This document shows, piece by piece, positions 1 through 64,000 of a stretch of 64,000 nucleotides of DNA. The first letter of the stretch is position 1, and the number at the start of each line of letters is the position of its first letter. The translations under genes and the position numbers were made by a program. The stretch covers positions 3,224,001 to 3,288,000 of the forward strand of contig NZ_JAPJDC010000001.1 of the NCBI RefSeq assembly GCF_026241855.1. Reading direction: 5' to 3'. This DNA comes from Curtobacterium flaccumfaciens pv. betae. Lineage in GTDB: Bacteria; Actinomycetota; Actinomycetes; Actinomycetales; Microbacteriaceae. A model generated the notes under the pieces. It did not search any database. It was given only the letters and a program-made list of their open reading frames with translations, and was not told where the DNA came from.

Positions 1-56
1 AGTAATGGTCGGGTCCGGCAGACGGACCCGACCATTACTGCTCACGATGCACGCAG
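1..56. repeat. Inverted repeat, family R (edge copy)
   Basis: Positions 1-17 and 23-39 are perfect reverse complements (17-bp arms, 5-nt loop), followed by GCTCACGATGC. The motif GAGCAG-N-AA(C/T)GGTCGGGTC recurs at 34601-34660, so this looks like one copy of an intergenic palindrome. The element probably continues to the left of the window. Confidence 0.7.
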
Positions 57-126
57 GGCACGTCGCGGCGGACGCGGGACGGCCCGCGATGCGGGGCGCG
101 GCCCGCGGTCTGGGAGGATCGGGCGG

Positions 127-1347
127 GTGACGAGCGTGGCGGAAGCGAGCCGGGCCTCCAGGCGGGGGTTCCGCGGCCTGCTGACCGGACGGCGCAGCGC
201 CTGGACCGCACCGCTGCTGATCTGGGCGGGCTCGCGGGTGGTCAGCACCGTGCTGCTGGCGACCGTGTACCTGGTGGCGACCGCGAACGGCTGGCCGTTC
301 GCCTCGTACCGGCACGATCCCTCGTTCTTCACGTTCTCGGGCTCGTGGGATGCCTCGTTCTACCGGATCATCGCCGAGCACGGGTACCCGGCGACGCTGC
401 CGACCGATGACTCCGGGCACGTCCTGCCGAACGCGTGGGCGTTCCTGCCGGTGTTCCCCGCGGTGGTGCGGGTCGTGATGACGCTGACCGGAGCGTCGTT
501 CTGGGTCGCCGGGGTCGTGGTGGCGTCGATCGCCGGAGCGGGCGCCTGCGTGCTGCTGTACCGGCTGGTGCTCGCCGTCGGGTGTTCGCACCGGGCCCGC
601 TGGGCGACCGCACTGTTCGCGTTCGCGCCGACGGGGTTCCTGCTGCAGGTCGCCTACGCGGAGAGCCTGCTGCTCGTGCTGCTGTTCGGCTCCCTGCTCG
701 CCCTGGTCCGGCGACGGTACTGGCTGATCGCCCCGCTCGGTGTCGTGGCGGCGTTCACGAAGCCCGGGGTCCTCGCGCTGGCGCTGGCACTGGCCGTGCA
801 CCTGGTCCTGCGGTGGGTGGCGTGGCGCCGGCAGCAGGACGCGTTCCCGTGGCGCGACCGGATCGCGATCGTGGTGACCGGCCTGGTCGTCGCGGCTGCG
901 GGACTGGCGTGGCCCGTCATCGCGACGGCCGTGACCGGGCGACCGAACGCGTACCTGGACACCGAGCTGTCGTGGTGGGTGGGGTTCGTCGGTCGCCAGC
1001 ACTTCGCGCCGCTGACGCCGTGGTTCACGATGGCGTCGACGTGGCTCGGGCCGCTCGGCATCGGACTCGTCGTGGTGGTGCTCGCCGGCGCGGTGTGGTT
1101 CTTCTCGCGCAGGAGCACCCGGGCCCTGGGCACCGACGTGCTCGCGTTCACGGCGTCCTACGGGCTGTACCTGGTGGCGGTGTTCCTGCCGCAGCAGTCG
1201 TTGCCGCGGTTGCTCATGCCGATGGCGCCGTTGCTCGGGTCGGACGTGTTCGTGGGGACGCGGCGGCGAGCGGTGACGTGGCTGGTCGTCGGGGTGTGCC
1301 TGCAGCCGGTCGCGATCGTGCTGCTCTGGTTCCTCGGGTACCCGTGA
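127..1347 (+). CDS. PIG-V-like integral membrane mannosyltransferase
   Basis: A 406-residue polytopic membrane protein. WDASFYR (residues 74-80), AFLPVFP (about 105-111) and YAES (174-177) match the signature of the PIG-V/GT-C family, which moves mannose from a polyprenyl-phosphate donor to a lipid or protein acceptor on the outer membrane face. Many hydrophobic segments follow from about residue 27 to the end. The GTG start follows a GGAGG at 113-117. The acceptor cannot be told from the sequence, and no glycan cluster surrounds the gene. The fold and family call is reasonable; the exact sugar is inferred. Confidence 0.7.
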   Translation: MTSVAEASRASRRGFRGLLTGRRSAWTAPLLIWAGSRVVSTVLLATVYLVATANGWPFASYRHDPSFFTFSGSWDASFYRIIAEHGYPATLPTDDSGHVLPNAWAFLPVFPAVVRVVMTLTGASFWVAGVVVASIAGAGACVLLYRLVLAVGCSHRARWATALFAFAPTGFLLQVAYAESLLLVLLFGSLLALVRRRYWLIAPLGVVAAFTKPGVLALALALAVHLVLRWVAWRRQQDAFPWRDRIAIVVTGLVVAAAGLAWPVIATAVTGRPNAYLDTELSWWVGFVGRQHFAPLTPWFTMASTWLGPLGIGLVVVVLAGAVWFFSRRSTRALGTDVLAFTASYGLYLVAVFLPQQSLPRLLMPMAPLLGSDVFVGTRRRAVTWLVVGVCLQPVAIVLLWFLGYP

Positions 1348-1368
1348 GCGGTGCTGGTCGTCGGCTCT

Positions 1369-1438
1369 GCAAGACACCGGTGTTCGCCGGTTGAACACGC
1401 GCAGACCGCGGTGCGACGTGCGAACACCGGTGTCTTGC
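1369..1438. repeat. Inverted repeat, family Q copy 1
   Basis: Perfect 18-bp arms at 1369-1386 and 1421-1438, each containing the self-palindrome CACCGGTG. The 34-nt centre contains a second self-palindrome, ACCGCGGT. It sits between the convergent genes ending at 1347 and 1453. A second copy with the same arms and centre lies at 7664-7733. It could serve as a bidirectional terminator. Confidence 0.8.
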
Positions 1439-1452
1439 GGGCCTGGTGAGCG

Positions 1453-2508
1453 CTACGCGTCGAACGTGTGGAACCAGGCCGATCCGCCGGGGTGCTGCAC
1501 CGTGATCATCTCGTCGAGGTCGCGGTAGGGGCCGTCCTGGTTGTGGCTCGCCGACTTGATGCGGATGGTGCCGTCGGGCTCGGTGAAGACCTCGGACACG
1601 ATGGTGGTGTGGTCGGGTGAGCCGTTGGCGTTCCAGTCGAAGAACACGATGTCGCCGACCTTGACCTTGTCGCGCTCGTCCGAGGAACGCCGGGTGAGCC
1701 CGAACTCGCCCGCGTTGTCCGCGAGCCAGGGGTCCATCGTCGGGCAGTAGGTCCACGTCGCGCTGTGCTCGGCACCGGCGGCCCGGTTGTACCAGTCGGA
1801 CCGCTGCTCCCACCCACGGGCGATGAGGGTCTGGCTGACGTAGTTCGCGCAGTCGCCGCCGATGGGGTTCATCGTGCCGTACTCGGCGAGGTTGTAGTCC
1901 TTCCAGTACCGCATCGCGTAGGCGAGCTGCCGGTCGACGTCGGTCAGTGCGGCGTAGGCGAGGGTGGTCGAGGCGACCGCGCTGCCCGCAGCGGGCGTCG
2001 CGGCGGCGGTCGGGGTCGGTGATGCGGTCGCGGTGGCCTGGGTGGCGCCGCTCTGCCCGTCGTTCGCGGCGCTGCCGTTGCCGTCGGAGGACTGGTTCGC
2101 CGACGGGGTGGGTTCGATCGCGGACGTGAAGAGTGCGACGTCGGCGTCGCCGGCCGTGTACATCGCCTGGTGCGGGGCCGTGAAGGTCACCTTCGACGCG
2201 GTGGCCTGCACGTCACGCGCCGCGACTCCGCCGACGGTGACGCCCTTGACGGCGGCGAGTCCGGTCCCCGCCACGGTGACCGTGACGCCACCGACGAGCG
2301 GGACCTGCGCCGGAGCGAGGGACTTCGCGACGGGCTTCGCGGTCGGTGCGGACGAGGCGTCCCCACCGGAGCTCCCACGCCCGCCGCCCGAGCCCCTGCC
2401 CGAGTCGCCGCCCTTGTCGCTGCCGGAGGAGCACGCCGCGACGGCGAGCCCGATCCCGGCGACGCCGGCGAGGGACAGGAGTGCGCGGCGGTTCATCGAG
2501 GCAGTCAT
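1453..2508 (-). CDS. Secreted lipoprotein with IPT/TIG-like and amidase domains
   Basis: 351 residues. The N-terminus has a basic MNRRALL start, a hydrophobic stretch and a lipobox ending VAAC with Cys26, so the protein is probably lipid-anchored outside the cell. A Ser/Gly-rich linker leads to an IPT/TIG-like beta domain (about 60-125), a second Ala/Thr linker, and a C-terminal domain starting near 185. GGDCANYVSQ (217-226, Cys220) and SPDHTTIV (His300) fit the putative amidase family PF12671. This suggests a cell-wall or peptide amidase; the substrate is unknown. The ATG at 2508 was chosen because it gives the signal peptide and follows a -10-like box. Confidence 0.75.
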   Translation of the reverse strand: MTASMNRRALLSLAGVAGIGLAVAACSSGSDKGGDSGRGSGGGRGSSGGDASSAPTAKPVAKSLAPAQVPLVGGVTVTVAGTGLAAVKGVTVGGVAARDVQATASKVTFTAPHQAMYTAGDADVALFTSAIEPTPSANQSSDGNGSAANDGQSGATQATATASPTPTAAATPAAGSAVASTTLAYAALTDVDRQLAYAMRYWKDYNLAEYGTMNPIGGDCANYVSQTLIARGWEQRSDWYNRAAGAEHSATWTYCPTMDPWLADNAGEFGLTRRSSDERDKVKVGDIVFFDWNANGSPDHTTIVSEVFTEPDGTIRIKSASHNQDGPYRDLDEMITVQHPGGSAWFHTFDA

Positions 2509-2517
2509 GACACGACC

Positions 2518-2523
2518 AGCGTA
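2518..2523 (-). promoter_or_regulatory. -10 box TACGCT, near-leaderless start
   Basis: TACGCT ends 9 nt before the ATG at 2508, so the expected transcript start is 1-3 nt from the start codon. A GGAGG also exists further upstream but lies too far away to serve this ATG. Confidence 0.4.
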
Positions 2524-2615
2524 AGCGACACCTCCGTCGTTCCGACACGGCATGATCGTCTTCGGGGGCGAGCGTCCTCCGTGTCCCAGCGGACCCGTTC
2601 GGAAGGAACACACAC

Positions 2616-2999
2616 ATGCCCGAGAGCCACGACTTCTTCGTCGCGACCGATCCCGAGACCGCCCGTGCACAGGTGCGCGAGGCCCTGTCCCGCGAGGGCT
2701 ACACCGTCGACGACGCCGAGCAGGGTTCACTCCGTGCGACCCGCGGCAGCCTCGGCCTGACGCTGCTCATCGGCGGCATGGCGAACGACCGCACGTTCCA
2801 CACCCGCCTGGACGTGCAGATCATGATCGCCCCGGACGGCCGCACCGTCGCCCGGCTGCTGCGCGGCTCCGGCAAGTCCGCGATCAAGGGCGGAGCGCTC
2901 GGCATCTCGCGCGGGAACCGGGCCTTCGAGCAGGCCGCGAACGCCATCCACACCACCTTCGCGCAGTCCGGCGTGCTGACGGAGAGCATCGCGGGCTGA
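2616..2999 (+). CDS. Hypothetical protein, 127 aa
   Basis: No family recognised. A soluble alpha/beta-like protein with no signal peptide or membrane segment. It has a conserved-looking centre (about residues 40-95) with GLTLLIGGMANDRTFHTRLD and GSGKSAIKGGALG. The GSGKS is not a P-loop: no hydrophobic strand leads into GxxxxGK. AGGA lies about 10 nt before the ATG, and the gene ends just before a bidirectional terminator. Coding looks certain from frame and codon use; function is unknown. Confidence 0.7.
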   Translation: MPESHDFFVATDPETARAQVREALSREGYTVDDAEQGSLRATRGSLGLTLLIGGMANDRTFHTRLDVQIMIAPDGRTVARLLRGSGKSAIKGGALGISRGNRAFEQAANAIHTTFAQSGVLTESIAG

Positions 3000-3027
3000 C
3001 GCACGACGAACAGCCCGACAACGGCAG

Positions 3028-3059
3028 AACGGCCCGGAACCTGTGGGTTCCGGGCCGTT
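3028..3059. terminator. Bidirectional terminator hairpin
   Basis: 14-bp perfect arms (3028-3041 and 3046-3059) around a TGTG loop, between the end of the hypothetical gene at 2999 and the tRNA-Ala on the other strand. There is no T-tract, as is common in actinobacteria. Confidence 0.75.
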
Positions 3060-3071
3060 CGTGTTGCTACC

Positions 3072-3147
3072 TGGTGGAGCTAAGGGGATTCGAACCCCTG
3101 ACCTTCTCATTGCGAACGAGACGCGCTACCAACTGCGCCATAGCCCC
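3072..3147 (-). tRNA. tRNA-Ala (anticodon CGC)
   Basis: The complement folds as a full cloverleaf. The acceptor GGGGCTA pairs with TAGCTCC, the D stem is GCGC/GCGC, the anticodon stem TCTCG/TGAGA carries loop TTCGCAA, and the T arm is AGGGG-TTCGAAT-CCCCT. The anticodon is CGC, reading GCG. The CCA is encoded (3072-3074). The gene lies downstream of the membrane protein gene ending at 3221 and terminates at the hairpin 3028-3059. Confidence 0.97.
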
Positions 3148-3220
3148 AAGTGCTCGATCACATTAGCACCCTCGGTCGGCCCAGCCGAAATCGCAGGTGG
3201 CCCGTCGGGCGTGCCGCGGG

Positions 3221-4330
3221 TCAGACCGCGCGGCGCCGTCGCATGATCGCGTCGAGGTCGGCCTGCTGGTAGGCGTCGTCGTCGAGGACCCCCATGCCGG
3301 CCCACTTGCTCGGCGGACCGGCCGGAGCGGCGGGTTCGTCGGCAGCAGGAGCAGCAGCAGCGGCAGCGGCAGCGGCAGCAGGAGCAGCGGGCGCCCGCAG
3401 CCCGAGCCGCTCGGCCAGACGACCCTGGTCGTGCGCGGACAGCGATGCCGCAGCTTCCTCGAGCTCGGGTCGCATCCGCGAGACCCGCGCCAGCGACGGG
3501 TCGGACTCCCCCGCCCGGATCGCCGCCGCTTCGGCCTCGGCTTCGGCCTTGGCCGCGGCGACGCGCTCCTTCAACCGCGCGGCGAGTTCCGCCGACGACT
3601 CAGGTGATGCAGCCGGTGCGCTCGGGCGCTCCACGTAGAGGGGCTTGGGCACGTGGTTCGGGGTCCACGAGCGGTCCGCAGCGGGTGCAGCGGGCTGCTC
3701 GGTCGACAGGGGCGGGGCCGGGTCGGTCCAGGCGGTGGACGGCCGGGAGGCGCGGGTCGTGCCCGTCTCACCGGCCGCGAGACGCTGCTTCCGCGCCGTC
3801 GCCACCTGGTGCAGCTGGGCCAGGACCGCTGCGGACCCACCGGCGGCGACGAGGCCTGCGACACCGACGAGCCAGAGCGACGGTGCCGCGACGAACACCA
3901 CGAGGGCCACGACGATGCCGAGCGTGCCGAACAGGGTCGCCCCGAGCCGGGAACGGCGCATGCGCATCGCGGTCAGGGCCGGCACGGCGGACGCCCGCTC
4001 GAGCACCGGGGCCTGCTCGGCCAGGCGGCGGGTGATCTCACGCTGCCGCGCCGCTTCGTGGGCTCGGACGATGGCGGTGCGCTTGGCCTCTTCGGACCGG
4101 GCGACGCGCTGCGCCTGGGCGAGGGACTTCGCGTTCATCTCGATGCGGACCTCGTCCGGCAGCTCGGCGGTCTGCGCGAGGATCCGGAGGGTCTGCTGCA
4201 GCCGGATGGCGTTCCGCTCGGTGGCCAGGTACTGGCGGCGGGCGGCCCACGACGGCATCAGGTAGACGAGCCAGAGGACGGCCGCGACGAGCAGGACGAT
4301 GCCGCCACCCCACGAGCCGATTCCTGCCAT
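3221..4330 (-). CDS. Actinobacterial membrane protein with Ala-rich tail
   Basis: 369 residues. It has one membrane segment near the N-terminus (about 7-25), an Arg/Glu-rich helical region likely to form a coiled coil (about 30-125), a second hydrophobic pair (about 132-175), then a long low-complexity cytoplasmic part with Pro/Ala linkers, a charged helix (AAAKAEAEAEAAA) and an Ala tract near 320. No enzymatic motif was seen. The protein resembles uncharacterised Microbacteriaceae proteins that I cannot name further. The ATG at 4330 follows TACCGT by 6 nt. A shorter start is possible, but this one gives the N-terminal anchor. Confidence 0.65.
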   Translation of the reverse strand: MAGIGSWGGGIVLLVAAVLWLVYLMPSWAARRQYLATERNAIRLQQTLRILAQTAELPDEVRIEMNAKSLAQAQRVARSEEAKRTAIVRAHEAARQREITRRLAEQAPVLERASAVPALTAMRMRRSRLGATLFGTLGIVVALVVFVAAPSLWLVGVAGLVAAGGSAAVLAQLHQVATARKQRLAAGETGTTRASRPSTAWTDPAPPLSTEQPAAPAADRSWTPNHVPKPLYVERPSAPAASPESSAELAARLKERVAAAKAEAEAEAAAIRAGESDPSLARVSRMRPELEEAAASLSAHDQGRLAERLGLRAPAAPAAAAAAAAAAPAADEPAAPAGPPSKWAGMGVLDDDAYQQADLDAIMRRRRAV

Positions 4331-4336
4331 GCGAAC

Positions 4337-4342
4337 ACGGTA
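4337..4342 (-). promoter_or_regulatory. -10 box TACCGT, leaderless start
   Basis: TANNNT hexamer ending 6 nt before the ATG at 4330; no Shine-Dalgarno sequence precedes the codon. Confidence 0.5.
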
Positions 4343-4447
4343 GGGGCGGCGGTTCCCGCGCCGCGTCATTGCCGGACGCGTGTTGCGCGTGTCGGGGGCG
4401 AATCTGCGGGGGCGAGCCGCGCCTCCAGGCCCGTGACAGGCGGCCCG

Positions 4448-5107
4448 TCAGATGCGGGGCGTCGTGTCCAGCGGCATGGCGGCCTCGTCGCGTGCTGCGA
4501 GCGGCACGGTCCCCACACCGGGAGGCACCTGCCCCTGGACCCAGCGCTCGAGGACGCCGCCGCGGACCTCTTCCGCCACCAGCGCGAAGCAGAAGTGGTC
4601 CCGCCAGTCCCCGTTGATGTGGATGTAGCGGCGACGGAGTCCCTCGTACCGGAAGCCGAGCTTCTCGACGACGCGCAGGCTCGGGGCGTTCTCCGGCCGG
4701 ATGCAGATCTCGATCCGGTGCACGCCGAGCGACCGGAAGCAGTGGTCGACGGCGAGGGCGACCGAGATCGGCGTCACGTTGTGGCCGGCGGCGTCCTCGA
4801 CGACCCAGTAGCCGATGGAGGCACTCGCGAGCGAGCCGTAGGAGATGCCGGAGACGTTGAGCTGACCGACGAAGCGGCCGTCGAGCTCCATCGCGAACGG
4901 GAGTCCGAGTCCCGCGCGGGCGTTGGCCTGGAGCGCGCGGATGCTGCCGCGGACGTCGGTGGAGACGTGTCCGGAGGGGTTCGTGGCCTCCCAGGTGCGG
5001 AGCCACGAGCGGTTCGTCGCGAGTGCCGCGTCGAGGTCGCGGGTGTCGCGGAGCCGGAGGGGCCGGATGGTGACCCGCCCGTGGGACAGGGTCGGGATCG
5101 TCGTCAT
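4448..5107 (-). CDS. RimJ/RimL-like GNAT N-acetyltransferase
   Basis: 219 residues with the RimJ-type GNAT layout. RVTIRPLRLRD opens the first strand, SASIGYWV (about 95-102) and the acetyl-CoA region follow, then HRIEICIRPENAPSLRVVEKLGFRYEG (in the middle-to-late part) with the typical N..S..V.EKLGF signature. Such enzymes acetylate protein N-termini or small molecules; the substrate here is unknown. GGAGGAA lies 11 nt before the ATG. The gene follows galU on the same strand, but a strong hairpin lies between them, so it is probably transcribed separately. Confidence 0.85.
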   Translation of the reverse strand: MTTIPTLSHGRVTIRPLRLRDTRDLDAALATNRSWLRTWEATNPSGHVSTDVRGSIRALQANARAGLGLPFAMELDGRFVGQLNVSGISYGSLASASIGYWVVEDAAGHNVTPISVALAVDHCFRSLGVHRIEICIRPENAPSLRVVEKLGFRYEGLRRRYIHINGDWRDHFCFALVAEEVRGGVLERWVQGQVPPGVGTVPLAARDEAAMPLDTTPRI

Positions 5108-5150
5108 CGCTGGGTTCCTCCGGGGTCCCGCCGCTGTGCGGGACGGGGTG

Positions 5151-5188
5151 TCCCGCCCGGGTCCGTCATGTGACGGACCCGGGCGGGA
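5151..5188. terminator. Terminator hairpin after galU
   Basis: 18-bp perfect arms (5151-5168 and 5171-5188) with a 2-nt centre, 8 nt past the galU stop codon on the minus strand. Confidence 0.8.
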
Positions 5189-5195
5189 TGGCCGA

Positions 5196-6086
5196 CTATT
5201 CGCCCGCGTTGAACTCCTTCAGCCACGACTTGAGGTCGGGGCCGAGGTCATCGCGGTCCGAGGCGAGCTGCACGATCGCCTTGATGTAGTCGAGTTTGTC
5301 ACCGGTGTCGTACCGGCGTCCACGGAACACGACGCCGTACACGCCGCCGGTCCACTCTTCGGCGCTCGCCATCTTCATGAGCGCGTCGGTCAGCTGGATC
5401 TCGCCGCCCTTGCCCGGCTCCTGCTTCTCGAGGACGTCGAAGACCTCGGGACGGATGACGTAGCGGCCGATGATGGCCAGGTTCGAGGGTGCCTCGCCCT
5501 GCGGGGGCTTCTCGACGAGCCCGGTGATCTTCACCACGTCGTCGGTGTCGGTCGGCTCGACCGTGGCGATGCCGTACAGGTGGGTCTGCGACTCGGGTAC
5601 CTCGAGCAGGGCCACGATGGTGGCGTTCTTCTCGCCCTGGACCTCGATCATGCGCTGGAGCAGCGGGTCACGGGCGTCGATGATGTCGTCACCGAGGAGC
5701 ACGGCGAACGGCTCGCGGCCGACGTGCATCTTCGCGCGGAGCACCGCGTGGCCGAGGCCGAGCGGGTCGCCCTGCCGCACGTAGTGCATGTCGGCGAGGT
5801 CCGTCGACTGGTTCACCTTCTGCAGCTTCTCGTGGTCGCCCTTCTTGCGGAGGGTCTCCTCGAGCTCCGACACGTGGTCGAAGTGGTTCTCGAGCGCGTT
5901 CTTGTTGCGCCCGGTGATCATCAGCACGTCGGTCAGCCCGGCACCGACAGCCTCTTCCACCACGTACTGGATGGCCGGCTTGTCGACGACGGGGAGCATC
6001 TCCTTCGGCATCGCCTTGGTCGCGGGGAGGAAGCGGGTACCCAGCCCTGCGGCCGGGATCACCGCCTTCGAAATCTGGAAGCCCAT
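5196..6086 (-). CDS. galU: UTP--glucose-1-phosphate uridylyltransferase
   Basis: 296 residues, the usual bacterial GalU length. The N-terminus carries the nucleotide-binding signature AGLGTRFLPATKAMPKEML and DKPAIQYVVEEA. GDDIID (about 105-110) is the metal/nucleotide Asp pair, LVEKPP carries the sugar-phosphate Lys, and GGEIQLTDAL is typical of the family. It makes UDP-glucose from UTP and glucose-1-phosphate for glycolipid and polysaccharide synthesis. The ATG at 6086 sits 6 nt after TACGGT. It diverges from the folate gene at 6202. Confidence 0.96.
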   Translation of the reverse strand: MGFQISKAVIPAAGLGTRFLPATKAMPKEMLPVVDKPAIQYVVEEAVGAGLTDVLMITGRNKNALENHFDHVSELEETLRKKGDHEKLQKVNQSTDLADMHYVRQGDPLGLGHAVLRAKMHVGREPFAVLLGDDIIDARDPLLQRMIEVQGEKNATIVALLEVPESQTHLYGIATVEPTDTDDVVKITGLVEKPPQGEAPSNLAIIGRYVIRPEVFDVLEKQEPGKGGEIQLTDALMKMASAEEWTGGVYGVVFRGRRYDTGDKLDYIKAIVQLASDRDDLGPDLKSWLKEFNAGE

Positions 6087-6092
6087 GGTCAG

Positions 6093-6098
6093 ACCGTA
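6093..6098 (-). promoter_or_regulatory. -10 box TACGGT for galU, leaderless
   Basis: TANNNT hexamer ending 6 nt before the galU ATG. No ribosome binding site precedes the ATG. Confidence 0.5.
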
Positions 6099-6188
6099 TC
6101 CGATCCCCCTTTCGAGGGCATGTCGTCGCTCCGGGGGACACGGGACCCCGCGGGTTCCCGGCGGGAAGCCGCAACCGTGCCCCCTCGG

Positions 6189-6194
6189 TAGACT
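6189..6194 (+). promoter_or_regulatory. -10 box TAGACT, leaderless start
   Basis: Hexamer ends 7 nt before the ATG at 6202 and diverges from the galU promoter within about 115 bp. Confidence 0.5.
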
Positions 6195-6201
6195 CCTGCC
6201 C

Positions 6202-6786
6202 ATGATCGCCGATCTCGGGAACGAGAAGCGCGCCCTGCGAGCCGAACTCCGGCAGCGGCGGCGCACCCGGACCACGACCGAACGCGACGCGGACACCCAG
6301 ACCCTGACCGCGACCCTGCAGCGCTTCGTCGAGGAACGCCAGGTGACGTCCCTCGCCCTGTACCTGTCCGCACCGGACGAGCCGAACGTCCGCCCGTTCC
6401 TGAACTGGGCGTTCGGGCAGGGCATCCGCGTGCTGCTGCCGGTCACCCGCGAGGACGGGCTGCTCGACTGGGCCGTCGGCGACGGCGAGAGCGAGACCGA
6501 GAGCCTGCTCGGCCTGCCCGAGGTGGTCGGCGAGGTCCTGTCCCCGCTCGCGATCAACGACGTCGACGCGATCCTCGCCCCGGCGGCGGCGGTCGGGCAC
6601 GACGGCGTCCGCATGGGCTGGGGCCGCGGCTACTACGACAAGACCCTCGGGTCCATGGCGAACCGCCCGCCCGTCTATGCTGTGATCTTCGACGCGGAGT
6701 ACCTCGACGAGGTCCCGCGCGAACCCCACGACGAACCCGTTGACGGCATCATCACGCCGTCGCGCATCATCACGTTCCGGAGCTGA
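6202..6786 (+). CDS. 5-formyltetrahydrofolate cyclo-ligase
   Basis: 194 residues. The family signature MGWGRGYYDKTL (about residues 139-150) binds folate/ATP, preceded by DAILAPAAAVGHDGVR. The N-terminal KRALRAELRQRRR provides the basic ATP-binding helix. It converts 5-formyl-THF to 5,10-methenyl-THF with ATP. The FmdB gene begins 1 nt after its stop, so the two are probably cotranscribed. Confidence 0.93.
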   Translation: MIADLGNEKRALRAELRQRRRTRTTTERDADTQTLTATLQRFVEERQVTSLALYLSAPDEPNVRPFLNWAFGQGIRVLLPVTREDGLLDWAVGDGESETESLLGLPEVVGEVLSPLAINDVDAILAPAAAVGHDGVRMGWGRGYYDKTLGSMANRPPVYAVIFDAEYLDEVPREPHDEPVDGIITPSRIITFRS

Positions 6787-6787
6787 C

Positions 6788-7078
6788 GTGCCCACCTACT
6801 CGTACCGTTGCACCGAGTGCGACAACGCGTTCGACATCAAGCAGTCCTTCTCCGACGCCACCCTGACGGAGTGCCCGGTCTGCGGCGGCGTCCTGCGGAA
6901 GGTGTTCTCCCCCGTCGGCGTGACCTTCAACGGCGGCGGCTTCTACCGCACCGACTCGCGTCCGGCCCCGAAGTCCGAGGGCTCGTCGAGCACCCCCGCG
7001 AAGTCCGAGCCGAAGAAGTCCGAGCCGGCGAAGAAGACCGAGTCGAAGCCCAGCGGCTCGAAGCCCGCCGCGTCCTGA
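6788..7078 (+). CDS. FmdB family zinc-ribbon protein
   Basis: 96 residues. PTYSYRCTECDNAF with C-x2-C, and ECPVCGG with a second C-x2-C, form the small zinc ribbon of the FmdB regulatory family. The C-terminal half is a Lys/Ser/Pro-rich disordered tail with repeated KSE motifs. The GTG start lies 1 nt after the preceding stop, which implies translational coupling. The family's role is not established; it often sits next to folate cyclo-ligase and MscL in actinobacteria, as here. Confidence 0.88.
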   Translation: MPTYSYRCTECDNAFDIKQSFSDATLTECPVCGGVLRKVFSPVGVTFNGGGFYRTDSRPAPKSEGSSSTPAKSEPKKSEPAKKTESKPSGSKPAAS

Positions 7079-7155
7079 CGCGGTCTGCGCTCTCCGGATA
7101 GGTTGGGGCGCGTCGCCACTCGGCGGCCGTCCTCGACCCGGAAGGAGACCCTCGC

Positions 7156-7650
7156 ATGAAGGGCTTCAAGGAGTTCCTGCTCCGCGGCAACGTCATCGAC
7201 CTGGCCGTCGCAGTCGTCATCGGTGCGGCGTTCACCGCGATCGTCACCACGATCGTCAACGCCCTGATCAACCCGCTCATCGGTGCGGTGTTCAACGCTT
7301 CCAGCCTCAACGATGCGCTCATCTGGAGCATCCCGACGGTCTCCGGCGGCAGCGCCAAGATCCTCTTCGGCGCGATCATCGGCGCCGTCCTGAACTTCGT
7401 CATCGTCGCCGCGGTCGTGTACTTCGCGCTCGTCGTGCCGGTCAACCACCTGAAGAAGGCGGCGTTCGAGCGCGTCAAGAACGACGAGGAGCAGACCCCG
7501 CAGGACGTGCCCCCGACCGACGTCGAGGTGCTGCTCGAGATCCGCGACCTGCTCCGGCCGCAGACCGGCGGTGCCACGAGCGCTGGCGCGCACATCGCCC
7601 CGTCGAACGCTCCCGAGGGGCCCGGCATCGGCGGCTCGACGAAGCTCTAG
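7156..7650 (+). CDS. mscL: Large-conductance mechanosensitive channel MscL
   Basis: 164 residues. MKGFKEFLLRGNVIDLAVAV is the classical MscL N-terminal helix and TM1, followed by a periplasmic loop, TM2 (about 72-95) and a C-terminal helical bundle region. It opens under membrane tension to release solutes during hypo-osmotic shock. The C-terminal tail is about 30 residues longer than in E. coli, with a Gly/Ala-rich end. GGAAGGAG lies 8 nt before the ATG. The gene ends at family Q repeat copy 2. Confidence 0.96.
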   Translation: MKGFKEFLLRGNVIDLAVAVVIGAAFTAIVTTIVNALINPLIGAVFNASSLNDALIWSIPTVSGGSAKILFGAIIGAVLNFVIVAAVVYFALVVPVNHLKKAAFERVKNDEEQTPQDVPPTDVEVLLEIRDLLRPQTGGATSAGAHIAPSNAPEGPGIGGSTKL

Positions 7651-7663
7651 CCCAGGCGCCTTC

Positions 7664-7733
7664 GCACGACACCGGTGTTCCCGCTCCGCACACCCGCAAA
7701 CCGCGGTGCGCAGCGTGAACACCGGTGTTTTGC
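7664..7733. repeat. Inverted repeat, family Q copy 2
   Basis: Arms at 7664-7680 and 7717-7733 share the CACCGGTGTTC core with copy 1 at 1369-1438, and the centre again carries GCAAACCGCGGTGCG. It lies between convergent genes (mscL and the phosphatidyltransferase). Confidence 0.78.
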
Positions 7734-7744
7734 GCGGGGGCCCG

Positions 7745-8329
7745 TCAGGCGGCGGGGACCGCGCGGCGCTTCGCGAACATCGCGACGGCGTACTGGGCGC
7801 CGGCGAGCACGTGGCCCGCTGTGCCGAGGTACACGAACACCAGGGCCACGACCCGGACCCACGGTGCGTTCTCGTCGACGGTGTGCACCGCGGAGAACAG
7901 CAGCACCGGCAGCCCGACGAACAGCAGGGCCGAGCGGATCTTGCCCGTCCACGTGACGTCGAGGTCCGGATTGCCGTGGAACAGTACGCTCGACAGGACG
8001 ACGAGCACCAGGTCGACGAGCACCACGACCGCCACCACCCACCAGGGCAGCAGCCCGACGAGCACCAGGGACAGCACGATCGCGATGATGGCCAGGCGGT
8101 CGGCGACGGGGTCGATCGCCTTGCCGAGCTTGGATCCCTGGTCGAACTTGCGGGCGATGAAGCCGTCCGCCCAGTCGCTCACGCCGATCACGACGAGGGC
8201 GACGAGCGCCCACCCCGGGTGGCCGGCGACGACGAGGCCGATGAACACCGGGATCAGCACGAGGCGGAACAGCGTGATCAGGTTCGGCCAGGTCTGCCAG
8301 TCGGGGCGCTGTCGCGCGGTGTCAGTCAT
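7745..8329 (-). CDS. CDP-alcohol phosphatidyltransferase (PgsA-like)
   Basis: 194 residues with several membrane helices. The diagnostic motif D-x2-DG-x2-AR-x8-G-x3-D-x3-D is present, beginning DWADGFIAR and ending AIDPVADR (about residues 50-76). These enzymes transfer a phosphatidyl group from CDP-diacylglycerol to an alcohol: glycerol-3-phosphate for PgsA, or other alcohols in paralogues. The substrate cannot be set from this sequence alone. The ATG at 8329 is preferred over the GTG one codon upstream because it sits 8 nt after TAGCCT. Confidence 0.88.
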   Translation of the reverse strand: MTDTARQRPDWQTWPNLITLFRLVLIPVFIGLVVAGHPGWALVALVVIGVSDWADGFIARKFDQGSKLGKAIDPVADRLAIIAIVLSLVLVGLLPWWVVAVVVLVDLVLVVLSSVLFHGNPDLDVTWTGKIRSALLFVGLPVLLFSAVHTVDENAPWVRVVALVFVYLGTAGHVLAGAQYAVAMFAKRRAVPAA

Positions 8330-8337
8330 CACGGGCC

Positions 8338-8343
8338 AGGCTA
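8338..8343 (-). promoter_or_regulatory. -10 box TAGCCT, leaderless start
   Basis: TANNNT hexamer ending 8 nt before the ATG at 8329. Confidence 0.42.
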
Positions 8344-8347
8344 CCGG

Positions 8348-8635
8348 TTACCAGTGCGGGGGGACGTCGCGTCGGAGCTGGTCGTCGTTCTCACCGTCGC
8401 GGTGCCGCGCCGGTTCCGGCGGCGGCGCGGGGTCGTAGCCCGCCACCGGCTGGGTGGTGACGCGTCTGCGGCGCCGCGCCGGGCCTCCCGGCTGGTCCGC
8501 CGTCTCGCGTCCGGACGATGCTGCCGGGCCGGGAGGCGCGGCTGACGACGCGTCGTCGGCCCGCGTCCACGTGCCCACCAGCTGGTCCGTCTCCGGCGTC
8601 ACCGGACCGGCGGGCCGCGAGGCCCGGCGGCTCAT
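8348..8635 (-). CDS. Small basic hypothetical protein, 95 aa
   Basis: Unrecognised. It begins MSRRASRPAGPVTPETDQLVG and is Arg/Pro/Ala-rich with an RRRRR run (about residues 51-55), so mostly disordered and possibly nucleic-acid binding. It starts 49 nt after the stop of the giant helicase-like gene on the same strand, which suggests cotranscription. There is no clear ribosome binding site. It contains a partial arm of the family P palindrome. Could be non-coding. Confidence 0.4.
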   Translation of the reverse strand: MSRRASRPAGPVTPETDQLVGTWTRADDASSAAPPGPAASSGRETADQPGGPARRRRRVTTQPVAGYDPAPPPEPARHRDGENDDQLRRDVPPHW

Positions 8636-8684
8636 CGGCGGGCGGGGCCGACCGTGGACACGCTGGGATCGAGATCCTGCGTGC

Positions 8685-11600
8685 TCACCGGCGGGCGGGG
8701 ATCGGTGGGATCGAGATCTCCTGCGTGGCGCCTCGGTCGACCCCGAGCACGGCGGCGACGGTGTCGGCGACGCGGTCCGGGTCGGAGAACAGCTGGAACG
8801 CGTGCACGCGCACGTAGTGCCAGCCGAGTCGGCGCAGCACCTCGGGACGCAGGCGCAGGGACTCGCGCAGCGATCCCTTGACCAGCGACGCATCGGTCTC
8901 GATCGTGACGCACACCCCGCCGTGCGCGGCGACGAGGCCGAGCTTGCCGCGGTGTCCGAGCGCCACCGGGATGCCACGCATCTCGAGGCGCCGGGCCAGG
9001 TCGACGAGCAGCGGGTCGGAGTCGTCCGGCACGTACTCGGCGGTGGTCCGGGCACGCACCTCGGCCAGGATCTCGGCCAGGGCGACGGTGCCGTGGCCCA
9101 TGCGCTCGGCCTCGATGTCCGACGGCTGGAAGCAGGTGACGATGACCATCGAGCGACGCGCGCGGGTCATGGCGACCGCCAGCAGCCGCTCGCCGCCGGG
9201 CTTGCCGAGCGGACCGAAGTCGCGCAGCACGCGGCCGTGCGGGGTGCGGCCGTAGCCGATGGAGAACACGACGCGGTCGCGGCTCTGCGCCACCGACTGC
9301 TCGAGCGTCGCCACGATGAACGGCTCGGCACGGTCGCCGATGACGAACTCGGTCAGGTCCTTGTGGCCCTGGGCGGCGGTCAGCACGGCCTGCTCGACGC
9401 GCACGGCGTGCTTCGCCGATGCGGTGATGACCATGAGCGACTCGGTCGGACGGGTGCGGGCGTGGTCGATGACGAGCCGCACCACGCGGTCCACCTCGGC
9501 GTCGACGCTCTCGACGGCACCGGACTCGGGGTCCGGGACGGCCTTGCCGTCGCTGACGTAGTCGAGCGCGATCGACCCGTGGCCGAGGAACGAGCCGGCC
9601 CACGGCAGGGACTCGATCTTGCCGCCGTAGAAGCGACGGTTCACGAGCTCGGCGAGGTCCTCGCCGCCGGCGCGGTACGACCGCGACAGCGAAAGGGTCG
9701 GCAGCAGGGTGGACAGCTTCGCCAGGGCGGAGTCGGCGTGGAACGCGTCGAGCGTGCCCTCGTCGACCTGCAGCGCCCGGTGCTCGGGGTCGACCGCGAT
9801 GCGGAACGGCGACGGCGTCTGGGTGACGGGGTCACCGAACACGACGGTCTGCCGGGCACGACGGACGGCTCCGACGGTCTCGGCGATCGTCACGGCGCCG
9901 GCGTCGACCAGGATCACGGTGTCGAAGGGCATCGTGTCGGCGATCTGCGGCACCTCGTACGGGCTGGCGAGCCAGACGGGTGCGATCGACCGGGACAGGT
10001 GCGGTGCGGAGTCCTGCAGCAGGCGCGAGGTGATCGCGCCGTCGCGGAGCTGGGTCTTGAGCGCCGTCGCTTCTTCGGGCCAGTCGACGAGACCGACCTT
10101 CCAGTTCTCGGCGAGCTGCCACGCGAGGCCCTGGGAGACCCCGGCCGCGTGGGCGTCGTCCACCAGGCGGAAGTCGGCCTCGACCCGGTCGAGCATGTCG
10201 GTGTTCGCGCCGAGCAGGGCCCGGTCGGACTCGAGCATGGTCTCGAGGGCGGACTGCCACCAGGCGAGCTCGAGCTCGGCCGGCACCTGCACGTCGGGCA
10301 CGTGCCGGTTCGCCAGGTCGGTGATGAGCGGCTCGAGCTGCAGGTCGCGCAGGGTCTGCATGAGCTCGGTGCGCTCCTGCAGGTTGTGCAGGACGTCGGA
10401 TTCTGCGGCGAGCTCGGCGATGGTCGGGACGAGCTGGTCGACCGGGGTGTTCGCGAGCTGGCGGTCGCGCTCGGTGCGGCCCAGCGGCTCGTCGAGTCGC
10501 GCGAGGTCCTCGGCGACGTTCGAGAACAGCACCTGGACGTCGGCGATGCCCGTGGGCACCTCGGGGTTCACCCCGGCGGCGACGTAGCGCTGCCAGAGCA
10601 CCCGCTGCTGCTGGACGCGGGTCAGGGCCTCGTGCAGGTCGGACACGTGCACGCCCGGACGGACGTACTCGCGGGCGAGCTTCTTGAGCCGGCGACGGTT
10701 CGTCGACGACATCGGCGCGCCCTCGCCGCGGGGGGCGGTGGCGGCCACGAGCTCGGACACCGAGCGGTCGAAGACCACCGGCAGGAAGCGGTCGAGCGTG
10801 TCACGGATCTCGGTGAGCAGGCGCAGGTAGATGCCGAGCTCGTTGATCGTCGTGAACTGGCGCATGTGCGTCGAGCTCACCAGGTCGTGGGCGCGGCGGA
10901 GCAGGGTCGGCAGGCCGTCGGCGTCGAGGTCCTTCGCGATGCGGTGCGCACGCTGGGCACCGTCGCTCGAACCGAACTTCGCGCCGTACCAGGGCGAGTC
11001 GTCGGGGCCGTAGCGGAACTCACCGAGGTTCGCGGCGCTGACCATCGTCTCGGCGACGCGCGAACGGCCGTCGACCATCGAGGCGACGGACTGCTTCGAC
11101 AGGCGCGCGGTGGTCGACGGGGCGACGGGCAGCAGCGACAGGCGCGACAGCTCCACCAGGCAGTCGAGCACCGAGACGCCGAAGTCGGGGTCCTTGCGGG
11201 TGAGCGATCCGCGGTAGTCCTTCAGCACCTTGCGCAGGCGGACCAGTGCGTCGTCGACCTCGCGGAGGTTCGGACGCGCGGCCTTCTCGTTCCGGGCGAT
11301 GGCACGGACGACGTCGCGGCGCAGGGTCGACGGCGTGACCGCGACCCCGGGCAGCTGGACCTCACCGAAGCGGGCGGCGATGCCCCGCAGGGTCGCGCGG
11401 CGCGGGCTCACGACGAGCACGCGCTTGTTCGCGGCGACCAGGCCGCCCAGGGCGTTCACGATGGTCTGGGTGCCGCCGGTGCCAGGAAGGGTCTTCACGA
11501 CGATGGAGTTGCCGGCCGTGATCTGCGCGATCACGTTCTCCTGCTCGTCGTCGGCGTCGAGCAGGAGCGTGTCGGTCTCCGGGCTGCGCTCGTCCGACGG

Positions 11601-12530
11601 GGTCTGCTCGACCGGGTGGTAGGACTGCTCGACCTGCCACTTCGCGCTCGGGTTGCCGGCGAGGGCGTCGAGCACGGGGTGCGACAGGTCGCCGGTGTCC
11701 TCGACCATCCCGGTCGCGACCTCGGCGAAGGTGGACACCACGAGTCGGGCGTGCACCGAGAAGCCGGGGATGTGCGCGGTCAGGCCACGCAGGCGGTCGA
11801 TGACGGGGTTCGGCGTGAAGGAGCCGTCCTGCTGCGCGAGGGCCACGAAGGACTGCGCGTCGAGGATGACCCCGAACTGCTCGTGCAGCGCGTCGGCGAG
11901 GCCCGGGTTGAGTACCGGTTCGCCGAGCAGGCGCACCTCGAAGTCGCGTCCGTGTCGGCGGATCGCCAGGGGGCGCAGGAGCACCGGGCCGCGGAACTGC
12001 TCGTCGCCGTGCTTCCAGTCGGCCATGCCGATGCCGAGCTTCACGGCGTCGATGCCGCGCACGGTGGCCAGCTCGGTGCCCTTCGCCTCGACGTGTCCGG
12101 CGGCCACGCGGGCGGCACGGAGCGCCACCTCGTCGCGGATCAGGCTGGACAACAGGGTCGTCTTGCCGGTGATGAACTGCGCGAGACCGCCCGGGTGGGT
12201 GGTCGAGAGCTCGATGCGGGCGCGCGGGTGGTCGCTGAAGTGCGTGAGCGGGCTCGTGCCGCCGACACCGGTCAGCTGGGTGCGCCAGCCGTCCCACGTC
12301 GGTTCGGCCGCGTTGCCGGCCTGCAACCGCGGGTCGCCGAGGCTGATCGCCTGCGGGCTCGTCATCTGCAGCTCCGGGCGGAGCGTGCGGTCCGGCTCGT
12401 CGTCGGTCCGTTCCTGGTCCACGTCCTGCTGCTCGTCTCGATCGTCGTCGGGGCGCGCGCGGGCACCCTCGACGGGGACGTCGTCGTTCACGTCGTCCTC
12501 ACCGTCGGTCACCCTGTCCGCTCGCCACAC
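8685..12530 (-). CDS. Giant SF1 helicase-like protein with degenerate ATPase motifs and endonuclease-fold tail
   Basis: About 1281 residues. An acidic disordered N-terminus (about 1-55) precedes a large accessory region, then an SF1 (AAA_11/AAA_12) helicase core. The Walker A position reads KTLPGTGGTQT (about 346-356), with Gly where the catalytic Lys should be. The Walker B position reads VILVDAGAVT, where the family has a DEAxQ-type sequence. Motif III (VVFGDPVTQTPSP) and motif VI (AVAMTRARRSMVIV) are retained. The tail, with RPEVLRRLGWHYVRVHAF, resembles the MTES_1575 type of restriction-endonuclease fold. It is probably a nucleic-acid binding scaffold rather than an active motor. The GTG at 12530 was chosen because it sits 7 nt after TACAGT; a GTG at 12539 and an ATG at 12365 are alternatives. 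Confidence 0.8.
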   Translation of the reverse strand: MWRADRVTDGEDDVNDDVPVEGARARPDDDRDEQQDVDQERTDDEPDRTLRPELQMTSPQAISLGDPRLQAGNAAEPTWDGWRTQLTGVGGTSPLTHFSDHPRARIELSTTHPGGLAQFITGKTTLLSSLIRDEVALRAARVAAGHVEAKGTELATVRGIDAVKLGIGMADWKHGDEQFRGPVLLRPLAIRRHGRDFEVRLLGEPVLNPGLADALHEQFGVILDAQSFVALAQQDGSFTPNPVIDRLRGLTAHIPGFSVHARLVVSTFAEVATGMVEDTGDLSHPVLDALAGNPSAKWQVEQSYHPVEQTPSDERSPETDTLLLDADDEQENVIAQITAGNSIVVKTLPGTGGTQTIVNALGGLVAANKRVLVVSPRRATLRGIAARFGEVQLPGVAVTPSTLRRDVVRAIARNEKAARPNLREVDDALVRLRKVLKDYRGSLTRKDPDFGVSVLDCLVELSRLSLLPVAPSTTARLSKQSVASMVDGRSRVAETMVSAANLGEFRYGPDDSPWYGAKFGSSDGAQRAHRIAKDLDADGLPTLLRRAHDLVSSTHMRQFTTINELGIYLRLLTEIRDTLDRFLPVVFDRSVSELVAATAPRGEGAPMSSTNRRRLKKLAREYVRPGVHVSDLHEALTRVQQQRVLWQRYVAAGVNPEVPTGIADVQVLFSNVAEDLARLDEPLGRTERDRQLANTPVDQLVPTIAELAAESDVLHNLQERTELMQTLRDLQLEPLITDLANRHVPDVQVPAELELAWWQSALETMLESDRALLGANTDMLDRVEADFRLVDDAHAAGVSQGLAWQLAENWKVGLVDWPEEATALKTQLRDGAITSRLLQDSAPHLSRSIAPVWLASPYEVPQIADTMPFDTVILVDAGAVTIAETVGAVRRARQTVVFGDPVTQTPSPFRIAVDPEHRALQVDEGTLDAFHADSALAKLSTLLPTLSLSRSYRAGGEDLAELVNRRFYGGKIESLPWAGSFLGHGSIALDYVSDGKAVPDPESGAVESVDAEVDRVVRLVIDHARTRPTESLMVITASAKHAVRVEQAVLTAAQGHKDLTEFVIGDRAEPFIVATLEQSVAQSRDRVVFSIGYGRTPHGRVLRDFGPLGKPGGERLLAVAMTRARRSMVIVTCFQPSDIEAERMGHGTVALAEILAEVRARTTAEYVPDDSDPLLVDLARRLEMRGIPVALGHRGKLGLVAAHGGVCVTIETDASLVKGSLRESLRLRPEVLRRLGWHYVRVHAFQLFSDPDRVADTVAAVLGVDRGATQEISIPPIPARR

Positions 12531-12537
12531 ATCCGAC

Positions 12538-12543
12538 ACTGTA
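12538..12543 (-). promoter_or_regulatory. -10 box TACAGT, leaderless start
   Basis: Ends 7 nt before the GTG at 12530 and overlaps the alternative GTG at 12539, which makes that upstream codon an unlikely start. Confidence 0.45.
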
Positions 12544-12610
12544 GGCGGAACCGGACGGCCTCTCTGGCAATGAACCGAGGTTTCGGGGTTTCCGCACGGA
12601 CCTGACCGGC

Positions 12611-12673
12611 GTCAGACCCGACCTGCAGCACGCCAGACCCGACGTGCGGCGCGTCCGATCCGACGGTGGCCCC
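12611..12673. repeat. Three 21-bp phased tandem repeats upstream of CitE-like gene
   Basis: Units at 12611-12631, 12632-12652 and 12653-12673. Units 1 and 2 match at 17 of 21 positions. All three share GYCMGAYCCGAC near their start. The 21-bp period is two helical turns, so all copies face the same side of the DNA. They end 23 bp before the ATG at 12697. Confidence 0.6.
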
Positions 12674-12696
12674 GTCCGGTGTGGTACCAACGGGGC

Positions 12697-13569
12697 ATGG
12701 CCATCGACGACCGCACCACTCCGTCCGCCCCCACGCCGAACCGGCGTCGATCGGTCCCCGCCGAGATCTCACGGTCGTGGCTGCTGGTCTCCGGCACCGC
12801 CACCGACCGGTTCGACAAGTCCCAGCGCTCCCGCGCCGACCAGATCATCCTGGACATCGAGGACGCCGTCGACCCCGCCGCGAAGCCCTCGGCCCGGCAG
12901 GGCGTCGCCGCCTGGCTCGCCGGCGGCGGCGAGGCCTGGGTGCGCATCAACGACGTCACCACGGACTTCTGGGCGGACGACGTCGAGGAGCTCCGCGGCC
13001 TGCCCGGGCTGCAGGGCGTCATGCTCGCCAAGACCGAGTCCCCCGCGCAGGTCACCGACACCTGGCACCGGCTCGGCGGCCAGACGCCGGTGATCGCCCT
13101 GGTCGAGTCGGCCCTGGGCATCGAGGAGTCCGTGTCGATCGCCAAGGCGCAGGGCGCGTTCCGCCTGGCCTTCGGTTCCGGCGACTACCGCCGTGACACC
13201 GGGACCAGCGCCGACACGCTCGCGATGGCGTACCCGCGGTCGAAGCTGGTCGTCGCCTCGCGCGTCGGCGACCTGCCGGGTCCGATCGACGGCCCCACGG
13301 TCGGGTCGTCGCACCCGATCCTCCGCGAGCAGTCGCAGGTGGCCGTGTCGCTCGGCCTCACCGGCAAGCTGTGCCTGGACACCGAGCAGCTCCCCGTCAT
13401 CAACGAGGTCATCTCCCCCACGCCGACCGACGTCGCCTGGGCGCAGGACTTCCTCGACGACTTCGAGGCCCGCGGCCGGGTCATCCGCGACGGTTCCGAC
13501 CTGCCGCGGCTCGGTCGGGCGCAGAAGATCCAGCGGCTCGCACAGGCGTTCGGGGTCGAGGCGCGGTAG
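12697..13569 (+). CDS. HpcH/HpaI aldolase - citrate lyase beta (CitE)-like protein
   Basis: 290 residues. SWLLVSGTATDRFDKSQRSR and IILDIEDAVDP (about 52-62) match the CitE-like TIM-barrel start, with the Mg-binding Glu/Asp in DIEDAV. VMLAKTESP and IALVESALGIE follow, then FGSGDYRRD near the active site. The family cleaves or forms C-C bonds of acyl-CoA substrates such as citryl-CoA, malyl-CoA or methylmalyl-CoA. No CitF/CitD-type partner is nearby, so it acts alone; the substrate is unknown. The start at 12697 is preferred over the upstream in-frame ATG at 12679, which lies within the repeat block region. Confidence 0.85.
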   Translation: MAIDDRTTPSAPTPNRRRSVPAEISRSWLLVSGTATDRFDKSQRSRADQIILDIEDAVDPAAKPSARQGVAAWLAGGGEAWVRINDVTTDFWADDVEELRGLPGLQGVMLAKTESPAQVTDTWHRLGGQTPVIALVESALGIEESVSIAKAQGAFRLAFGSGDYRRDTGTSADTLAMAYPRSKLVVASRVGDLPGPIDGPTVGSSHPILREQSQVAVSLGLTGKLCLDTEQLPVINEVISPTPTDVAWAQDFLDDFEARGRVIRDGSDLPRLGRAQKIQRLAQAFGVEAR

Positions 13570-13579
13570 GACTGCACGC

Positions 13580-14047
13580 ATGACCTGGTCCAACGTCCCC
13601 GGCCCTCCGCCGCAGTCCTCCTCCGGCCCCACGGACGCGCAGCGCGCGGCGTGGGAGCGCGGTGGCACCACGCTGTTCCCGCCGGCGAAGCTCGCCGACC
13701 GGATCTCGACGGTGCTGCTCCTGGTGTTCGGTGCCGTCATGACCGCGATCACGGCGGTCGTCGGCATCGTCGCGATCGCCTCGGCCACGGCTGAGTGCGA
13801 CGCCTCGGCCGGGTGCACACCCGGTGGGTACTTCGGTGGCGCGGCCATCGCGGTCGGTGGCGCCTTCGTCATCGGGGTCGCCACGATCGTGCTGTCGATC
13901 GGCGCGTGGATCCGACGGAAGCCGTCGTGGTGGATCGCGGCGATCGGCTTCGTGCTCGCGATCGTCGTCATCACCTGGGGCGGGGTCGTCTTCGTGAACG
14001 CCGTCGACAGCGGGTCCGGATCGTCGTCGGTGTCCGCCAGCGCGTGA
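13580..14047 (+). CDS. Hypothetical multi-pass membrane protein
   Basis: 155 residues starting 10 nt after the CitE-like stop codon, so probably in the same transcript. A Pro/Ser-rich cytoplasmic N-terminus (about 1-40) precedes three hydrophobic segments (about 47-70, 85-110, 118-140), with a CDASAGC loop between the first two that could be disulfide bonded. A Ser/Gly tail ends the protein. No family recognised. Confidence 0.65.
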   Translation: MTWSNVPGPPPQSSSGPTDAQRAAWERGGTTLFPPAKLADRISTVLLLVFGAVMTAITAVVGIVAIASATAECDASAGCTPGGYFGGAAIAVGGAFVIGVATIVLSIGAWIRRKPSWWIAAIGFVLAIVVITWGGVVFVNAVDSGSGSSSVSASA

Positions 14048-14125
14048 TCGACGCGCACGGACACCACCCGTCCGACCGGACACCGGTCGTCCGCCGCGTG
14101 TCGGGCCTGCGAACGCGTGTGCGTT

Positions 14126-14171
14126 CCGGCCTGGAGGCGCGGGTCGGGGCCGCCACGCGCCTCCGGTCCGG
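14126..14171. repeat. Palindrome, family P (imperfect)
   Basis: Arms 14126-14141 and 14156-14171 match at 14 of 16 positions and carry the GGAGGCGCG / CGCGCCTCC core of family P. Located between two genes on the plus strand. Confidence 0.65.
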
Positions 14172-14178
14172 ACCGGGG

Positions 14179-14184
14179 TAGCGT
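14179..14184 (+). promoter_or_regulatory. -10 box TAGCGT, leaderless start
   Basis: Ends 7 nt before the ATG at 14192 and immediately follows the family P palindrome. Confidence 0.45.
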
Positions 14185-14191
14185 CCCGGGC

Positions 14192-15439
14192 ATGGTGACG
14201 GTGTCGCGGACGACGGTCGCGGTGGTCGGTGGCGGCCCCGCAGGGGTCGTCCTCGGGCTGCTGCTCGCTCGCGCCGGCATCGACGTGCGCGTGCTCGAGC
14301 AGCACGACGACTTCAACCGGGACTTCCGGGGCGACACGGTGCACGCCTCGACCATCCGGCTGCTCGACGAACTCGGACTCGGTGCACCGTTCCGGGCGTT
14401 GCCGCAGTCACGCCTCGACGACTTCTCGCTGCCGATGCCCGACGGCTCGCGGCTGCTGCTCGGTGACTTCTCGCGTCTCGCGCCCCCGTACGACCACGTG
14501 GCGATGGTGCCGCAGTGGGACCTGCTCGACCTGCTCGTGACCGCCGCCCGTCGGGAACCGTCGTTCCGCATCTCGATGGGCCTCGCGGCGACCGGACTCA
14601 TCGAGGAGAACGGGGCCGTGACCGGGGTCCACCTGCGGCCGAGGGACGGGGCCGGCGAACCCGAGGAACTCCGCGCCGACGTCGTGATCGCCTGCGACGG
14701 GCGGAACTCGGTGCTGCGTCGCGCCGCCGGGCTCGTGCCACGGGCGTTCCGGGTGCCGTTCGACACCTGGTGGTTCCGGTTGCCCCGGCACCCCGGGGAC
14801 GCGGCGAGCGCCCTCACCCCCGCGTTCTCGGACCGGGACGTGCTGCTGAGCTTCCCGTGGCCGGACTACCACCAGGTCGCGTACTTCGCGCCGAAGGGCT
14901 CGGACGCGGCCCTGCGCGCTGCAGGGGTGGCTGCCTTCCGTGCCCGGGTGGCGCGGCTCCGACCGGACTTCGCGGACCGGGTCGACGCGATCGCCTCGAT
15001 GGACGACGTGCACGTGCTCGACGTCCGCATGGACCGCCTGCGCCGGTGGTGGCGGCCGGGGCTGCTCTGCATCGGGGACGCCGCACACGCGATGTCCCCC
15101 GCCGGCGGGGTCGGCATCAACCTCGCGGTGCAGGACGCGGTGGCGACGGCGACGATCCTGGTGCCGGCACTCCGACGGGGGCTCCGCGGTGGCGGCCTCG
15201 CCCGGGCGCTCGCAGCCGTCCAGCGTCGTCGGACCCCGCCCGCAGCCCTGGTGCAGGCCGCGCAGGCCGTGCTGCACCGGGTCGTGTTCGAGCGAGCCTT
15301 CGCCGGCCACCTGCAGGACGGTCCGCCGCTGCTCCCGGTGCTGCTCGCGCGCTGGGTCCCGCCGGTCCGGGGCCTCTACGCCCGCGGCATCGCGTTCGGT
15401 CCGCTGCCTGAGCACGCGCCGGAATGGGCGCGTCGGTGA
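14192..15439 (+). CDS. FAD-dependent monooxygenase (PHBH/UbiH-like)
   Basis: 415 residues. GGGPAG (residues 13-18) is the Rossmann dinucleotide fold, VIACDGRNSVLR is the DG motif of aromatic-ring flavin hydroxylases, and LLCIGDAAHAMSPAGGVGINLAVQDA is the GD motif that binds the FAD ribityl chain. It would use NAD(P)H and O2 to hydroxylate an aromatic or polyketide-like substrate. The neighbours (CitE-like lyase, aldo/keto reductase) do not define a pathway. The internal ATG at 14192 was chosen over the ORF opening at 14117 because it starts the fold properly and follows a -10 box. Confidence 0.88.
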   Translation: MVTVSRTTVAVVGGGPAGVVLGLLLARAGIDVRVLEQHDDFNRDFRGDTVHASTIRLLDELGLGAPFRALPQSRLDDFSLPMPDGSRLLLGDFSRLAPPYDHVAMVPQWDLLDLLVTAARREPSFRISMGLAATGLIEENGAVTGVHLRPRDGAGEPEELRADVVIACDGRNSVLRRAAGLVPRAFRVPFDTWWFRLPRHPGDAASALTPAFSDRDVLLSFPWPDYHQVAYFAPKGSDAALRAAGVAAFRARVARLRPDFADRVDAIASMDDVHVLDVRMDRLRRWWRPGLLCIGDAAHAMSPAGGVGINLAVQDAVATATILVPALRRGLRGGGLARALAAVQRRRTPPAALVQAAQAVLHRVVFERAFAGHLQDGPPLLPVLLARWVPPVRGLYARGIAFGPLPEHAPEWARR

Positions 15440-15515
15440 CCGGGGCTCGTCGGTGCGGGCACCTCGTCGTGCGGGAACTGGGCGTCGGCGTCGGGGCCGG
15501 GCGCATGCTGGGCCG

Positions 15516-16394
15516 ATGAAGCAACGAGTCATCGGAGACGTGTCCGTCAGTGCCATCGGTCTGGGCGGGATGCCCATGTCGATCGAGGGCCGGCCGGACG
15601 AGCGTCAGTCCATCGCCACGATCCACGCAGCGCTCGAGAACGGTGTCACGCTCATCGACACCGCCGACGCGTACCACCTGGGCGGCCACGACGAGGTGGG
15701 GCACAACGAGGAGCTCATCGCGCGGGCCGTCCGGGAGTTCCACGACGACACCTCGGACGTGCTCATCGCGACGAAGGGCGGACACCTGCGCCCCGAGGCC
15801 GGCAACTGGGCGCAGAACGGGCACCCGGAGTACCTGAAGGAGGCGGCGAAGGCCTCGGCGAATCGGCTCGGCGTCGAGCAGATCGGCCTGTACCAGTTCC
15901 ACCGCCCCGACCCGGCCGTGCCGGACGCCGACTCGATCGGGGCGCTCGCCGAGCTGCTCGACGAGGGCGTCATCCGGATGGCGGGCATCTCGAACGCCGA
16001 CCCGGACCAGATCCGCACCGCGAACGAGGTGCTCGGCGGACGCCTGGCGTCGGTGCAGAACCAGTACTCGCCGAAGTTCCGGTCGAGTGAGCCGGAGCTC
16101 GAACTGTGCGACGAGCTCGGCATCGCGTTCCTGCCGTGGAGCCCCCTCGGTGGCATCGGGAGCGCGGCGGACCTCGGGACGGCGTTCGAGGACTTCGCGT
16201 ACATCGCCCGCGACCGTGGGGTCACCCCGCAGGTCATCGCGCTGGCGTGGGAGCTGCAGAAGAGCGACGTCGTCGTGCCGATCCCCGGTGCGTCGCGGCC
16301 GCAGTCGATCCTGAACTCGATCACGGCGCCGACCGTGCGGCTCCGGCCGGAGGACGTCGCACGCCTCGACGCCTCGCAGCCCGCGGCCGTCTGA
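15516..16394 (+). CDS. Aldo/keto reductase
   Basis: 292 residues. LIDTADAYHLGG carries Asp48 and Tyr53, ATKGG has Lys87, and YQFHRPD has His129: the AKR catalytic tetrad. ASVQNQYSP and VPIPGASRPQSI (phosphate-binding end of NADPH) complete the barrel. It would reduce aldehydes or ketones with NADPH; the substrate is unknown. A very stable terminator lies 26 bp after the stop. Confidence 0.93.
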   Translation: MKQRVIGDVSVSAIGLGGMPMSIEGRPDERQSIATIHAALENGVTLIDTADAYHLGGHDEVGHNEELIARAVREFHDDTSDVLIATKGGHLRPEAGNWAQNGHPEYLKEAAKASANRLGVEQIGLYQFHRPDPAVPDADSIGALAELLDEGVIRMAGISNADPDQIRTANEVLGGRLASVQNQYSPKFRSSEPELELCDELGIAFLPWSPLGGIGSAADLGTAFEDFAYIARDRGVTPQVIALAWELQKSDVVVPIPGASRPQSILNSITAPTVRLRPEDVARLDASQPAAV

Positions 16395-16419
16395 CGCCCG
16401 TTCCCCCGACGGGGGAAGC

Positions 16420-16462
16420 ACGACGCCCCGCCGCTCCTGGTCCAGGAGCGGCGGGGCGTCGT
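16420..16462. terminator. Strong bidirectional terminator
   Basis: 21-bp perfect arms at 16420-16440 and 16442-16462 around one central base, between the convergent aldo/keto reductase and lipoprotein genes. Confidence 0.85.
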
Positions 16463-16489
16463 CACGTGCGGGGCTGCGCGTGGGACCGC

Positions 16490-16942
16490 TCAGCTCTTGG
16501 CGGGGCAGACCGCCGAGACCTGGTCGAGGGTGGTCTGCACCTCGGTCTGGGCCTTCTTGACCTCGGCGGAGTCCTCGGCCGCACCGGAGCGGATGGCGGA
16601 GCTGTAGCCCTTCGCCGCGCCGGAGAAGTCCTCGAACGTGTCGTGGACCTGGTCGTTCGAGACCTTCGTCAGCGCCGAGTCGATGCGCTGGACGAACTCG
16701 TCGACGAGCGCCGCACGGGCCTTCGGGTCGGCCGGGGCAGAGCTGGAACCCTGCTCCTTGAGGAACGACGCGAGTTCGTTCTCGAGCAGGGAGCAGGCTT
16801 CCCCCTTGGTCTGGGCGGGTGCTGCGGCGGCGGTCTTCGAGGCCGACGGTGCGCTGGACGAGCCCGAGTCGCCGCCGGAGCAACCGGCGAGCAGCGTGAG
16901 TGCGAGGCCGGCGGTGGCCAGCGCGATGAGCTTCTTGGGCAT
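16490..16942 (-). CDS. Small secreted lipoprotein
   Basis: 150 residues. KKLIALATAGLALTLLAGC is a lipoprotein signal with lipobox LAGC. A Ser/Ala linker precedes a helical domain with two further Cys residues (ACSLL near 49 and VCPAK near the end) that may form a disulfide. No family recognised. GGGGGA lies about 8 nt before the ATG at 16942; the upstream in-frame start would break the signal peptide. Confidence 0.75.
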   Translation of the reverse strand: MPKKLIALATAGLALTLLAGCSGGDSGSSSAPSASKTAAAAPAQTKGEACSLLENELASFLKEQGSSSAPADPKARAALVDEFVQRIDSALTKVSNDQVHDTFEDFSGAAKGYSSAIRSGAAEDSAEVKKAQTEVQTTLDQVSAVCPAKS

Positions 16943-17078
16943 GGTGGAGAGTCCCCCTCGATCTGTCCGCACTCCCCCGGATGAGGTGCAGATCCGTCGT
17001 CGAGCGTACAGGGAACCTCCACAGGGACACCGGCGGCGGTTGTGGGCGACCGGCAGCCGGCCGGAGGTGGGTGGCGCG

Positions 17079-17084
17079 TACCGT
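17079..17084 (+). promoter_or_regulatory. -10 box TACCGT, leaderless start
   Basis: Ends 7 nt before the ATG at 17092. Confidence 0.45.
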
Positions 17085-17091
17085 CGAGGGC

Positions 17092-18057
17092 ATGCGAGCC
17101 ATCACGTTCGACGACGCTTCCATGTCCGTCACCGACCTGCCCGACCCCGAACCCGGCACGGACGAGGTCCTGATCGAGGTCGCCGCGGCCGGCGTCAACA
17201 ACGCCGACCTGCAGCAGCGCGCCGGGAACTACCCGCCGCCGCCCGGGGCGTCGGAGATCCTCGGGCTCGAGGTCTCCGGCACCGTGCGGGCCGTCGGCGC
17301 GGGCGTCACGACCGTGGCGGTGGGCGACCGGGTGTGCGCGTTGCTCTCCGGCGGCGGGTACGCGGCACTCGTGGTCGCGCCGGTCACCCAGGTGCTGCCG
17401 GTCCCCGAGGGCGTCGACCTGGTCGAGGCAGCCGGACTGCCCGAAGCCGCGTGCACGGTCTATTCCAACATCGGCATGCTCGCCGGACTCCGCCCCGGGC
17501 AGACGCTCCTGGTGCACGGGGGTACGGGCGGCATGGGGTCGCACGCGGTGCTGTGGGCGAAGGCCCTCGGGGCGACGGTGATCGCGACGAGCGGCGGCGA
17601 CCGCAAGGTCGCCGCGTCCCGGGACCTCGGCGCCGACCTGGTCATCGACCACCGCACGGAGGACTTCGTGGAACGCGTCATGGCGTTCACCGACGGTGTC
17701 GGCGTCGACGTCGTGCTCGACGTCGTCGGACCGTCCTACCTGGAGCGGAACCTGCAGGCCCTCGCCCCGAACGGGCACGTCGCGGTCATCGCCTCGGGCA
17801 GCGGCCGCACCGCCGAGCTCGACTTCGGGGTGCTGATGCGGAAGCGCGCGACGATCAGCGGCACGACCCTGCGCGCACGGCCGCTCGCCGAGAAGGCCGC
17901 CATCGTCGAGGCGGTCCGCTACAACGTCTGGCCGCTGGTCGCCGACGGCCGGGTGCGCCCGGTCATCGACTCGGTGCTGCCCCTGGCCGAGGTCGAGGAG
18001 GCCCACCGCCGCGTGCGCGACGGCGAGGTGATCGGCAAGGTGCTGCTGACGCCCTAG
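17092..18057 (+). CDS. NAD(P)H:quinone oxidoreductase-like MDR protein
   Basis: 321 residues of the zinc-free zeta-crystallin/quinone reductase branch. AAAGVNNADLQQRAGNYPPPPGASEILGLE is the family N-terminal block (split here by residues 25-55). LVHGGTGGMGSHAVLWAKALGA (about 140-161) is the NADPH-binding glycine-rich turn, followed by DLVIDHRTEDF. No structural Zn Cys cluster is present. It reduces quinones or enals with NADPH. Its stop codon overlaps the stop of the opposing ABC ATPase gene in a shared CTAG. Confidence 0.92.
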   Translation: MRAITFDDASMSVTDLPDPEPGTDEVLIEVAAAGVNNADLQQRAGNYPPPPGASEILGLEVSGTVRAVGAGVTTVAVGDRVCALLSGGGYAALVVAPVTQVLPVPEGVDLVEAAGLPEAACTVYSNIGMLAGLRPGQTLLVHGGTGGMGSHAVLWAKALGATVIATSGGDRKVAASRDLGADLVIDHRTEDFVERVMAFTDGVGVDVVLDVVGPSYLERNLQALAPNGHVAVIASGSGRTAELDFGVLMRKRATISGTTLRARPLAEKAAIVEAVRYNVWPLVADGRVRPVIDSVLPLAEVEEAHRRVRDGEVIGKVLLTP

Positions 18058-18830
18058 GCGTGCACGCGGGCGAGGAACTCGACGAGCGCCGGGTGCTGCG
18101 GGTGGTCGAGGACGTCGGCGGGGGACCCCTGCTCGACGACCTCGCCGCGGTGCAGGAACACGATCCGGTCGGCGACGTTCCGCGCGAAGTGCATCTCGTG
18201 CGTCGTCATCAGGATCGTCGAACCCTGTCGCTTCAGCTCGGTGACCAGGTCGAGCACCTCACCGACGAGCTGCGGATCCAGGGCGCTCGTGACCTCGTCG
18301 AGCAGCAGGAGCTCCGGGTCGGACGCGATCGCCCGGACGATGGCGACGCGCTGCTGCTGCCCGCCGGACAGGCGGTCGGGGTACGCATCGGCGAAGTCGG
18401 CCAGGCCGATCCGGTCGAGCAGCCGACGAGCGGTCTCCTCGGCCTGCGCCTTGCCGACGCCGTGCACCTGCCGCGAGGCCAGCGTCACGTTGTCGAGCAC
18501 GGTCATGTGCGGGAACAGGTTGAACTGCTGGAAGACCACACCGATGCGGGCCCGGGTCGCGTCGACGTCGATCCGCGGGTCGGCGATGTCCGTGCCCTGC
18601 AGCAGGATCTCGCCGTCGTCGATGCCCTCGAGCAGGTTGACCGTCTTGAGCAGCGTCGACTTGCCGGAGCCCGAGGCCCCGATGACGCAGATGACCTGGT
18701 GGCGGTGGACCGTCAGGTCGATCCCGCGCAGGACCTCGTGCTCGCCGAAGGCCTTGCGCAACCCGCGCAGTTCGAGGACCGCGGCGTCCGTACCGGACGC
18801 ACCACGGGCCTCCAGGCCGGCCTCGCTCAT
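18054..18830 (-). CDS. Polar amino-acid ABC transporter, ATP-binding protein
   Basis: 258 residues. Walker A GASGSGKST (51-59), Q-loop QQFNLFPHM, signature LSGGQQQR, Walker B LLLLDEV with TSALDP, and switch His in TTHEMHFA are all intact, typical of GlnQ/HisP. It powers uptake through the permease encoded just upstream, whose stop overlaps its start by 4 bp (ATGA). The first 15 residues (SEAGLEARGASGT) are encoded by a stretch matching one arm of the family P palindrome, an odd extension not needed for the fold. Confidence 0.94.
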   Translation of the reverse strand: MSEAGLEARGASGTDAAVLELRGLRKAFGEHEVLRGIDLTVHRHQVICVIGASGSGKSTLLKTVNLLEGIDDGEILLQGTDIADPRIDVDATRARIGVVFQQFNLFPHMTVLDNVTLASRQVHGVGKAQAEETARRLLDRIGLADFADAYPDRLSGGQQQRVAIVRAIASDPELLLLDEVTSALDPQLVGEVLDLVTELKRQGSTILMTTHEMHFARNVADRIVFLHRGEVVEQGSPADVLDHPQHPALVEFLARVHA

Positions 18831-19705
18831 ACGGTCCCTCCGATCTGCTCGCGCCGCTGCTGGCGACGCGCGATCGCGTCCGTGACGCGGATCAGCGGCA
18901 GGCTGATCAGCACGAACAGCAGCCCGGCGACGAAGTACGGCGTGAAGTTGTAGGTCTCGGCCTGCGCGATCTGGGCGGAGCGGACCGCGTCGACGGCCCC
19001 GAGGATCGACACCAGACCGACGTCCTTCTGCATCGACACGAAGTCGTTCATGAGCGCCGGGGTGACCTTGCGGATCGCCTGCGGCAGCACCACGAGCCGC
19101 AGGGTCTTGGTGTGCGAGAGTCCGAGCGACCGGGCGGCCAGGCGCTGGGAGGGGTGCACGGCCTCCATGCCGGCGCGGAGCACCTCGGCGATGTAGGACG
19201 AGTAGGTCAGGGTGATCGCGATCGTGCCCCAGACCTCGGCGGGGAGCCGCGGGAACACCCCGAGCCCGGGGATGCCGTAGCCGACCAGGTAGAGCACGAT
19301 GATGAGCGGCAGGCCACGGAACAGGTCCGTGTAGCCGGTCGCGACCATCCGCAGCGGGAAGAACACCGGGTTGCGCAGACCGCGGACGACCGCGAGCAGC
19401 GTGCCGAAGACGGCGACGCCGATGGCGCTGAAGAACAGGATCCGGACGTTCAACCAGAGGCCCAGCAGGATGTCCGGGAACGTGTCGACCGCGGTCTCCG
19501 GGTCGAAGAACGACTGCTGCACCGCCGCCCACCCGGGGGTGTTCACGACGCCGAAGTACACGACGGCGAGCACGACCAGGGTGGAGACGACCGACACGAC
19601 GACGGAGCGACGGCCACGCTGGCGACGGTAGAGCCGACGCTCGAGCTCGACCTGGCTCGGCGCGGGTGCGGCGACCGGGGTGCCGGCCCCTGCTGGCAGG
19701 GTCAT
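18827..19705 (-). CDS. Polar amino-acid ABC transporter, permease
   Basis: 292 residues of the HisM/GlnP family. Basic N-terminal segment, TM1 (about 34-54), then five more helices. EAVHPSQRLAARSLGLSHTKTLRLVVLPQA is the EAA loop (about 195-225, quoted in part: AARSLGLS and VVLPQA) that contacts the ATPase. A single permease gene implies a homodimer. It starts 4 nt after the binding-protein stop and overlaps the ATPase gene by 4 bp. Confidence 0.93.
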   Translation of the reverse strand: MTLPAGAGTPVAAPAPSQVELERRLYRRQRGRRSVVVSVVSTLVVLAVVYFGVVNTPGWAAVQQSFFDPETAVDTFPDILLGLWLNVRILFFSAIGVAVFGTLLAVVRGLRNPVFFPLRMVATGYTDLFRGLPLIIVLYLVGYGIPGLGVFPRLPAEVWGTIAITLTYSSYIAEVLRAGMEAVHPSQRLAARSLGLSHTKTLRLVVLPQAIRKVTPALMNDFVSMQKDVGLVSILGAVDAVRSAQIAQAETYNFTPYFVAGLLFVLISLPLIRVTDAIARRQQRREQIGGTV

Positions 19706-19709
19706 CCGG

Positions 19710-20531
19710 TTACTTCAGGACCGGCGTACCGGTCTCCGACGAGAGCCACTTGGTCTGCAGGTCCTGCAGGGTGCCGTCGTCGTCGAGGGTCTTCAGGGCC
19801 TTGTCGACCTTGCTCGTGAGCTCCGAGTCCTTCGGCAGGACGAAGCCGAACTCGTCGCCCTTGCCGTCGGACGGGAACTGCGCGGACACGGTGCCGTCGT
19901 CGAGCTGCGCCGAGGCCATGTAGAACGCCGTCGGCAGGTCGGTGACGATCGCGTCGATCTGCCCGGACTTGAGCGCGAGCACGGCGTCGTCGTTGGAGTT
20001 GAACACCTGCGGCGTGACCCCGAGGACGTCCTTGACGCTCGCGATGCTCGTCGAACCGGTCGCGACGCCGATGGCGTCCTGCTTGAGCGCGGTGATCGTG
20101 GTGTCGTCGGCGGCCTTCGACCCGGACGTGGTCACGACCGCCTGGGTCGTCGTGTAGTAGGCGCTCGACATGTCGACGGCCTTCTTGCGCTTCGCGTCGA
20201 TCGAGAACTGCTGGACGTTGAGGTCCCAGTCCTTCGGCCCCGGTGCGATGGCGCTGTCGAAGGTGCTGCGCTTCCAGACGACGTCGGACTTGCCGTAGCC
20301 CATCTCCTTCGCGACGGCGTACGCCACGGCGGACTCGAAGCCCTTGCCGGACTCGGGCTTGTTGTCCTCGATCCAGGGCGAGTACGCCGGGTCGCCGGTG
20401 GCGATCGTGAGCTTGCCGTCGGTCACGGTGCCGTCGGCGTTGCTGCTGCCCCCGGCGGAGCAGGCCGACAGGGCGAGGGCGGCGACCGCGGCGGTGGCGA
20501 CGGCGAGGGTGAAGCGGAGGTGACGGGTCAC
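19710..20531 (-). CDS. Polar amino-acid ABC transporter, substrate-binding lipoprotein
   Basis: 273 residues. The signal LAVATAAVAALALSAC ends in a lipobox (LSAC). The mature part has the SBP_bac_3 fold: KLTIATGDPAYSPW, GKGFESAVAYAVAKEMGY, and a second lobe from about 130 (DAIGVATGSTS, KSGQIDAIVTDLPTAFY). Residues that bind the amino-acid carboxylate cannot be matched confidently, so the substrate is open. The GTG start at 20531 gives the signal peptide and follows GAAGG. First gene of the importer operon. Confidence 0.9.
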   Translation of the reverse strand: MTRHLRFTLAVATAAVAALALSACSAGGSSNADGTVTDGKLTIATGDPAYSPWIEDNKPESGKGFESAVAYAVAKEMGYGKSDVVWKRSTFDSAIAPGPKDWDLNVQQFSIDAKRKKAVDMSSAYYTTTQAVVTTSGSKAADDTTITALKQDAIGVATGSTSIASVKDVLGVTPQVFNSNDDAVLALKSGQIDAIVTDLPTAFYMASAQLDDGTVSAQFPSDGKGDEFGFVLPKDSELTSKVDKALKTLDDDGTLQDLQTKWLSSETGTPVLK

Positions 20532-20614
20532 GGTCGGGCCTTCGTGCGAGGGGGGTGGGGGCAGGTCGAAGTGTACTTCGCGGTGGGATACCAACGCGAA
20601 ACGGTGTCGCGGTG

Positions 20615-21133
20615 CTACTCGACGGCAGGGTCCCCATCGTCGGCCATCGTGAAGTCGTCGAACGAGAAGCCCGGCGACACCAGGCAGCTCAGCAGCACCT
20701 CGCCGTCGCCCGGGATTGTCCGCTGCCACACGCCTCCGCGCACGAACGCCTGCGCGTCGTTCACCCGGTCGCGTCCGGCGTCCGGGCCGAGGGTGATCGT
20801 CGCGCCGGGCTCGGGGACGTCACCGTCGCCGCCGAGCTGCAGGTCGACGGTGTCCGGCCCGTGCCACATCCAGATCTCGTCGCTCGTGACCCGGTGCCAG
20901 GCGGAGGCCTCACCCGGGGGCAGCAGGAAGTGGATCAGCGTGGCGGCGGGACGCTCCCCCGCGGGGGTGGTGACCGTCGCCGGCGAGGTCCAGGTGCGGA
21001 CGTACCAGCCACCCTCGGGGTGCGGTTCCATGCCGAGGGCGATCGCGCGCTTCGGCACGTCGAGCCACTCGATCAGCTCACCGGTGACGGTTCGGCGTGC
21101 GGCCATGCCGGGGTGGGGTGCGGACTCGGTCAT
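20615..21133 (-). CDS. DUF985-type cupin protein
   Basis: 172 residues. PHPEGGWYVRTW, LIHFLLPPGEASAWHRV and EIWMWHGPD match the DUF985/cupin_5 family, a single beta-barrel whose His/Glu residues may bind a metal. The C-terminal LLSCLVSPGFSFDDFTM closes the family block. The biochemical role is not established. It overlaps the amidohydrolase by 4 bp and is the last gene of a three-gene operon, so it probably serves the same purine or thioether pathway. Confidence 0.85.
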   Translation of the reverse strand: MTESAPHPGMAARRTVTGELIEWLDVPKRAIALGMEPHPEGGWYVRTWTSPATVTTPAGERPAATLIHFLLPPGEASAWHRVTSDEIWMWHGPDTVDLQLGGDGDVPEPGATITLGPDAGRDRVNDAQAFVRGGVWQRTIPGDGEVLLSCLVSPGFSFDDFTMADDGDPAVE

Positions 21134-22515
21134 CGTTCCTCCTGGTGCGGTGCGGGGGTGTCCGTGTGCGGGGAAGCCGGCTCGGTGACCCCGCCCGCCA
21201 CGGCGCGCACGACCCCGCGGATCACGGTGGCGGCCGCCCGCCCGGCGCCGTCCTCGACGAGCTCGGCGAGCGCGTCCGGCACCGTGCGGGCGTCGACGTC
21301 GAAGACCGCCAGGTCGGCGCGCGCCCCGACGGCGAGGTGCCCGATGCGGTCCGGTCCGACGGCGAGCCCCATCGCGTGCGCACCACCGAGGGTCGCCGCT
21401 GCGAGCAGTCGCTCGTGCAGGTCACGGTGCCCGTAGCCCTGGGCTCGGGCGATGCGGTGCAGCGCGGTGACGTCGGCCATCAGGTCGAGGGACGGCGACG
21501 ACGACAGGGAGTCGGTGCCGATGGCGATCGGGCTCCCCTCGCGCAGGTAGTCCGCGACGGGCGGCGGGTCGAGGCCGATGACGGCGTTGGAGCGGGGGCA
21601 CAGCGCCACCGCCGTGCCGCGGGCGCGCAGGAGCGCCCGGTCGGCGGCGGTCATGTACACGCCGTGGGCGATGTGGCAGTCCGGCCCGAGCACGCCGAGG
21701 CGGTCGACGAACGCGGTCGCGCTCGCACCGAAGCCCAGGGCCCGCAGTGCCCGGAACGACGGCACGTTCGCCAGGTGCCAGTCGTTCCCGTGACCGACGC
21801 CGTCGACCCCGTCGAGCCCGGGCACCGGACCGAGGGCGGTGCGCTCCCCCTCGAACGCCGCCTCACCGAGGTGCAGGTGCAGCCGCAGGCCGCGCTGCCG
21901 CACGATGTCGGGGAGCTCGAGCAGCGGAGCGACCTCGAGCGAGTACGGCGCGTGCGGCGACAAGCCGGCACCGGGTGTCGTGGGGATGCGGTCGAGTTCG
22001 TCGAGCACCTGGTCGCGACCGTGCGTCTGCCAGGCGTCGTTCTCCCAGTCCATCACCTCCCAGTACGCGATGCCGCCGAGCCCGGCGTCCTGCAGCGCGG
22101 TCGAGGCCTCGATGTCGGTGACGATGTCCGCGATGCTCGTGACGCCCGCCAGGATCGACGCCCGTGCACCGTCCGCGGCTTCGGCCCGCCAGTCGTGCGG
22201 TTCGGCGTAGTCGACGTTGAACGCCGCGGCCCAGTCCTCGAATCCGTTGTACTGGCGCCGGCCGACACCTGCCATGCCGGTGTACTGGAGGTGCGAGTGC
22301 GCGTTCACGAGTCCGGGCAGGAGCGCGCCGCGCCACTGCCGCTCGGTGAAGGTCGCGCCGGACCCGGTGAGCTGGTCGATGACCCACGACCGGTCGCCGA
22401 CGTGCAGGATGCGGCCGTCCTGCACGGCCACCGCGCCGTCGGCGATCGGCGGCGCCGTCATCGGGACGACGACGCGCGCCGAGTGCACGGTGACCGGGTG
22501 CGGACGGGCGCTCAT
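21130..22515 (-). CDS. Amidohydrolase of the chlorohydrolase/deaminase type
   Basis: 461 residues. LLPGLVNAHSHL carries the HxH metal pair, LHLHLGEA the beta-5 His, HGVYMTAAD the beta-6 His and IGTDSLSSSP the beta-8 Asp, so a full mononuclear metal site of the ATZ/TRZ/deaminase group is present. Such enzymes deaminate nucleosides (adenosine, methylthioadenosine, adenosylhomocysteine, aminofutalosine) or triazines. Coupling to an adenosylhomocysteinase-like gene makes a nucleoside thioether a reasonable guess. Overlaps both neighbours by 4 bp. Confidence 0.85.
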   Translation of the reverse strand: MSARPHPVTVHSARVVVPMTAPPIADGAVAVQDGRILHVGDRSWVIDQLTGSGATFTERQWRGALLPGLVNAHSHLQYTGMAGVGRRQYNGFEDWAAAFNVDYAEPHDWRAEAADGARASILAGVTSIADIVTDIEASTALQDAGLGGIAYWEVMDWENDAWQTHGRDQVLDELDRIPTTPGAGLSPHAPYSLEVAPLLELPDIVRQRGLRLHLHLGEAAFEGERTALGPVPGLDGVDGVGHGNDWHLANVPSFRALRALGFGASATAFVDRLGVLGPDCHIAHGVYMTAADRALLRARGTAVALCPRSNAVIGLDPPPVADYLREGSPIAIGTDSLSSSPSLDLMADVTALHRIARAQGYGHRDLHERLLAAATLGGAHAMGLAVGPDRIGHLAVGARADLAVFDVDARTVPDALAELVEDGAGRAAATVIRGVVRAVAGGVTEPASPHTDTPAPHQEER

Positions 22516-24203
22516 GCCGGGTCTCCGAAACGGTGGGTCCGGACGTCCGGGCCGCGGTCCGCCGGGCGCTCGGCGGGAAGGCCGGCAGGCAGAGGTCGGC
22601 TCCCGAAGGCGGCGAGCGCCGCGCGGGCGGTCACGTCGTCGACCGCGGGGTCGATCGGCACGACGGCACGCTCCAGCTCGTCGCCGCGTTCCAGGAGCAT
22701 CCGGACGGCGCCGAGCTGCACGGCGAACGACAGGTCCATGATCTCGACCGGGTTGCCCTCGGCCGCGGTGATGTTGATGCAGCCGCCGTCGTCGAGCACG
22801 ATCGGCCCGTCGTCGACCCCGGGGAACACGAACCGCTCGGCCTTCGGCCCCACGTCCTGGCGCCGGGCCCCGGCGTCGAGGGCGTCGTCGATGGCGATCT
22901 CCTGGTCGACCCCACCGGCGACGGCGAGGACCGCACCGTCCGCGCAGGCACGGAGCACGTCGAGGTCGATGGTGTCCGGCACCCCGGTGGCGCTCATCAC
23001 GAGGTCGGCGTCGCGCACCGCCTCGGCGAGCGGGGCCACGACGTACCCGGCGAACCGCGCCTGCAGGGCGCGGACGGGGTCGGTCTCGGCGACCGTCACC
23101 CGGAACCCGAGGGCGGTGAGCACCAGGGCGACACCCTCGCCGACGTGCCCGAACCCGGCGACGACCGCCGCGCCTCCCGGCATCACCCGGTGCGTGCCGG
23201 ACGTGAGCCCGTCGACCAGGTCGAGCACCGCGAACACGGTCGACTGCCCGGTGCCGTAGCGGTTGTCGAAGAACGTCTTGGTGCGGGCGTCGTTCACCGC
23301 GATCACGGGGATGCCGAGCTCGCCGCGCGCTGCCAGCACCCGCAGGGGCCGCAGGCCGCTCGTGGTCTCCTCGGCGGCGCCGAGCATCGTCGGCAGCAGG
23401 TCTGGGCGTTCCTGGTGGGCGAGCCGGATGACGTGCGAGCCGTCGTCGAGCAGGATGTGCGGCGCGGCGTCGAGCATCGCGAGGGCCAGCTGCTTCTGCT
23501 CGGGGAGCGTCGCCGTGCTGCTCGCGAACACCGTCAGGCCGGCGGACCGCAGTGCGTCGGCGACGGCGTCGTCGGTCTCGTCGGCGTGGGCGTAGACGAC
23601 GACCTCGGCACCGGCGTCACGGAGCAGCAGGCTCAGCACCGCCGTCTTGGGCTCGAGGAACATCGCGACACCGATGCGCGTGCCGCGCAGGAGTCCGCCG
23701 TCGCGGAGCTCCGCGGCGACCGAGCGGGCGACCGGCATCGACCGTCGTGCCCAGCGCAGGCGTGCGTCCGCCGCGGGGTCGTCCTCGGGGTCGCGGCCGG
23801 TGGACACCAGGAAGACGTCGTCGGACAGCATCGGGACGGCGAGCACGCCGGGGCGGGCGGGTGCGACGGGGCCGAAGGCGTCCTCGTCGACGGCGGGCAG
23901 GTACCGGCCGGCGTCGATGACGACCAGGGTGGTGCCGCGCGGGCGGTCGGCGGCCTGCTCGACCGCGGGGGTCGATTCGTCGGGCGTGCCGAGGCACCAG
24001 AGCTGGTCGACGAGGTCGGACGGCTGCTCGACCTCGCGCGCGCCGAGTGCGGTCAGCAGGTGCCGCAGTGCCGCGGCATCCCGGGGGTCACCGCCGACGA
24101 TGCGGAACCGGCGGGCGGCGACGAGCAGGTTGGTCGCCGCGGCGAAGCGCCGAACGGCCGCCGAGGCCCAGACCAGCGTCGCGGGGTCGGGTGCTGGCGG
24201 CAT
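22512..24203 (-). CDS. Diverged adenosylhomocysteinase-like protein
   Basis: 563 residues, longer than usual SAH hydrolases. An N-terminal region of about 130 residues not recognised precedes SAHH-like blocks: PKTAVLSLLLRDAGAEV, ILLDDGSHV, AAEETTSGL, VNDARTKTFFDN (catalytic Lys, Asp and Asn kept) and AGFGHVGEGVALVLTALG (NAD site). Departures from true SAHH include FLEPKTAVL where HMTVETAVL is usual, GTGQS where the Cys of GCRHS sits, and GNPVEIM for GHPSFVM. The NAD chemistry is plausible but the substrate pocket differs. First gene of the operon; the ATG at 24203 follows TACGAT by 6 nt. Confidence 0.8.
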   Translation of the reverse strand: MPPAPDPATLVWASAAVRRFAAATNLLVAARRFRIVGGDPRDAAALRHLLTALGAREVEQPSDLVDQLWCLGTPDESTPAVEQAADRPRGTTLVVIDAGRYLPAVDEDAFGPVAPARPGVLAVPMLSDDVFLVSTGRDPEDDPAADARLRWARRSMPVARSVAAELRDGGLLRGTRIGVAMFLEPKTAVLSLLLRDAGAEVVVYAHADETDDAVADALRSAGLTVFASSTATLPEQKQLALAMLDAAPHILLDDGSHVIRLAHQERPDLLPTMLGAAEETTSGLRPLRVLAARGELGIPVIAVNDARTKTFFDNRYGTGQSTVFAVLDLVDGLTSGTHRVMPGGAAVVAGFGHVGEGVALVLTALGFRVTVAETDPVRALQARFAGYVVAPLAEAVRDADLVMSATGVPDTIDLDVLRACADGAVLAVAGGVDQEIAIDDALDAGARRQDVGPKAERFVFPGVDDGPIVLDDGGCINITAAEGNPVEIMDLSFAVQLGAVRMLLERGDELERAVVPIDPAVDDVTARAALAAFGSRPLPAGLPAERPADRGPDVRTHRFGDPA

Positions 24204-24209
24204 GTGCCA

Positions 24210-24215
24210 ATCGTA
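24210..24215 (-). promoter_or_regulatory. -10 box TACGAT, leaderless start
   Basis: Ends 6 nt before the ATG at 24203 and drives the SAHH-like/amidohydrolase/cupin operon. Confidence 0.5.
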
Positions 24216-24272
24216 GGGCGAGCGGGGCGCGGGTCCGGCGGCGCTCCGGGAATGCCCGGGGGCGCTCCGACG

Positions 24273-24278
24273 TACTCT
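24273..24278 (+). promoter_or_regulatory. -10 box TACTCT, leaderless start
   Basis: Ends 6 nt before the ATG at 24285; divergent from the box at 24210. Confidence 0.45.
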
Positions 24279-24284
24279 CTGCAC

Positions 24285-24554
24285 ATGAGCGATGCGACGA
24301 CTGCCCCCGACCGCGTGACCATGTTCGGTGCCGACTGGTGCCGCGACTGCCGTCGGTCCAAGGCGCTGCTCGACACCCTCGGCGTGGACTACGAGTACGT
24401 CGACGTGGAGCAGGACCTGTCCGCTGCCGACCGTGCCGAGGCCATCAGCGGCCGGAAGAACATCCCCGTCGTGGTGCTGCCCAACGGCAAGCACTTCGTC
24501 GAGCCGTCGGACGCCGAGCTGCTGGCCGAGCTCGAGGCCTCCGGCGTGGTCTGA
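24285..24554 (+). CDS. Glutaredoxin/mycoredoxin-like protein
   Basis: 89 residues. FGADWCRDCRRSKALLD carries the C-x2-C redox pair (Cys19, Cys22) of a thioredoxin-fold glutaredoxin, and NIPVVVLPNGK has the cis-Pro. Length and layout fit actinobacterial mycoredoxins, which reduce mycothiol mixed disulfides, although WCRDC differs from the common CGYC. It acts in cytoplasmic thiol repair. Confidence 0.88.
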   Translation: MSDATTAPDRVTMFGADWCRDCRRSKALLDTLGVDYEYVDVEQDLSAADRAEAISGRKNIPVVVLPNGKHFVEPSDAELLAELEASGVV

Positions 24555-24572
24555 TCGGCGAACCCGACAGTC

Positions 24573-24582
24573 CTCCCAGGAA
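24573..24582 (+). promoter_or_regulatory. CTCCCAGGAA box shared with the response-regulator promoter
   Basis: CTCCCAGGAA followed by CCCCG lies 85 bp upstream of the membrane protein start. The same 10-mer, followed by ACCCCG, occurs at 61659-61668 upstream of the TrcR-like regulator. It may be a shared binding site. Confidence 0.35.
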
Positions 24583-24657
24583 CCCCGGAGTTTCGTCGGA
24601 TGTCGGCCCTGACTCCGGCAACCATGCCGCGGCAACCGCACCCACGAGGAGGACACC

Positions 24658-24933
24658 GTGCTCGGTCTCATCATCAGCTTGATCATCATCGGACTCATCG
24701 CCGGCGCTCTCGCCCGGCTCATCATCCCCGGCAAGCAGAACATCGGCATCCTCATGACGATCGTCCTGGGCATCGTCGGATCGTTCGTCGGCGGGTTCCT
24801 CGGGTTCCTGATCTTCCAGCACGACCCGATGGACGGCTTCTTCCAGCCGGCCGGCATCATCGGTTCGATCATCGGCGCGATCATCGTGCTGTTCATCTAC
24901 ACCCGCGTCGCGGGCCGCGGCTCGCGCCGCTAG
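24658..24933 (+). CDS. GlsB/YeaQ/YmgE family stress membrane protein
   Basis: 91 residues made of three hydrophobic helices: IISLIIIGLIAGALARLI, then PGKQNIGILMTIVLGIVGSF and PAGIIGSIIGAIIVLFIY. GALARLIIPGKQ is the family signature (transglycosylase-associated or GlsB proteins), linked to envelope stress. A GAGGAGG lies 6 nt before the GTG start. A strong terminator follows. Confidence 0.92.
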   Translation: MLGLIISLIIIGLIAGALARLIIPGKQNIGILMTIVLGIVGSFVGGFLGFLIFQHDPMDGFFQPAGIIGSIIGAIIVLFIYTRVAGRGSRR

Positions 24934-24969
24934 GCACGACGCTGCCGGTCTGACCGGCGAACAACCACA

Positions 24970-25009
24970 GTCACCCCGAACCGCGTTCCCACGTGGTTCG
25001 GGGTGACTT
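24970..25009. terminator. Terminator hairpin
   Basis: 14-bp perfect arms (24970-24983 and 24996-25009) with a loop that can extend the stem, followed by TTTG on the plus strand, 37 bp after the stress-protein stop. Confidence 0.82.
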
Positions 25010-25062
25010 TGCTTGTGCGGGCCGACTGCGCGCTGCGGGCTGCGACCGGGTCGTGTCGTCCG

Positions 25063-25117
25063 CCACGGCCTGGAGGCGCGGCGCGGGTCGGACCCGCGCC
25101 GCGCCTCCAGGCCGTGG
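25063..25117. repeat. Palindrome, family P (perfect, 27-bp arms)
   Basis: Arms 25063-25089 and 25091-25117 are exact reverse complements around one base. The core TGGAGGCGCGGC is the family P hallmark. Lies between convergent genes. Confidence 0.85.
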
Positions 25118-25155
25118 TCGCCCCCGCGCCGGGGGCGACGCGATGGTCACGCTGA

Positions 25156-25749
25156 TCAGGCGGTGGCGAGCCGCCCCATCTCGCCGACGACCGCGCGCAG
25201 CCGCGCAGCCAGTTCGTCGCGGGAGCCGTCCGCCGATCGGTGGGCGGACTCGATCACGGCGGCCATCACGAGGGTGGTCGCGGTCCGCGCGGTGTCCTCG
25301 TCGACGCGCTCGGCGGCCACCGCCAGCACGGTCTGCCGCGCGTGCGCCATCCACTGCATCATCGCCGGGACCATCTCGGGGCGGGCTCGGACGAGCTCCT
25401 TCATGCGCCGGCGGTCCTGCGGCAGGGTGACCGTGTGCGCGACGAGGTCGCAGAGGTCCGACACGAGCGGCCCCGTGGCACCGAGGAACGCTGCGCGTGC
25501 CGTGTCCGGGACCGTCGTCGCCGGCAATCCGAGGGCTGCTTCGGCCTTCGACGGGAAGTAGTTGAAGAACGTCCGCGGGGAGACCCCGGCGTCCGCGCAG
25601 ATCTGCTCGACGGTCACCCCGGCGAGTCCGTGGTCGGTGACGAGGGCGAGCGCCGACCGGTGGATGGCGGCCCGGGTCTGCTGCTTCTTGCGCTCCCGCA
25701 GGCCGCAGTCGGTCAGGGCGGTGGCCTCGGTGGTGGTCAGCTGGTGCAC
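25156..25749 (-). CDS. TetR family regulator of the adjacent efflux pump
   Basis: 197 residues. LRERKKQQTRAAIHRSALAL and LAGVTVEQICADAGVSPRTFFNYFPSK form the N-terminal helix-turn-helix (about 15-60, quoted in part). The C-terminal ligand domain is helical. The GTG at 25749 follows ACGGAG by 8 nt. It begins 78 nt after the MFS stop on the same strand, so it is probably cotranscribed with the pump and represses both from the upstream operator region. Confidence 0.87.
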   Translation of the reverse strand: MHQLTTTEATALTDCGLRERKKQQTRAAIHRSALALVTDHGLAGVTVEQICADAGVSPRTFFNYFPSKAEAALGLPATTVPDTARAAFLGATGPLVSDLCDLVAHTVTLPQDRRRMKELVRARPEMVPAMMQWMAHARQTVLAVAAERVDEDTARTATTLVMAAVIESAHRSADGSRDELAARLRAVVGEMGRLATA

Positions 25750-25826
25750 GTGCTGCGCTCCGTCTTGTTCTCGGGTTGGTGCGACGCCGGGCCCCCGCGT
25801 CCTGTGACGAGGAGGCCCGGCGTGAC

Positions 25827-27887
25827 TCAGACCTGCGCCCGACCACCCTGGACGGGGATCGAACCGGTGACCGGGGCGGTGGGCGAGCCCATCGTGTCCG
25901 CGGCCCGCACGGCCTGCGCTTCGAGGTCGTCGGCGGTGCCGGCGTCGTCCGCCTGCTCCTGCAGGGCCGAGCTCTTGCGGAGCGGCGGCGCCTTGAAGAA
26001 GAAGCTCAGGACGAACGCGAGCAGGATCACCGCGAAGCCGACCCAGTAGACGGTCACGGCCGAGGCGTTGAACCCGGACATGAACGGCCGGGTCAGAGCA
26101 GCGTCCGCACCGTTGAGGTACGACGTGTCGCTCGTCTCGGCGTTCGAGTCGCTCGAGTCGTTGGCACCCTTGTCGATCTGCTTCGACAGTTCCGGTGCGA
26201 GCTGGTCCACCCAGTAGGTGCGCTGCGCCGAGTCCGACCAATCGACGACGAGCCGGCCGTCCTGCACGCTGGCGTGCGCCTTGTCTGCGGCAGCGGTGAG
26301 CGCCTGCTGCTGCACGGCGTCGGGAGCCCCTGCGGTGGCCTGGGTCACCTGGTCGGTGGCGGTGTCGAGGCCGGACTGCACCTGCTTCTGGAGCGGGGTG
26401 ACGATCGGGTTCCAGATCTGGTCCATGACGCCCTGGTTCGCCTTGGCGCTGGCGACCTCCGGGTCGAGCGCCGCACTGAGGGCGGGCTTGAGGTTCGACT
26501 CGTCCGCCGTGGCGTGCAGGATGTTCGCCGGCATGAGCGAGAACAGGACGGACAGCAGGACGGCGGTGCCGAGCGTGCCACCGATCTGGCGGAAGAACGT
26601 GGCGGACGACGTCGCCACACCCATGTCACGCGGCTGCACCGAGTTCTGGGAGGCCAGGGTGATGCTCTGCATGAGCTGGCCGAGCCCGAGGCCGATCAGG
26701 AACATGCCGATCATCAGGAACCAGAGCGGCTTGTCGATCGTCATGAACGTCAGGACGACGTAGCCGAGCGACACCAGGGCGGTGCCGATGACCGGGAAGA
26801 TCCGGTAGCGGCCGGTGCGGGCCACGATCTGCCCCGAGGCGATCGAGGCGATCATCAGGCCACCGATCATCGGCAGCGTCGCGAAGCCGGACTCGGTCGG
26901 CGTCAGGCCGGTGACGATCTGCAGGTACAGCGGGATGGTGAGCATCGCGCCGAACATCGCGAAGCCGACCAGGAAGCCCAGGATGGTCGCCATCGAGAAC
27001 GTGCTCGAGCGGAAGAGCTTGAGCGGGATGATCGCGTCGTCCTGCATGCGGGTCTCGATCACCAGGAAGGCGACGAGGCCGAGCGCACCGATGACGTAGC
27101 AGGCGATCGCGCTGGCCGAACCCCAACCCCACGTGCGGCCCTGCTCCGCGACGAGGAGCAGCGGCGCGAGCGTGACGATGACCGAGGTCGCGCCCCACCA
27201 GTCGATGCGCGGCTTGGCCTTGGCCTCGCCGAACTTCGGCAGGTGCAGGAACGCGATCACCATGAGGAGCGCCGCGACACCGATCGGCACGTTGATCAGG
27301 AACACCCAGCGCCAGCCGGTGATGCCGACGATCGAGCTCGCACCCGCGAACAGTCCACCGATCAGCGGGCCGATCACGGACGAGATGCCGAAGACCGCCA
27401 GGAAGTAGCCCTGGTACTTCGCGCGCTCACGGGGCGCGAGGATGTCGCCCATGATCGCGAGCGGCAGCGACATCAGCGCACCGGCACCGATGCCCTGGAA
27501 CGCGCGGAAGGCGGCGAGCATGGTCATCGACGTCGACAGGGTCGAGAGCAGCGACCCGAGGATGAAGACCGCGATGCCGAAGATGTAGAGCGGGCGACGG
27601 CCGAAGACGTCGGAGAGCTTGCCGTAGATCGGCGTGGTGATGGTCGACGCGATCAGGTAGGCCGTCGTGACCCAGGCCTGCTGGTCGAGGCCGTGCAGGT
27701 CGTCACCGATCGTGCGGATCGCCGTGCCGACGATGGTCTGGTCGAGCGACGACAGGAACATGCCCGCCATCAGGCCGTAGATGACGAGCAGGATCTGGCG
27801 GTGCGACATGATCGGCTTGCCCGGCGTGCTCGCCGGGGAGTCCTGTCGTCCGCGCGACACCTCGACGGGTGCGGTGGCAGTGGACAT
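25827..27887 (-). CDS. DHA2 family multidrug MFS exporter with large extracellular insert
   Basis: 686 residues, 14 predicted helices. SSLDQTIVGTAIRTI (motif D1 of the DHA2 family), GKLSDVFGRRPLYIFG (motif A) and the motif C region AVFGISSVIGPLIGG are intact. Between helices 13 and 14 is a soluble, Gln/Ala/Asp-rich insert of about 170 residues (about 440-610) likely to lie outside the membrane. Proton-driven drug export is expected. GAGGA lies 7 nt before the ATG. Paired with the TetR gene downstream. Confidence 0.92.
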   Translation of the reverse strand: MSTATAPVEVSRGRQDSPASTPGKPIMSHRQILLVIYGLMAGMFLSSLDQTIVGTAIRTIGDDLHGLDQQAWVTTAYLIASTITTPIYGKLSDVFGRRPLYIFGIAVFILGSLLSTLSTSMTMLAAFRAFQGIGAGALMSLPLAIMGDILAPRERAKYQGYFLAVFGISSVIGPLIGGLFAGASSIVGITGWRWVFLINVPIGVAALLMVIAFLHLPKFGEAKAKPRIDWWGATSVIVTLAPLLLVAEQGRTWGWGSASAIACYVIGALGLVAFLVIETRMQDDAIIPLKLFRSSTFSMATILGFLVGFAMFGAMLTIPLYLQIVTGLTPTESGFATLPMIGGLMIASIASGQIVARTGRYRIFPVIGTALVSLGYVVLTFMTIDKPLWFLMIGMFLIGLGLGQLMQSITLASQNSVQPRDMGVATSSATFFRQIGGTLGTAVLLSVLFSLMPANILHATADESNLKPALSAALDPEVASAKANQGVMDQIWNPIVTPLQKQVQSGLDTATDQVTQATAGAPDAVQQQALTAAADKAHASVQDGRLVVDWSDSAQRTYWVDQLAPELSKQIDKGANDSSDSNAETSDTSYLNGADAALTRPFMSGFNASAVTVYWVGFAVILLAFVLSFFFKAPPLRKSSALQEQADDAGTADDLEAQAVRAADTMGSPTAPVTGSIPVQGGRAQV

Positions 27888-27958
27888 GCGGGGTTCCTCA
27901 CAGGGGATGTGGCGTGGTGGTCGTCGGCCTGGTCGGGACCCCGAAACGAGGGTCAACC

Positions 27959-28013
27959 TTGCAGGCTCTGCAACTTTACACCGCAAGCACCTTTGCCGCC
28001 AACGCAAAGTTGC
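27959..28013. promoter_or_regulatory. Candidate TetR operator region of the efflux operon
   Basis: TTGCAG-GCT-CTGCAA (27959-27973) is a perfect 15-bp hyphenated palindrome. A second dyad pairs GCAACTTT (27970-27977) with AAAGTTGC (28006-28013). Both sit 72-126 bp upstream of the MFS start, between divergent genes, where the regulator would be expected to bind. Confidence 0.5.
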
Positions 28014-28045
28014 CGAGCATGCATGTTCGTGTACGGGTTCTCAGG

Positions 28046-28051
28046 TAGCGT
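28046..28051 (+). promoter_or_regulatory. -10 box TAGCGT, leaderless start
   Basis: Ends 6 nt before the ATG at 28058. The 15-mer TAGCGTCGGCGCATG is repeated exactly before the esterase gene at 35711. Confidence 0.5.
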
Positions 28052-28057
28052 CGGCGC

Positions 28058-29008
28058 ATGGGGCGAACCACCTGGACCGATGTACCGACGACGCTGCGGC
28101 AGCAGGTGGAGGGGGTGCTGGGCGGTCCGGTCGTGACCGCCGAGTCCCAGGCGAGCGGGTGGTCGCCCGGAAGCGCCGACCGGGTGACGACCGCGGCGGG
28201 GGAACGAGCCTTCGTGAAGACGGTGTCGCGCTCGCGCAACGAGGCCGCCCTCGACCTGCACCGCCGCGAGGCCGAGGTCATGGCCCAGCTGCCGACCACC
28301 GTGCAGGCACCGCGGCTGCTCGACGCGCTGCACGCCACGGTCGACGGCGACGACTGGGTCGCGCTCGTGCTCGAGGACGTCGCAGGGCAGCACCCGGGCG
28401 GGCACCTCGACGGATCGGACACGACGGCCGTGCTCGACGCACTCCACACACTGCCGCTCGCGACCGATGGGCTGGCGACGCTCCCCCGCATCGCCGAGGA
28501 CCTGCGCGGTGAGTTCGGTGCCTGGGACAGGATGCTGGCTGCCGGCTCGAACACCGTCCGCGTCGCCGAGGTCGTCCCGCCGCACGTCCTCGACGCCGGC
28601 CCTGCGATCGCCCGCGCGGCATCGGGGGCAGCTGCCCTCGTCGACGGCGAACACCTCGTGCACGCCGACTGCCGAGCGGACAACCTGCTCGTCGACGACA
28701 CCGGACTCGTCTGGGTGGTGGACTGGCCCTGGGCGAGCGTGGGCGCGCACTGGCTCGACTCGCTGACCTACCTGCTCGACACGCTCGTCCGCGGTGAGGA
28801 CGACGACGTCGAACACCACCTCGCCACGCACCCGGTCTTCGCCGGGGTGCCCGCCGCCACGATCGACGCCGTGCTGGCCGGGCTCGCCGGACTGTTCTTC
28901 GAGCACGCCCTGCCCCCGGCACCGCCGAACATGCCCACCATCCGCGACTTCCAACGGTGCGAGGGCGTGGCGGCCGCCGAGTGGCTGCTCCGCCGCTGGG
29001 CCGCCTGA
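28058..29008 (+). CDS. Aminoglycoside phosphotransferase-like kinase (APH family)
   Basis: 316 residues. LVHADCRADNLLVDD (about 205-219) is the catalytic loop with HxD and the metal-binding Asn, and VVDWPWAS provides the DxD/DFG-type Asp. AFVKTVSR has the ATP-binding Lys. APH-fold kinases phosphorylate antibiotics, choline or other small molecules; the substrate is not evident. Divergent from the MFS pump, with a shared 170-bp intergenic region, which hints at joint control. Confidence 0.87.
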   Translation: MGRTTWTDVPTTLRQQVEGVLGGPVVTAESQASGWSPGSADRVTTAAGERAFVKTVSRSRNEAALDLHRREAEVMAQLPTTVQAPRLLDALHATVDGDDWVALVLEDVAGQHPGGHLDGSDTTAVLDALHTLPLATDGLATLPRIAEDLRGEFGAWDRMLAAGSNTVRVAEVVPPHVLDAGPAIARAASGAAALVDGEHLVHADCRADNLLVDDTGLVWVVDWPWASVGAHWLDSLTYLLDTLVRGEDDDVEHHLATHPVFAGVPAATIDAVLAGLAGLFFEHALPPAPPNMPTIRDFQRCEGVAAAEWLLRRWAA

Positions 29009-29067
29009 CAGCGCGTCCGCCCGAGCGGGGGACGCGTGGTGTCCAGGGAGCGCAGCGCACCGGAGCG

Positions 29068-29073
29068 TACGGT
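29068..29073 (+). promoter_or_regulatory. -10 box TACGGT, leaderless start
   Basis: Ends 7 nt before the ATG at 29081. Confidence 0.42.
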
Positions 29074-29080
29074 CCACCGC

Positions 29081-29470
29081 ATGACTGATGAGCACCGCAC
29101 CCCGCGTCCCGAAGACGACGCCGCGCGCCTCGGTCTCGTCGTCGTCGGAGAGGCAGCAGCCCTGCAGTCCGGCGACGAGGCGGCGCTGGACGCGAGCGAG
29201 CAGAACATCCGCGACACGATCGACGAACTGGTCGACGAACCCCTTACCCCGCGGCAGGAGGAGGTCGTCGAGCGGCTCGCCGCGGCCGGCGGCACGCTGA
29301 CCGCCGGACTCAGCGGTGCCCTCGCCGCCCAGAGCGGTCGCAGCGTCGACGACGTGCTCGAGGGTGCGGCCCGCAGTGTCGTGTGGCAGCAGCGGCTCGC
29401 GGACGAGCGTGAGGACGCCGGCACGCAGCAGCGCGACCCGCAGAACGAGAACGGGCACGACGAGGGCTGA
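29081..29470 (+). CDS. Small acidic hypothetical protein, 129 aa
   Basis: No family recognised. Glu/Asp/Ala-rich, helical, no signal or membrane segment, with a disordered polar tail (QQRDPQNENGHDEG). The centre, LTPRQEEVVERLAAAGGTLTAGL, looks like a short helical hairpin. The ATG at 29081 is preferred to an upstream in-frame start because of the -10 box. The opposite-strand reading frames have low-complexity content. Confidence 0.6.
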   Translation: MTDEHRTPRPEDDAARLGLVVVGEAAALQSGDEAALDASEQNIRDTIDELVDEPLTPRQEEVVERLAAAGGTLTAGLSGALAAQSGRSVDDVLEGAARSVVWQQRLADEREDAGTQQRDPQNENGHDEG

Positions 29471-29504
29471 TCCCCCGTCGCGCCCGCTGCAGGCACCCGC
29501 TCGG

Positions 29505-30962
29505 TTACTCGGCCGGCTCGACCTGTGGCACCGACTGCTCGCGCACGACGGCACGGGCAGCCGCCTGTCCCGTCGTGGTGCTCTTCACGATGTCGCTCAG
29601 GGTGAACCCGGCGGTGGCGCCGAGCAACGCGTCGACCTCGCTGAACTGACTGACGACGCTCTTCGACAGGGCACCGGCACCCTCGGAGGACACCACGGTG
29701 AGCGTGTCGATGTTGCTCATCGGCGCCGCGAGCTCGCGGGCGATGCTCGGCAGCGTCTCGATCGCCTTGACCCGCAGGACGGCCTCGGAGTGCTGCGCGA
29801 GCGCGTCGGCCTGCGCCTTGGTCGCATCGGCCTCGGCCTGACCCTTCGCACGGATCGCGTCGGCGGCGGCTTCGCCCTCGGCGCGTGACGCGTCGGCAGC
29901 GAGCTTGCGGGCGTCCGCCTCGGCCTTCGCCTCGGCCGCGACGGCCTCTGCGGAGATCCGACGGGCCTCGGCCTGGGCGCGTGCGGTCTCGACCTGGGCC
30001 CCGGCGGCGGCTTCGGCCTCGACGCGGGTCTTGCGCGCCTGGGCCTCGGCGACGGCGGAGACCTCGGACTCGAGCTCGGCACGGCGCAGCTCGGCACGCT
30101 TCTGCGCGGTGATCTGCTCCTGCTCGACGACACCCTGGGACGCGCGCGCCTGGGCGAGCGGGCCGGCGGCAGCGGCTTCGGCGGACGCACGGTCGGCGTC
30201 GAGCTGCAGCGCGGCACGGCGGATGGCCAGGGTGTTCTCGGCCTCGGCGATCGCCTGGTCGGCGGTCGCGCGGGCTTCTCGCGCTTCACGGTCGGCCTGG
30301 GCCTCGGCGTTCTCGGCCTCGAGTCGCACGCGTGCACGCTCGGCACGGCCGAGGTCGCTGATGTACTCGTTGCGGTCCGAGATGCCCTTGATCTCGAACG
30401 AGTCGACGTCGAGCCCCTGGCTGTGCAGGGCGTCCTTGGCGACGTCGAGCACAGCGACGGTGAGCTGATCGCGCTTGCGGATGATGGTCGACACGTCGGT
30501 CGCACCGATCGAGGCGCGGAGCGAACCGGACAGGACCTCGCGCGCGAAGTCGTCGATCTTCTTCTCCTGCCCGAGGAACCGCTGTGCGGCCGCCCGGATC
30601 GAGGCGTCGGTCTCGCCGACCTTGACGAGCGCGACGGCCTCGACGTCGATGGTGACACCGCGGGAGTCCTGCGCGTTGACGTTGATGTCGATCGCACGCG
30701 AGCTGAGCGACAGCTTCGCGACCTTCTCGAAGAAGGGGCGGACGAGCACGCCGGCGCCGAGCACGACCTTGATGCCGGACTCGACGGTCTCGGTGCCGTC
30801 GGCGTTCTTGACCTTGCGGGAGCGCTTGCCCGTGATGATGAGCGCTTCGTCGGCACCGGCGTTGCGGTACACGACCTTGGCGTAGATCAGCGCGATCACG
30901 GCGAGGACGATGATCCCCACGATGATCAGCGGGACGGCTCCGAGCGCGAACAGGACTTCCAT
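29505..30962 (-). CDS. Flotillin-like SPFH domain membrane protein
   Basis: 485 residues. An N-terminal hydrophobic anchor (about 4-28) precedes an SPFH/band-7 domain (about 35-210: RPFFEKVAKLSLSSRAIDI, DVSTIIRKRDQLTVAV) and a long Ala/Glu-rich coiled coil (about 215-420) with repeated AEA(R/E) units as in flotillins. The C-terminal part ends near the PMSNIDTLTVVS block typical of flotillin. It organises membrane microdomains. GGGAG lies close to the ATG at 30962. Confidence 0.9.
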   Translation of the reverse strand: MEVLFALGAVPLIIVGIIVLAVIALIYAKVVYRNAGADEALIITGKRSRKVKNADGTETVESGIKVVLGAGVLVRPFFEKVAKLSLSSRAIDINVNAQDSRGVTIDVEAVALVKVGETDASIRAAAQRFLGQEKKIDDFAREVLSGSLRASIGATDVSTIIRKRDQLTVAVLDVAKDALHSQGLDVDSFEIKGISDRNEYISDLGRAERARVRLEAENAEAQADREAREARATADQAIAEAENTLAIRRAALQLDADRASAEAAAAGPLAQARASQGVVEQEQITAQKRAELRRAELESEVSAVAEAQARKTRVEAEAAAGAQVETARAQAEARRISAEAVAAEAKAEADARKLAADASRAEGEAAADAIRAKGQAEADATKAQADALAQHSEAVLRVKAIETLPSIARELAAPMSNIDTLTVVSSEGAGALSKSVVSQFSEVDALLGATAGFTLSDIVKSTTTGQAAARAVVREQSVPQVEPAE

Positions 30963-31078
30963 GACTCCCCCTTGAGGACCAGGCGCCAGCCTGGATTCCG
31001 CATCTGTTGTTCCGTTGGCTCCCATCCTAGGAGCGCACGCGGACAGCAGGAGCGCGGAGGGAAGGGTTGGGGACAACA

Positions 31079-31122
31079 GACGGGAGGCGCGGTGCAGGAT
31101 CACCTGCACCGCGCCTCCCGTC
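31079..31122. repeat. Palindrome, family P
   Basis: 20-bp perfect arms (31079-31098 and 31103-31122), loop ATCA, core GACGGGAGGCGCGG. Sits 17 bp after the nadE stop on the minus strand and probably terminates it. Confidence 0.85.
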
Positions 31123-31139
31123 CGGGGTTGCGTCAGCGC

Positions 31140-31967
31140 CTACGCGCCCGCACGCCACCATTCGTCGAAGGGCGTCGCCGGCACCTGGCGCTTGTGCTCC
31201 GTCGCGCGGTAGCGCGACTCGATCGCCTCGGCGACCTCGACCGGCACGTCGTGGCCCTGCAGGTAGGCGTCGATCTCGGCGTAGGTGAGTCCGAGGTTCG
31301 CCTCGTCGGTCTGCCCGGGCAGCTCGTCGAGCAGGTCGGCGGTGGGCGCCTTCTCGTACAGGCGAGCCGGTGCGCCGAGGTGCTCGAGCAGCTGCCGTCC
31401 CTGGCTCTTCGACAGCCCGGTGAGCGGGGTGAGGTCGACGCCGCCGTCGCCGTACTTGGTGAAGAAGCCCGTGACGGCCTCGGCCGCGTGGTCCGTGCCG
31501 ACCACCAGCAGGCCGCGCTGCCCGGCGATCGCGTACTGGGCGACCATCCGCATGCGCGCCTTGACGTTGCCCTTCACGAAGTCGCTCAGCTCGACACCCG
31601 AGGCCGCGGTGTCCTCCATGACCCCGTCGACCCCGTGCTCGATGTTCACGGTGACGCCCGGGTCGGCAGCGATGAACTGCAGGGCGAGCTGGGCGTCGTC
31701 CTCGTCGGCCTGCACCCGGTAGGGCATGCGGACGGTCGTGAACTCGGCCGGGTGCCCCTCGGCTCGGAGCGACTCGACCGCGAGCTGGGTCAGGCGCCCG
31801 GCCAGGGTGGAGTCCTGCCCGCCGCTGATGGCGAGGAGGTACCCCTTCGCCCCGGTCGTCAGCAGGTAGTCGCGCAGGAACCCGACACGACGGGCGACCT
31901 CCTGCTCCGGGTCGATGGTCGGCTGGACGTTGAGGTCCGCTGCGATGGCGGCTTGGAGTTCACGCAC
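31140..31967 (-). CDS. nadE: Ammonia-dependent NAD+ synthetase
   Basis: 275 residues, the E. coli NadE length, and collinear with it: [15 protein letters not shown] (PP-loop, 46-60), [55 protein letters not shown] and EHKRQVP. It forms NAD+ from nicotinic acid adenine dinucleotide with ATP and ammonia. There is no glutaminase domain. Two GTG codons in tandem (31970, 31967) are possible starts; the choice is uncertain by one residue. Confidence 0.96.
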
Positions 31968-32384
31968 CACCCCAGTATCACGCCGATCCGGCTCCGTGGA
32001 CCGGCGGGTTCCCGAAGACGTCGATCGGATCGACCGGGAGGTCCGGGGCGGCGGTGACCCGATCACCACCGCCCCGGGCATCCGCGACGACCCGAACGCG
32101 TCGCGGACCCGGTGAGGCGGACGCCGGTACCCGCCGGCGCCCGTCCTGGTCAGGCGCGACGAACTCGTCGCGCCGGGATCGCGGTGGGTGATCCGTGGTG
32201 TGGCACGATGCCCCCTCCTCCGACGGGGTCTCCGCCGCTGATCCGCCCCCGGTGGTGAGCCAGGGGATGTGGGGCCCGTCGAACGGGCCGGAGGCGGCTG
32301 GTGAGGCCGCTTGCTGTGGAAGGTATCAGGGTCCGGGCAGGAATCGACACCCCCGTTCTGGGGTCACGGGTCGGGCTGGGTTCG
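31968..32384. other. 417-bp gene-free region rich in hairpins
   Basis: No convincing ORF. It holds a 15-bp hairpin with one mismatch (32043-32057/32063-32077), a perfect 10-bp hairpin (32153-32162/32165-32174), GGCCCGT-CGA-ACGGGCC (32273-32289) and GTCGAT-CGG-ATCGAC (32020-32034). On the minus strand TACCTT (complement of about 32319-32324) could be a -10 box for a transcript ending at the 32153-32174 hairpin, roughly 160 nt. This would be a small RNA or a long nadE leader. No known RNA family was recognised. Confidence 0.35.
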
Positions 32385-32413
32385 TTGACAGTTTGATGCC
32401 TAACAGTTAGAGT
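32385..32413 (+). promoter_or_regulatory. marR-type promoter with overlapping operator
   Basis: TTGACA (32385-32390), 17-bp spacer and TAGAGT (32408-32413) form a near-consensus promoter. CTAAC-A-GTTAG (32400-32410) is a perfect palindrome overlapping the -10. The ATG lies 7 nt after the -10, so the transcript should be leaderless. Autorepression by the MarR protein is the likely arrangement. Confidence 0.7.
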
Positions 32414-32420
32414 CCTGATC

Positions 32421-32858
32421 ATGCAGGCACCGGACTTCACGACACCGCTCCAGCTCATGCGGTGGATCGGATGGGCACAGCGCAAGGGCGCCGAGGAGTG
32501 GGTCCGTGAGCGCGACCTCACCCACGAGCAGTCCTTCGTGCTCGGGTACCTGCAGGAGCACCCCGGCGCCATCCAGCGGGACATCGCCGAGGCCACCCGG
32601 ACCAGCGCGGCCAGCGTCTCGAGTCTCCTGCAGGGACTCGAGCGGCGTGGACTGATCGAACGACGACCGGACGCCACGAACGGGCGGACGAAGACGGTGC
32701 ACGCCACCCAGGCGGGCATCGACCTCATCGCCGGGTTCACCGACGCGATGGTCGCCCTCGACGACTCCCTGCTCGCACCGCTCGACGCGGACGAACGCGC
32801 CACCCTGCGGCGGCTGCTGCAGAAGGTGACCGCGGAACTCGCGCCGCCGACCCGCTAG
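32421..32858 (+). CDS. MarR family regulator
   Basis: 145 residues. The winged helix shows QRDIAEATRTSAASVSSLLQGLERRGLIERR (about 52-82, quoted here in its recognisable layout) and a wing with DATNGRTKTVHAT, followed by the C-terminal dimerisation helix. Likely controls itself and the MATE pump encoded 207 bp downstream on the same strand, by ligand-released repression. Confidence 0.87.
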   Translation: MQAPDFTTPLQLMRWIGWAQRKGAEEWVRERDLTHEQSFVLGYLQEHPGAIQRDIAEATRTSAASVSSLLQGLERRGLIERRPDATNGRTKTVHATQAGIDLIAGFTDAMVALDDSLLAPLDADERATLRRLLQKVTAELAPPTR

Positions 32859-32941
32859 CCGCACCACCGCACCACCCGCGCCACCGCACCGACCCGCTCC
32901 ACGCACCACGCGCCTCCCGGCCGGATCCGCCGGCGCGCCCT

Positions 32942-32989
32942 CGCGAACCCGCGACCCCGCGACCCCGCGATCCCGCGATCCCGCGACCC
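32942..32989. repeat. Six tandem copies of CGCGAYCC
   Basis: 8-bp units from 32942 to 32989 (CGCGAACC, CGCGACCC twice, CGCGATCC twice, CGCGACCC) in the 5' region of the MATE gene. Such arrays can change copy number by slippage and alter promoter spacing. Confidence 0.7.
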
Positions 32990-33065
32990 CATCGGTCGCG
33001 TGCTCCCCCCCTGCCGTGCCGGCGTCCGTCGGCGCGCCCACCGTCATGCCCGGAAGGGAACCGTC

Positions 33066-34493
33066 ATGTCCTCCACCACCACCGCTGCGGCGACGAACCG
33101 CTGGTACCTCTCCGCTGCCCCGATCGCCCGAGCCCTGGTGCACCTGTGCGTGCCGATGGCCGCCGCGATGGTCGTCAGCGCCCTGTACAACGTCATCAAC
33201 GCGGGCTTCATCGGCGCCCAGCACGACACGTCCCTGCTCGCCGCGATCACCTTCGGCACGCCGCTCCTCGGCCTGGTGATGGCCGTGGGCGGGGTGTTCG
33301 GCGTCGGCGGCAGCGCCTTGATGTCCCGGTTGCTCGGAGCATCGGAACACGATCCCGACAAGGCGCGGGACATCAAGCACGTCGCCTCGTTCGCCCTGTG
33401 GGGAGCCGTGGTGACCGGCGCCGTGCTCGGCGTCGTCGGACTCCTGCTGCTCCGCCCGCTCGTCGCCGTCCTCGGTGCCGACGCGGCAGCGGTCCCCGCC
33501 ACGAGCGAGTACGTCGCCGTGATGCTCGCGTTCGTCCCCGTCCTCGCCGCGTCCTTCGCGCTCGAGCAGATCGTCCGCTCCGAGGGCGCCGCGCGGCAGG
33601 CGATGATCGGCCTGGTCCTGTCCACGGTGGGCAACCTGGTGTTCGACGTCCTGTTCATCCTGGGGCTGCACTGGGGTGTCGGCGGCGCCGCACTCGCGGT
33701 GGGCCTGGCCAACGTGGTCTCGATCGCCTACTGGGTGACGTGGCTGCAGCGGAACAGCGAGAACGTCAGCTTCGCGCCGAAGTGGTTCACCCTGCGTGCG
33801 GACATCCTGAAGCCCGTGTTCGGCGTCGGCGTCGGCGAGCTGCTGCAGTCCGCGTTCCTCATCGTCACGACACTCGTCCTCAACAACCTCGCCGCCGCCT
33901 ACGGTGACGACCCGCTGGCAGCGATGGGCGTCGCGGTCCGCATCGCCCAGGTGCCGGAGTTCCTGGTGATGGGCGTGACCATCGGCGTGCTGCCGCTGCT
34001 CGCCTACGCGTTCGGCGCGGGCGACGCCGATCGACTCCGCTCCGGCCTGCGCGCCGCGGCCCTGACCGTCGGCGGCATCGTGCTCGTCTTCTCCGGCACC
34101 GTGTTCGTGTTCCGCGAGCAGGTCTTCACGATCTTCTCCGGTGACCACTCGGTGCTCGCGATCGGCATGACGATCCTGACGGCACAGCTCGTCGCCGCCG
34201 TCGTCAACGGGTTCACGGGACTGCTCACCTCGCTGTTCCAGGCGACCGGGATGGTCATGCCCGCGATGGTGCTGTCGATGGCGCAGGGCGTGCTGTTCAT
34301 CCCGATCGTGATCGCCGGCAACCTGTGGTTCGGACTCGCCGGGATCATCTGGGCACTCACCGTCACCGAGGGCATCGTGTTCGTCGCCGCCGTCGTCCTC
34401 TGGCTGGCGACGCGGGGTCGCATCGCCCGAGGCCTGGCCGAGGGCAGCGCGGCACGCGCCGACGCCGCGCTGGAGGCCGCCCCCGTGGCGTGA
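33066..34493 (+). CDS. MATE family efflux transporter
   Basis: 475 residues with 12 helices in two MatE halves (about 20-180 and 240-400). PMAAAMVVSALYNVINAGFIG and GGSALMSRLLGA mark the first half, and EFLVMGVTIGVLPLLAYAFGAGD the second. DinF/NorM-like, cation-coupled export of drugs is expected. GGAAGGG lies about 13 nt before the ATG at 33066. Downstream of the MarR gene, which probably regulates it. Confidence 0.93.
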   Translation: MSSTTTAAATNRWYLSAAPIARALVHLCVPMAAAMVVSALYNVINAGFIGAQHDTSLLAAITFGTPLLGLVMAVGGVFGVGGSALMSRLLGASEHDPDKARDIKHVASFALWGAVVTGAVLGVVGLLLLRPLVAVLGADAAAVPATSEYVAVMLAFVPVLAASFALEQIVRSEGAARQAMIGLVLSTVGNLVFDVLFILGLHWGVGGAALAVGLANVVSIAYWVTWLQRNSENVSFAPKWFTLRADILKPVFGVGVGELLQSAFLIVTTLVLNNLAAAYGDDPLAAMGVAVRIAQVPEFLVMGVTIGVLPLLAYAFGAGDADRLRSGLRAAALTVGGIVLVFSGTVFVFREQVFTIFSGDHSVLAIGMTILTAQLVAAVVNGFTGLLTSLFQATGMVMPAMVLSMAQGVLFIPIVIAGNLWFGLAGIIWALTVTEGIVFVAAVVLWLATRGRIARGLAEGSAARADAALEAAPVA

Positions 34494-34528
34494 GGCGCGT
34501 CGCCCCCGGCGTCACGCACCACGTGCGT

Positions 34529-34567
34529 ACGGGAGGCCCGCTGCCGGTCCGGCACCGGGCCTCCCGT
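34529..34567. repeat. Palindrome, family P (one internal mismatch)
   Basis: ACGGGAGGCCCG (34529-34540) pairs with CGGGCCTCCCGT (34556-34567). Inside, TGCCGG pairs with CCGGCA after one C/C mismatch. Follows the MATE stop. Confidence 0.78.
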
Positions 34568-34600
34568 CCGTCGCGTGGTCGCGTTCCGTGCGCCGCGTGC

Positions 34601-34660
34601 GCTTCGTGAGCAGGAACGGTCGGATGCGCGCGTGCGACCCGACCGTTTCTGCTCACGAAG
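34601..34660. repeat. Inverted repeat, family R copy 2
   Basis: CTTCGTGAGCAG and CTGCTCACGAAG form the outer arms; GAACGGTCGG and CCGACCGTTT form the inner ones. Shares the outer and inner motifs with the copy at the start of the window. It lies next to a family P copy between the convergent MATE and copC genes. Confidence 0.72.
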
Positions 34661-34685
34661 TGCGCGACGCGGCGCCGCCCGCGCG

Positions 34686-35279
34686 CTACGCGCTGCGGCC
34701 GCGCCGCAGCAGCAGCACGACGACCGCGCCGGCCACCAGGACGGCCCCGGCGCCGAGGCCGATCCACACGCCCGGCGCGATGCCCGGCGACGAGGACGGA
34801 GCACCGTCCGAGGCTCCGGTGGCCGTCGCCGTGGCACTCGGCGTCGGAGCGGGGCTCGGGGTCGGGGTGGCACTCGCGCTCGGGGTCGACGCCGGGGCTG
34901 CGGCCCGGTACTCGAACGCGAGCGTGCCCTCGATCGGGTGGCCGTCCGGCGACACGTACCGCCAGAGCACCGTGTAGCTGCCCTGGTCGAGGTCGACCGC
35001 GCGGCGCATGGTCGTCCCGGAGACCCTCACGTCACCCGTTGCGACGTCGGCACCGGAGGCATCCGTCACCTGGATCCGGAGTCCGGCATCGAGGCCGGCG
35101 AGCGGCGCTTCCGAGAAGGTCAGGTCGACGGACTCGAGCGGTTCGGTGACGACCGCCCCGTCCGCCGGGGTACTGCTGGTCAGGGCCGAGTGGGCCGACG
35201 CGGGCTGGACACCGACGAGCGTCAGCAGTCCCGCCGCGACGATCGCCAGTGCCGCCGCCGTGTTTCGGGCTGTGCGCAT
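34686..35279 (-). CDS. copC: Copper resistance protein CopC with C-terminal anchor
   Basis: 197 residues. The signal peptide ends in ASA, leaving His30 as the mature N-terminus (HSALTSSTPADG), one of the CopC Cu(II) ligands. VSPDGHPIEGTLAF supplies Asp112 and His114, the other ligands. A Pro/Ser/Thr/Ala linker (about 128-160) leads to a C-terminal membrane helix and an Arg-rich end. It would bind copper at the outer face of the membrane. No copD lies next to it in the window. Confidence 0.92.
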   Translation of the reverse strand: MRTARNTAAALAIVAAGLLTLVGVQPASAHSALTSSTPADGAVVTEPLESVDLTFSEAPLAGLDAGLRIQVTDASGADVATGDVRVSGTTMRRAVDLDQGSYTVLWRYVSPDGHPIEGTLAFEYRAAAPASTPSASATPTPSPAPTPSATATATGASDGAPSSSPGIAPGVWIGLGAGAVLVAGAVVVLLLRRGRSA

Positions 35280-35320
35280 GCGCAGACTCTACCGACGGCC
35301 GATCGGCAGCCCGCTGGGGG

Positions 35321-35488
35321 TCAGAGCTGCTCGCCGAGGAAGTCCGCGTAGGTGGGCTCGTAGCGCGCTTCGCTGACGCTGACGAGCTGGTGGCCGGTTC
35401 CTTCGAGGCGTTCGGCGACGAGGGCGGCGAGGTCCTCGGGCGAACGGAGCCCGTGGCGGTGCCACGCGTTTTGGATGGTGGCGGTCAT
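35321..35488 (-). CDS. Small hypothetical protein, 55 aa
   Basis: MTATIQNAWHRHGLRSPED is followed by a helix (LAALVAERLEGTG) and an acidic aromatic end. GAAGGG lies about 10 nt before the ATG at 35488, and the codon use fits the genome. No family recognised, and no membrane or signal features. It could be a spurious ORF, but the ribosome binding site argues for translation. Confidence 0.5.
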   Translation of the reverse strand: MTATIQNAWHRHGLRSPEDLAALVAERLEGTGHQLVSVSEARYEPTYADFLGEQL

Positions 35489-35698
35489 GGTGACCAGCCC
35501 TTCGTCGAGATGATGCGCATCTCGGATCCGCCCGGGTCGACCCGCTGTGCCAGACCCCACAGATCGTGAGGAGCATCGTGACGACGAGTCCCTGATGTCT
35601 GACCCGGTACCGCAACGATACGGTCGGGCCGGAGCGCCGTCGAGGCGGATGCGCTTCGCGGCTGACGGACGCGACGGACCGGCGCGGCGGGTGCGCTG

Positions 35699-35704
35699 TA
35701 GCGT
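35699..35704 (+). promoter_or_regulatory. -10 box TAGCGT, leaderless start
   Basis: Ends 6 nt before the ATG at 35711; the 15-mer to the ATG is identical to the one before the APH-like kinase gene. Confidence 0.5.
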
Positions 35705-35710
35705 CGGCGC

Positions 35711-36424
35711 ATGGAGATCCTCTTCGTCCACGGCGCGCTCGTGCGCGACGGCGACTGGTGGTGGCAACCCACCGCCGACCTGCTGTTCGAGGGCACCGGT
35801 GTCCGCAGTCGATCGGTGGCGCTGCCGTCCTGCGGCGAGGGCCCGTCCGGCCGCCCCGAAGGCGGTCTCGCCGAGGACGCGGCAGCGCTCCGGGCCGCGC
35901 TCGACCGCAGCGACGGCGCGATCGTCGTCGGGCACTCGTACGGCGGCACGGTCGTCGCCGAGGCCGGCCAGCACGGTGCCGTCGAGCACCTGGTCCACGC
36001 GTCGTCCTACCTGCCCGACGTCGGATCGGCCCAGGCCGGGATCATGTCGGACGAGCCCGACCCGGTGGCGATCGGTGATGCCGGGGACGGAGCCCTGGCA
36101 CTGGTCGGGTACGACGCCTCGTCGTTCGGCGCGCGGTTCCTGCAGGACGCCGTCCCGGAGGTGCAGCGGGCTGCGTGGGACCGCGTCACCGCACAGTCCG
36201 CTGCCGCGTTCGTCACGCCGACGACCGCCGCGGGCTGGCAGGGCGTCGACTCCACCTACCTGGTCTGCACCGAGGACCGGAGCACCACCGTCGGCCTCCA
36301 GCGAGCGCACGCGGCACGTGCGACGCGGAGCATCGACGTCCCCACCGGGCACCATCCCTTCATCACCCGACCCGACCTGGTCGTCGAGCAGCTCGAGCTG
36401 CTGCTCGGAAGCGCCGCGGCTTGA
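35711..36424 (+). CDS. Alpha/beta hydrolase
   Basis: 237 residues. ILFVHGALV is the oxyanion-hole strand, VVGHSYGG (about 75-82) the nucleophile elbow with Ser79, and GHHPFITRPDL carries the catalytic His near the C-terminus. The family (PF12697) includes esterases and salicylate-esterase-like enzymes; the substrate is unknown. The gene converges on argG with a family P palindrome between. Confidence 0.9.
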   Translation: MEILFVHGALVRDGDWWWQPTADLLFEGTGVRSRSVALPSCGEGPSGRPEGGLAEDAAALRAALDRSDGAIVVGHSYGGTVVAEAGQHGAVEHLVHASSYLPDVGSAQAGIMSDEPDPVAIGDAGDGALALVGYDASSFGARFLQDAVPEVQRAAWDRVTAQSAAAFVTPTTAAGWQGVDSTYLVCTEDRSTTVGLQRAHAARATRSIDVPTGHHPFITRPDLVVEQLELLLGSAAA

Positions 36425-36439
36425 GACGTCGCGACGACG

Positions 36440-36479
36440 GACGGGAGGCCCGGTGCCAGCTGGCACCGGGCCTCCCGTC
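36440..36479. repeat. Palindrome, family P (perfect 40-bp)
   Basis: Positions 36440-36459 and 36460-36479 are exact reverse complements with no spacer; the ends read GACGGGAGGCCCGG. It sits between convergent genes, 15 bp after the esterase stop and 36 bp from the argG stop. Confidence 0.88.
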
Positions 36480-36515
36480 ATCAGGGGGTCGCGCCCAGGG
36501 CGCGGATCCGCTCGA

Positions 36516-38213
<1,698 letters not shown>

Positions 38214-39317
38214 CTAGCGGCGGAAGCCCTGCAGGAACGCGTGCAGTTCGTCGACGAACAGGTCGGGCTGCTCGAACGGCGCGAAGTGCCCGCCGCGGTC
38301 GAGTTCGTGGTGGAACACGAGGTTCGTGGTGCGCTCGAGCCACTCGCGCGGCGCCCGCACGATGTCGCCGGGGAAGATCGAGAACCCGGACGGCACCTCG
38401 ACCCGTCGCTCCAGCTGCTCCGCCGGGATCGCCGCGTTCGCGTGGTACATCCGCATCGCCGAGCCGATCGTGCCCGTGGCCCAGTACTCGGTGAGCAGCG
38501 CCAGCACCTCGTCGCGCGTGTAGACCGACCACGGGTCCCCGTCGCAGTCGCTCCACGCCCGGAGCTTCTCGAGGATCCAGGCGGCGAGACCCGCGGGCGA
38601 GTCGTTCAGCCCGACGGCGGCGGTCTGCGGCTTCGTGCGGTGCAGCATCGCGTAGGCACCCTCGGCGGTGCGCCACCGATCGGTCGCGGCGACGAACTCC
38701 CGCTCGGCGGCGGACAACGTCGACGCATCGAGGCCCGGCCAGGCGAGCCCGCCGTCGATGCGGTGCACCGCGACCACCCGGTCGGGGTGGTCGAGTGCCA
38801 GGTAGCGGGCGACGTGCGTGCCGATGTCGCCTCCGGACACCGCGAACCGCTCGTACCCCAGGTCCGTCATCAGCGTCGCCCACATGCCGGCCACCTGCCG
38901 GGCGTCGAGAACCTGCGGCGGTGCATCCGAGAACCCGTAGCCGGGCATGTCCGGCACGACGACGTCGTACCCGGCGTCGACGAGCATCGGCAGCACCTTG
39001 CGGTACCGCCAGCCGGAGTCCGGCCAGCCGTGCGCGAGCAGGACCGGCAGGGCATCGGGCCGCGGAGCGCGGGCGTGCAGCAGGTGAATGCCGATGCCGT
39101 CGACGACGACACGGCGCGAGGGCAGCGCGGCGAGCTCGGCACGGTGTGCGTCGAAGTCGAACCCGTCGGCCCAGTACTCGACGAGCGGGCGCAGGACGTC
39201 GAGGTCCACGCCGAGCGACCAGCCGACCCCCGCGGGCGCGTCCGGCCAGCGCGTGGCACGCAGCCGAGCGCGCAGGTCGTCGATGGTCGCGTCGTCGATG
39301 TGCGGTGTCTCGCCCAT
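38214..39317 (-). CDS. Epoxide hydrolase
   Basis: 367 residues. An N-terminal EHN-like region (about 10-75) precedes LLAHGWPDSGW (HGxP, 96-99) and SGGDIGTHVARYL with nucleophile Asp164. GGHFAPFE holds the catalytic His near the C-terminus. It opens epoxides with water via an alkyl-enzyme ester. The ATG at 39317 is preferred over the upstream ATG because TAGCGT lies 7 nt before it. Confidence 0.9.
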   Translation of the reverse strand: MGETPHIDDATIDDLRARLRATRWPDAPAGVGWSLGVDLDVLRPLVEYWADGFDFDAHRAELAALPSRRVVVDGIGIHLLHARAPRPDALPVLLAHGWPDSGWRYRKVLPMLVDAGYDVVVPDMPGYGFSDAPPQVLDARQVAGMWATLMTDLGYERFAVSGGDIGTHVARYLALDHPDRVVAVHRIDGGLAWPGLDASTLSAAEREFVAATDRWRTAEGAYAMLHRTKPQTAAVGLNDSPAGLAAWILEKLRAWSDCDGDPWSVYTRDEVLALLTEYWATGTIGSAMRMYHANAAIPAEQLERRVEVPSGFSIFPGDIVRAPREWLERTTNLVFHHELDRGGHFAPFEQPDLFVDELHAFLQGFRR

Positions 39318-39324
39318 GTCGGCG

Positions 39325-39330
39325 ACGCTA
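39325..39330 (-). promoter_or_regulatory. -10 box TAGCGT, leaderless start
   Basis: Ends 7 nt before the epoxide hydrolase ATG at 39317. Confidence 0.5.
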
Positions 39331-39365
39331 GTCAGCGCCACCGACGATCGGAAGCCCGCAGCCGA

Positions 39366-40091
39366 TCAGGTCAGCGGTGCGTCCCGACCGGCCTCGAACA
39401 ACACCCGGATGGCGTCCGCCCGGATCCACCGCTCGCTCAGGCAGAGCGGTCGCTCGTCGTCGCGGTCCGACGTCAAGCTCTCGATGAACCAGCCGAGCGT
39501 GACCTCGTCGAGGTCCAGGTGCCGGGCGACGTCCTCGGACACCACGTCGGCGGTCGCACGGACCCATCGGCGGTGCGGCGTGGATCGTCCCACCTGCCGG
39601 AGCACCTCGTACAGCGAGTCACTGACCTGCAGCGCCTCGGCGAGCTCGGGCACGATCGCCGGCGGGACCCACTCCACGCCCCACGCAGCCGGCAGCCCGT
39701 CGACCAGTGAGCGCCGGGTCAGGCGGTGCACGGGCGCTCCCGGTTGCAGGTCGAGGGACTCGGCGATGCGCGGCGGGACGGGGACCAGTGCACACGACAG
39801 CGTCACGCTCGACGGCTTGCCACCGGCGGCGCGGACGGTGTGACTCCACGACGGTGCCGCCCGCGAACCGATCAGGTAGTCGATGCGGCGTGCGACGAAG
39901 CTGCCGACGCCCTTCACCCGGCGGATGCGGTTACGCCGCTGCAGGTGCTGCAGCGCTGCCCGGGCGGCGGACCGCCCGACGCCGAACCGCGCCGCCAGCT
40001 CCGCCTCGCTGGCCACCCGCGAGCCGATCGGCAGATCGGCCAGCTCGCCCTCCAGGGCGGCGGCGATGTCGAGGTATCGGGTCTCCGGCAC
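39366..40091 (-). CDS. GntR/HutC-type regulator of the phosphonate locus
   Basis: 241 residues. The N-terminal winged helix (about 6-75) has YLDIAAALEGELADLPIGSR and FGVGRSAARAALQHLQRRN. The C-terminal region (about 85-235) is the UTRA ligand domain of the HutC/PhnF group (PVHRLTRRS, PLCLSERWIRAD). The GTG start at 40091 lies 6 nt after TACAGT. It is divergent from the phosphonate catabolic genes and its own promoter region carries the palindrome 40129-40142. It probably senses a phosphonate or its product. Confidence 0.87.
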   Translation of the reverse strand: MPETRYLDIAAALEGELADLPIGSRVASEAELAARFGVGRSAARAALQHLQRRNRIRRVKGVGSFVARRIDYLIGSRAAPSWSHTVRAAGGKPSSVTLSCALVPVPPRIAESLDLQPGAPVHRLTRRSLVDGLPAAWGVEWVPPAIVPELAEALQVSDSLYEVLRQVGRSTPHRRWVRATADVVSEDVARHLDLDEVTLGWFIESLTSDRDDERPLCLSERWIRADAIRVLFEAGRDAPLT

Positions 40092-40097
40092 GCTCGG

Positions 40098-40103
40098 ACT
40101 GTA
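40098..40103 (-). promoter_or_regulatory. -10 box TACAGT for the GntR gene
   Basis: Ends 6 nt before the GTG. Its centre lies 35 bp from the centre of the palindrome at 40129-40142, so that palindrome covers the -35 region. Confidence 0.5.
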
Positions 40104-40128
40104 GCCGGTCCCCCTGGCGGACCGCATG

Positions 40129-40142
40129 CCTGTCCGGACAGG
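40129..40142. promoter_or_regulatory. Candidate GntR operator, copy 1
   Basis: CCTGTCCGGACAGG, a perfect 14-bp palindrome, extendable to GCCTGTCCGGACAGGC at 40128-40143. Its core GTCCGGAC resembles the GTCTAGAC core of HutC-type operators. Located between the divergent GntR and HAD genes. Identical 14-mers lie at 47972 and 49089. Confidence 0.75.
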
Positions 40143-40267
40143 CCGTGACGAGCCTCCCGGCGTCGTTCACCTGGCGGACACCTGCGCACCGTCTGCCCGC
40201 CACGGGGCGCTCCGACGCTGGTCGGACCGCGCCGGTCCCGGCGTGACGGCACGAACCCAGGAGTCCC

Positions 40268-40963
40268 ATGATCTCGCTCGTCTGCCTCGACATGGCAGGA
40301 ACCACCGTCGACGACGGTGGCGTCGTCCTCGACGCCTTCCGCACCGCGCTCACCGACGTCGGCCTCGAGCACGGGAGCTCGGAGCACGACCGTGCGGTGC
40401 AGTACGCGGTCGACACCATGGGCCAGTCGAAGATCGCCGTGTTCACGGCACTCTTCGACGGGGACGGCGACCGTGCCGAGGCTGCGAACACCGCGTTCGA
40501 GCGCGCGTACGCCCGCACCCTCGACCGCGGCGTGCGGCCGGTGGACGGCGCCGTCGAGACGCTCGTCGCACTCCGCGCAGCGGGGCGACGGATCGCGCTG
40601 ACCACCGGGTTCTCGCCCGCGACGCGCGACGCGGTGCTCGACCTGCTCGGCTGGCGGCCGCTGATCGACCTCGCGCTCTCCCCCGCCGACGCCGGCCGCG
40701 GGCGCCCGTACCCGGACATGGTGCTCGCCGCCGTGCTCCGGACCGGCACCGACGACGTCCGCGACGTGGCGGTCGTCGGGGACACCGTCGCCGACCTGCT
40801 CACGGGACACCGCGCCGGCGCGTCGGTCGTGGCGGGCGTGCGGACCGGGACGCACCAGGACGCCGACTTCGCGACCGTCCTGCACACCCACGTCCTCGAC
40901 TCGGTCACCGAGGTGCCGTCGGTGCTCGCCGAGGTCGAGGACGCCGCCCGGGTCCTGGCGTGA
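40268..40963 (+). CDS. PhnX-like HAD hydrolase (phosphonatase-like)
   Basis: 231 residues. LDMAGTTVDD carries nucleophile Asp8 followed by Ala10, the D-x-AGT signature of phosphonatase rather than the D-x-D of other HADs. MGQSKIAV places Lys55 where PhnX has its Schiff-base lysine. RPYPDMVLAA and VVGDTVADLL complete the HAD motifs. The family (TIGR03351-like) is found in phosphonate operons and would cleave a C-P bond or a phosphate ester of a phosphono-aldehyde. GGAG precedes the ATG. It overlaps the dehydrogenase gene by 4 bp. Confidence 0.87.
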   Translation: MISLVCLDMAGTTVDDGGVVLDAFRTALTDVGLEHGSSEHDRAVQYAVDTMGQSKIAVFTALFDGDGDRAEAANTAFERAYARTLDRGVRPVDGAVETLVALRAAGRRIALTTGFSPATRDAVLDLLGWRPLIDLALSPADAGRGRPYPDMVLAAVLRTGTDDVRDVAVVGDTVADLLTGHRAGASVVAGVRTGTHQDADFATVLHTHVLDSVTEVPSVLAEVEDAARVLA

Positions 40964-42027
40964 CGCCGGTGCGCGCCGACGCCCGGTACGCCCTGTGGCA
41001 CGGCGTCGGCGCCCCGGTCACCGTCGAGTCGCTGCCGTCGACGACGCTGCCGGACGGCGGTGTGCTCGTCGAGGTCGAGCTGGCCACCGTGTGCGGCAGC
41101 GACCTGCACACCGCGCTCGGCCACCGTCCGGGTCCGACACCGAGTGTCCTCGGCCACGAACAGGTCGGCCGCGTCGTCGCGGTCGACGCCGTGCCGCCGA
41201 CCACCGTCCAGGGACAGCCGGTCCGGGTCGGTGACCGCGTCGTGTGGTCGGTCGCCGCGTCGTGCGGCGACTGCGACCGGTGCGCGTCGGGCATCCCGCA
41301 GAAGTGCCGCTCCCTGCGGAAGTACGGTCACGAGGCCGTCACCGCGGACTGGACGCTGAACGGCGGCTTCGCCACGCACTGCGTCCTGCTCCCCGGCACG
41401 GCGATCGCGGTCGTCCCCGCGCACGTGCCGGCGGCCGTCGCCGCGCCGGCGGCCTGCGCCACGGCTACGGTGGCCGCGGCTCTCGACGCAGTGCAGCGAC
41501 CGCTCGACGGCGCGCGGGTCCTGGTCACCGGTGCCGGCATGCTCGGGATCACCGCCGTCGCGATGGCCGTCGACGCGGGTGCCACCGTGACCGTCTCCGA
41601 CCCGAACGCGGGCCGACGTGCCCGGGCGGTCTGCTTCGGCGCGGCGCGGGCCGTCGCCCCGGGTGACGCGATCGGGTCCTTCGACGTCGCGGTCGAGCTG
41701 TCCGGCCACCCCGATGCGGTCGAGGCGGCGGTGGACTCCCTCGACGTCGACGGTGTCGCCGTGCTCGTCGGCGCGGTCTCGACCAGCCGTGCGGTGACCA
41801 TCGACCCGGAGCAGATCGTGCGGCGGCTGAACCGGATCGTCGGGGTCCACAACTACGCGCCCCGGCACCTCGCGACCGCGGTGGCCTTCCTCGCGCGCAG
41901 CGAGCTGCCCTTCGCGGACCTGGTCGAGCGGTCGGTCGGCCTCGACGCGGTCGGGCACGCCGTCACGACACCGCCGTCGGACGGGTTCCTGCGCCGCGGG
42001 GTCGACCCGGCGGCCGCCGTGGTGTGA
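40960..42027 (+). CDS. Phosphonate-associated zinc alcohol dehydrogenase
   Basis: 355 residues. Cys45, His66 and Glu67 (VCGSD, GHEQVG) form the catalytic zinc site, and CGDCDRCASGIPQKC (Cys102, 105, 108, 116) the structural zinc lobe. VTGAGMLGITAVAMA binds NAD(P). The layout fits the dehydrogenase family proposed for phosphonate catabolism (TIGR03366-like), where it would interconvert an alcohol and a phosphono-aldehyde for the HAD enzyme. The GTGA start overlap with the HAD stop implies coupling. Confidence 0.87.
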   Translation: MTPVRADARYALWHGVGAPVTVESLPSTTLPDGGVLVEVELATVCGSDLHTALGHRPGPTPSVLGHEQVGRVVAVDAVPPTTVQGQPVRVGDRVVWSVAASCGDCDRCASGIPQKCRSLRKYGHEAVTADWTLNGGFATHCVLLPGTAIAVVPAHVPAAVAAPAACATATVAAALDAVQRPLDGARVLVTGAGMLGITAVAMAVDAGATVTVSDPNAGRRARAVCFGAARAVAPGDAIGSFDVAVELSGHPDAVEAAVDSLDVDGVAVLVGAVSTSRAVTIDPEQIVRRLNRIVGVHNYAPRHLATAVAFLARSELPFADLVERSVGLDAVGHAVTTPPSDGFLRRGVDPAAAVV

Positions 42028-42034
42028 TGGCTGC

Positions 42035-43144
42035 GTGACGACCTTCACCGCTGCCCGTGTCCACCGGGGCGACGGCGGGACGCCGGGTTCGTCCTTCGCC
42101 GTGCGCGACGACGTGGTCGTCGAGGCGTCGGACGGACCGGTGGTCGACCTCGGCGACGTCGACGTCCTGCCGGGTCTGGTCGACCTGCACGCCGACTCGC
42201 TGTCCCGCTTCGAACAGCCGCGCCCCGGCGTCCCGGTGCCGCTCGGGCACGCGCTCGAGTCCTTCGCCGCCGACGCCCTGCTCGCCGGCGTGACGACCGC
42301 CCTGCTGTGCTGCTCGGTGGAGCACGCGACGGCTCCGGCGCGCAGCGCCGAGCACGCCGCCGCCGTCCTCGACGCGGTCGCCGCGTCCGACCTGCCGGTC
42401 GACGTCCGCGTGCACCTGCGCGTCGACGTCACCCACGACGACGCCGTGGCGGCGGCCGGGAGGCTCGTGGCGGCCCATCCGGATCGGGTCACCCTGGTCT
42501 CGTACATGGACCACACCCCCGGACGCGGCCAGTACTCGACCGTCGCCGCCTGGAGACGGGCCTACCGCGCACTCGACCGCGCCGACGACGAGGTGCTCGA
42601 TGCCCGCCTTGCGGCGTTCCACGCCGGTGCCGAGGGCATCGGCCGCCGACGAGCGGCCATCGCCGAACTCGCGAACCGGGCCGGTGTCGTCGTCGCAGCA
42701 CACGACGACGAGACGCCCGAGGCCGTCCTCGAGGCCAGGCGGCTCGGCGCCCGGATCTCGGAGTTCCCGGTCACCGAGCGCGCTGCGGCCGCGGCGATCG
42801 ACGCCGGGCTCGGGGTCGTCGTCGGTGCCCCGAACCTCTGGCGGGGCGGGTCGCACGGCTCCGGGCTGTCCGCTCGCGCGGCGATCGCGGCCGGTCGGGC
42901 CGACGTGGTGGCGTCGGACTACCAGCTCGGGTCGCTGCTGCCGGGGCTGCGAGCGGCCGCCACCGCCGGGGTTGCACCGTTCGCCGAGCTCGTCGCGACG
43001 GTCACCCGGAACCCCGCGGAACACGTCGGGCTTCCGGACCGGGGGCTCCTCGCACCGGGTCGCCGTGCGGACTTCGTCGCCGTGCGCGAGGACCGTGTGG
43101 TCGGTGTCTGGCGCGACGGCCGGCAGCGGCTGTTCCGCGACTGA
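42035..43144 (+). CDS. PhnM-like amidohydrolase
   Basis: 369 residues. LPGLVDLHADSL (His52, Asp54) is the metal-binding start, with RPGV as in PhnM. VTLVSYMDHTPGRGQ and VVAAHDDETPE supply further ligands, and ASDYQLGSLLPG is the C-terminal Asp block. In C-P lyase pathways PhnM removes pyrophosphate from ribosyl methylphosphonate triphosphate. Here the rest of that pathway is absent, so the substrate is probably different. Starts 7 nt after the dehydrogenase stop. Confidence 0.82.
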   Translation: MTTFTAARVHRGDGGTPGSSFAVRDDVVVEASDGPVVDLGDVDVLPGLVDLHADSLSRFEQPRPGVPVPLGHALESFAADALLAGVTTALLCCSVEHATAPARSAEHAAAVLDAVAASDLPVDVRVHLRVDVTHDDAVAAAGRLVAAHPDRVTLVSYMDHTPGRGQYSTVAAWRRAYRALDRADDEVLDARLAAFHAGAEGIGRRRAAIAELANRAGVVVAAHDDETPEAVLEARRLGARISEFPVTERAAAAAIDAGLGVVVGAPNLWRGGSHGSGLSARAAIAAGRADVVASDYQLGSLLPGLRAAATAGVAPFAELVATVTRNPAEHVGLPDRGLLAPGRRADFVAVREDRVVGVWRDGRQRLFRD

Positions 43145-43191
43145 CGGTCTCCCCGCCGAAGACCACCGGGGGCAGCCGAGGACCGCCGGGG

Positions 43192-44292
43192 TCAGCCGAG
43201 GACCGTCGGCGCGATGCCGAGGCCGGTCGTCATGCCGATGCCCGTGGTGACCGTCACGACGTCGACGCCCGGGACCGGCCGGTCGATGAGGAACTCCCGC
43301 CCCGGGGCCGAGGCGTAGACGCCCTGCCACCGGTCGACCACGGAGACCGGCGCACCGAACAGCCGCTCGGTCTCGGTGACGAGCAGCCGGAAGCCGTCCT
43401 CGTCCTGGAACGGTGGCGCGTCGACCTCGCGCTCGTGGGTGTCCCCGACGATGACGCTGCCGTCCGGCGGTGACGTGTACATCTGGTTGAGGTCCCAGCG
43501 GATCCCCTCGGGCAGGTCGGCGGCGAGCCGGTCCCGCAGGGCACCCGCTCCGGGCATCGCGGCGAACCCCGAGTAGCGCAGCAGCGACCACCCGGTCAGC
43601 AGCGGTGTGGCGAGCGGGAAGGCGAGCGGGATCGTCGCTCGCAGCATGTGGAGCCGGCAGCGGACCAGACCGATCGACTCGGCGAGCTCCGGGAAGAGCT
43701 GGTCGAGGTCGTGGTTGGTGCAGACGACGATCCGGGTCCCCTCCACGACGCCACGACCGGTGCGGACGGCGCCGGTGGTGACCTCGAGCGCGGGGGTGCG
43801 CCAGTGGAAGGTGACCCCCTGCCCGGCGAGCCAGCGCGCGATCGCGGGTGCCGCCTCCCGGGGGTCGACCTGCAGGTCGTGCGCGAGGTGCGCGCCGCCG
43901 AGGGCCGTAGCGGGATCGACCGGCACCGCCGCGGCGATCTCGGCCGCGTCGGCCAGCCGCAGGTCCGCGCCGGAGTCGCGGTACTCCTCGAGCACCGCCA
44001 GCTCCTCGGGGCGACGGGCGACGACGTGTGCACCGCGTTCGCGCGCCGTGAACCCGGCGAGCTGCGCGAGTGCGAGCCAGCGGCGGCGTGCCTCCTGCGC
44101 GTAGCCGGCTGCCTCCCCGGTCTGCGGGGTGACGCAGGCGTGCCCAAAGTTCCGGACACTCGCACCGACGACCGCGGCCGCACGGTCGACCACCGCGACC
44201 CGGGCGCCCTGCCGGAGTGCCTCGTAGGCCATGCCGAGCCCGACGATGCCCGCGCCGACCACGACGACGTCGTACCGTTCCGTCGCGCTCAC
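43192..44292 (-). CDS. FAD-dependent oxidoreductase of the phosphonate-associated type
   Basis: 366 residues. YDVVVVGAGIVGLGMAYEA (about 7-25) is the FAD-binding Rossmann start of the DAO family, and VTVTTGIGMTTGLGIAPT the C-terminal FAD contact. RNFGHACVTPQTGEA is typical of the TIGR03364-like group that sits in phosphonate operons with PhnX-like hydrolases. It probably oxidises an amine of an aminophosphonate to the aldehyde. The GTG start overlaps the permease stop by 4 bp; last gene of the uptake operon. Confidence 0.87.
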   Translation of the reverse strand: MSATERYDVVVVGAGIVGLGMAYEALRQGARVAVVDRAAAVVGASVRNFGHACVTPQTGEAAGYAQEARRRWLALAQLAGFTARERGAHVVARRPEELAVLEEYRDSGADLRLADAAEIAAAVPVDPATALGGAHLAHDLQVDPREAAPAIARWLAGQGVTFHWRTPALEVTTGAVRTGRGVVEGTRIVVCTNHDLDQLFPELAESIGLVRCRLHMLRATIPLAFPLATPLLTGWSLLRYSGFAAMPGAGALRDRLAADLPEGIRWDLNQMYTSPPDGSVIVGDTHEREVDAPPFQDEDGFRLLVTETERLFGAPVSVVDRWQGVYASAPGREFLIDRPVPGVDVVTVTTGIGMTTGLGIAPTVLG

Positions 44293-46034
44293 CGGAACAC
44301 CCGCCGCAGCCACATGGCCAGGCCCTCGGTGACGAGCACCGTGACCAGGATGAGCAGGACGATCGCGGTGACGGACGCGTAGTTCGATCCCTGCGCTGCA
44401 TTGAGGAGGTAGTAGCCGATGCCGCCACCTCCGACGATGCCGAGGATCGTCGCCGCACGGATGTTCGTGTCGAGCAGGTAGAAGGTGTGCCCGAGCATCG
44501 CGCGGAACCCCTGCGGCACCGTCGCCGAGGCGTAGCGCTGCAGGCGACCCGCGCCGGTGGCCGTGACGGCGCGCTCGGGCCCGGGAGCGACCTCTTCGAG
44601 CGAGTCCGCGATCAGCTTGCCGAGGAGCCCGATGCCGCCGAAGGCCAGGGCGAGGGTCCCCGCCTGCGCACCGAGCCCCGTCACGACGATGAGCACGACC
44701 GCGAGGATCGTCTCCGGGATCCCGCGGACGACGACGAGCAGCAGCCGTGCGCCGCCCCGGACCCCGCGTCCAGGAGCGACGTTGCGGGCAGCGAGGGACC
44801 CGATGACGAGCGAGAGCAGCAGCGCGAGGACGGTCGCGGCGAGGGCGATCGCGACGGTGTCGAACATCGCGCCGAACATGATGCCGGCGCCGTAGCTGCC
44901 GAAGGACGGCGGCCAGAACTGCACGGCGACGGCGGGGATCTTGCCCCACACGGTGACCAGGTCACCCCAGGCGATGTCGCAGACCACGACACTGCCGACG
45001 ACGACGGCCAGGGCGACCCAGCACCAGATCGCGTTCCGGACCCGGACGGGGGTCCACGGACGACGGAGGGTGCCCTCGACCGTCGCAGCGACCGGTCGCT
45101 GCGTGGCCGGTACGGCCTCGGCTCGCTGGCGGTCCCGCCGACGCATCCACCGACGGGCAGCCGTGGCACCGATGCCGCGCCCGGCCGGGGCCACACCGAG
45201 CATGGCGGCGCGAACCGAGCTGGAGACGATCTCCATCAGGACGCACAGGCCGAAGATGACGATGGCGTACCCGATGCCGAGTGAGTAGTCGAGCGACTTG
45301 AACGCGAAGGACATCTCGCGGCCGAGGCCGACGATGCCGACGTACCCGAGGATGACCGACCCGCGCAGGTTGATGTCGTTGCGGTGGAGGATCGTCGCGA
45401 CCCACGACGGCAGCACCTGCGGGAGCACCCCGGCGGTGAACTGCTGCGCACGGCTCCCCCCGGCTGCCCGGATCGCGTTGCGCGGTCCTTCGTCGATCTG
45501 CTCGATGGCGTCCGCGAAGAGCTTCGAGATCATCCCGACGGAGTGGATGCCGATCGCCAGGATCCCGGGCAGCGGACCGATCGTGAAGACCAGGACGAAC
45601 ACCATCGCGAGGACGACGTCCGGCACGGCCCGGGTCAGGACGCTGACGAACCGCGCGGCAGCCACCCACCCGCGGCCCGGGCTGGTGTTCGCTGCCGCCA
45701 GGTACGCGACGGGAACGCTCAGCGCGGCGGCGAGCAGGGTGCCGAGCAGGACGAGCCCGACGGTGAGCGCGGTCTGCTGCAGCAGCACCGGGGCGGCCGG
45801 GAACCGGACGGTGCCCACACGCTGGAAGAAGTGCTCGGCGTTCGACCACGACGCGATGATGTTCGGGATCGAGATGTCGACCCGCGCGACCGCGACGCAC
45901 GCAAGCACGCCGAGGGCGACGAGGGTGAGCACCGCAGCGGTGCGCTCCGGCGAGACCCGGCGGCGGGGTGCCCGACGGGCCACGTCCTCGGCGAGCGCCG
46001 CCGCGGTTCCGGGTCGGGTGTCGAGCGTCGTCAC
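44289..46034 (-). CDS. phnE: Phosphonate ABC transporter permease, two fused PhnE domains
   Basis: 581 residues, about twice a normal PhnE. Domain 1 (about 60-310) and domain 2 (about 330-580) each have a full set of helices and their own EAA-type loop (GGSRAQQFTAGVLPQ in the first; GAGRLQRYASATVPQ in the second), joined by an Arg-rich cytoplasmic linker (about 290-330). It thus replaces the usual phnE1/phnE2 pair. Overlaps the ATPase and flavoprotein genes by 4 bp on either side. Confidence 0.93.
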   Translation of the reverse strand: MTTLDTRPGTAAALAEDVARRAPRRRVSPERTAAVLTLVALGVLACVAVARVDISIPNIIASWSNAEHFFQRVGTVRFPAAPVLLQQTALTVGLVLLGTLLAAALSVPVAYLAAANTSPGRGWVAAARFVSVLTRAVPDVVLAMVFVLVFTIGPLPGILAIGIHSVGMISKLFADAIEQIDEGPRNAIRAAGGSRAQQFTAGVLPQVLPSWVATILHRNDINLRGSVILGYVGIVGLGREMSFAFKSLDYSLGIGYAIVIFGLCVLMEIVSSSVRAAMLGVAPAGRGIGATAARRWMRRRDRQRAEAVPATQRPVAATVEGTLRRPWTPVRVRNAIWCWVALAVVVGSVVVCDIAWGDLVTVWGKIPAVAVQFWPPSFGSYGAGIMFGAMFDTVAIALAATVLALLLSLVIGSLAARNVAPGRGVRGGARLLLVVVRGIPETILAVVLIVVTGLGAQAGTLALAFGGIGLLGKLIADSLEEVAPGPERAVTATGAGRLQRYASATVPQGFRAMLGHTFYLLDTNIRAATILGIVGGGGIGYYLLNAAQGSNYASVTAIVLLILVTVLVTEGLAMWLRRVFR

Positions 46035-46867
46035 GAGGTCCGCTCCCCCGCGTCGAGTGCGTGCAGCTCGGCCTCGATGGTGGCGAACTCGTCGGTGCTC
46101 GTCGCGACCTGCCCGTAGATCTCCATGACCTCCGCCTTGCCGAGGCCGTCGGTCCTGGTGTCCAGCACGACCTCGCCGTGCCGGAGCCCGATGATCCGGT
46201 CCGCCCACGACAGGGCCAGGTCGACCTGGTGCAGGCTGCAGAGCACCGTCAGGCCACGGTCGGCGGCGATCTCGCGGATGAGGCGCATGACCTGCCCGCT
46301 GGACTCCGGGTCGAGCGAGGCGACCGGTTCATCGGCCAGGAGCACCGTCGGGTCCTGCATGAGCGCCCGGGCGATCGCGACGCGCTGCTGCTGCCCGCCC
46401 GACAGGGTGTCGGCCCGCTGGTAGGCGCGGTCGAGCAGCCCGACGCGGTCGAGGTGCCCGAGTGCAGTGCGACGGAGGCCGCGCGGGTACGACCAGAGGC
46501 CGAGCCGCGGGCCGCGGAGGGTCGCGAGCGCTCCGGTGAGCACGTTCTCGAGCACGGTGAGCGCCGGCACGAGTTCGAACTGCTGGAACACGAACCCGAC
46601 GCGACTCCGCAGCTCGCGCAGACGACGCCCGGTCAGGCGGTGCACCTCGGTCCCGTCCACCCGGACGCTGCCGGACGTCGGGAGCTCGAGCGCGTCGACG
46701 TGTCGGAGCAGGGTGCTCTTGCCGGAGCCCGACAGCCCGAGCAGCACGACGACCTCGCCCTGCCCGACGCGCAGCGACACGTCGCGCAACGCCGTCGTGT
46801 CGCCGAAGCGCTTCGTCAGGCCGGTGATCTCGACGGCCGGGGTGCCGACCGGTGCATGGTTCGTCAT
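46031..46867 (-). CDS. phnC: Phosphonate ABC transporter ATP-binding protein
   Basis: 278 residues. Walker A GLSGSGKST (44-52), Q-loop FQQFELVPAL, signature LSGGQQQRVAIARAL, Walker B VLLADEPVASLDP and switch SLHQVDLALS are intact, as in PhnC. It drives uptake with PhnD and the double PhnE. GAGGAG lies 4 nt before the ATG. Starts 35 nt after the phnD stop. Confidence 0.95.
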   Translation of the reverse strand: MTNHAPVGTPAVEITGLTKRFGDTTALRDVSLRVGQGEVVVLLGLSGSGKSTLLRHVDALELPTSGSVRVDGTEVHRLTGRRLRELRSRVGFVFQQFELVPALTVLENVLTGALATLRGPRLGLWSYPRGLRRTALGHLDRVGLLDRAYQRADTLSGGQQQRVAIARALMQDPTVLLADEPVASLDPESSGQVMRLIREIAADRGLTVLCSLHQVDLALSWADRIIGLRHGEVVLDTRTDGLGKAEVMEIYGQVATSTDEFATIEAELHALDAGERTS

Positions 46868-46902
46868 GGTGCTCCTCGGGCTGCCGTCTCGCGGTCGCCG
46901 GG

Positions 46903-47844
46903 TCAGGCCTGGCAGGTGGTCGACTTCGTCGTCTTGCAGATGTCGCGGATCAGGTCGTAGTACTCGTCGTCGACGGGCTTGGTGCCGTAGAAGACGCTGC
47001 GGAAGCCGTCGCTGTCGGCGCTGGTCACACCGGCGTCGATGATCTGGTCGATGGTGACGTCGGACAGCGCCTTCGTCAGCGTCTCCTTCTCGGCCGACGG
47101 CAGGGTGTCGGAGACGACGATCGGGGCGCCGGGGACCATCGTCTTCGCGACGACGCGCACGTCGTCGTTCTTCTCGACCTCGCTGTCCTCGGCGAACCCG
47201 GCGTCGCACTCGGTGCCCGCCGCGACCTTCTGGACGCTGACGTCGTGCTTGCCGGCGAACACCGGGGTGACGTCGGTCTTCGGATCGACGCCCGCCTTGA
47301 GCAGGTTGTAGCTCGGGAACAGGTAGCCCGAGGTCGACGAGGGGTCGACGAAGCAGACCTTCTTGCCGGCGAAGTCCTTCAGCGAGTCGATGTCGCTGTC
47401 CTTCGGCACGATGGCCTCGGAGTAGTACCCGGGCTTCTGCCCCTCGGCGGTGATGATGGAGGAGATCGGGGTGATCTTCGCGCCGTTGTTCTTCGCCGTG
47501 ACGTAGGTGAACCCGGAGAACGACGCGACGTCGATCTTGCCCGCGACGGACGCCTCGATGAGCGCGGCGTAGTCGGTCGACTCGTGGTACTCGACCTTCT
47601 TGCCGGTCTCCTTCGCGATGTAGTCCATCAGCGGCTGGTAGTTCGTCTCGGTGTCCACGGAGTCGGGGACCACGCCGAACACGATGGTGTTCTCGTCCGC
47701 GGCGTACTGCACGGCGTCGGAGCCGCCTGCGGGGCTGCCGTCACCGGTCGCGGCGGTGGAGCCTGCGGAGCAGGAACTGAGCGTGGCGACGAGGGCCAGG
47801 GCGCCGGCCAGCGCGACGAGCGACTTGCGTGCGGAGATGGGCAT
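46903..47844 (-). CDS. phnD: Phosphonate ABC transporter substrate-binding lipoprotein
   Basis: 313 residues. Signal ALALVATLSSC with lipobox Cys25, then a PhnD-type fold: VFGVVPDSVDTETNYQPL, YAALIEASVAGKIDVASFSG and VCFVDPSSTSGYLFPSYNLL, the phosphonate-binding Ser/Thr turn. It captures phosphonates or phosphate analogues outside the membrane. GAAAGG precedes the ATG at 47844. First gene of the transport operon; the palindrome 47972-47985 lies 128 bp upstream. Confidence 0.94.
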   Translation of the reverse strand: MPISARKSLVALAGALALVATLSSCSAGSTAATGDGSPAGGSDAVQYAADENTIVFGVVPDSVDTETNYQPLMDYIAKETGKKVEYHESTDYAALIEASVAGKIDVASFSGFTYVTAKNNGAKITPISSIITAEGQKPGYYSEAIVPKDSDIDSLKDFAGKKVCFVDPSSTSGYLFPSYNLLKAGVDPKTDVTPVFAGKHDVSVQKVAAGTECDAGFAEDSEVEKNDDVRVVAKTMVPGAPIVVSDTLPSAEKETLTKALSDVTIDQIIDAGVTSADSDGFRSVFYGTKPVDDEYYDLIRDICKTTKSTTCQA

Positions 47845-47971
47845 GATGACCTTTCGGGCGGTTCGGGGGGGGCGGGTCCGGTGCGGACGACCGCAACTGT
47901 CGCAGCCGACCGGTGGAGCGGAGTTCCGTCCCGGTACACGCGGCGTGGACGGCAGGTGAACTCGGTTGGCA

Positions 47972-47985
47972 CCTGTCCGGACAGG
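47972..47985. promoter_or_regulatory. Candidate GntR operator, copy 2
   Basis: CCTGTCCGGACAGG, identical to the copies at 40129 and 49089, located 128 bp upstream of phnD. Confidence 0.75.
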
Positions 47986-48033
47986 CCGCCGTCGCCGCCG
48001 TCGCAGCAATCACCGTCGCCGTCGCCGTCGTCG

Positions 48034-48906
48034 TCAGAGCGCGAGCAGCGCGATGCCGCCGAGCACGACCACCGCGGCACCGACCCGGGCGAGCGCACGG
48101 CCTTCGCGGAGCACCAGCACCCCGAACAGGCTGACGAGCACGACGCTCACCTCGCGCATCGGGGCGACGAGCGCCACGGGAGCGATGCCGATCGCGACCA
48201 GCACGAGGATGTACGACAGCGGCGACAGCACCCCGAACGCGAGCACCCGCGGCCAGTGCTGCCGCAGCACGGGCAGGACCTCGCGCCGCCGCGACCCGAG
48301 GGCCAGTCCGAAGAACACGACCTCGACCGCCGTGCACCCGACCATGAACGCGACCGGTGCGACACCGAGGTCGCGGACGACGTAGGCGTCCCAGATCGTG
48401 TACGCGGCGATCGCCACCCCGGTGAGCAGACCCGCGACGAGCCCGGGGTCGATCCGCCTCGGCGGGAGCTCCGTCGACGTCGTCCCCCGGTCGGCGAGCC
48501 CGACGGCGACCACACCGACGAGCACCAGGAGCCCGCCGACCAGGGCGATCCAGTGCGGGCGCTCACCCAGGAGCACGATCGCCAGGACGACGCTGATCGT
48601 CGGCCCGGTCCCCCGCGCCGTGGCGTACACCGTCGACAGCCGGCCGACCCGGTACCCGCGCTGCAGCACCAGCATGTACAGGACGTGCAGCACCCCGGAC
48701 GCGGCGACGCCGAGCACGAACCCGCCGGGGTCCGCGTCGCCGAGTCCCCCGGTGAACGGGACCACACCGATCCAGACCACCACGCTCGACACCGCGCCGA
48801 GCCACAGGAACGGCATCCCGATCCGGCTCACCCCGTGGGCGATGACGTTCCACCCCGCGTGGGCGACGGCGGCGGACAGGACGAGGAGGACGGCGAGCGG
48901 TGTCAC
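48034..48906 (-). CDS. DMT/EamA-type membrane protein of the phosphonate locus
   Basis: 290 residues, ten hydrophobic helices in two EamA halves (about 1-125 and 145-290). It resembles the DUF6-like membrane family that accompanies phosphonate utilisation genes (TIGR03340). The function is not established: export of an intermediate, or uptake, are both possible. The operator copy at 49089 lies 183 bp upstream of its ATG. Confidence 0.82.
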   Translation of the reverse strand: MTPLAVLLVLSAAVAHAGWNVIAHGVSRIGMPFLWLGAVSSVVVWIGVVPFTGGLGDADPGGFVLGVAASGVLHVLYMLVLQRGYRVGRLSTVYATARGTGPTISVVLAIVLLGERPHWIALVGGLLVLVGVVAVGLADRGTTSTELPPRRIDPGLVAGLLTGVAIAAYTIWDAYVVRDLGVAPVAFMVGCTAVEVVFFGLALGSRRREVLPVLRQHWPRVLAFGVLSPLSYILVLVAIGIAPVALVAPMREVSVVLVSLFGVLVLREGRALARVGAAVVVLGGIALLAL

Positions 48907-49088
48907 GGCAGGACCTTCTGCCCGGCGCGCGGCGCGACGGGCGAGGTCCTCCAGGCTTTTGTCCGTTCAGATGACGGCCCGCGTTCGGTGGCGGACCGTG
49001 GCGCCGCTCGGACCAGTCGGACGGGGAGTCCCGGAACCCTAGGCGCTGTCGACGGGGACGCTAACACCGCCGAGGCGGCCGCCGCCAA

Positions 49089-49102
49089 CCTGTCCGGACA
49101 GG
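49089..49102. promoter_or_regulatory. Candidate GntR operator, copy 3
   Basis: CCTGTCCGGACAGG, 183 bp upstream of the DMT gene at 48906, identical to the two other copies of the phosphonate locus. Confidence 0.75.
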
Positions 49103-49185
49103 CGCTGACGCGCGTTCACGCGCCGTTCGGCGGACGTTCCCCGGCGCCGTCAGATCGTGTCCGGTCCGGAAGCCGCAGACGAGCG

Positions 49186-49225
49186 GACGGGAGGCCCGTG
49201 GCGGGTCCGCCACGGGCCTCCCGTC
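49186..49225. repeat. Palindrome, family P
   Basis: 19-bp perfect arms (49186-49204 and 49207-49225) with the ends GACGGGAGGCCCGTGG; 36 bp after the PrsW stop. Confidence 0.87.
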
Positions 49226-49260
49226 GGTCGCTGGGCACGCTCAGGCGCGAGACGGCAGAC

Positions 49261-50436
49261 CTACGCGGTCTGCTGACCGCCGTTCCGCACCCGGGTGACC
49301 TCCTGTCGGGTGAACGCGATGTGATCCGGGTCGTCGACGTGCGGGAGCGCTTCGGCGAGGTCGTGGATCGCGGTCAGCAGCACGCGGCGTCGTCGGCGCT
49401 CCTGCCGGGATCCGGCCGCCTTGACGTACCGCCGCCGAGTCTTCCGGGTACCGACGACGGCGTCGAGTTCGTCCCTCGAGAGCAGCCCCGCCGCCACCTC
49501 GGGCGCGAGCACCGTGCGGAGGTCCTCCTGCTCGGGGCGGACCGCGAACCGGAAGACGCGGAACACCACGAACACGACGATCACCGTCAGGATCGCGATG
49601 AACACCAGGTTGAAGGCCTGCAAGGGGCCGACGAGCGCGCCGAGGTCGTCCCAGAGGCCGTGCATGGCCATCGCGAGGACCATCAGCCCGACACCCAACC
49701 CCACCCGTCGGCGCTGGACGGGACTGCCGGCGAGCAGGAACAGCCCGGTCGCGAAGATCGCGGAGTACGCGATGTGCCCGGCGACCCCGGTCGCCATCCG
49801 GACCACCAGCGTCTCCAGCCCCGCCAGGAACGGGTGCGCGCCGAAGTTCGCACCGGAGGTCTGCGCGACGTAGAGCACGTCCTCGACGACCTGGAACCCG
49901 AGCCCGAGGAACGCCCCCAGGATGAACGCGTCGAACGTGGTCCGGACGATCCGCGGTGCCAGGGTAATCAGGAGCACCAGACCGATGCCCTTCGAGACCT
50001 CTTCGGTGAAGGGCGCGGTGAGCCCGGCTGCCCAGTCGGCGGCCCAGCGTTGCCCGAAGGTCTTGCCGTACAGGCCGAGGATCGCGTCGTTGGCGTAGAT
50101 CGCCATGAAGAACGTCGCCGCGGTGGCACCCCAGAGGAACGCGTGGACCACGAGGCTGATCGGCAGGGTCGAGTACCGGTCCATCGCACGGGTCGCCCAC
50201 CAGAACAGGGCCGCGTAGAGGACCAGGACCAGGCTGTTGGTCGTGACCGCCGAGGCGAACGGTGCCGCGGCCGGCTGCACGAACTTCACCGCGTTCCAGA
50301 GGCCGGCGATCACCAGCACCCAGAACACCCAGAACGCGGCGTTCCGCGGCTGGAACACCTCCATCCGCAGGCCCCATCCGGACCGTTCGAAGACGGCCGT
50401 CCGCGCCTGCTCCAGCTCGGTCGGCACCGACGACAC
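49261..50436 (-). CDS. PrsW family intramembrane protease
   Basis: 391 residues, about eight or nine helices (from about 35 to 290). TAPFTEEVSKG (Glu145, Glu146, Lys149) is the EExxK-type metal motif; GFQVVEDVLYV and MAMHGLWDDLGAL give the conserved Glu and His of the second and third motifs. A basic C-terminal cytoplasmic tail (about 300-391) contains RRRRR. PrsW-type enzymes cleave anti-sigma factors or other membrane proteins. GTG start. Upstream is a coupled pair of small genes on the same strand. Confidence 0.88.
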   Translation of the reverse strand: MSSVPTELEQARTAVFERSGWGLRMEVFQPRNAAFWVFWVLVIAGLWNAVKFVQPAAAPFASAVTTNSLVLVLYAALFWWATRAMDRYSTLPISLVVHAFLWGATAATFFMAIYANDAILGLYGKTFGQRWAADWAAGLTAPFTEEVSKGIGLVLLITLAPRIVRTTFDAFILGAFLGLGFQVVEDVLYVAQTSGANFGAHPFLAGLETLVVRMATGVAGHIAYSAIFATGLFLLAGSPVQRRRVGLGVGLMVLAMAMHGLWDDLGALVGPLQAFNLVFIAILTVIVVFVVFRVFRFAVRPEQEDLRTVLAPEVAAGLLSRDELDAVVGTRKTRRRYVKAAGSRQERRRRRVLLTAIHDLAEALPHVDDPDHIAFTRQEVTRVRNGGQQTA

Positions 50437-50486
50437 GGTGACCGTCCCCGTGGTGCGCTCGCGATCCCGTCGGAACAGGTTCAGCC

Positions 50487-51119
50487 TCAGGATCCGGCTC
50501 CTTCGACCGTGATCGACGACAGGGCCTGCCCGATCAGGGTGGCCGTCCTCGTCGGTGTGCTGTTCGGCGTGCTGATGACGACTTCGACACCGACGCCGTC
50601 CGCGACGAACGCGGCGATGGCGCCGTCGTTCCGGACGTCACGGAACTCGCTGATCACCCCGCGCACCCCGGACGCCGTCGTGATGGGCGTCACCGTCGAC
50701 CGGAGCGCCTGCGTGCCGGTGGCCGCGTTGGTGGTCTGGATCTGCCGCAGCAGTGCGCGCGGCGTGCCCACGAACGTGCCGGTCCGGAGCGTGATCGACG
50801 TCGTGCCGTCGAACACGGTCGCGGATGCCGGGTAGGTGCCGCCGGCTTCGGCGTCACCGGTGAGGACACCGTCACTGATGCCCCACCCGGCCGGCGGTGT
50901 GAACTCGACGTCCTGCTTCAGCGACATCGTGCTCCCCGCCGGGACCGTCTCGGTGAACGACACCTGGTCGTTGAGCCACGGCACACCCCAGTGCATGATC
51001 GCGGCGGTCGCCAGCACGATCACCGCGGGGAGGACCGTCCGGCGGTCCAGCCCCCACCAGCGTCGGTCAGCCGGCACCCACCGATGCCGCCGACCGGTGG
51101 TCTCCATCGGGAGCGTCAT
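50487..51119 (-). CDS. Membrane-anchored extracytoplasmic protein
   Basis: 210 residues. A basic cytoplasmic start, one membrane helix (about 29-47), then an extracytoplasmic beta-rich domain (SLKQDVEFTPPAGWGISDG, VRGVISEFRDVRNDG). No family recognised. It lies 50 nt upstream of the PrsW gene on the same strand and overlaps the small upstream gene by 4 bp, so it could be a PrsW partner or substrate. Confidence 0.7.
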   Translation of the reverse strand: MTLPMETTGRRHRWVPADRRWWGLDRRTVLPAVIVLATAAIMHWGVPWLNDQVSFTETVPAGSTMSLKQDVEFTPPAGWGISDGVLTGDAEAGGTYPASATVFDGTTSITLRTGTFVGTPRALLRQIQTTNAATGTQALRSTVTPITTASGVRGVISEFRDVRNDGAIAAFVADGVGVEVVISTPNSTPTRTATLIGQALSSITVEGAGS

Positions 51120-51304
51120 GCGACGTCCGCCGATCCGGGCTGCGCTGCCAGGACGATCGGGACGGCGAGCATCCACCACCGACGACGTTCCGTGAACGGT
51201 GAGGGCGCGGTCCACGCCTCGGCTGCCCAACCAGCCTGCCGGGTGAGGAGCAGGCCGCCCCAGATAGCTCGCGGGATGGTCCGGGTGCTGCGGATGTCGG
51301 TCAC
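51116..51304 (-). CDS. Small basic protein, 62 aa
   Basis: Starts at GTG 51304 with AGGA 5 nt upstream and overlaps the next gene by ATGA. Sequence MTDIRSTRTIPRAIWGG with a hydrophobic segment near the end (RRWWMLAVPIVLAAQPGSA). No family recognised. The ribosome binding site and stop-start overlap support translation. Confidence 0.5.
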   Translation of the reverse strand: MTDIRSTRTIPRAIWGGLLLTRQAGWAAEAWTAPSPFTERRRWWMLAVPIVLAAQPGSADVA

Positions 51305-51457
51305 GGGTCCTGCTCTCGAGTCGGTGTCGCTGCGGGGCGGGGCTGTCCGTCGTCAGGGAGACACCGGCCAGGGCATGAAGCCCCCTCAGGTCTCAGGGGA
51401 AGTATGCCCGGATGCCGCGTTCTCCGGCCAGACCGACTGCGGCCGGGCGTGGCGGGT

Positions 51458-52162
51458 TCAGTCGCGGTCGCTGCCCTGCGGCTTCGGCAGGTACGGCTGG
51501 ATGGCCGCCGCGAGGGCCGCCGGCGTCATCGACTGCAGCCAGATCCGGCCCGGACCGTGCACCTCGGCGAGGAACATCGAGTCACCGAACACCTTGTTCT
51601 TGATGCCCTTCACCGTGGCGAACTCGACCGACGTGCCCGCGCGGTACATCGCCAGGTGCCCCGGGTGGACCAGCAGCGACTCCCCCGCGGCGAGCTCGAC
51701 CTCGGTGAGTTCGCCGGCGAGCTGCACCCAGGCCGTCCCCGAGCCCGACAGCGCTTGGAACACCACGCCCGCGCCACCGAAGATCCCCGCTCCGAGGCGC
51801 TTCTGGAAGCCGACGGACACGTCGACGTCGGCGGTGCTCGCCATGTACGAGCCGGACTGCACCAGGAACTGGTCCGCCGGGTCCACCGTGATCTCGCGGA
51901 TCGTGCCGGGGAGGCTCGCGGCGAACGTGATCCGTCCGCCGGCGGCCGACGCCGTGTACTCGGTGAGGAACAGCTGCCCGCCGCCGAGCGCACGCTTGAG
52001 GCCCCCGAGGAACCCGCCGCTACCGCCGTGCGCGGTCGAGGTGTCCATGCCGAACCCGGGGGTCAGCCAGGCGACGTCACCGCCCTCGGCCACGATGCGT
52101 TCACCCGCGTCGAGCGCGAGCGTCAGGACGGGCATGGTCGTTCCGGAGATCTCGCTGCGCAT
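51458..52162 (-). CDS. AIM24/TIGR00266 family protein
   Basis: 234 residues of mostly beta structure. GGDVAWLTPGF, GGLKRALGGGQLFLTEY, TVDPADQFLVQSGSYMAS, GAGVVFQALSGSGTAWVQL and LVHPGHLAMYRAGTSVEF are the successive strands of the AIM24 family. A jelly-roll like trimer with an unknown role is typical. GGAAGAG lies about 8 nt before the ATG. Confidence 0.9.
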   Translation of the reverse strand: MRSEISGTTMPVLTLALDAGERIVAEGGDVAWLTPGFGMDTSTAHGGSGGFLGGLKRALGGGQLFLTEYTASAAGGRITFAASLPGTIREITVDPADQFLVQSGSYMASTADVDVSVGFQKRLGAGIFGGAGVVFQALSGSGTAWVQLAGELTEVELAAGESLLVHPGHLAMYRAGTSVEFATVKGIKNKVFGDSMFLAEVHGPGRIWLQSMTPAALAAAIQPYLPKPQGSDRD

Positions 52163-52288
52163 CGTTGCTCTTCCCTCGTGTCGCCGGTCCGTCGGTCGGG
52201 GCTCCGACCGACGCCGCTGGCGTCGAGCCCAGGATGGCGGAAGCAGCTCGACCTGCCAAGGGTGGGTCGGGCACTGGTCGCGCCGGGC

Positions 52289-52336
52289 GACGGACTGGAG
52301 GCCCGTGGCGGCGTCGCCACGGACCTCCAGTCCGTC
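52289..52336. repeat. Palindrome, family P (22-bp arms, one mismatch)
   Basis: Arms 52289-52310 and 52315-52336 with core GACGGACTGGAGG. Lies just after the HNH stop on the minus strand and upstream of the AIM24 gene. Confidence 0.85.
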
Positions 52337-52358
52337 TGGTGGTGCGGACCGACGGCCG

Positions 52359-52853
52359 CTACGCGGCCACGAGGTACTCGTCCCACTCCGCCTGCGGACG
52401 CTCGATGCCGCGCACGACCCACGAGGACCCGTGCGGTACCTTCGGCGGGAACCGGAGGCGCCACCCCATCTCCTGCGGGGTGCGGTCGCCCTTGGTGTTG
52501 TTGCAGGCCAGGCAGCAGGCGACGAGGTTCTCCCACGAGTCCTGCCCACCGCGCGACCGCGGCTGCACGTGGTCGATCGTTGTGGCGTGGCGGCCGCAGT
52601 AGGCACAGTGGTTGCCGTCCCGACGCAGCACACCGCGACGGGACACCGGCACGAGCCTGGAGTGCGGGATGCGCACGTAGCGGGTGAGGATGATGACGGA
52701 CGGACGGTCGTAGCTCGACGTCGACCCGGTGACCGGGTGTTCGACGTCGGCGGCGACGATGGCGGCCTTCTGGTTCATGACCAGCACGAGGGCTCGTCGG
52801 AACGAGATCACCGCGAGGGGCTCGTAACCGGCGTTGAGGACGAGAGTGCGCAT
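52359..52853 (-). CDS. HNH endonuclease
   Basis: 164 residues. RDGNHCAYCG (C83, C86), TTIDHVQPRS (Asp94, His95) and ENLVACCLACNNTKGDRT (Asn109, C114, C117) form the HNH finger with structural zinc Cys pairs. The N-terminal MRTLVLNAGYEPLAVIS is typical of the actinobacterial HNH family. It nicks or cuts DNA; its biological role is unknown. GGGAA lies just before the ATG. Upstream on the same strand are a small ORF and a hairpin. Confidence 0.92.
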   Translation of the reverse strand: MRTLVLNAGYEPLAVISFRRALVLVMNQKAAIVAADVEHPVTGSTSSYDRPSVIILTRYVRIPHSRLVPVSRRGVLRRDGNHCAYCGRHATTIDHVQPRSRGGQDSWENLVACCLACNNTKGDRTPQEMGWRLRFPPKVPHGSSWVVRGIERPQAEWDEYLVAA

Positions 52854-52957
52854 GGGTTCCCTTCCGACGTGCCTGGACGGCTTCCAGGCGCTGCGGGTGC
52901 GTCGGACCGACGACGCGAACGGGTGAGGACGACCTGTTCACACCCCTGGAACCACGA

Positions 52958-52985
52958 AGAGCACCACCCGGATGGGCAGTGCTCT
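52958..52985 (-). terminator. Hairpin 2 nt after the leader ORF stop
   Basis: 12-bp stem with two G-T pairs (52958-52969 and 52974-52985) around GGAT. No T-run follows. It can be a simple terminator or an attenuator before the HNH gene. Confidence 0.55.
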
Positions 52986-52987
52986 CG

Positions 52988-53083
52988 TCATGCAGGGGCG
53001 TGCTCGTGCACGCAGGCTGTGCTCGACCATATGTCGACGCGCGCGCGCCGACCCATGGTGCGGGTCGTGCGGAACATCGACAT
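52988..53083 (-). CDS. Small ORF / possible leader peptide, 31 aa
   Basis: ATG at 53083 preceded by GGAGA at 6-nt spacing. It encodes MSMFRTTRTMGRR, then RVDIWSSTACVHEHAPA. Four Arg in residues 5-13 and a Thr cluster are notable. The stop lies 2 nt before the hairpin 52958-52985. Upstream TAACCT may be its -10. It could be a regulatory leader for the HNH gene or a separate microprotein. Confidence 0.5.
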   Translation of the reverse strand: MSMFRTTRTMGRRARVDIWSSTACVHEHAPA

Positions 53084-53137
53084 GAGGGTCTCCTGTTCGC
53101 GCCGGTGCGGACCGGTGCAGCGTCAGGTTAACCCAGA

Positions 53138-53170
53138 AACCGGCCCGGCACGAGGGTGCGCGGGCCGGTT
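53138..53170. terminator. Terminator after NlpC/P60 gene
   Basis: AACCGGCCCG (53138-53147) pairs perfectly with CGGGCCGGTT (53161-53170), 13-nt loop, 36 bp past the stop at 53206. Confidence 0.7.
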
Positions 53171-53205
53171 CCGGTGAAGTTCACACGCCGGAGGGACAGT
53201 GGTCG

Positions 53206-54246
53206 CTAGATGCCGAAACGGACGATGTGGTAGTCGCTGGTCCAGATCGGGCGGATCTGCACGGTGCCACCGGGCTTCGGAGCGTCCATGATCATGCCGT
53301 TCCCCATGTAGAAGCCGTCGTGCGCCTCGTTGTTGAAGATGACGACGTCACCGGGCTGCGCCTCGGACTCGGGGATCGTGGTGCCGGCCTGGTCCTGCAG
53401 CGGCACCGAGTGCGCGACGTTGATGCCGTACTGGGCGTACACGAACATGATGAAGCCCGAGCAGTCGAAGCCCGACGGGTCCGCGCCACCGAAGACGTAG
53501 GGGGTGCCGATGTACTGCTTGCCGGTGGCGACCACGGCCGGCAGCGAGAACGGGGTGTCGGCGGCGGACGAACTGGCCGCGTACTCGGCGGCGGTCGGCC
53601 CGGTGTACGAGGAGTACTGCTTCGCCGTCGCAGCGCGGGCGGTCTGGGTCTGCTCGGCCTGCTCGGCGGCTTCCTTCGCTGCGGCGGCCTGGTCGGCGGC
53701 GGCCTGCTTGGCGGCCTTCTCGGCGTCGAGCGTCGCGGTGGAGGTCGCGCCGAAGCCGTCACGGCTCGTGTCGGCGAGCGCCACGGCGTCGGAGACCGAC
53801 AGTTCCTGGCTCTGGTTGGCCCGGACCTGACGCTGGGCGTCGGCGGCGGCGGCGGCGGTCGAGTTGCTCGAGGTCGTCGCGGCGAAGGCCGGGGCGACCG
53901 CGACCGTGCCGAACATGCCGGCGGCCACGGTGAGGACGACCGGCGCGAGGAACTTGCGCTTGCGCGACGACGAGCTGGCCTTCGCGGTGCTCGCGGCTGC
54001 GGCGGCCTGCGCGGCACGTCGACCACCGGGCAGCGGGGCGGAGCGCACCGGCACGACCTTGCGGACCGGGCGGCCCTCGGTCTCGCGCACGGCCCGTCGG
54101 GTGAGCGGGGCGGTGGTGGCGTTCTCGGTGTTCGTCGGGTTCGCGGGCGTCTGGTCGTCCGCGGCGGTACCGGTCTGCGTCAAGAGGTGGGTCTCCAACG
54201 TCTCGTCATCACGCCGCCGTGGGTGTCCGGCAGTGTGCAACCCCAT
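53206..54246 (-). CDS. NlpC/P60 family peptidoglycan hydrolase
   Basis: 346 residues. A long disordered N-terminus (about 1-90, with LTRRAVRETEGRPVRK typical of Microbacteriaceae wall hydrolases) leads into a signal/anchor helix (about 95-122). Then an Ala/Gln-rich helical region and a C-terminal NlpC/P60 domain (247-346): PYVFGGADPSGFDCSGF with Cys262 and EAHDGFYMGNG with His309. It cleaves D-Glu-mDAP type bonds in peptidoglycan. The start at 54246 is uncertain because the real one could be further in; the N-terminal length is not decisive. Confidence 0.88.
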   Translation of the reverse strand: MGLHTAGHPRRRDDETLETHLLTQTGTAADDQTPANPTNTENATTAPLTRRAVRETEGRPVRKVVPVRSAPLPGGRRAAQAAAAASTAKASSSSRKRKFLAPVVLTVAAGMFGTVAVAPAFAATTSSNSTAAAAADAQRQVRANQSQELSVSDAVALADTSRDGFGATSTATLDAEKAAKQAAADQAAAAKEAAEQAEQTQTARAATAKQYSSYTGPTAAEYAASSSAADTPFSLPAVVATGKQYIGTPYVFGGADPSGFDCSGFIMFVYAQYGINVAHSVPLQDQAGTTIPESEAQPGDVVIFNNEAHDGFYMGNGMIMDAPKPGGTVQIRPIWTSDYHIVRFGI

Positions 54247-54384
54247 CCGTTCGTCATCGTTTCCGATCGAGGCAGGAGACGGGTTCGAGACGTCCTGCCA
54301 CGGGTCTCCGGCTCAGGGGCAGCGCGGCGACTCGGACGAGTGTACGGAGGCGTCGTTACCGTGTCGAGACCAAACGCCCCGGAG

Positions 54385-54400
54385 GTAACGAAACGGTAAA
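54385..54400. promoter_or_regulatory. GTAAC-type direct repeat upstream of NlpC/P60
   Basis: GTAAC (54385-54389) and GTAAA (54396-54400) lie 11 bp apart on the plus strand; another GGTAAC reads on the minus strand at 54355-54360. The pattern resembles the direct-repeat MtrA box reported at wall-hydrolase genes in other actinobacteria. 139-154 bp upstream of the start. Confidence 0.4.
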
Positions 54401-54425
54401 GACTCTCAGGGAGGAACAGGAACGG

Positions 54426-55121
54426 TCAGTCCCGCTCGATGTAGACGTGCTGCGCGACCTCGATGGGCAGCTCGATGCCCGAGTCCTCGCCCTCGACGCG
54501 GACCGCGACGTAGGCGCCCGCACGCTGCACGCTCGCCATGCGCCCGGGCATGACCCCGGCGGTGCGGAGCTGGTGCAGGAGCTCCGGTTCGAACTGCACG
54601 GGCTCGCCCAGGCGTCGGAGGACCCCGGTCGTGACGGCGTCGGTGCCCTCGGTCGCGGCGACGATGTTCTGGACACCGTCGAGGAACCCGGCGGCCGCGG
54701 GTCCACCGATCTCGGCCAGTCCGGGGATCGGGTTGCCGTACGGCGACTCCGTCGGGTTGCCGAGCATCTCGAGCAGGCGGACCTCGACCTGCTCGCTCAT
54801 GACGTGCTCCCACCGGCAGGCCTCGTCGTGCACGAAGGCCCAGTCGAGTCCGATGACGTCGGCCAGCAGGCGTTCGGCCAGACGGTGCTTGCGCATCACG
54901 TGGGTGGCACGGGAACGACCTTCGTCGGTGAGCTCCAGGTGGCGGTCACCGGAGACGACGACCAGGCCGTCGCGCTCCATGCGGGCGATGGTCTGCGAGA
55001 CCGTCGGGCCCGAGTGTCCGAGGCGCTCGGAGATGCGCGCGCGCAGCGGCACGATCGCCTCTTCCTCGAGGTCGAGGATGGTGCGAAGGTACATCTCCGT
55101 GGTGTCGACGAGATCGGTCAC
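54426..55121 (-). CDS. dtxR: Iron-dependent repressor, DtxR/IdeR family
   Basis: 231 residues. Every DtxR metal ligand is at its canonical position: Met10, Cys102, Glu105 and His106 for the primary site; His79, Glu83 and His98 for the ancillary site. The helix-turn-helix is SGPTVSQTIARMERDGL (about 37-53) and a C-terminal SH3-like region follows. Iron-bound, it represses uptake genes. GTG start at 55121 with AGGCGG before it; TAGTGT at 55156-55161 is a likely -10, giving a leader of about 30 nt. Confidence 0.96.
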   Translation of the reverse strand: MTDLVDTTEMYLRTILDLEEEAIVPLRARISERLGHSGPTVSQTIARMERDGLVVVSGDRHLELTDEGRSRATHVMRKHRLAERLLADVIGLDWAFVHDEACRWEHVMSEQVEVRLLEMLGNPTESPYGNPIPGLAEIGGPAAAGFLDGVQNIVAATEGTDAVTTGVLRRLGEPVQFEPELLHQLRTAGVMPGRMASVQRAGAYVAVRVEGEDSGIELPIEVAQHVYIERD

Positions 55122-55155
55122 GGTCCGCCTCTCATGTCTGGGCCCAGCGCCGACC

Positions 55156-55161
55156 ACACTA
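55156..55161 (-). promoter_or_regulatory. -10 box TAGTGT of the dtxR promoter
   Basis: TANNNT hexamer on the minus strand, 34 nt before the GTG start. Confidence 0.35.
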
Positions 55162-55293
55162 CTTGTTCGCACCGACGAACACCGACCGGCGCCCGGGTGC
55201 ACGTGAGAAAGGGTCATCCGACGCGGTGGATGAGCGGGTCGAACCCTCCCCGTCCGGCCGGTACACGGGCTCGGGCAGGCGGATCGTCGTCGG

Positions 55294-55299
55294 TAGGAT
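55294..55299 (+). promoter_or_regulatory. -10 box TAGGAT of serC, leaderless
   Basis: Ends 6 nt before the ATG at 55306. Confidence 0.5.
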
Positions 55300-55305
55300 C
55301 GGTGC

Positions 55306-56421
55306 ATGGCAGACATCGTCATCCCGGCCGAACTCCTCCCCACCGACGGTCGCTTCGGCTGCGGTCCGTCGAAGATCCGCGGCGCCCAGCTCGAGTCCCT
55401 CGTGACGCGCGGCGCCACGATCCTCGGCACCTCGCACCGCCAGAAGCCCGTGAAGGACCTGGTCGGCAGCGTCCGCTCCGGCCTCGCCGACCTGTTCCAG
55501 ATCCCCGAGGGCTACGAGGTCGTCCTCGGCAACGGCGGCTCGACCGCGTTCTGGGACGCCGCCGCGTTCGGCCTCATCGAGCGCCGTGCCGAGAACCTGT
55601 CCTTCGGCGAGTTCGGGTCGAAGTTCGCCAAGGCCGCAGCGGCCCCGTGGCTCGAGGCTCCGCACGTCGTCGAGGCACCGGGTGGCTCCCTCGCCGCACT
55701 CGAATCGGTCGAGGGCGTGGACGTCTACGCCTACCCGCACAACGAGACCTCGACGGGTGTCATGGCTCCGGTCGTCCGCGCGACCGGTGACGCCGGCGCC
55801 CTCACCGTCGTCGACGCGACCAGCGCCGCCGGTGGCGCCCTGTTCGATGTCAGCGCCACCGACGTCTACTACTTCGCCCCGCAGAAGAACTTCGCCTCGG
55901 ACGGCGGCCTGTGGCTCGCGCTGCTCTCCCCCGCCGCAATCGAGCGGATCGAGCGGATCGCCGCCTCCGACCGGTACATCCCGGAGTTCCTGTCGCTCAA
56001 GAACGCCGTCGACAACTCGCGCCTGAACCAGACCCTGAACACCCCGGCGATCTCCACGCTGCTGCTCCTCGACGAGCAGGTGCGGTGGATGAACGAGTCC
56101 GGTGGCCTGGCGTGGGCGGGCCTCCGCACGAAGACCTCGTCGTCGACCATCTACGACTGGGCCGAGGCCAGCGACTGGGCGACCCCGTTCGTCACCGACC
56201 CCGCCGCTCGCTCCCAGGTCGTCGCCACGATCGACCTCGACGACTCGATCGACGCCAAGGCCGTGGCCGCGACCCTGCGTGCGAACGGCATCGTCGACAC
56301 CGAGCCGTACCGGAAGCTCGGCCGCAACCAGCTGCGCGTCGCGACGTTCACCGCGATCGACCCGGACGACGTCGCGAAGCTCGTGCGCGCGATCGACTTC
56401 ACGATCGACGCCCTGCGCTGA
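55306..56421 (+). CDS. serC: Phosphoserine aminotransferase
   Basis: 371 residues. Lys194 in YYFAPQKNFASDGG is the PLP-binding lysine. The protein also shows FGCGPSKIR, LGNGGSTAFWDAAAFG, HNETSTG (substrate loop) and the C-terminal GRNQLRVATFTAIDPDDV. It converts 3-phosphohydroxypyruvate and glutamate to phosphoserine in serine synthesis. It matches the actinobacterial class. A strong terminator follows. Confidence 0.95.
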   Translation: MADIVIPAELLPTDGRFGCGPSKIRGAQLESLVTRGATILGTSHRQKPVKDLVGSVRSGLADLFQIPEGYEVVLGNGGSTAFWDAAAFGLIERRAENLSFGEFGSKFAKAAAAPWLEAPHVVEAPGGSLAALESVEGVDVYAYPHNETSTGVMAPVVRATGDAGALTVVDATSAAGGALFDVSATDVYYFAPQKNFASDGGLWLALLSPAAIERIERIAASDRYIPEFLSLKNAVDNSRLNQTLNTPAISTLLLLDEQVRWMNESGGLAWAGLRTKTSSSTIYDWAEASDWATPFVTDPAARSQVVATIDLDDSIDAKAVAATLRANGIVDTEPYRKLGRNQLRVATFTAIDPDDVAKLVRAIDFTIDALR

Positions 56422-56447
56422 CCTCGGGGACACCCGCCGGAACGAGG

Positions 56448-56486
56448 ACGGGCCCGGCACCACCGGATCGGTGGTGCCGGGCCCGT
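56448..56486. terminator. Bidirectional terminator of serC and the DUF3027 gene
   Basis: 18-bp perfect arms (56448-56465 and 56469-56486), loop GAT, between convergent stops at 56421 and 56500. Confidence 0.85.
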
Positions 56487-56499
56487 TCGTCGGTCCGGG

Positions 56500-57369
56500 T
56501 CAGGCGCGGTGGAAGCCCGGGTCGGCCTCGCCGGCGTCGAGCTGGTCGACCTCGAGATCGGCGTCGGGCTCGAACGGCTGCACGCGGCGGGCACGGCGGC
56601 GACGGGGCGGCTGCGCGGCCTCGTCCTCGGCGGCGGAGGTGTCAGTGTCGCTGTCGCTCACATCGGCGAGCGCATCGACGTCGACACCCTCGATGTCGTC
56701 GTCGTCCGACTCGTCGAGGTCGTCCTCGTCGGCGTCGAACTCGTCGTCATCGTCATCGTCGTCCGACTCGTCGTCGTCCTCGTCGTCATCCGACTCGTCG
56801 TAGTCGTCGTCCTCGTCCGAGTCCTCGTCGTCGTCTTCGTCGTCCGACTCGTCGTCGTCTTCGTCGTCATCGGACTCGTCGTCGTAGTCCTCGTCGTCGG
56901 AGTCCTCGTCGGAGTCATCGTCCGACGCGTCCTCGGCACCGTCCTCGCCCTCGTGCTCCTGCGCGGCCCGGTACTCGGCCAGTCGCTCGGACCACGGCAC
57001 CCACTCGGGCGCGACGAGCGAGCCGTCCCCGGGCATCAGCTCGACCTCGAGGACGGTCGGTTCGTCGTCGCCGACCTTGGCGACGCTGACGGTCCACCGC
57101 CACCCGGGGTAGCCGGGCAGCCGGTTGGCGAACAGGACGGACACGACGCCGTCCCCTTCGTCCACGGTGCCGACGGGTGCACCGACGGTCGACTCCGGGG
57201 TGACCTCGAGCAACGCCCCGCGCGCCAGGTCGGTGTAGTCGATGGGCGCTGCGTCGATGGGCGCTGCGTCGATGGGCGCTGCGTCGATGGACGCTGCGTC
57301 GGTCGACGCTGCGTCGATGGACGCTGCGTCGGGAGCCGTCTCGGCCCCTGCTGTCTCGGACTCGGTCAT
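56500..57369 (-). CDS. DUF3027 family protein with acidic Asp/Ser tract
   Basis: 289 residues. The N-terminus has a six-copy pentapeptide repeat (xxDAA), then the DUF3027 domain (about 45-140: LVEVTPESTVGAP-like start, LPGYPGWRWTVSVAKV, VLEVELMPGDGSLVAPEWVPW). A tract of about 95 residues (about 145-240) is almost entirely Asp, Glu and Ser. A basic RRRRARR follows near 260. The acidic part is disordered. The family is linked to cold-shock genes; role unknown. It starts 4 nt after the cold-shock gene stop. Confidence 0.87.
   Translation of the reverse strand: MTESETAGAETAPDAASIDAASTDAASIDAAPIDAAPIDAAPIDYTDLARGALLEVTPESTVGAPVGTVDEGDGVVSVLFANRLPGYPGWRWTVSVAKVGDDEPTVLEVELMPGDGSLVAPEWVPWSERLAEYRAAQEHEGEDGAEDASDDDSDEDSDDEDYDDESDDDEDDDESDDEDDDEDSDEDDDYDESDDDEDDDESDDDDDDDEFDADEDDLDESDDDDIEGVDVDALADVSDSDTDTSAAEDEAAQPPRRRRARRVQPFEPDADLEVDQLDAGEADPGFHRA
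57241..57330. repeat. Six 15-bp tandem repeats in the DUF3027 gene
   Basis: Exact or near-exact copies (GATGGGCGCTGCGTC and variants) at 57241, 57256, 57271, 57286, 57301 and 57316. The period is a multiple of three, so copy changes keep the reading frame. Confidence 0.85.
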
Positions 57370-57373
57370 GGGG

Positions 57374-57751
57374 TCACGCCTCCAACTGGTCTGCGACGTG
57401 CCGCAGGATGGCGGCGATGCGATCGCCGTTCTTCGGGTAGCGGCCGTGGCGGAGGTCTCCGCTGATCCGGTCGAGTTCCTTCACCAGGTCCTCGACGATC
57501 ACGGCCATGTCGTCCGCGGAGCGACGGGTCATCCGCGACAGCGACGGCTGGGGCTCGAGCAGCCGCACGGACAACGCCTGCGACCCCTTCTTGCCCTGGA
57601 CGACGCCGTACTCCAGCCGCGTGCCGGCCTTGACGGTCACGACGCCGTCGGGCAGCGACGACGCGTGCAGGAACACCTGGTCGCCGTCGTCTCCGGTGAT
57701 GAAGCCGAAGCCCTTGTCGTCGTCGTAGAACTTGACCTTGCCGGTGGGCAT
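57374..57751 (-). CDS. Cold-shock domain protein with C-terminal extension
   Basis: 125 residues. GKVKFYDDDKGFGFITGDDG with QVFLHASSLPDG forms the CSD nucleic-acid binding barrel with RNP1 (KGFGFI) and RNP2 (VFLH). A 55-residue helical extension follows, so it is about twice the length of CspA. It probably binds RNA. The ATG at 57751 follows GGAG and starts the two-gene unit with DUF3027. Confidence 0.94.
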   Translation of the reverse strand: MPTGKVKFYDDDKGFGFITGDDGDQVFLHASSLPDGVVTVKAGTRLEYGVVQGKKGSQALSVRLLEPQPSLSRMTRRSADDMAVIVEDLVKELDRISGDLRHGRYPKNGDRIAAILRHVADQLEA

Positions 57752-57794
57752 GCGTGGACTCCTCGAGGTCGTGGTACGGCCGTGGTGCGTCGGA

Positions 57795-57800
57795 TATCCT
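57795..57800 (+). promoter_or_regulatory. -10 box TATCCT, leaderless start
   Basis: Ends 6 nt before the ATG at 57807, in the 55-bp gap to the divergent cold-shock gene. Confidence 0.5.
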
Positions 57801-57806
57801 GGGTCG

Positions 57807-58106
57807 ATGGCCAAGCCGACCCGATCAACCGGGAACCCGCAGGACTCCGCAGAACCCCCGGTGACGTTCAATCGTACCGAACGCGCTCTGGCGTTCATGA
57901 TCGGTGGGATCATCATCCTCGGCTTGCTCTGCTTCGTCGCGATGATCATCATGTGGCTCACCGCACCTGCTGCCCGGGGTGCGATGCCGTGGCCGGTGGT
58001 CATGGCGATCCCGCTCTTCGGCTTCCCGATCGCCATGGTGCTGGTCTTCACGCTCCTCGGCATCACCTGGACACGTCGCGCACGAGCGAACCGGACGGCT
58101 CGCTGA
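57807..58106 (+). CDS. Small two-helix membrane protein
   Basis: 99 residues. NRTERALAFMIGGIIILGLLCFVAMIIMW and PWPVVMAIPLFGFPIAMVLVFTLL are the two membrane segments (about 29-55 and 64-88). The N-terminus is polar, the C-terminus basic. The family is not recognised. The ATG at 57807 is preferred because it starts the polar N-terminus and follows a -10 box. Confidence 0.7.
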   Translation: MAKPTRSTGNPQDSAEPPVTFNRTERALAFMIGGIIILGLLCFVAMIIMWLTAPAARGAMPWPVVMAIPLFGFPIAMVLVFTLLGITWTRRARANRTAR

Positions 58107-58134
58107 CGTCCGCCCCGGACGCTGGCACCGGACG

Positions 58135-59901
58135 ATGACGACCACCGCCGACCTCGCCGCCCGACTCCGGGCGATGCCGGACGATGCGCTCGAGCGCCTC
58201 GTCGCGGCGAGGCGACTCCCCACCGCTGCACTCGCCGAGACCGGCCCGCAGCGCATCACCGACTTCTTCGACCTCGCCGAGGCGCTCCGCAGCGACGACG
58301 CCGTGGACGCCGCCGTCGAGCACCTGCCGCGCGCGACGATCCTCGCACTGCGTGAGGGCGGCGCCGTCGACGCGCTCGGCCCCGCGATCGAGCTCGGCCT
58401 CGCCGACGAGGACGGCGCAGTCGACGACGCGGTCGCCGCTCGCGTGGCCACCCACCCCGACCTCACCTCGCTCGACGAGCAGCCTGGAGGCCCGGAGCAG
58501 GTCCGCCCCGCTGCTCCCGCCCTCGACGCCGCGGCGCTCGAGCGTGCGCGCACCACCGGCGCGGAGCAGGCGTTCGCGACGATGACCGTGCTCGCCGAAC
58601 TGCTGCGGGCGGTCGACGCCGGCGCGGTCCGCGAACTCGTCAAGGGCGGGATCGGCATGCCGCTCGCCCGCACCCTCGCCGAGCGCATCGGCACCGACGC
58701 CGAACTCGTCGCGGGTCGCCTGGCGCTGCTCGACGGCATCGGGTTCGCCGACCCCGACACCGGACGCTGGATCGTCACCGACGCCGGGCACGCCTGGTTG
58801 CTCGCCGGCTGGCCGGAGCGCTGGGTGTCGCTGGTGGCCGCGTGGTCGGACACGCTCCCGCCCGCCGTGCACCAGGTGCTCGACCTGGCCGACGGGGACC
58901 TGCGTGACCTCGTGCCGCTCGGGCGCTGGGCGTACCCGGCGGGGTCCCGCTGGCTCGATGCCCTGCTGCTCGACGTCGCCGGCACCGCGGCGTCGCTCGG
59001 CCTGGCGGTCGACGGCATCGTGACGAGCACCGGCCGGGCGCTCCTCGACGGCGACGCCGAGCAGGCCGCCGACGACCTGCCGGGCACTGTCGAGCGGGTC
59101 TACCTGCAGCACGACCTCACCGTCATCGCACCGGGGCCGCTCGCGCCGGTGGACGACGACGCCCTGCGCACCGTCGCCGTGCTCGAGGCGCCGGGCCTCG
59201 CGGCGCGCTACCGCATCTCCGAGGACACCCTGCGCGCGGCGTTCCGGGCCGGACACTCCCGCGACGACCTGCTGTCCCTGCTCGGACGGCTGTCGGCGAC
59301 CGGGATCCCGCAGCCCCTCGCCTACCTGATCGACCAGGTGGCCGGACGCGACGGCAGCATCGTCGTCGACCGGGGGCCGGGTGGCGTCGGGACCGAGGTC
59401 CGCGGCACCGCCGATCAGCTCGACCTCGTCGGGGTGGACGCCGAGCTCCGGCAGCTCGCGTGGGAGCGGCCTGACCTGACGACGCTGACCACGCGCTACC
59501 CGCCGCACGTCGTGCACACCGCGCTCGAGGACCAGCGCTACCCGGCCGTCCTGACGACCGCAGCCCGCCCCGAGGCGCACCACGGGCCTCCCGGCCGGCG
59601 CAGCCCCACCGGACGCTCGCCGGAACAGTCGGCGCACGCACTCGTCGAACGGCTCCGCCTGACGACGCAGCGCGGCGACGCGGAGCCGGAGCAGGAGTGG
59701 CTCGGTCGGCAGATCGACCTGGCCGTGCGCGGACGCACGCCGATCCGTGTGACCGTCCGGATGCCGGACGGCTCGGAGCGGCCGTTCTCGATCGTGCCGA
59801 CCTCGGTCGCGGCCGGACGCGTCCGCGGGCGGGACACGGCGGTCGACGTCGAGCGGACCCTGCCGCTGTCGCTCGTCGTGTCGGTCGAGAGCGACGCCTG
59901 A
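58135..59901 (+). CDS. Helicase-associated protein with XPB-type C-terminal (PF13625-like) domain
   Basis: 588 residues. The first part (about 1-330) is helical with winged-helix like repeats. The part from about 300 to 490 shows VERVYLQHDLTVIAPGPLAP and the block around YRISEDTLRAAFRAGHSRDDLLSLLGRLSATGIPQPLAYLI, as in helicase XPB/Ssl2-like conserved C-terminal proteins. No P-loop or DEAH motif was seen. A stretch near 485-497 (EAHHGPPGRRSP) is encoded by a family P arm. It lies 48 bp upstream of the XPB gene and is probably its partner. Confidence 0.82.
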   Translation: MTTTADLAARLRAMPDDALERLVAARRLPTAALAETGPQRITDFFDLAEALRSDDAVDAAVEHLPRATILALREGGAVDALGPAIELGLADEDGAVDDAVAARVATHPDLTSLDEQPGGPEQVRPAAPALDAAALERARTTGAEQAFATMTVLAELLRAVDAGAVRELVKGGIGMPLARTLAERIGTDAELVAGRLALLDGIGFADPDTGRWIVTDAGHAWLLAGWPERWVSLVAAWSDTLPPAVHQVLDLADGDLRDLVPLGRWAYPAGSRWLDALLLDVAGTAASLGLAVDGIVTSTGRALLDGDAEQAADDLPGTVERVYLQHDLTVIAPGPLAPVDDDALRTVAVLEAPGLAARYRISEDTLRAAFRAGHSRDDLLSLLGRLSATGIPQPLAYLIDQVAGRDGSIVVDRGPGGVGTEVRGTADQLDLVGVDAELRQLAWERPDLTTLTTRYPPHVVHTALEDQRYPAVLTTAARPEAHHGPPGRRSPTGRSPEQSAHALVERLRLTTQRGDAEPEQEWLGRQIDLAVRGRTPIRVTVRMPDGSERPFSIVPTSVAAGRVRGRDTAVDVERTLPLSLVVSVESDA

Positions 59902-59935
59902 GCCGCGCGGTCACCCGCACGCAGGTGTCGACGGC

Positions 59936-59941
59936 TAGGCT
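59936..59941 (+). promoter_or_regulatory. -10 box TAGGCT, leaderless start
   Basis: Ends 8 nt before the XPB ATG at 59950. Confidence 0.42.
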
Positions 59942-59949
59942 GGCGGGTC

Positions 59950-61647
59950 ATGAACGGACCGCTGATCGTGCAGAGCGACCGCACCGTGCTCCTCGAGGTC
60001 GCGCACCCCGATGCCGAGGACGCACGCCACGAGCTCGCGGCCTTCGCCGAGCTCGAACGCGCTCCCGAGCACGTGCACACCTACCGGATCACCCGCCTCG
60101 GACTCTGGAACGCGCGCGCCGCGGGCCACGACGCCGAGGCGATGATCGACACCCTGGAACGCTTCGCGAAGTTCCCCGTGCCGCAGAGCGTCACGGTCGA
60201 CATCCGCGACACGGTCTCGCGCTACGGACGGCTCGTGATCCGTCGTGAGGAACGACCCGACGCACCCGTGATCGCGAACTCCCCCACCGAGGAACTCGAG
60301 CGGCTGCCGCTCCTGTTCCTCACCGCCGAGGACCCGTCGGTGCTGGCCGAGGTCATCCGGTCGAAGCGCATCAAGCCGCTGCTCGGTGACATGCGGTCCT
60401 CGACCGAGGTCGAGCTGCAGCCGTGGGCGCGGGGACAGATCAAGCAGGAGCTCGTGAAGCTCGGCTGGCCGGCGGAGGACCTGGCGGGCTACACCCCTGG
60501 CCAGCCCCACCCGATCGACCTGGACACGGCCGAGTGGCACATGCGACCGTACCAGGAGCAGGCCGTCGACACGTTCTTCGCCCAGGGCTCCGGCGTCGTC
60601 GTGCTGCCCTGTGGTGCGGGCAAGACGCTCGTCGGCGCGGGCGCGATGGCGACCGTCAAGGCCACCACGCTCATCCTCGTGACGAACACCGTCTCGGCGC
60701 GGCAGTGGCGCACCGAGCTCCTCAAGCGCACGACCCTGACGCCGGAGGACATCGGCGAGTACTCGGGCAGCGTCAAGGAGATCCGGCCGGTCACGATCGC
60801 GACCTACCAGATCCTCACCGCCCGCCGGAAGGGCGAGTACACGCACCTGTCGCTCCTCGACGCCCTCGACTGGGGCCTCATCGTCTACGACGAGGTGCAC
60901 CTGCTGCCCGCGCCGGTGTTCAAGCTGACCGCCGACCTGCAGGCCCGCCGACGCCTGGGCCTCACCGCGACGCTCGTGCGCGAGGACGGCCGCGAGGGCG
61001 ACGTCTTCTCGCTCATCGGGCCGAAGCGGTACGACGCCCCGTGGAAGGAGATCGAGGCGCAGGGCTACATCTCGCCGGCCTCCTGCTACGAGGTCCGCAT
61101 CGACCTGCCGCACCAGGACCGCCTGGAGTACGCGGCGTCGAGCGACGACGAGCGCTACCGGCTCGCCGCGACGTCCCCGGCCAAGACCCCGGTCGTGCGG
61201 GAACTCATCGAGAAGCACCGCGGTGAGCAGATCCTGGTGATCGGGCAGTACATCGACCAGCTCGACGAACTGGCTGCGTCGCTCGACGCCGCGGAGATCA
61301 CGGGGGCGACCCCGGTCGACGAACGGGAGCGGCTGTACGACGCGTTCCGGTCCGGCGAGGTCGACGTGCTCGTCGTCTCGAAGGTCGCGAACTTCTCGAT
61401 CGACCTGCCCGATGCGACCGTCGCCATCCAGGTCTCCGGCTCGTTCGGGTCCCGGCAGGAAGAGGCGCAGCGGCTCGGCCGGCTCCTCCGCCCGAACAAG
61501 GACGGCCTGCCCGCGTCGTTCTACACGCTCGTGGCCCGGGACACCGTCGACCAGGACTTCGCGCAGAACCGGCAACGGTTCCTGGCGGAGCAGGGCTACT
61601 CGTACACGATCCTGGATGCCGACCAGGTTCAGACGCCCGTGGGCTGA
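59950..61647 (+). CDS. XPB-type DNA repair helicase
   Basis: 565 residues. Walker A PCGAGKT (220-226), DEVH (314-317), and RED (344-346) in VREDGREG, a hallmark of XPB. QRLGRLLRP is motif VI near 483. The N-terminal domain (about 1-195) is XPB-specific. It would open or remodel DNA during nucleotide-excision repair. The protein upstream may be its DNA-binding partner; no Bax1-type nuclease was seen in the window. Confidence 0.94.
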   Translation: MNGPLIVQSDRTVLLEVAHPDAEDARHELAAFAELERAPEHVHTYRITRLGLWNARAAGHDAEAMIDTLERFAKFPVPQSVTVDIRDTVSRYGRLVIRREERPDAPVIANSPTEELERLPLLFLTAEDPSVLAEVIRSKRIKPLLGDMRSSTEVELQPWARGQIKQELVKLGWPAEDLAGYTPGQPHPIDLDTAEWHMRPYQEQAVDTFFAQGSGVVVLPCGAGKTLVGAGAMATVKATTLILVTNTVSARQWRTELLKRTTLTPEDIGEYSGSVKEIRPVTIATYQILTARRKGEYTHLSLLDALDWGLIVYDEVHLLPAPVFKLTADLQARRRLGLTATLVREDGREGDVFSLIGPKRYDAPWKEIEAQGYISPASCYEVRIDLPHQDRLEYAASSDDERYRLAATSPAKTPVVRELIEKHRGEQILVIGQYIDQLDELAASLDAAEITGATPVDERERLYDAFRSGEVDVLVVSKVANFSIDLPDATVAIQVSGSFGSRQEEAQRLGRLLRPNKDGLPASFYTLVARDTVDQDFAQNRQRFLAEQGYSYTILDADQVQTPVG

Positions 61648-61658
61648 CGTACGAACCG

Positions 61659-61681
61659 CTCCCAGGAAACCCCGAGGGAAC
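61659..61681 (+). promoter_or_regulatory. CTCCCAGGAA box and direct repeat upstream of the response regulator
   Basis: CTCCCAGGAA (61659-61668) is followed by CCCCGAGGGAAC: CCCAGGAAAC and CCCGAGGGAA are roughly a 10-bp direct repeat, as bound by OmpR-type regulators. The same 10-mer lies at 24573. Confidence 0.4.
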
Positions 61682-61698
61682 AGTCAGAAGATAGGACC

Positions 61699-62394
61699 AT
61701 GAGCGATGGCCCCAAGATCCTGATCGTCGACGACGAGCCGAACATCCGCGACCTCCTGACGACCTCGTTGCGCTTCGCCGGCTTCGCCGTGCGTGCGGTG
61801 GGCAACGGGGCACAGGCGATCTCCGCCGTGCTGGAAGAAGAGCCGGATCTCATCATCCTCGACGTGATGCTGCCCGACATGAACGGCTTCGGCGTGACCA
61901 AGCGCCTGCGCTCCTCGGGCTACACGTCGCCGATCCTGTTCCTCACGGCGAAGGACGACACCGAGGACAAGATCACCGGCCTCACCGTCGGCGGCGACGA
62001 CTACGTCACCAAGCCGTTCTCGCTCGACGAGATCGTCGCCCGCATCAAGGCCATCCTCCGTCGCACCATGAACGACGAGGAAGACGCGATCATCCGCGCC
62101 GGCGAGCTCACGATGGACCAGGACACGCACGAGGTCACGATCGGCGACGCGCAGATCGAGCTCTCGCCCACCGAGTTCAAGCTGCTCCGTTACCTGATGC
62201 TCAACCCGAACCGCGTGTTGTCGAAGGCGCAGATCCTCGACCACGTGTGGGAGTACGACTTCAACGGCGACGCGGGCATCGTCGAGAGCTACATCTCGTA
62301 CCTGCGCCGCAAGCTCGACCAGTACTCCGCCGAGCCGATCATCCAGACCAAGCGCGGCTTCGGGTACATGCTGAAGGCGTCCAAGGCCTCGTAG
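61699..62394 (+). CDS. OmpR-family response regulator, TrcR-like
   Basis: 231 residues. Receiver domain with DDE (11-13), Asp55 (IILDVMLPD) and Lys105 (TKPFS), then a winged-helix effector domain (about 130-228: EFKLLRYLMLNPNRVLSKAQILDHVWEYDF region with SPTEF and RRKLDQ). It closely follows the TrcR pattern with GGDDYVTKPFSLDEIVARI (about 98-116). AGGA lies close to the ATG, as does TAGGAC. The kinase is encoded 66 bp downstream. Confidence 0.94.
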   Translation: MSDGPKILIVDDEPNIRDLLTTSLRFAGFAVRAVGNGAQAISAVLEEEPDLIILDVMLPDMNGFGVTKRLRSSGYTSPILFLTAKDDTEDKITGLTVGGDDYVTKPFSLDEIVARIKAILRRTMNDEEDAIIRAGELTMDQDTHEVTIGDAQIELSPTEFKLLRYLMLNPNRVLSKAQILDHVWEYDFNGDAGIVESYISYLRRKLDQYSAEPIIQTKRGFGYMLKASKAS

Positions 62395-62445
62395 CACCAT
62401 CACCTCTTCACGGCGGTCGTCCGGTTTCACCGGGCGACCGCTGTC

Positions 62446-62451
62446 TATCGT
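62446..62451 (+). promoter_or_regulatory. -10-like box TATCGT before the kinase gene
   Basis: Ends 9 nt before the ATG at 62461; could give the kinase its own leaderless transcript in addition to read-through from the regulator. Confidence 0.3.
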
Positions 62452-62460
62452 TGGGGCAGC

Positions 62461-64000
62461 ATGCACACGCGAATGAACCACTGGTGGGACGGGATCTCCC
62501 TGCGCACCAAGATCACCGGGATCACGGTGCTGCTCGTCGCGCTCGGATTGCTCGTCGCCGGACTCGGCACGATGACGGTGCTGTCCACCTACCTCATGCA
62601 GCAGCTCGACAACACGGTCAAGCAGACGACCGAGCAGCTCGAGGGTCAGAACATCAGTGACGGCGAGCAGTACTGCAAGCTGTCCGTCGTGGTGTCGCAG
62701 AGCGCCTACGTCGCCGCGTACGACGCCGACGGTGACCGGATCTGCCAGACGAAGGCGTCGAGTCGACCCGACGTCCGTGAAGCCACCCTGGTCGAGGCCT
62801 CGCAGTCGAACCAGCGCATCTCGCTGTACGACAGCCAGCACAACCACGAGTGGCGCGCCCAGATCATCCCGGCGTCGCTGCAGAACCAGTCCGACGGCAC
62901 CACCGAGACCGGCTACGTGCTCATCGCCGTCTCCAGTGCCGGCACCGACGAGACCATCGGCAAGTTCACCGCGATCTTCCTCGGGTTCGGTGCCTCGGTC
63001 ATCCTGCTCGGCGCCATGCTCACCCGCTTGCTCGTCACCGCGACCTTCGACCCGCTGCGCGACGTCGAGGACACCGCGGCACGGTTCGCCGCGGGTGACT
63101 TCAACCAGCGCCTCGAGGCCGACACCCCGAACACCGAGGTCGGCCGCCTGAACCGCTCCCTCAACGTCATGCTCGAGCGGATCGACTCCGCGTTCGAGGA
63201 CCGCGAGCGCACCATCGCCCAGATGCGCCGGTTCGTCGGGGACGCCTCGCACGAGCTCCGCACGCCGCTGGTGTCCCTGCGCGGGTACGCCGAGCTATAC
63301 CGGATGGGTGCCCTGCGCAAGGAAGAGGACGTCGCGCAGGCGATGGAGCGCATCGAGAAGGAAGCGCAGCGGATGGGCCTGCTCGTGCAGGACCTGCTGC
63401 AGCTCGCCCGCATCGACGAGTCGAAGCCGCTCGAGCTCGGCCCGGTCGACCTCGTCGCCATCGCCCGCGACTCGGCGCTCGACACGATGGCCTCCAACCC
63501 CGACCGCGAGATCCAGGTCCTCGTCGAGGACTCCCTGACCGGCGAGAGCGTGCCCCAGGCCGTCCGCCCGTCGGCGTCGTCGTCCATCGGCTCTCCGGAC
63601 TCCGGTGAAGCACCGCCCGTGTCGCCCACCTCGGCGAACACCACCGGGCCGATCGCGTTCTCGCGCCAGACCATCGCCCGACTCCGGGCCCGTCGCACCC
63701 GCGCCATGAACATCGACGCCGGTGCCGCGCCGACCGACGAGACCACCCCGCTGCCCACGGTCGTGCTGCCGAAGCGCCCGCCGATCGTCCTGGCGGAGGA
63801 GAACAAGATCCGCCAGATCGTCACGAACCTGATGGGCAACGCCATGCGGTTCACGGCGAACGACGACCCGATCGAGATCGGCATCGGCGTGGACGACGAG
63901 CGCGGCATGGCACACCTCGACGTGATCGACCACGGTGAGGGCATCCCGCCGCAGCTGCGCGAGAAGATCTTCCAGCGCTTCTGGCGTGCGGACACCTCCC
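62461..64000 (+). CDS. Sensor histidine kinase, TrcS-like (truncated by window edge)
   Basis: The 513 codons seen continue beyond the window. TM1 (about 19-45), an extracytoplasmic sensor domain (about 46-165) with Cys72 and Cys95, TM2 (about 168-195), HAMP (about 190-245), and the H-box RRFVGDASHELRTPL with His264. The region from about 356 to 440 is a Ser/Pro/Arg-rich insert between the dimerisation helices and the ATP domain, which begins near IRQIVTNLMGNAMRF (Asn460) with DHGEGIP following. It phosphorylates the adjacent response regulator. Confidence 0.93.
   Translation, partial: MHTRMNHWWDGISLRTKITGITVLLVALGLLVAGLGTMTVLSTYLMQQLDNTVKQTTEQLEGQNISDGEQYCKLSVVVSQSAYVAAYDADGDRICQTKASSRPDVREATLVEASQSNQRISLYDSQHNHEWRAQIIPASLQNQSDGTTETGYVLIAVSSAGTDETIGKFTAIFLGFGASVILLGAMLTRLLVTATFDPLRDVEDTAARFAAGDFNQRLEADTPNTEVGRLNRSLNVMLERIDSAFEDRERTIAQMRRFVGDASHELRTPLVSLRGYAELYRMGALRKEEDVAQAMERIEKEAQRMGLLVQDLLQLARIDESKPLELGPVDLVAIARDSALDTMASNPDREIQVLVEDSLTGESVPQAVRPSASSSIGSPDSGEAPPVSPTSANTTGPIAFSRQTIARLRARRTRAMNIDAGAAPTDETTPLPTVVLPKRPPIVLAEENKIRQIVTNLMGNAMRFTANDDPIEIGIGVDDERGMAHLDVIDHGEGIPPQLREKIFQRFWRADTS

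What the first reader, a model, noticed from the sequence alone, without database searches (positions are those of the whole stretch)
40129..49102. A 14-bp palindrome marks a three-promoter phosphonate regulon
CCTGTCCGGACAGG occurs exactly at 40129, 47972 and 49089. The first lies over the -35 region of the GntR gene and between it and the catabolic genes; the second is upstream of phnD; the third is upstream of the DMT gene. I noticed no other copy in the window. The GTCCGGAC core resembles HutC-type operators. This points to one regulator controlling import, catabolism and the membrane protein.
Basis: partly seen in the sequence, partly recalled or inferred. Interest (0 to 1): 0.82.

Follow-up and report, generated by a model that had tools for sequence, protein, structure and literature searches.

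The report
Phosphonate-gene switch with conserved DNA tag
A plant-associated bacterium marks each promoter of its phosphonate-scavenging genes with the same short mirror-image DNA tag, which many related bacteria also keep next to the same kind of repressor gene, and beside each tag lies what looks like a phosphate-starvation switch, so the genes probably turn on only when phosphate is scarce and a phosphonate is present.

Summary
Confirmed and extended. CCTGTCCGGACAGG occurs three times in the window and in the whole 3.78-Mb Curtobacterium genome, always in the phn cluster (0.03-0.10 expected). Of 66 Curtobacterium genomes, only the five with this GntR hold three or more copies of the 12-bp core. 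Of all 4096 12-bp palindromes, TTGTCCGGACAA ranks first near phn/GntR starts in 61 homologous loci outside Curtobacterium (54 of 61). Of the 64 GntR loci, 39 are C-P lyase operons and 16 are oxidase/phosphonatase-like clusters as here, so one regulator-operator pair serves two C-P-cleaving chemistries. The HutC-type regulator lacks the arginine that reads G-5 in NagR and keeps the one for G-4, fitting TTGTCC.

Most likely PhoP activates and GntR represses until a phosphonate binds. Binding, repression and effector are inferred. Caveats: the bare 12-mer is common (218 of 394 actinobacterial genomes), and strong two-unit PHO repeats were seen only in oxidase-type loci. New variant of a known kind.

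The parts
40129..40142 (.). operator 1 (CCTGTCCGGACAGG), between divergent GntR and PhnX-like genes
   Evidence: identical in the window and 3 other Curtobacterium loci
47972..47985 (.). operator 2, 127 bp upstream of the phnD start
   Evidence: identical in the window and 2 other Curtobacterium loci
49089..49102 (.). operator 3, 182 bp upstream of the DMT gene start
   Evidence: identical in the window and 2 other Curtobacterium loci
40165..40182 (+). PHO-box-like direct repeat GTTCACC-N4-GGACACC, 22 bp from operator 1
   Evidence: 12 of 14 matches, one of the three best two-unit hits of the window; conserved
47933..47961 (-). PHO-box-like triple direct repeat GTTCACC/GTCCACG/GTGTACC, 10 bp from operator 2
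   Evidence: 17 of 21, joint best three-unit hit of the window; first unit conserved
49114..49142 (+). PHO-box-like triple direct repeat GTTCACG/GTTCGGC/GTTCCCC, 11 bp from operator 3, pointing away from the DMT gene
   Evidence: 17 of 21, joint best three-unit hit of the window; first two units conserved in 3 Curtobacterium loci
39366..40091 (-). GntR/HutC-type regulator (GntR wHTH + UTRA), PhnF-like but below the PhnF cut-off; start GTG 40091 inferred
40268..40963 (+). phosphonatase-like HAD hydrolase (TIGR03351, 207.2 bits, cut-off 218.9)
40960..42027 (+). HpnZ, phosphonate-associated zinc alcohol dehydrogenase (TIGR03366, above cut-off)
42035..43144 (+). PhnM-like amidohydrolase (TIGR02318 269.8 bits, below cut-off 390.55; NF011990 above cut-off) in a genome without PhnJ
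43192..44292 (-). HpnW FAD oxidoreductase (TIGR03364, above cut-off), family in which PbfD1 is annotated; start inferred
44289..46034 (-). PhnE, two permease domains in one protein (start inferred)
   Evidence: two TIGR01097 stretches
46031..46867 (-). PhnC, phosphonate ABC transporter ATPase (start inferred)
   Evidence: above TIGR02315 cut-off
46903..47844 (-). PhnD-type binding protein (TIGR01098 above cut-off; TIGR03431 below)
48034..48906 (-). DMT/EamA membrane protein, weak match to TIGR03340 (94.1 bits, cut-off 288.15)
38214..39341 (-). epoxide-hydrolase-like gene downstream of GntR; probably a passenger, not found in loci L022 and L023

Best explanation
The palindrome is the operator of the neighbouring HutC-type GntR protein. 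The regulator most likely sits as a dimer on three promoter regions (its own/PhnX-like, phnD-phnC-phnE-HpnW, DMT) and represses import, catabolism and the membrane protein together until a phosphonate or a phosphonate-derived metabolite binds its UTRA domain. Each promoter also carries a GTTCACC direct repeat resembling the PHO box of the phosphate-starvation regulator PhoP, so expression most likely needs both low phosphate and inducer. Shown here by sequence: the sites are confined to this cluster in the genome, co-occur with the regulator, and are conserved in sequence and position across actinobacteria; PHO-box-like repeats lie beside the three sites. Inferred: binding, repression rather than activation, PhoP binding, and the effector (an imported aminophosphonate is my guess, about 0.4).
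For: Three of three exact genomic copies lie in the cluster. Of 66 Curtobacterium genomes, the 5 with the GntR hold 4, 4, 3, 3 and 4 copies of CTGTCCGGACAG; of the other 61, 42 hold none, 18 one and one two. In 61 GntR loci outside Curtobacterium, TTGTCCGGACAA (at most 1 mismatch) is first of 4096 palindromes within 250 bp upstream of GntR (45 loci, 13 of 23 genus labels; runner-up 9 loci) and within about 400 bp of any phn/GntR start (54 loci, 20 of 23 genus labels; runner-up 36). In a class-wide draw, 5 of 6 loci of the close GntR clade (E under 1e-100) have the site at a phn promoter and 0 of 4 more distant GntR loci do. NagR reads G-5 with Arg38 and G-4 with Arg48 (PMC4333415, passages). 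Aligned here, Arg38 corresponds to Ala30, with no Arg in 61 of 61 loci examined, and Arg48 to Arg40, invariant in 61 of 61; the operator has T at -5 and G at -4. PHO-like repeats: the two best three-unit GTTCACC hits of the window lie beside operators 2 and 3, the one beside operator 1 is among the three best two-unit hits, and a perfect two-unit box lies upstream of the genome's pstS-like gene. Two-unit score 12 or more within 80 bp of 14 of 69 operators (7 of 9 Curtobacterium, 7 of 60 others) versus 0.31% of random windows.
Against: No binding or expression data. The 12-bp core is not rare: YTGTCCGGACAR occurs in 218 of 394 actinobacterial genomes, while 9 of the 394 have a GntR of this profile. 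Seven of 64 GntR loci have no site under the criteria (L025, L026, L029, L048, L056, L082, L084). In the 13 non-Curtobacterium oxidase-type loci alone the motif is first but barely (10 loci versus 9 for other palindromes). G210 keeps one site upstream of HpnW but has no close GntR. Four genomes of the family sample outside the genus have one exact copy each without a close GntR. All 14 operators with a strong PHO-like repeat are in oxidase-type loci (14 of 22 there, 0 of 47 elsewhere; with types); C-P lyase loci mostly show one GTTCACC unit, which could be a -35 element. A high-scoring GTTCACC repeat also lies inside a gene (49309-49326). The repeat at operator 3 points away from the DMT gene. 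Lack of Arg at position 30 is not unique to this clade (2ra5 has Ile).
Confidence: 0.85

Rival explanations
1. The palindrome is an operator, but of a different regulator; this GntR is only a neighbour.
For: The 12-mer occurs widely without this GntR. G043, G134, G174 and G187, outside the genus, each have one exact 14-mer and no close GntR; no phosphonate cluster was found by blast around those sites. G210 keeps a site without a close GntR.
Against: At genus level three or more copies occur only where the GntR is. The site sits upstream of the GntR gene itself in 45 of 61 non-Curtobacterium loci and was not found beside 4 more distant GntR genes. Residue and base changes agree.
Confidence: 0.08
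2. The regulator is an activator, or activates some promoters, rather than a repressor.
For: Operators 2 and 3 lie 127 and 182 bp upstream of start codons, and operator 2 lies upstream of its PHO-like repeat, which is compatible with activation or cooperation with PhoP.
Against: NagR, a HutC-type relative, is a repressor (PMC4333415, passages). At the GntR promoter of most C-P lyase loci the operator lies 18-28 bp before the start extrapolated from blast, a repressor position.
Confidence: 0.12
3. The three copies are chance or a recent duplication of one stretch, without function.
For: The three copies are identical in sequence.
Against: Expected 0.03-0.10 copies in the genome. The 14 bp are identical in 10 of 10 aligned Curtobacterium sites while the flanks diverge between species, and the flanks of the three sites differ from each other.
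Confidence: 0.02
4. The GTTCACC repeats are not PHO boxes, so control is by GntR alone.
For: Several units match only in part (5 of 7), one comparable hit lies inside a gene, and strong repeats are missing at operators of C-P lyase loci. I know of no study of PhoP in this genus (recalled; not searched by itself).
Against: The repeats are the best or among the best of the window, conserved across Curtobacterium species, and a perfect GTTCACC-N4-GTTCACC lies upstream of the pstS-like gene.
Confidence: 0.2

Closest known systems
PhnF of Mycobacterium smegmatis (GntR family; PDB 3f8l, and 3f8m as a related chain)
   Same: Repressor beside phnDCE that binds two sites in the bidirectional promoter region; phnDCE expression rises under phosphate limitation (PMC7866108, passages). 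Both chains match the clade profile.
   Different: M. smegmatis phnDCE is reported to carry phosphate, not phosphonate. The solved chain 3f8m has Arg at the position where this clade has none; that 3f8m is from M. smegmatis is recalled. The PhnF operator TGGTATAGACCA is recalled from memory and could not be checked.
NagR/DasR (dre-site regulators)
   Same: Same domain plan; GTC-N2-GAC operator spacing; Arg48-equivalent kept.
   Different: The idealised dre half-site has GG where this operator has TG, and this clade lacks the Arg38-equivalent (the dre letters TGGTCTAGACCA were recalled, and the NagR and DasR papers listed contain them). Target genes differ.
E. coli phn cluster / Pho regulon
   Same: Phosphonate genes with a regulator gene phnF and a PHO box (PMC7866108, passages).
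   Different: In the window the catabolic genes are oxidase/phosphonatase-like, not C-P lyase.
PbfD-type clusters (N-methyl-AEP/AEP oxidation to phosphonoacetaldehyde, then PhnX)
   Same: HpnW belongs to TIGR03364, the family in which PbfD1 is annotated (PMC10590968, passages).
   Different: Here with a PhnX-like hydrolase slightly below its family cut-off, HpnZ and an orphan PhnM; the words regulator and GntR have no occurrence in that paper's main text.

Membership tests
GntR/HutC subfamily | GntR wHTH plus UTRA domain | tested here: met
   PF00392 37.0 bits (cut-off 27), PF07702 82.8 bits (cut-off 23.8)
GntR/HutC subfamily | base-reading Arg48-equivalent and wing glycine | tested here: met
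   R40, G61 and G63 invariant in 61 of 61; alignments. L082 and L084 were left out of that count, L083 did not enter.
GntR/HutC subfamily | binds palindromic operator, binding modulated by effector | not testable with these tools
   needs gel shift and ligand titration
PhnF equivalog (TIGR02325) | score over the curated cut-off | tested here: not met
   94.3 bits, cut-off 156.8 (window protein only)
PhnF equivalog (TIGR02325) | located with phosphonate genes | tested here: met
   39 of 64 loci have C-P lyase genes, 16 oxidase-type genes, 1 both, 8 undetermined
PhnR equivalog (TIGR03337) | score over the curated cut-off | tested here: not met
   67.7 bits, cut-off 296.75
NagR/DasR dre regulon | GG at -5/-4 of the half-site and Arg38-equivalent | tested here: not met
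   half-site TTGTCC/CTGTCC; no Arg in 61 of 61
Pho regulon (PHO box) | two or more 11-nt GTTCACC-type direct repeats in the promoter | tested here: met
   all three window promoters; the repeat at operator 1 has units matching 7 and 5 of 7
Pho regulon (PHO box) | PhoP binding and induction by phosphate starvation | not testable with these tools
   no wet-lab data

The most novel reading that the evidence does not exclude
A single repressor-operator pair, spread over about 20 actinobacterial genera, was kept while the C-P-cleaving chemistry behind it was exchanged (C-P lyase versus FAD oxidase/phosphonatase-like). The inducer must then be something both pathways share, such as a PhnDCE-imported phosphonate or a PhnM-linked metabolite. 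The PhnM kept in 15 of 16 oxidase-type loci would then have an unknown C-P-lyase-independent role, perhaps in making or clearing that inducer.
Probability: 0.3. Interest if true: 0.62.

Novelty: new variant of a known kind. Interest (0 to 1): 0.5.

Why it matters
It gives a testable operator code for phosphonate use across actinobacteria, where the passages I saw of a 2021 review (PMC7866108) mention a GntR gene in such clusters without naming its operator. It would link phosphate starvation and phosphonate sensing at the same promoters, lets regulon members such as the DMT protein be named by promoter, and points to an unexplained PhnM in a genome without PhnJ.

Tried and rejected
Loose matching (3 mismatches) gave no clear enrichment in the window. 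The bare 12-mer as a marker was rejected: 218 of 394 class-level genomes hold it. The three further genomic copies of TGTCCGGACA (C1:1223749, 2271279, 3066198) were judged to lie inside coding ORFs by reading (part of whose output was cut, for other loci) and set aside. A first family scan of HpnW was out of frame and found nothing (protein 5); repeated in frame. C-P lyase elsewhere in the genome was rejected: PhnJ is not found in G000 and is found in 6 other Curtobacterium genomes, none with this GntR. Two of those 6 were read at length (L161, L162): they have another GntR and no such site. A try at reading the operators of distant GntR clades by palindromes gave nothing firm. The PhnM tree (only the top part printed) did not settle whether oxidase-type PhnM has one origin. 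L085-L087 (partial matches) were dropped before all counts. In the GntR tree L083 did not enter (63 rows), and the join of L082 with Curtobacterium is unsafe. Literature: 10 searches. The operator letters were searched (1 paper, unrelated; 32 papers, 20 listed, none on phosphonates by title); most subscription papers are not held.
Full report
OBSERVATION. CCTGTCCGGACAGG is present exactly at the three stated places and nowhere else in the window. The genome (3,783,190 bases, two contigs) has these three exact copies only; three one-mismatch copies lie elsewhere. Markov expectations are 0.03-0.10 copies per genome. The 10-bp core TGTCCGGACA occurs six times in the genome; I judge the three outside the cluster to lie in coding ORFs.

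ORGANISM AND GENES. The regulator is 100% identical to that of Curtobacterium flaccumfaciens LMG 3645 (L021), and G204, marked same species as the window's genome, shares L021's site coordinates, so the window is most likely that species. The cluster encodes a HutC-type GntR protein (UTRA; PhnF-like at 94.3 bits against a cut-off of 156.8), a phosphonatase-like HAD protein, HpnZ, a PhnM-like protein, HpnW, PhnE with two permease domains, PhnC, PhnD and a DMT membrane protein. HpnW's family TIGR03364 is the one in which PbfD1 is annotated, an enzyme shown to oxidise N-methyl-AEP and AEP to phosphonoacetaldehyde (PMC10590968, passages). PhnJ, the C-P lyase core, was not found in the genome.

CO-OCCURRENCE. 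In a family sample of 199 genomes, the 14-mer is in 6. Only the two genomes with a close GntR have three copies (G000, G031), four others have one each, and a third GntR match (G164, 38% identity) has none. In the 66 genomes of the genus that the tool held, the GntR is in 5, with 4, 4, 3, 3 and 4 copies of CTGTCCGGACAG; 42 of the other 61 have none, 18 have one and one has two. One of the fourth copies is the window genome's C1:1223748, outside the cluster. G210 has HpnW, a PhnX-like gene and the epoxide hydrolase at 92-95% identity, with one site upstream of HpnW, but no close GntR: a natural loss or partial copy.

ACROSS ACTINOBACTERIA. A profile scan of named genomes gave 67 loci; I used the 64 with a near-full-length match (L021-L084). 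Near the GntR start, TTGTCCGGACAA with at most one mismatch occurs in 45 of 61 non-Curtobacterium loci (13 of 23 genus labels, two of the labels being family- or order-level bins); the runner-up among all 4096 palindromes has 9. Within about 400 bp of any phn/GntR start it has 54 of 61 loci and 20 of 23 labels, runner-up 36. In the 39 C-P lyase loci it is 37 against 29 for the runner-up; in the 13 non-Curtobacterium oxidase-type loci only 10 against 9. Gene maps show two layouts: C-P lyase loci, typically phnDCE-operator-GntR-phnGHIJKLM (Pseudonocardia, Prauserella, Amycolatopsis, Mycobacterium, Nocardia, Rhodococcus, Streptomyces and others), and clusters with HpnW and/or PhnX-like, HpnZ and PhnM without C-P lyase genes in the locus (Curtobacterium, Agromyces, Promicromonosporaceae, Jiangellaceae, Frankia, one Streptomyces), where the operator often lies at the phnD/phnM or PhnX-like promoter. 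C-P lyase loci: 39 of 64; oxidase-type: 16; both: 1; undetermined: 8. In the GntR tree all 38 C-P-lyase-type rows fall on one side of a branch with support 100/99 (63 rows). In a class-wide draw (394 genomes, 9 with a match at E up to 1e-40, 10 matches), 5 of 6 loci scoring E under 1e-100 had the site at a phn promoter and 0 of 4 more distant loci did; several of these are the same places as loci, so this is not independent. Against this, the 12-mer alone is in 218 of 394 genomes, and 7 of 64 loci have no site (criteria).

WHY THIS SEQUENCE. NagR contacts G-5 through Arg38 and G-4 through Arg48 (PMC4333415, passages). In the alignments these correspond to Ala30 and Arg40 of the window's protein. 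Of 61 loci (L082 and L084 left out, L083 not in the set), none has Arg at 30 and all have Arg at 40. DasR, NagR and the chain 3f8m have Arg at the first position; 2ra5 has Ile. The operator has T at -5 and G at -4. This is a consistency argument, not proof of binding.

SECOND INPUT. Alignment of the promoters of three or four Curtobacterium loci shows the palindrome identical in 10 of 10 sites amid diverged flanks, plus a conserved GTTCACC-type repeat. GTTCACC is the most conserved PHO-box motif of S. coelicolor, and PHO boxes are 11-nt direct repeats (PMC4415409, passages). Scoring the whole window on both strands, the two best three-unit hits (17 of 21) are 49114-49142 and 47933-47961, next to operators 3 and 2. 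The repeat next to operator 1 (40165-40182) is one of the three best two-unit hits (12 of 14); another of those three (49309-49326) lies inside a gene. The positive control, a pstS-like gene of the same genome (TIGR00975, 203.4 bits, just under the cut-off of 205), has a perfect two-unit box upstream. Over 69 operators in the 64 loci, 14 have a two-unit score of 12 or more within 80 bp, against 0.31% of random windows. Seven of the 14 are Curtobacterium sites; by the types all 14 are in oxidase-type loci (14 of 22 such operators, 0 of 47 others). In the other loci a GTTCACC unit with at most one mismatch sits exactly 38 bp before the operator at 31 sites, all at GntR promoters, under nine genus labels; since usually one unit is clear there, a -35 element is an alternative.

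MECHANISM. Most likely the GntR dimer represses all three promoters and is released by an imported phosphonate or a product of it, while PhoP activates under phosphate starvation. My odds: GntR binds the palindrome 0.9; repression rather than activation 0.85; PHO-like repeats functional in Curtobacterium 0.8; aminophosphonate as inducer 0.4.

NOVELTY. HutC-type phosphonate repressors and PHO boxes are known kinds. Not found in the held library are this operator sequence, its spread over two C-P-cleaving chemistries, the matching absence of the Arg38-equivalent, and the pairing with PHO-like repeats. The primary papers on M. smegmatis PhnF were not held.

Noticed in passing
window 42035-43144; oxidase-type loci: A PhnM-like protein is kept in 15 of 16 oxidase-type clusters without C-P lyase genes in the locus, and no PhnJ was found in G000: an orphan PhnM of unknown role.
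   Followed up: partly
L153 (G210) 9042-12413: A reduced cluster in another Curtobacterium: epoxide hydrolase, PhnX-like and HpnW at 92-95% identity with one operator, but no GntR, transporter, HpnZ or PhnM found in the stretch.
   Followed up: partly
L161 and L162 (G207, G220): Two Curtobacterium genomes with C-P lyase have a different GntR (29% identity in L162) and share a CAAGTT...AACTTG inverted repeat before the lyase genes instead of this operator.
   Followed up: partly
L166 and L167 (G134, G187): Two genomes of another genus in the family carry the palindrome once, with no phosphonate cluster found around it; by my reading of ORFs (partly cut), the neighbours look like deoC and an aldehyde dehydrogenase.
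   Followed up: no
L164 near 10776: A more distant GntR beside C-P lyase genes has the related palindrome CTTGACTAGACAAG nearby, perhaps its own operator.
   Followed up: no
window 44289-46034: PhnE is one protein with two PhnE domains (two TIGR01097 stretches).
   Followed up: no
L036 9455-9707: The Frankia locus has three spaced operator-like sites before its PhnX-like gene, two with TTGTGCGGACAA.
   Followed up: no
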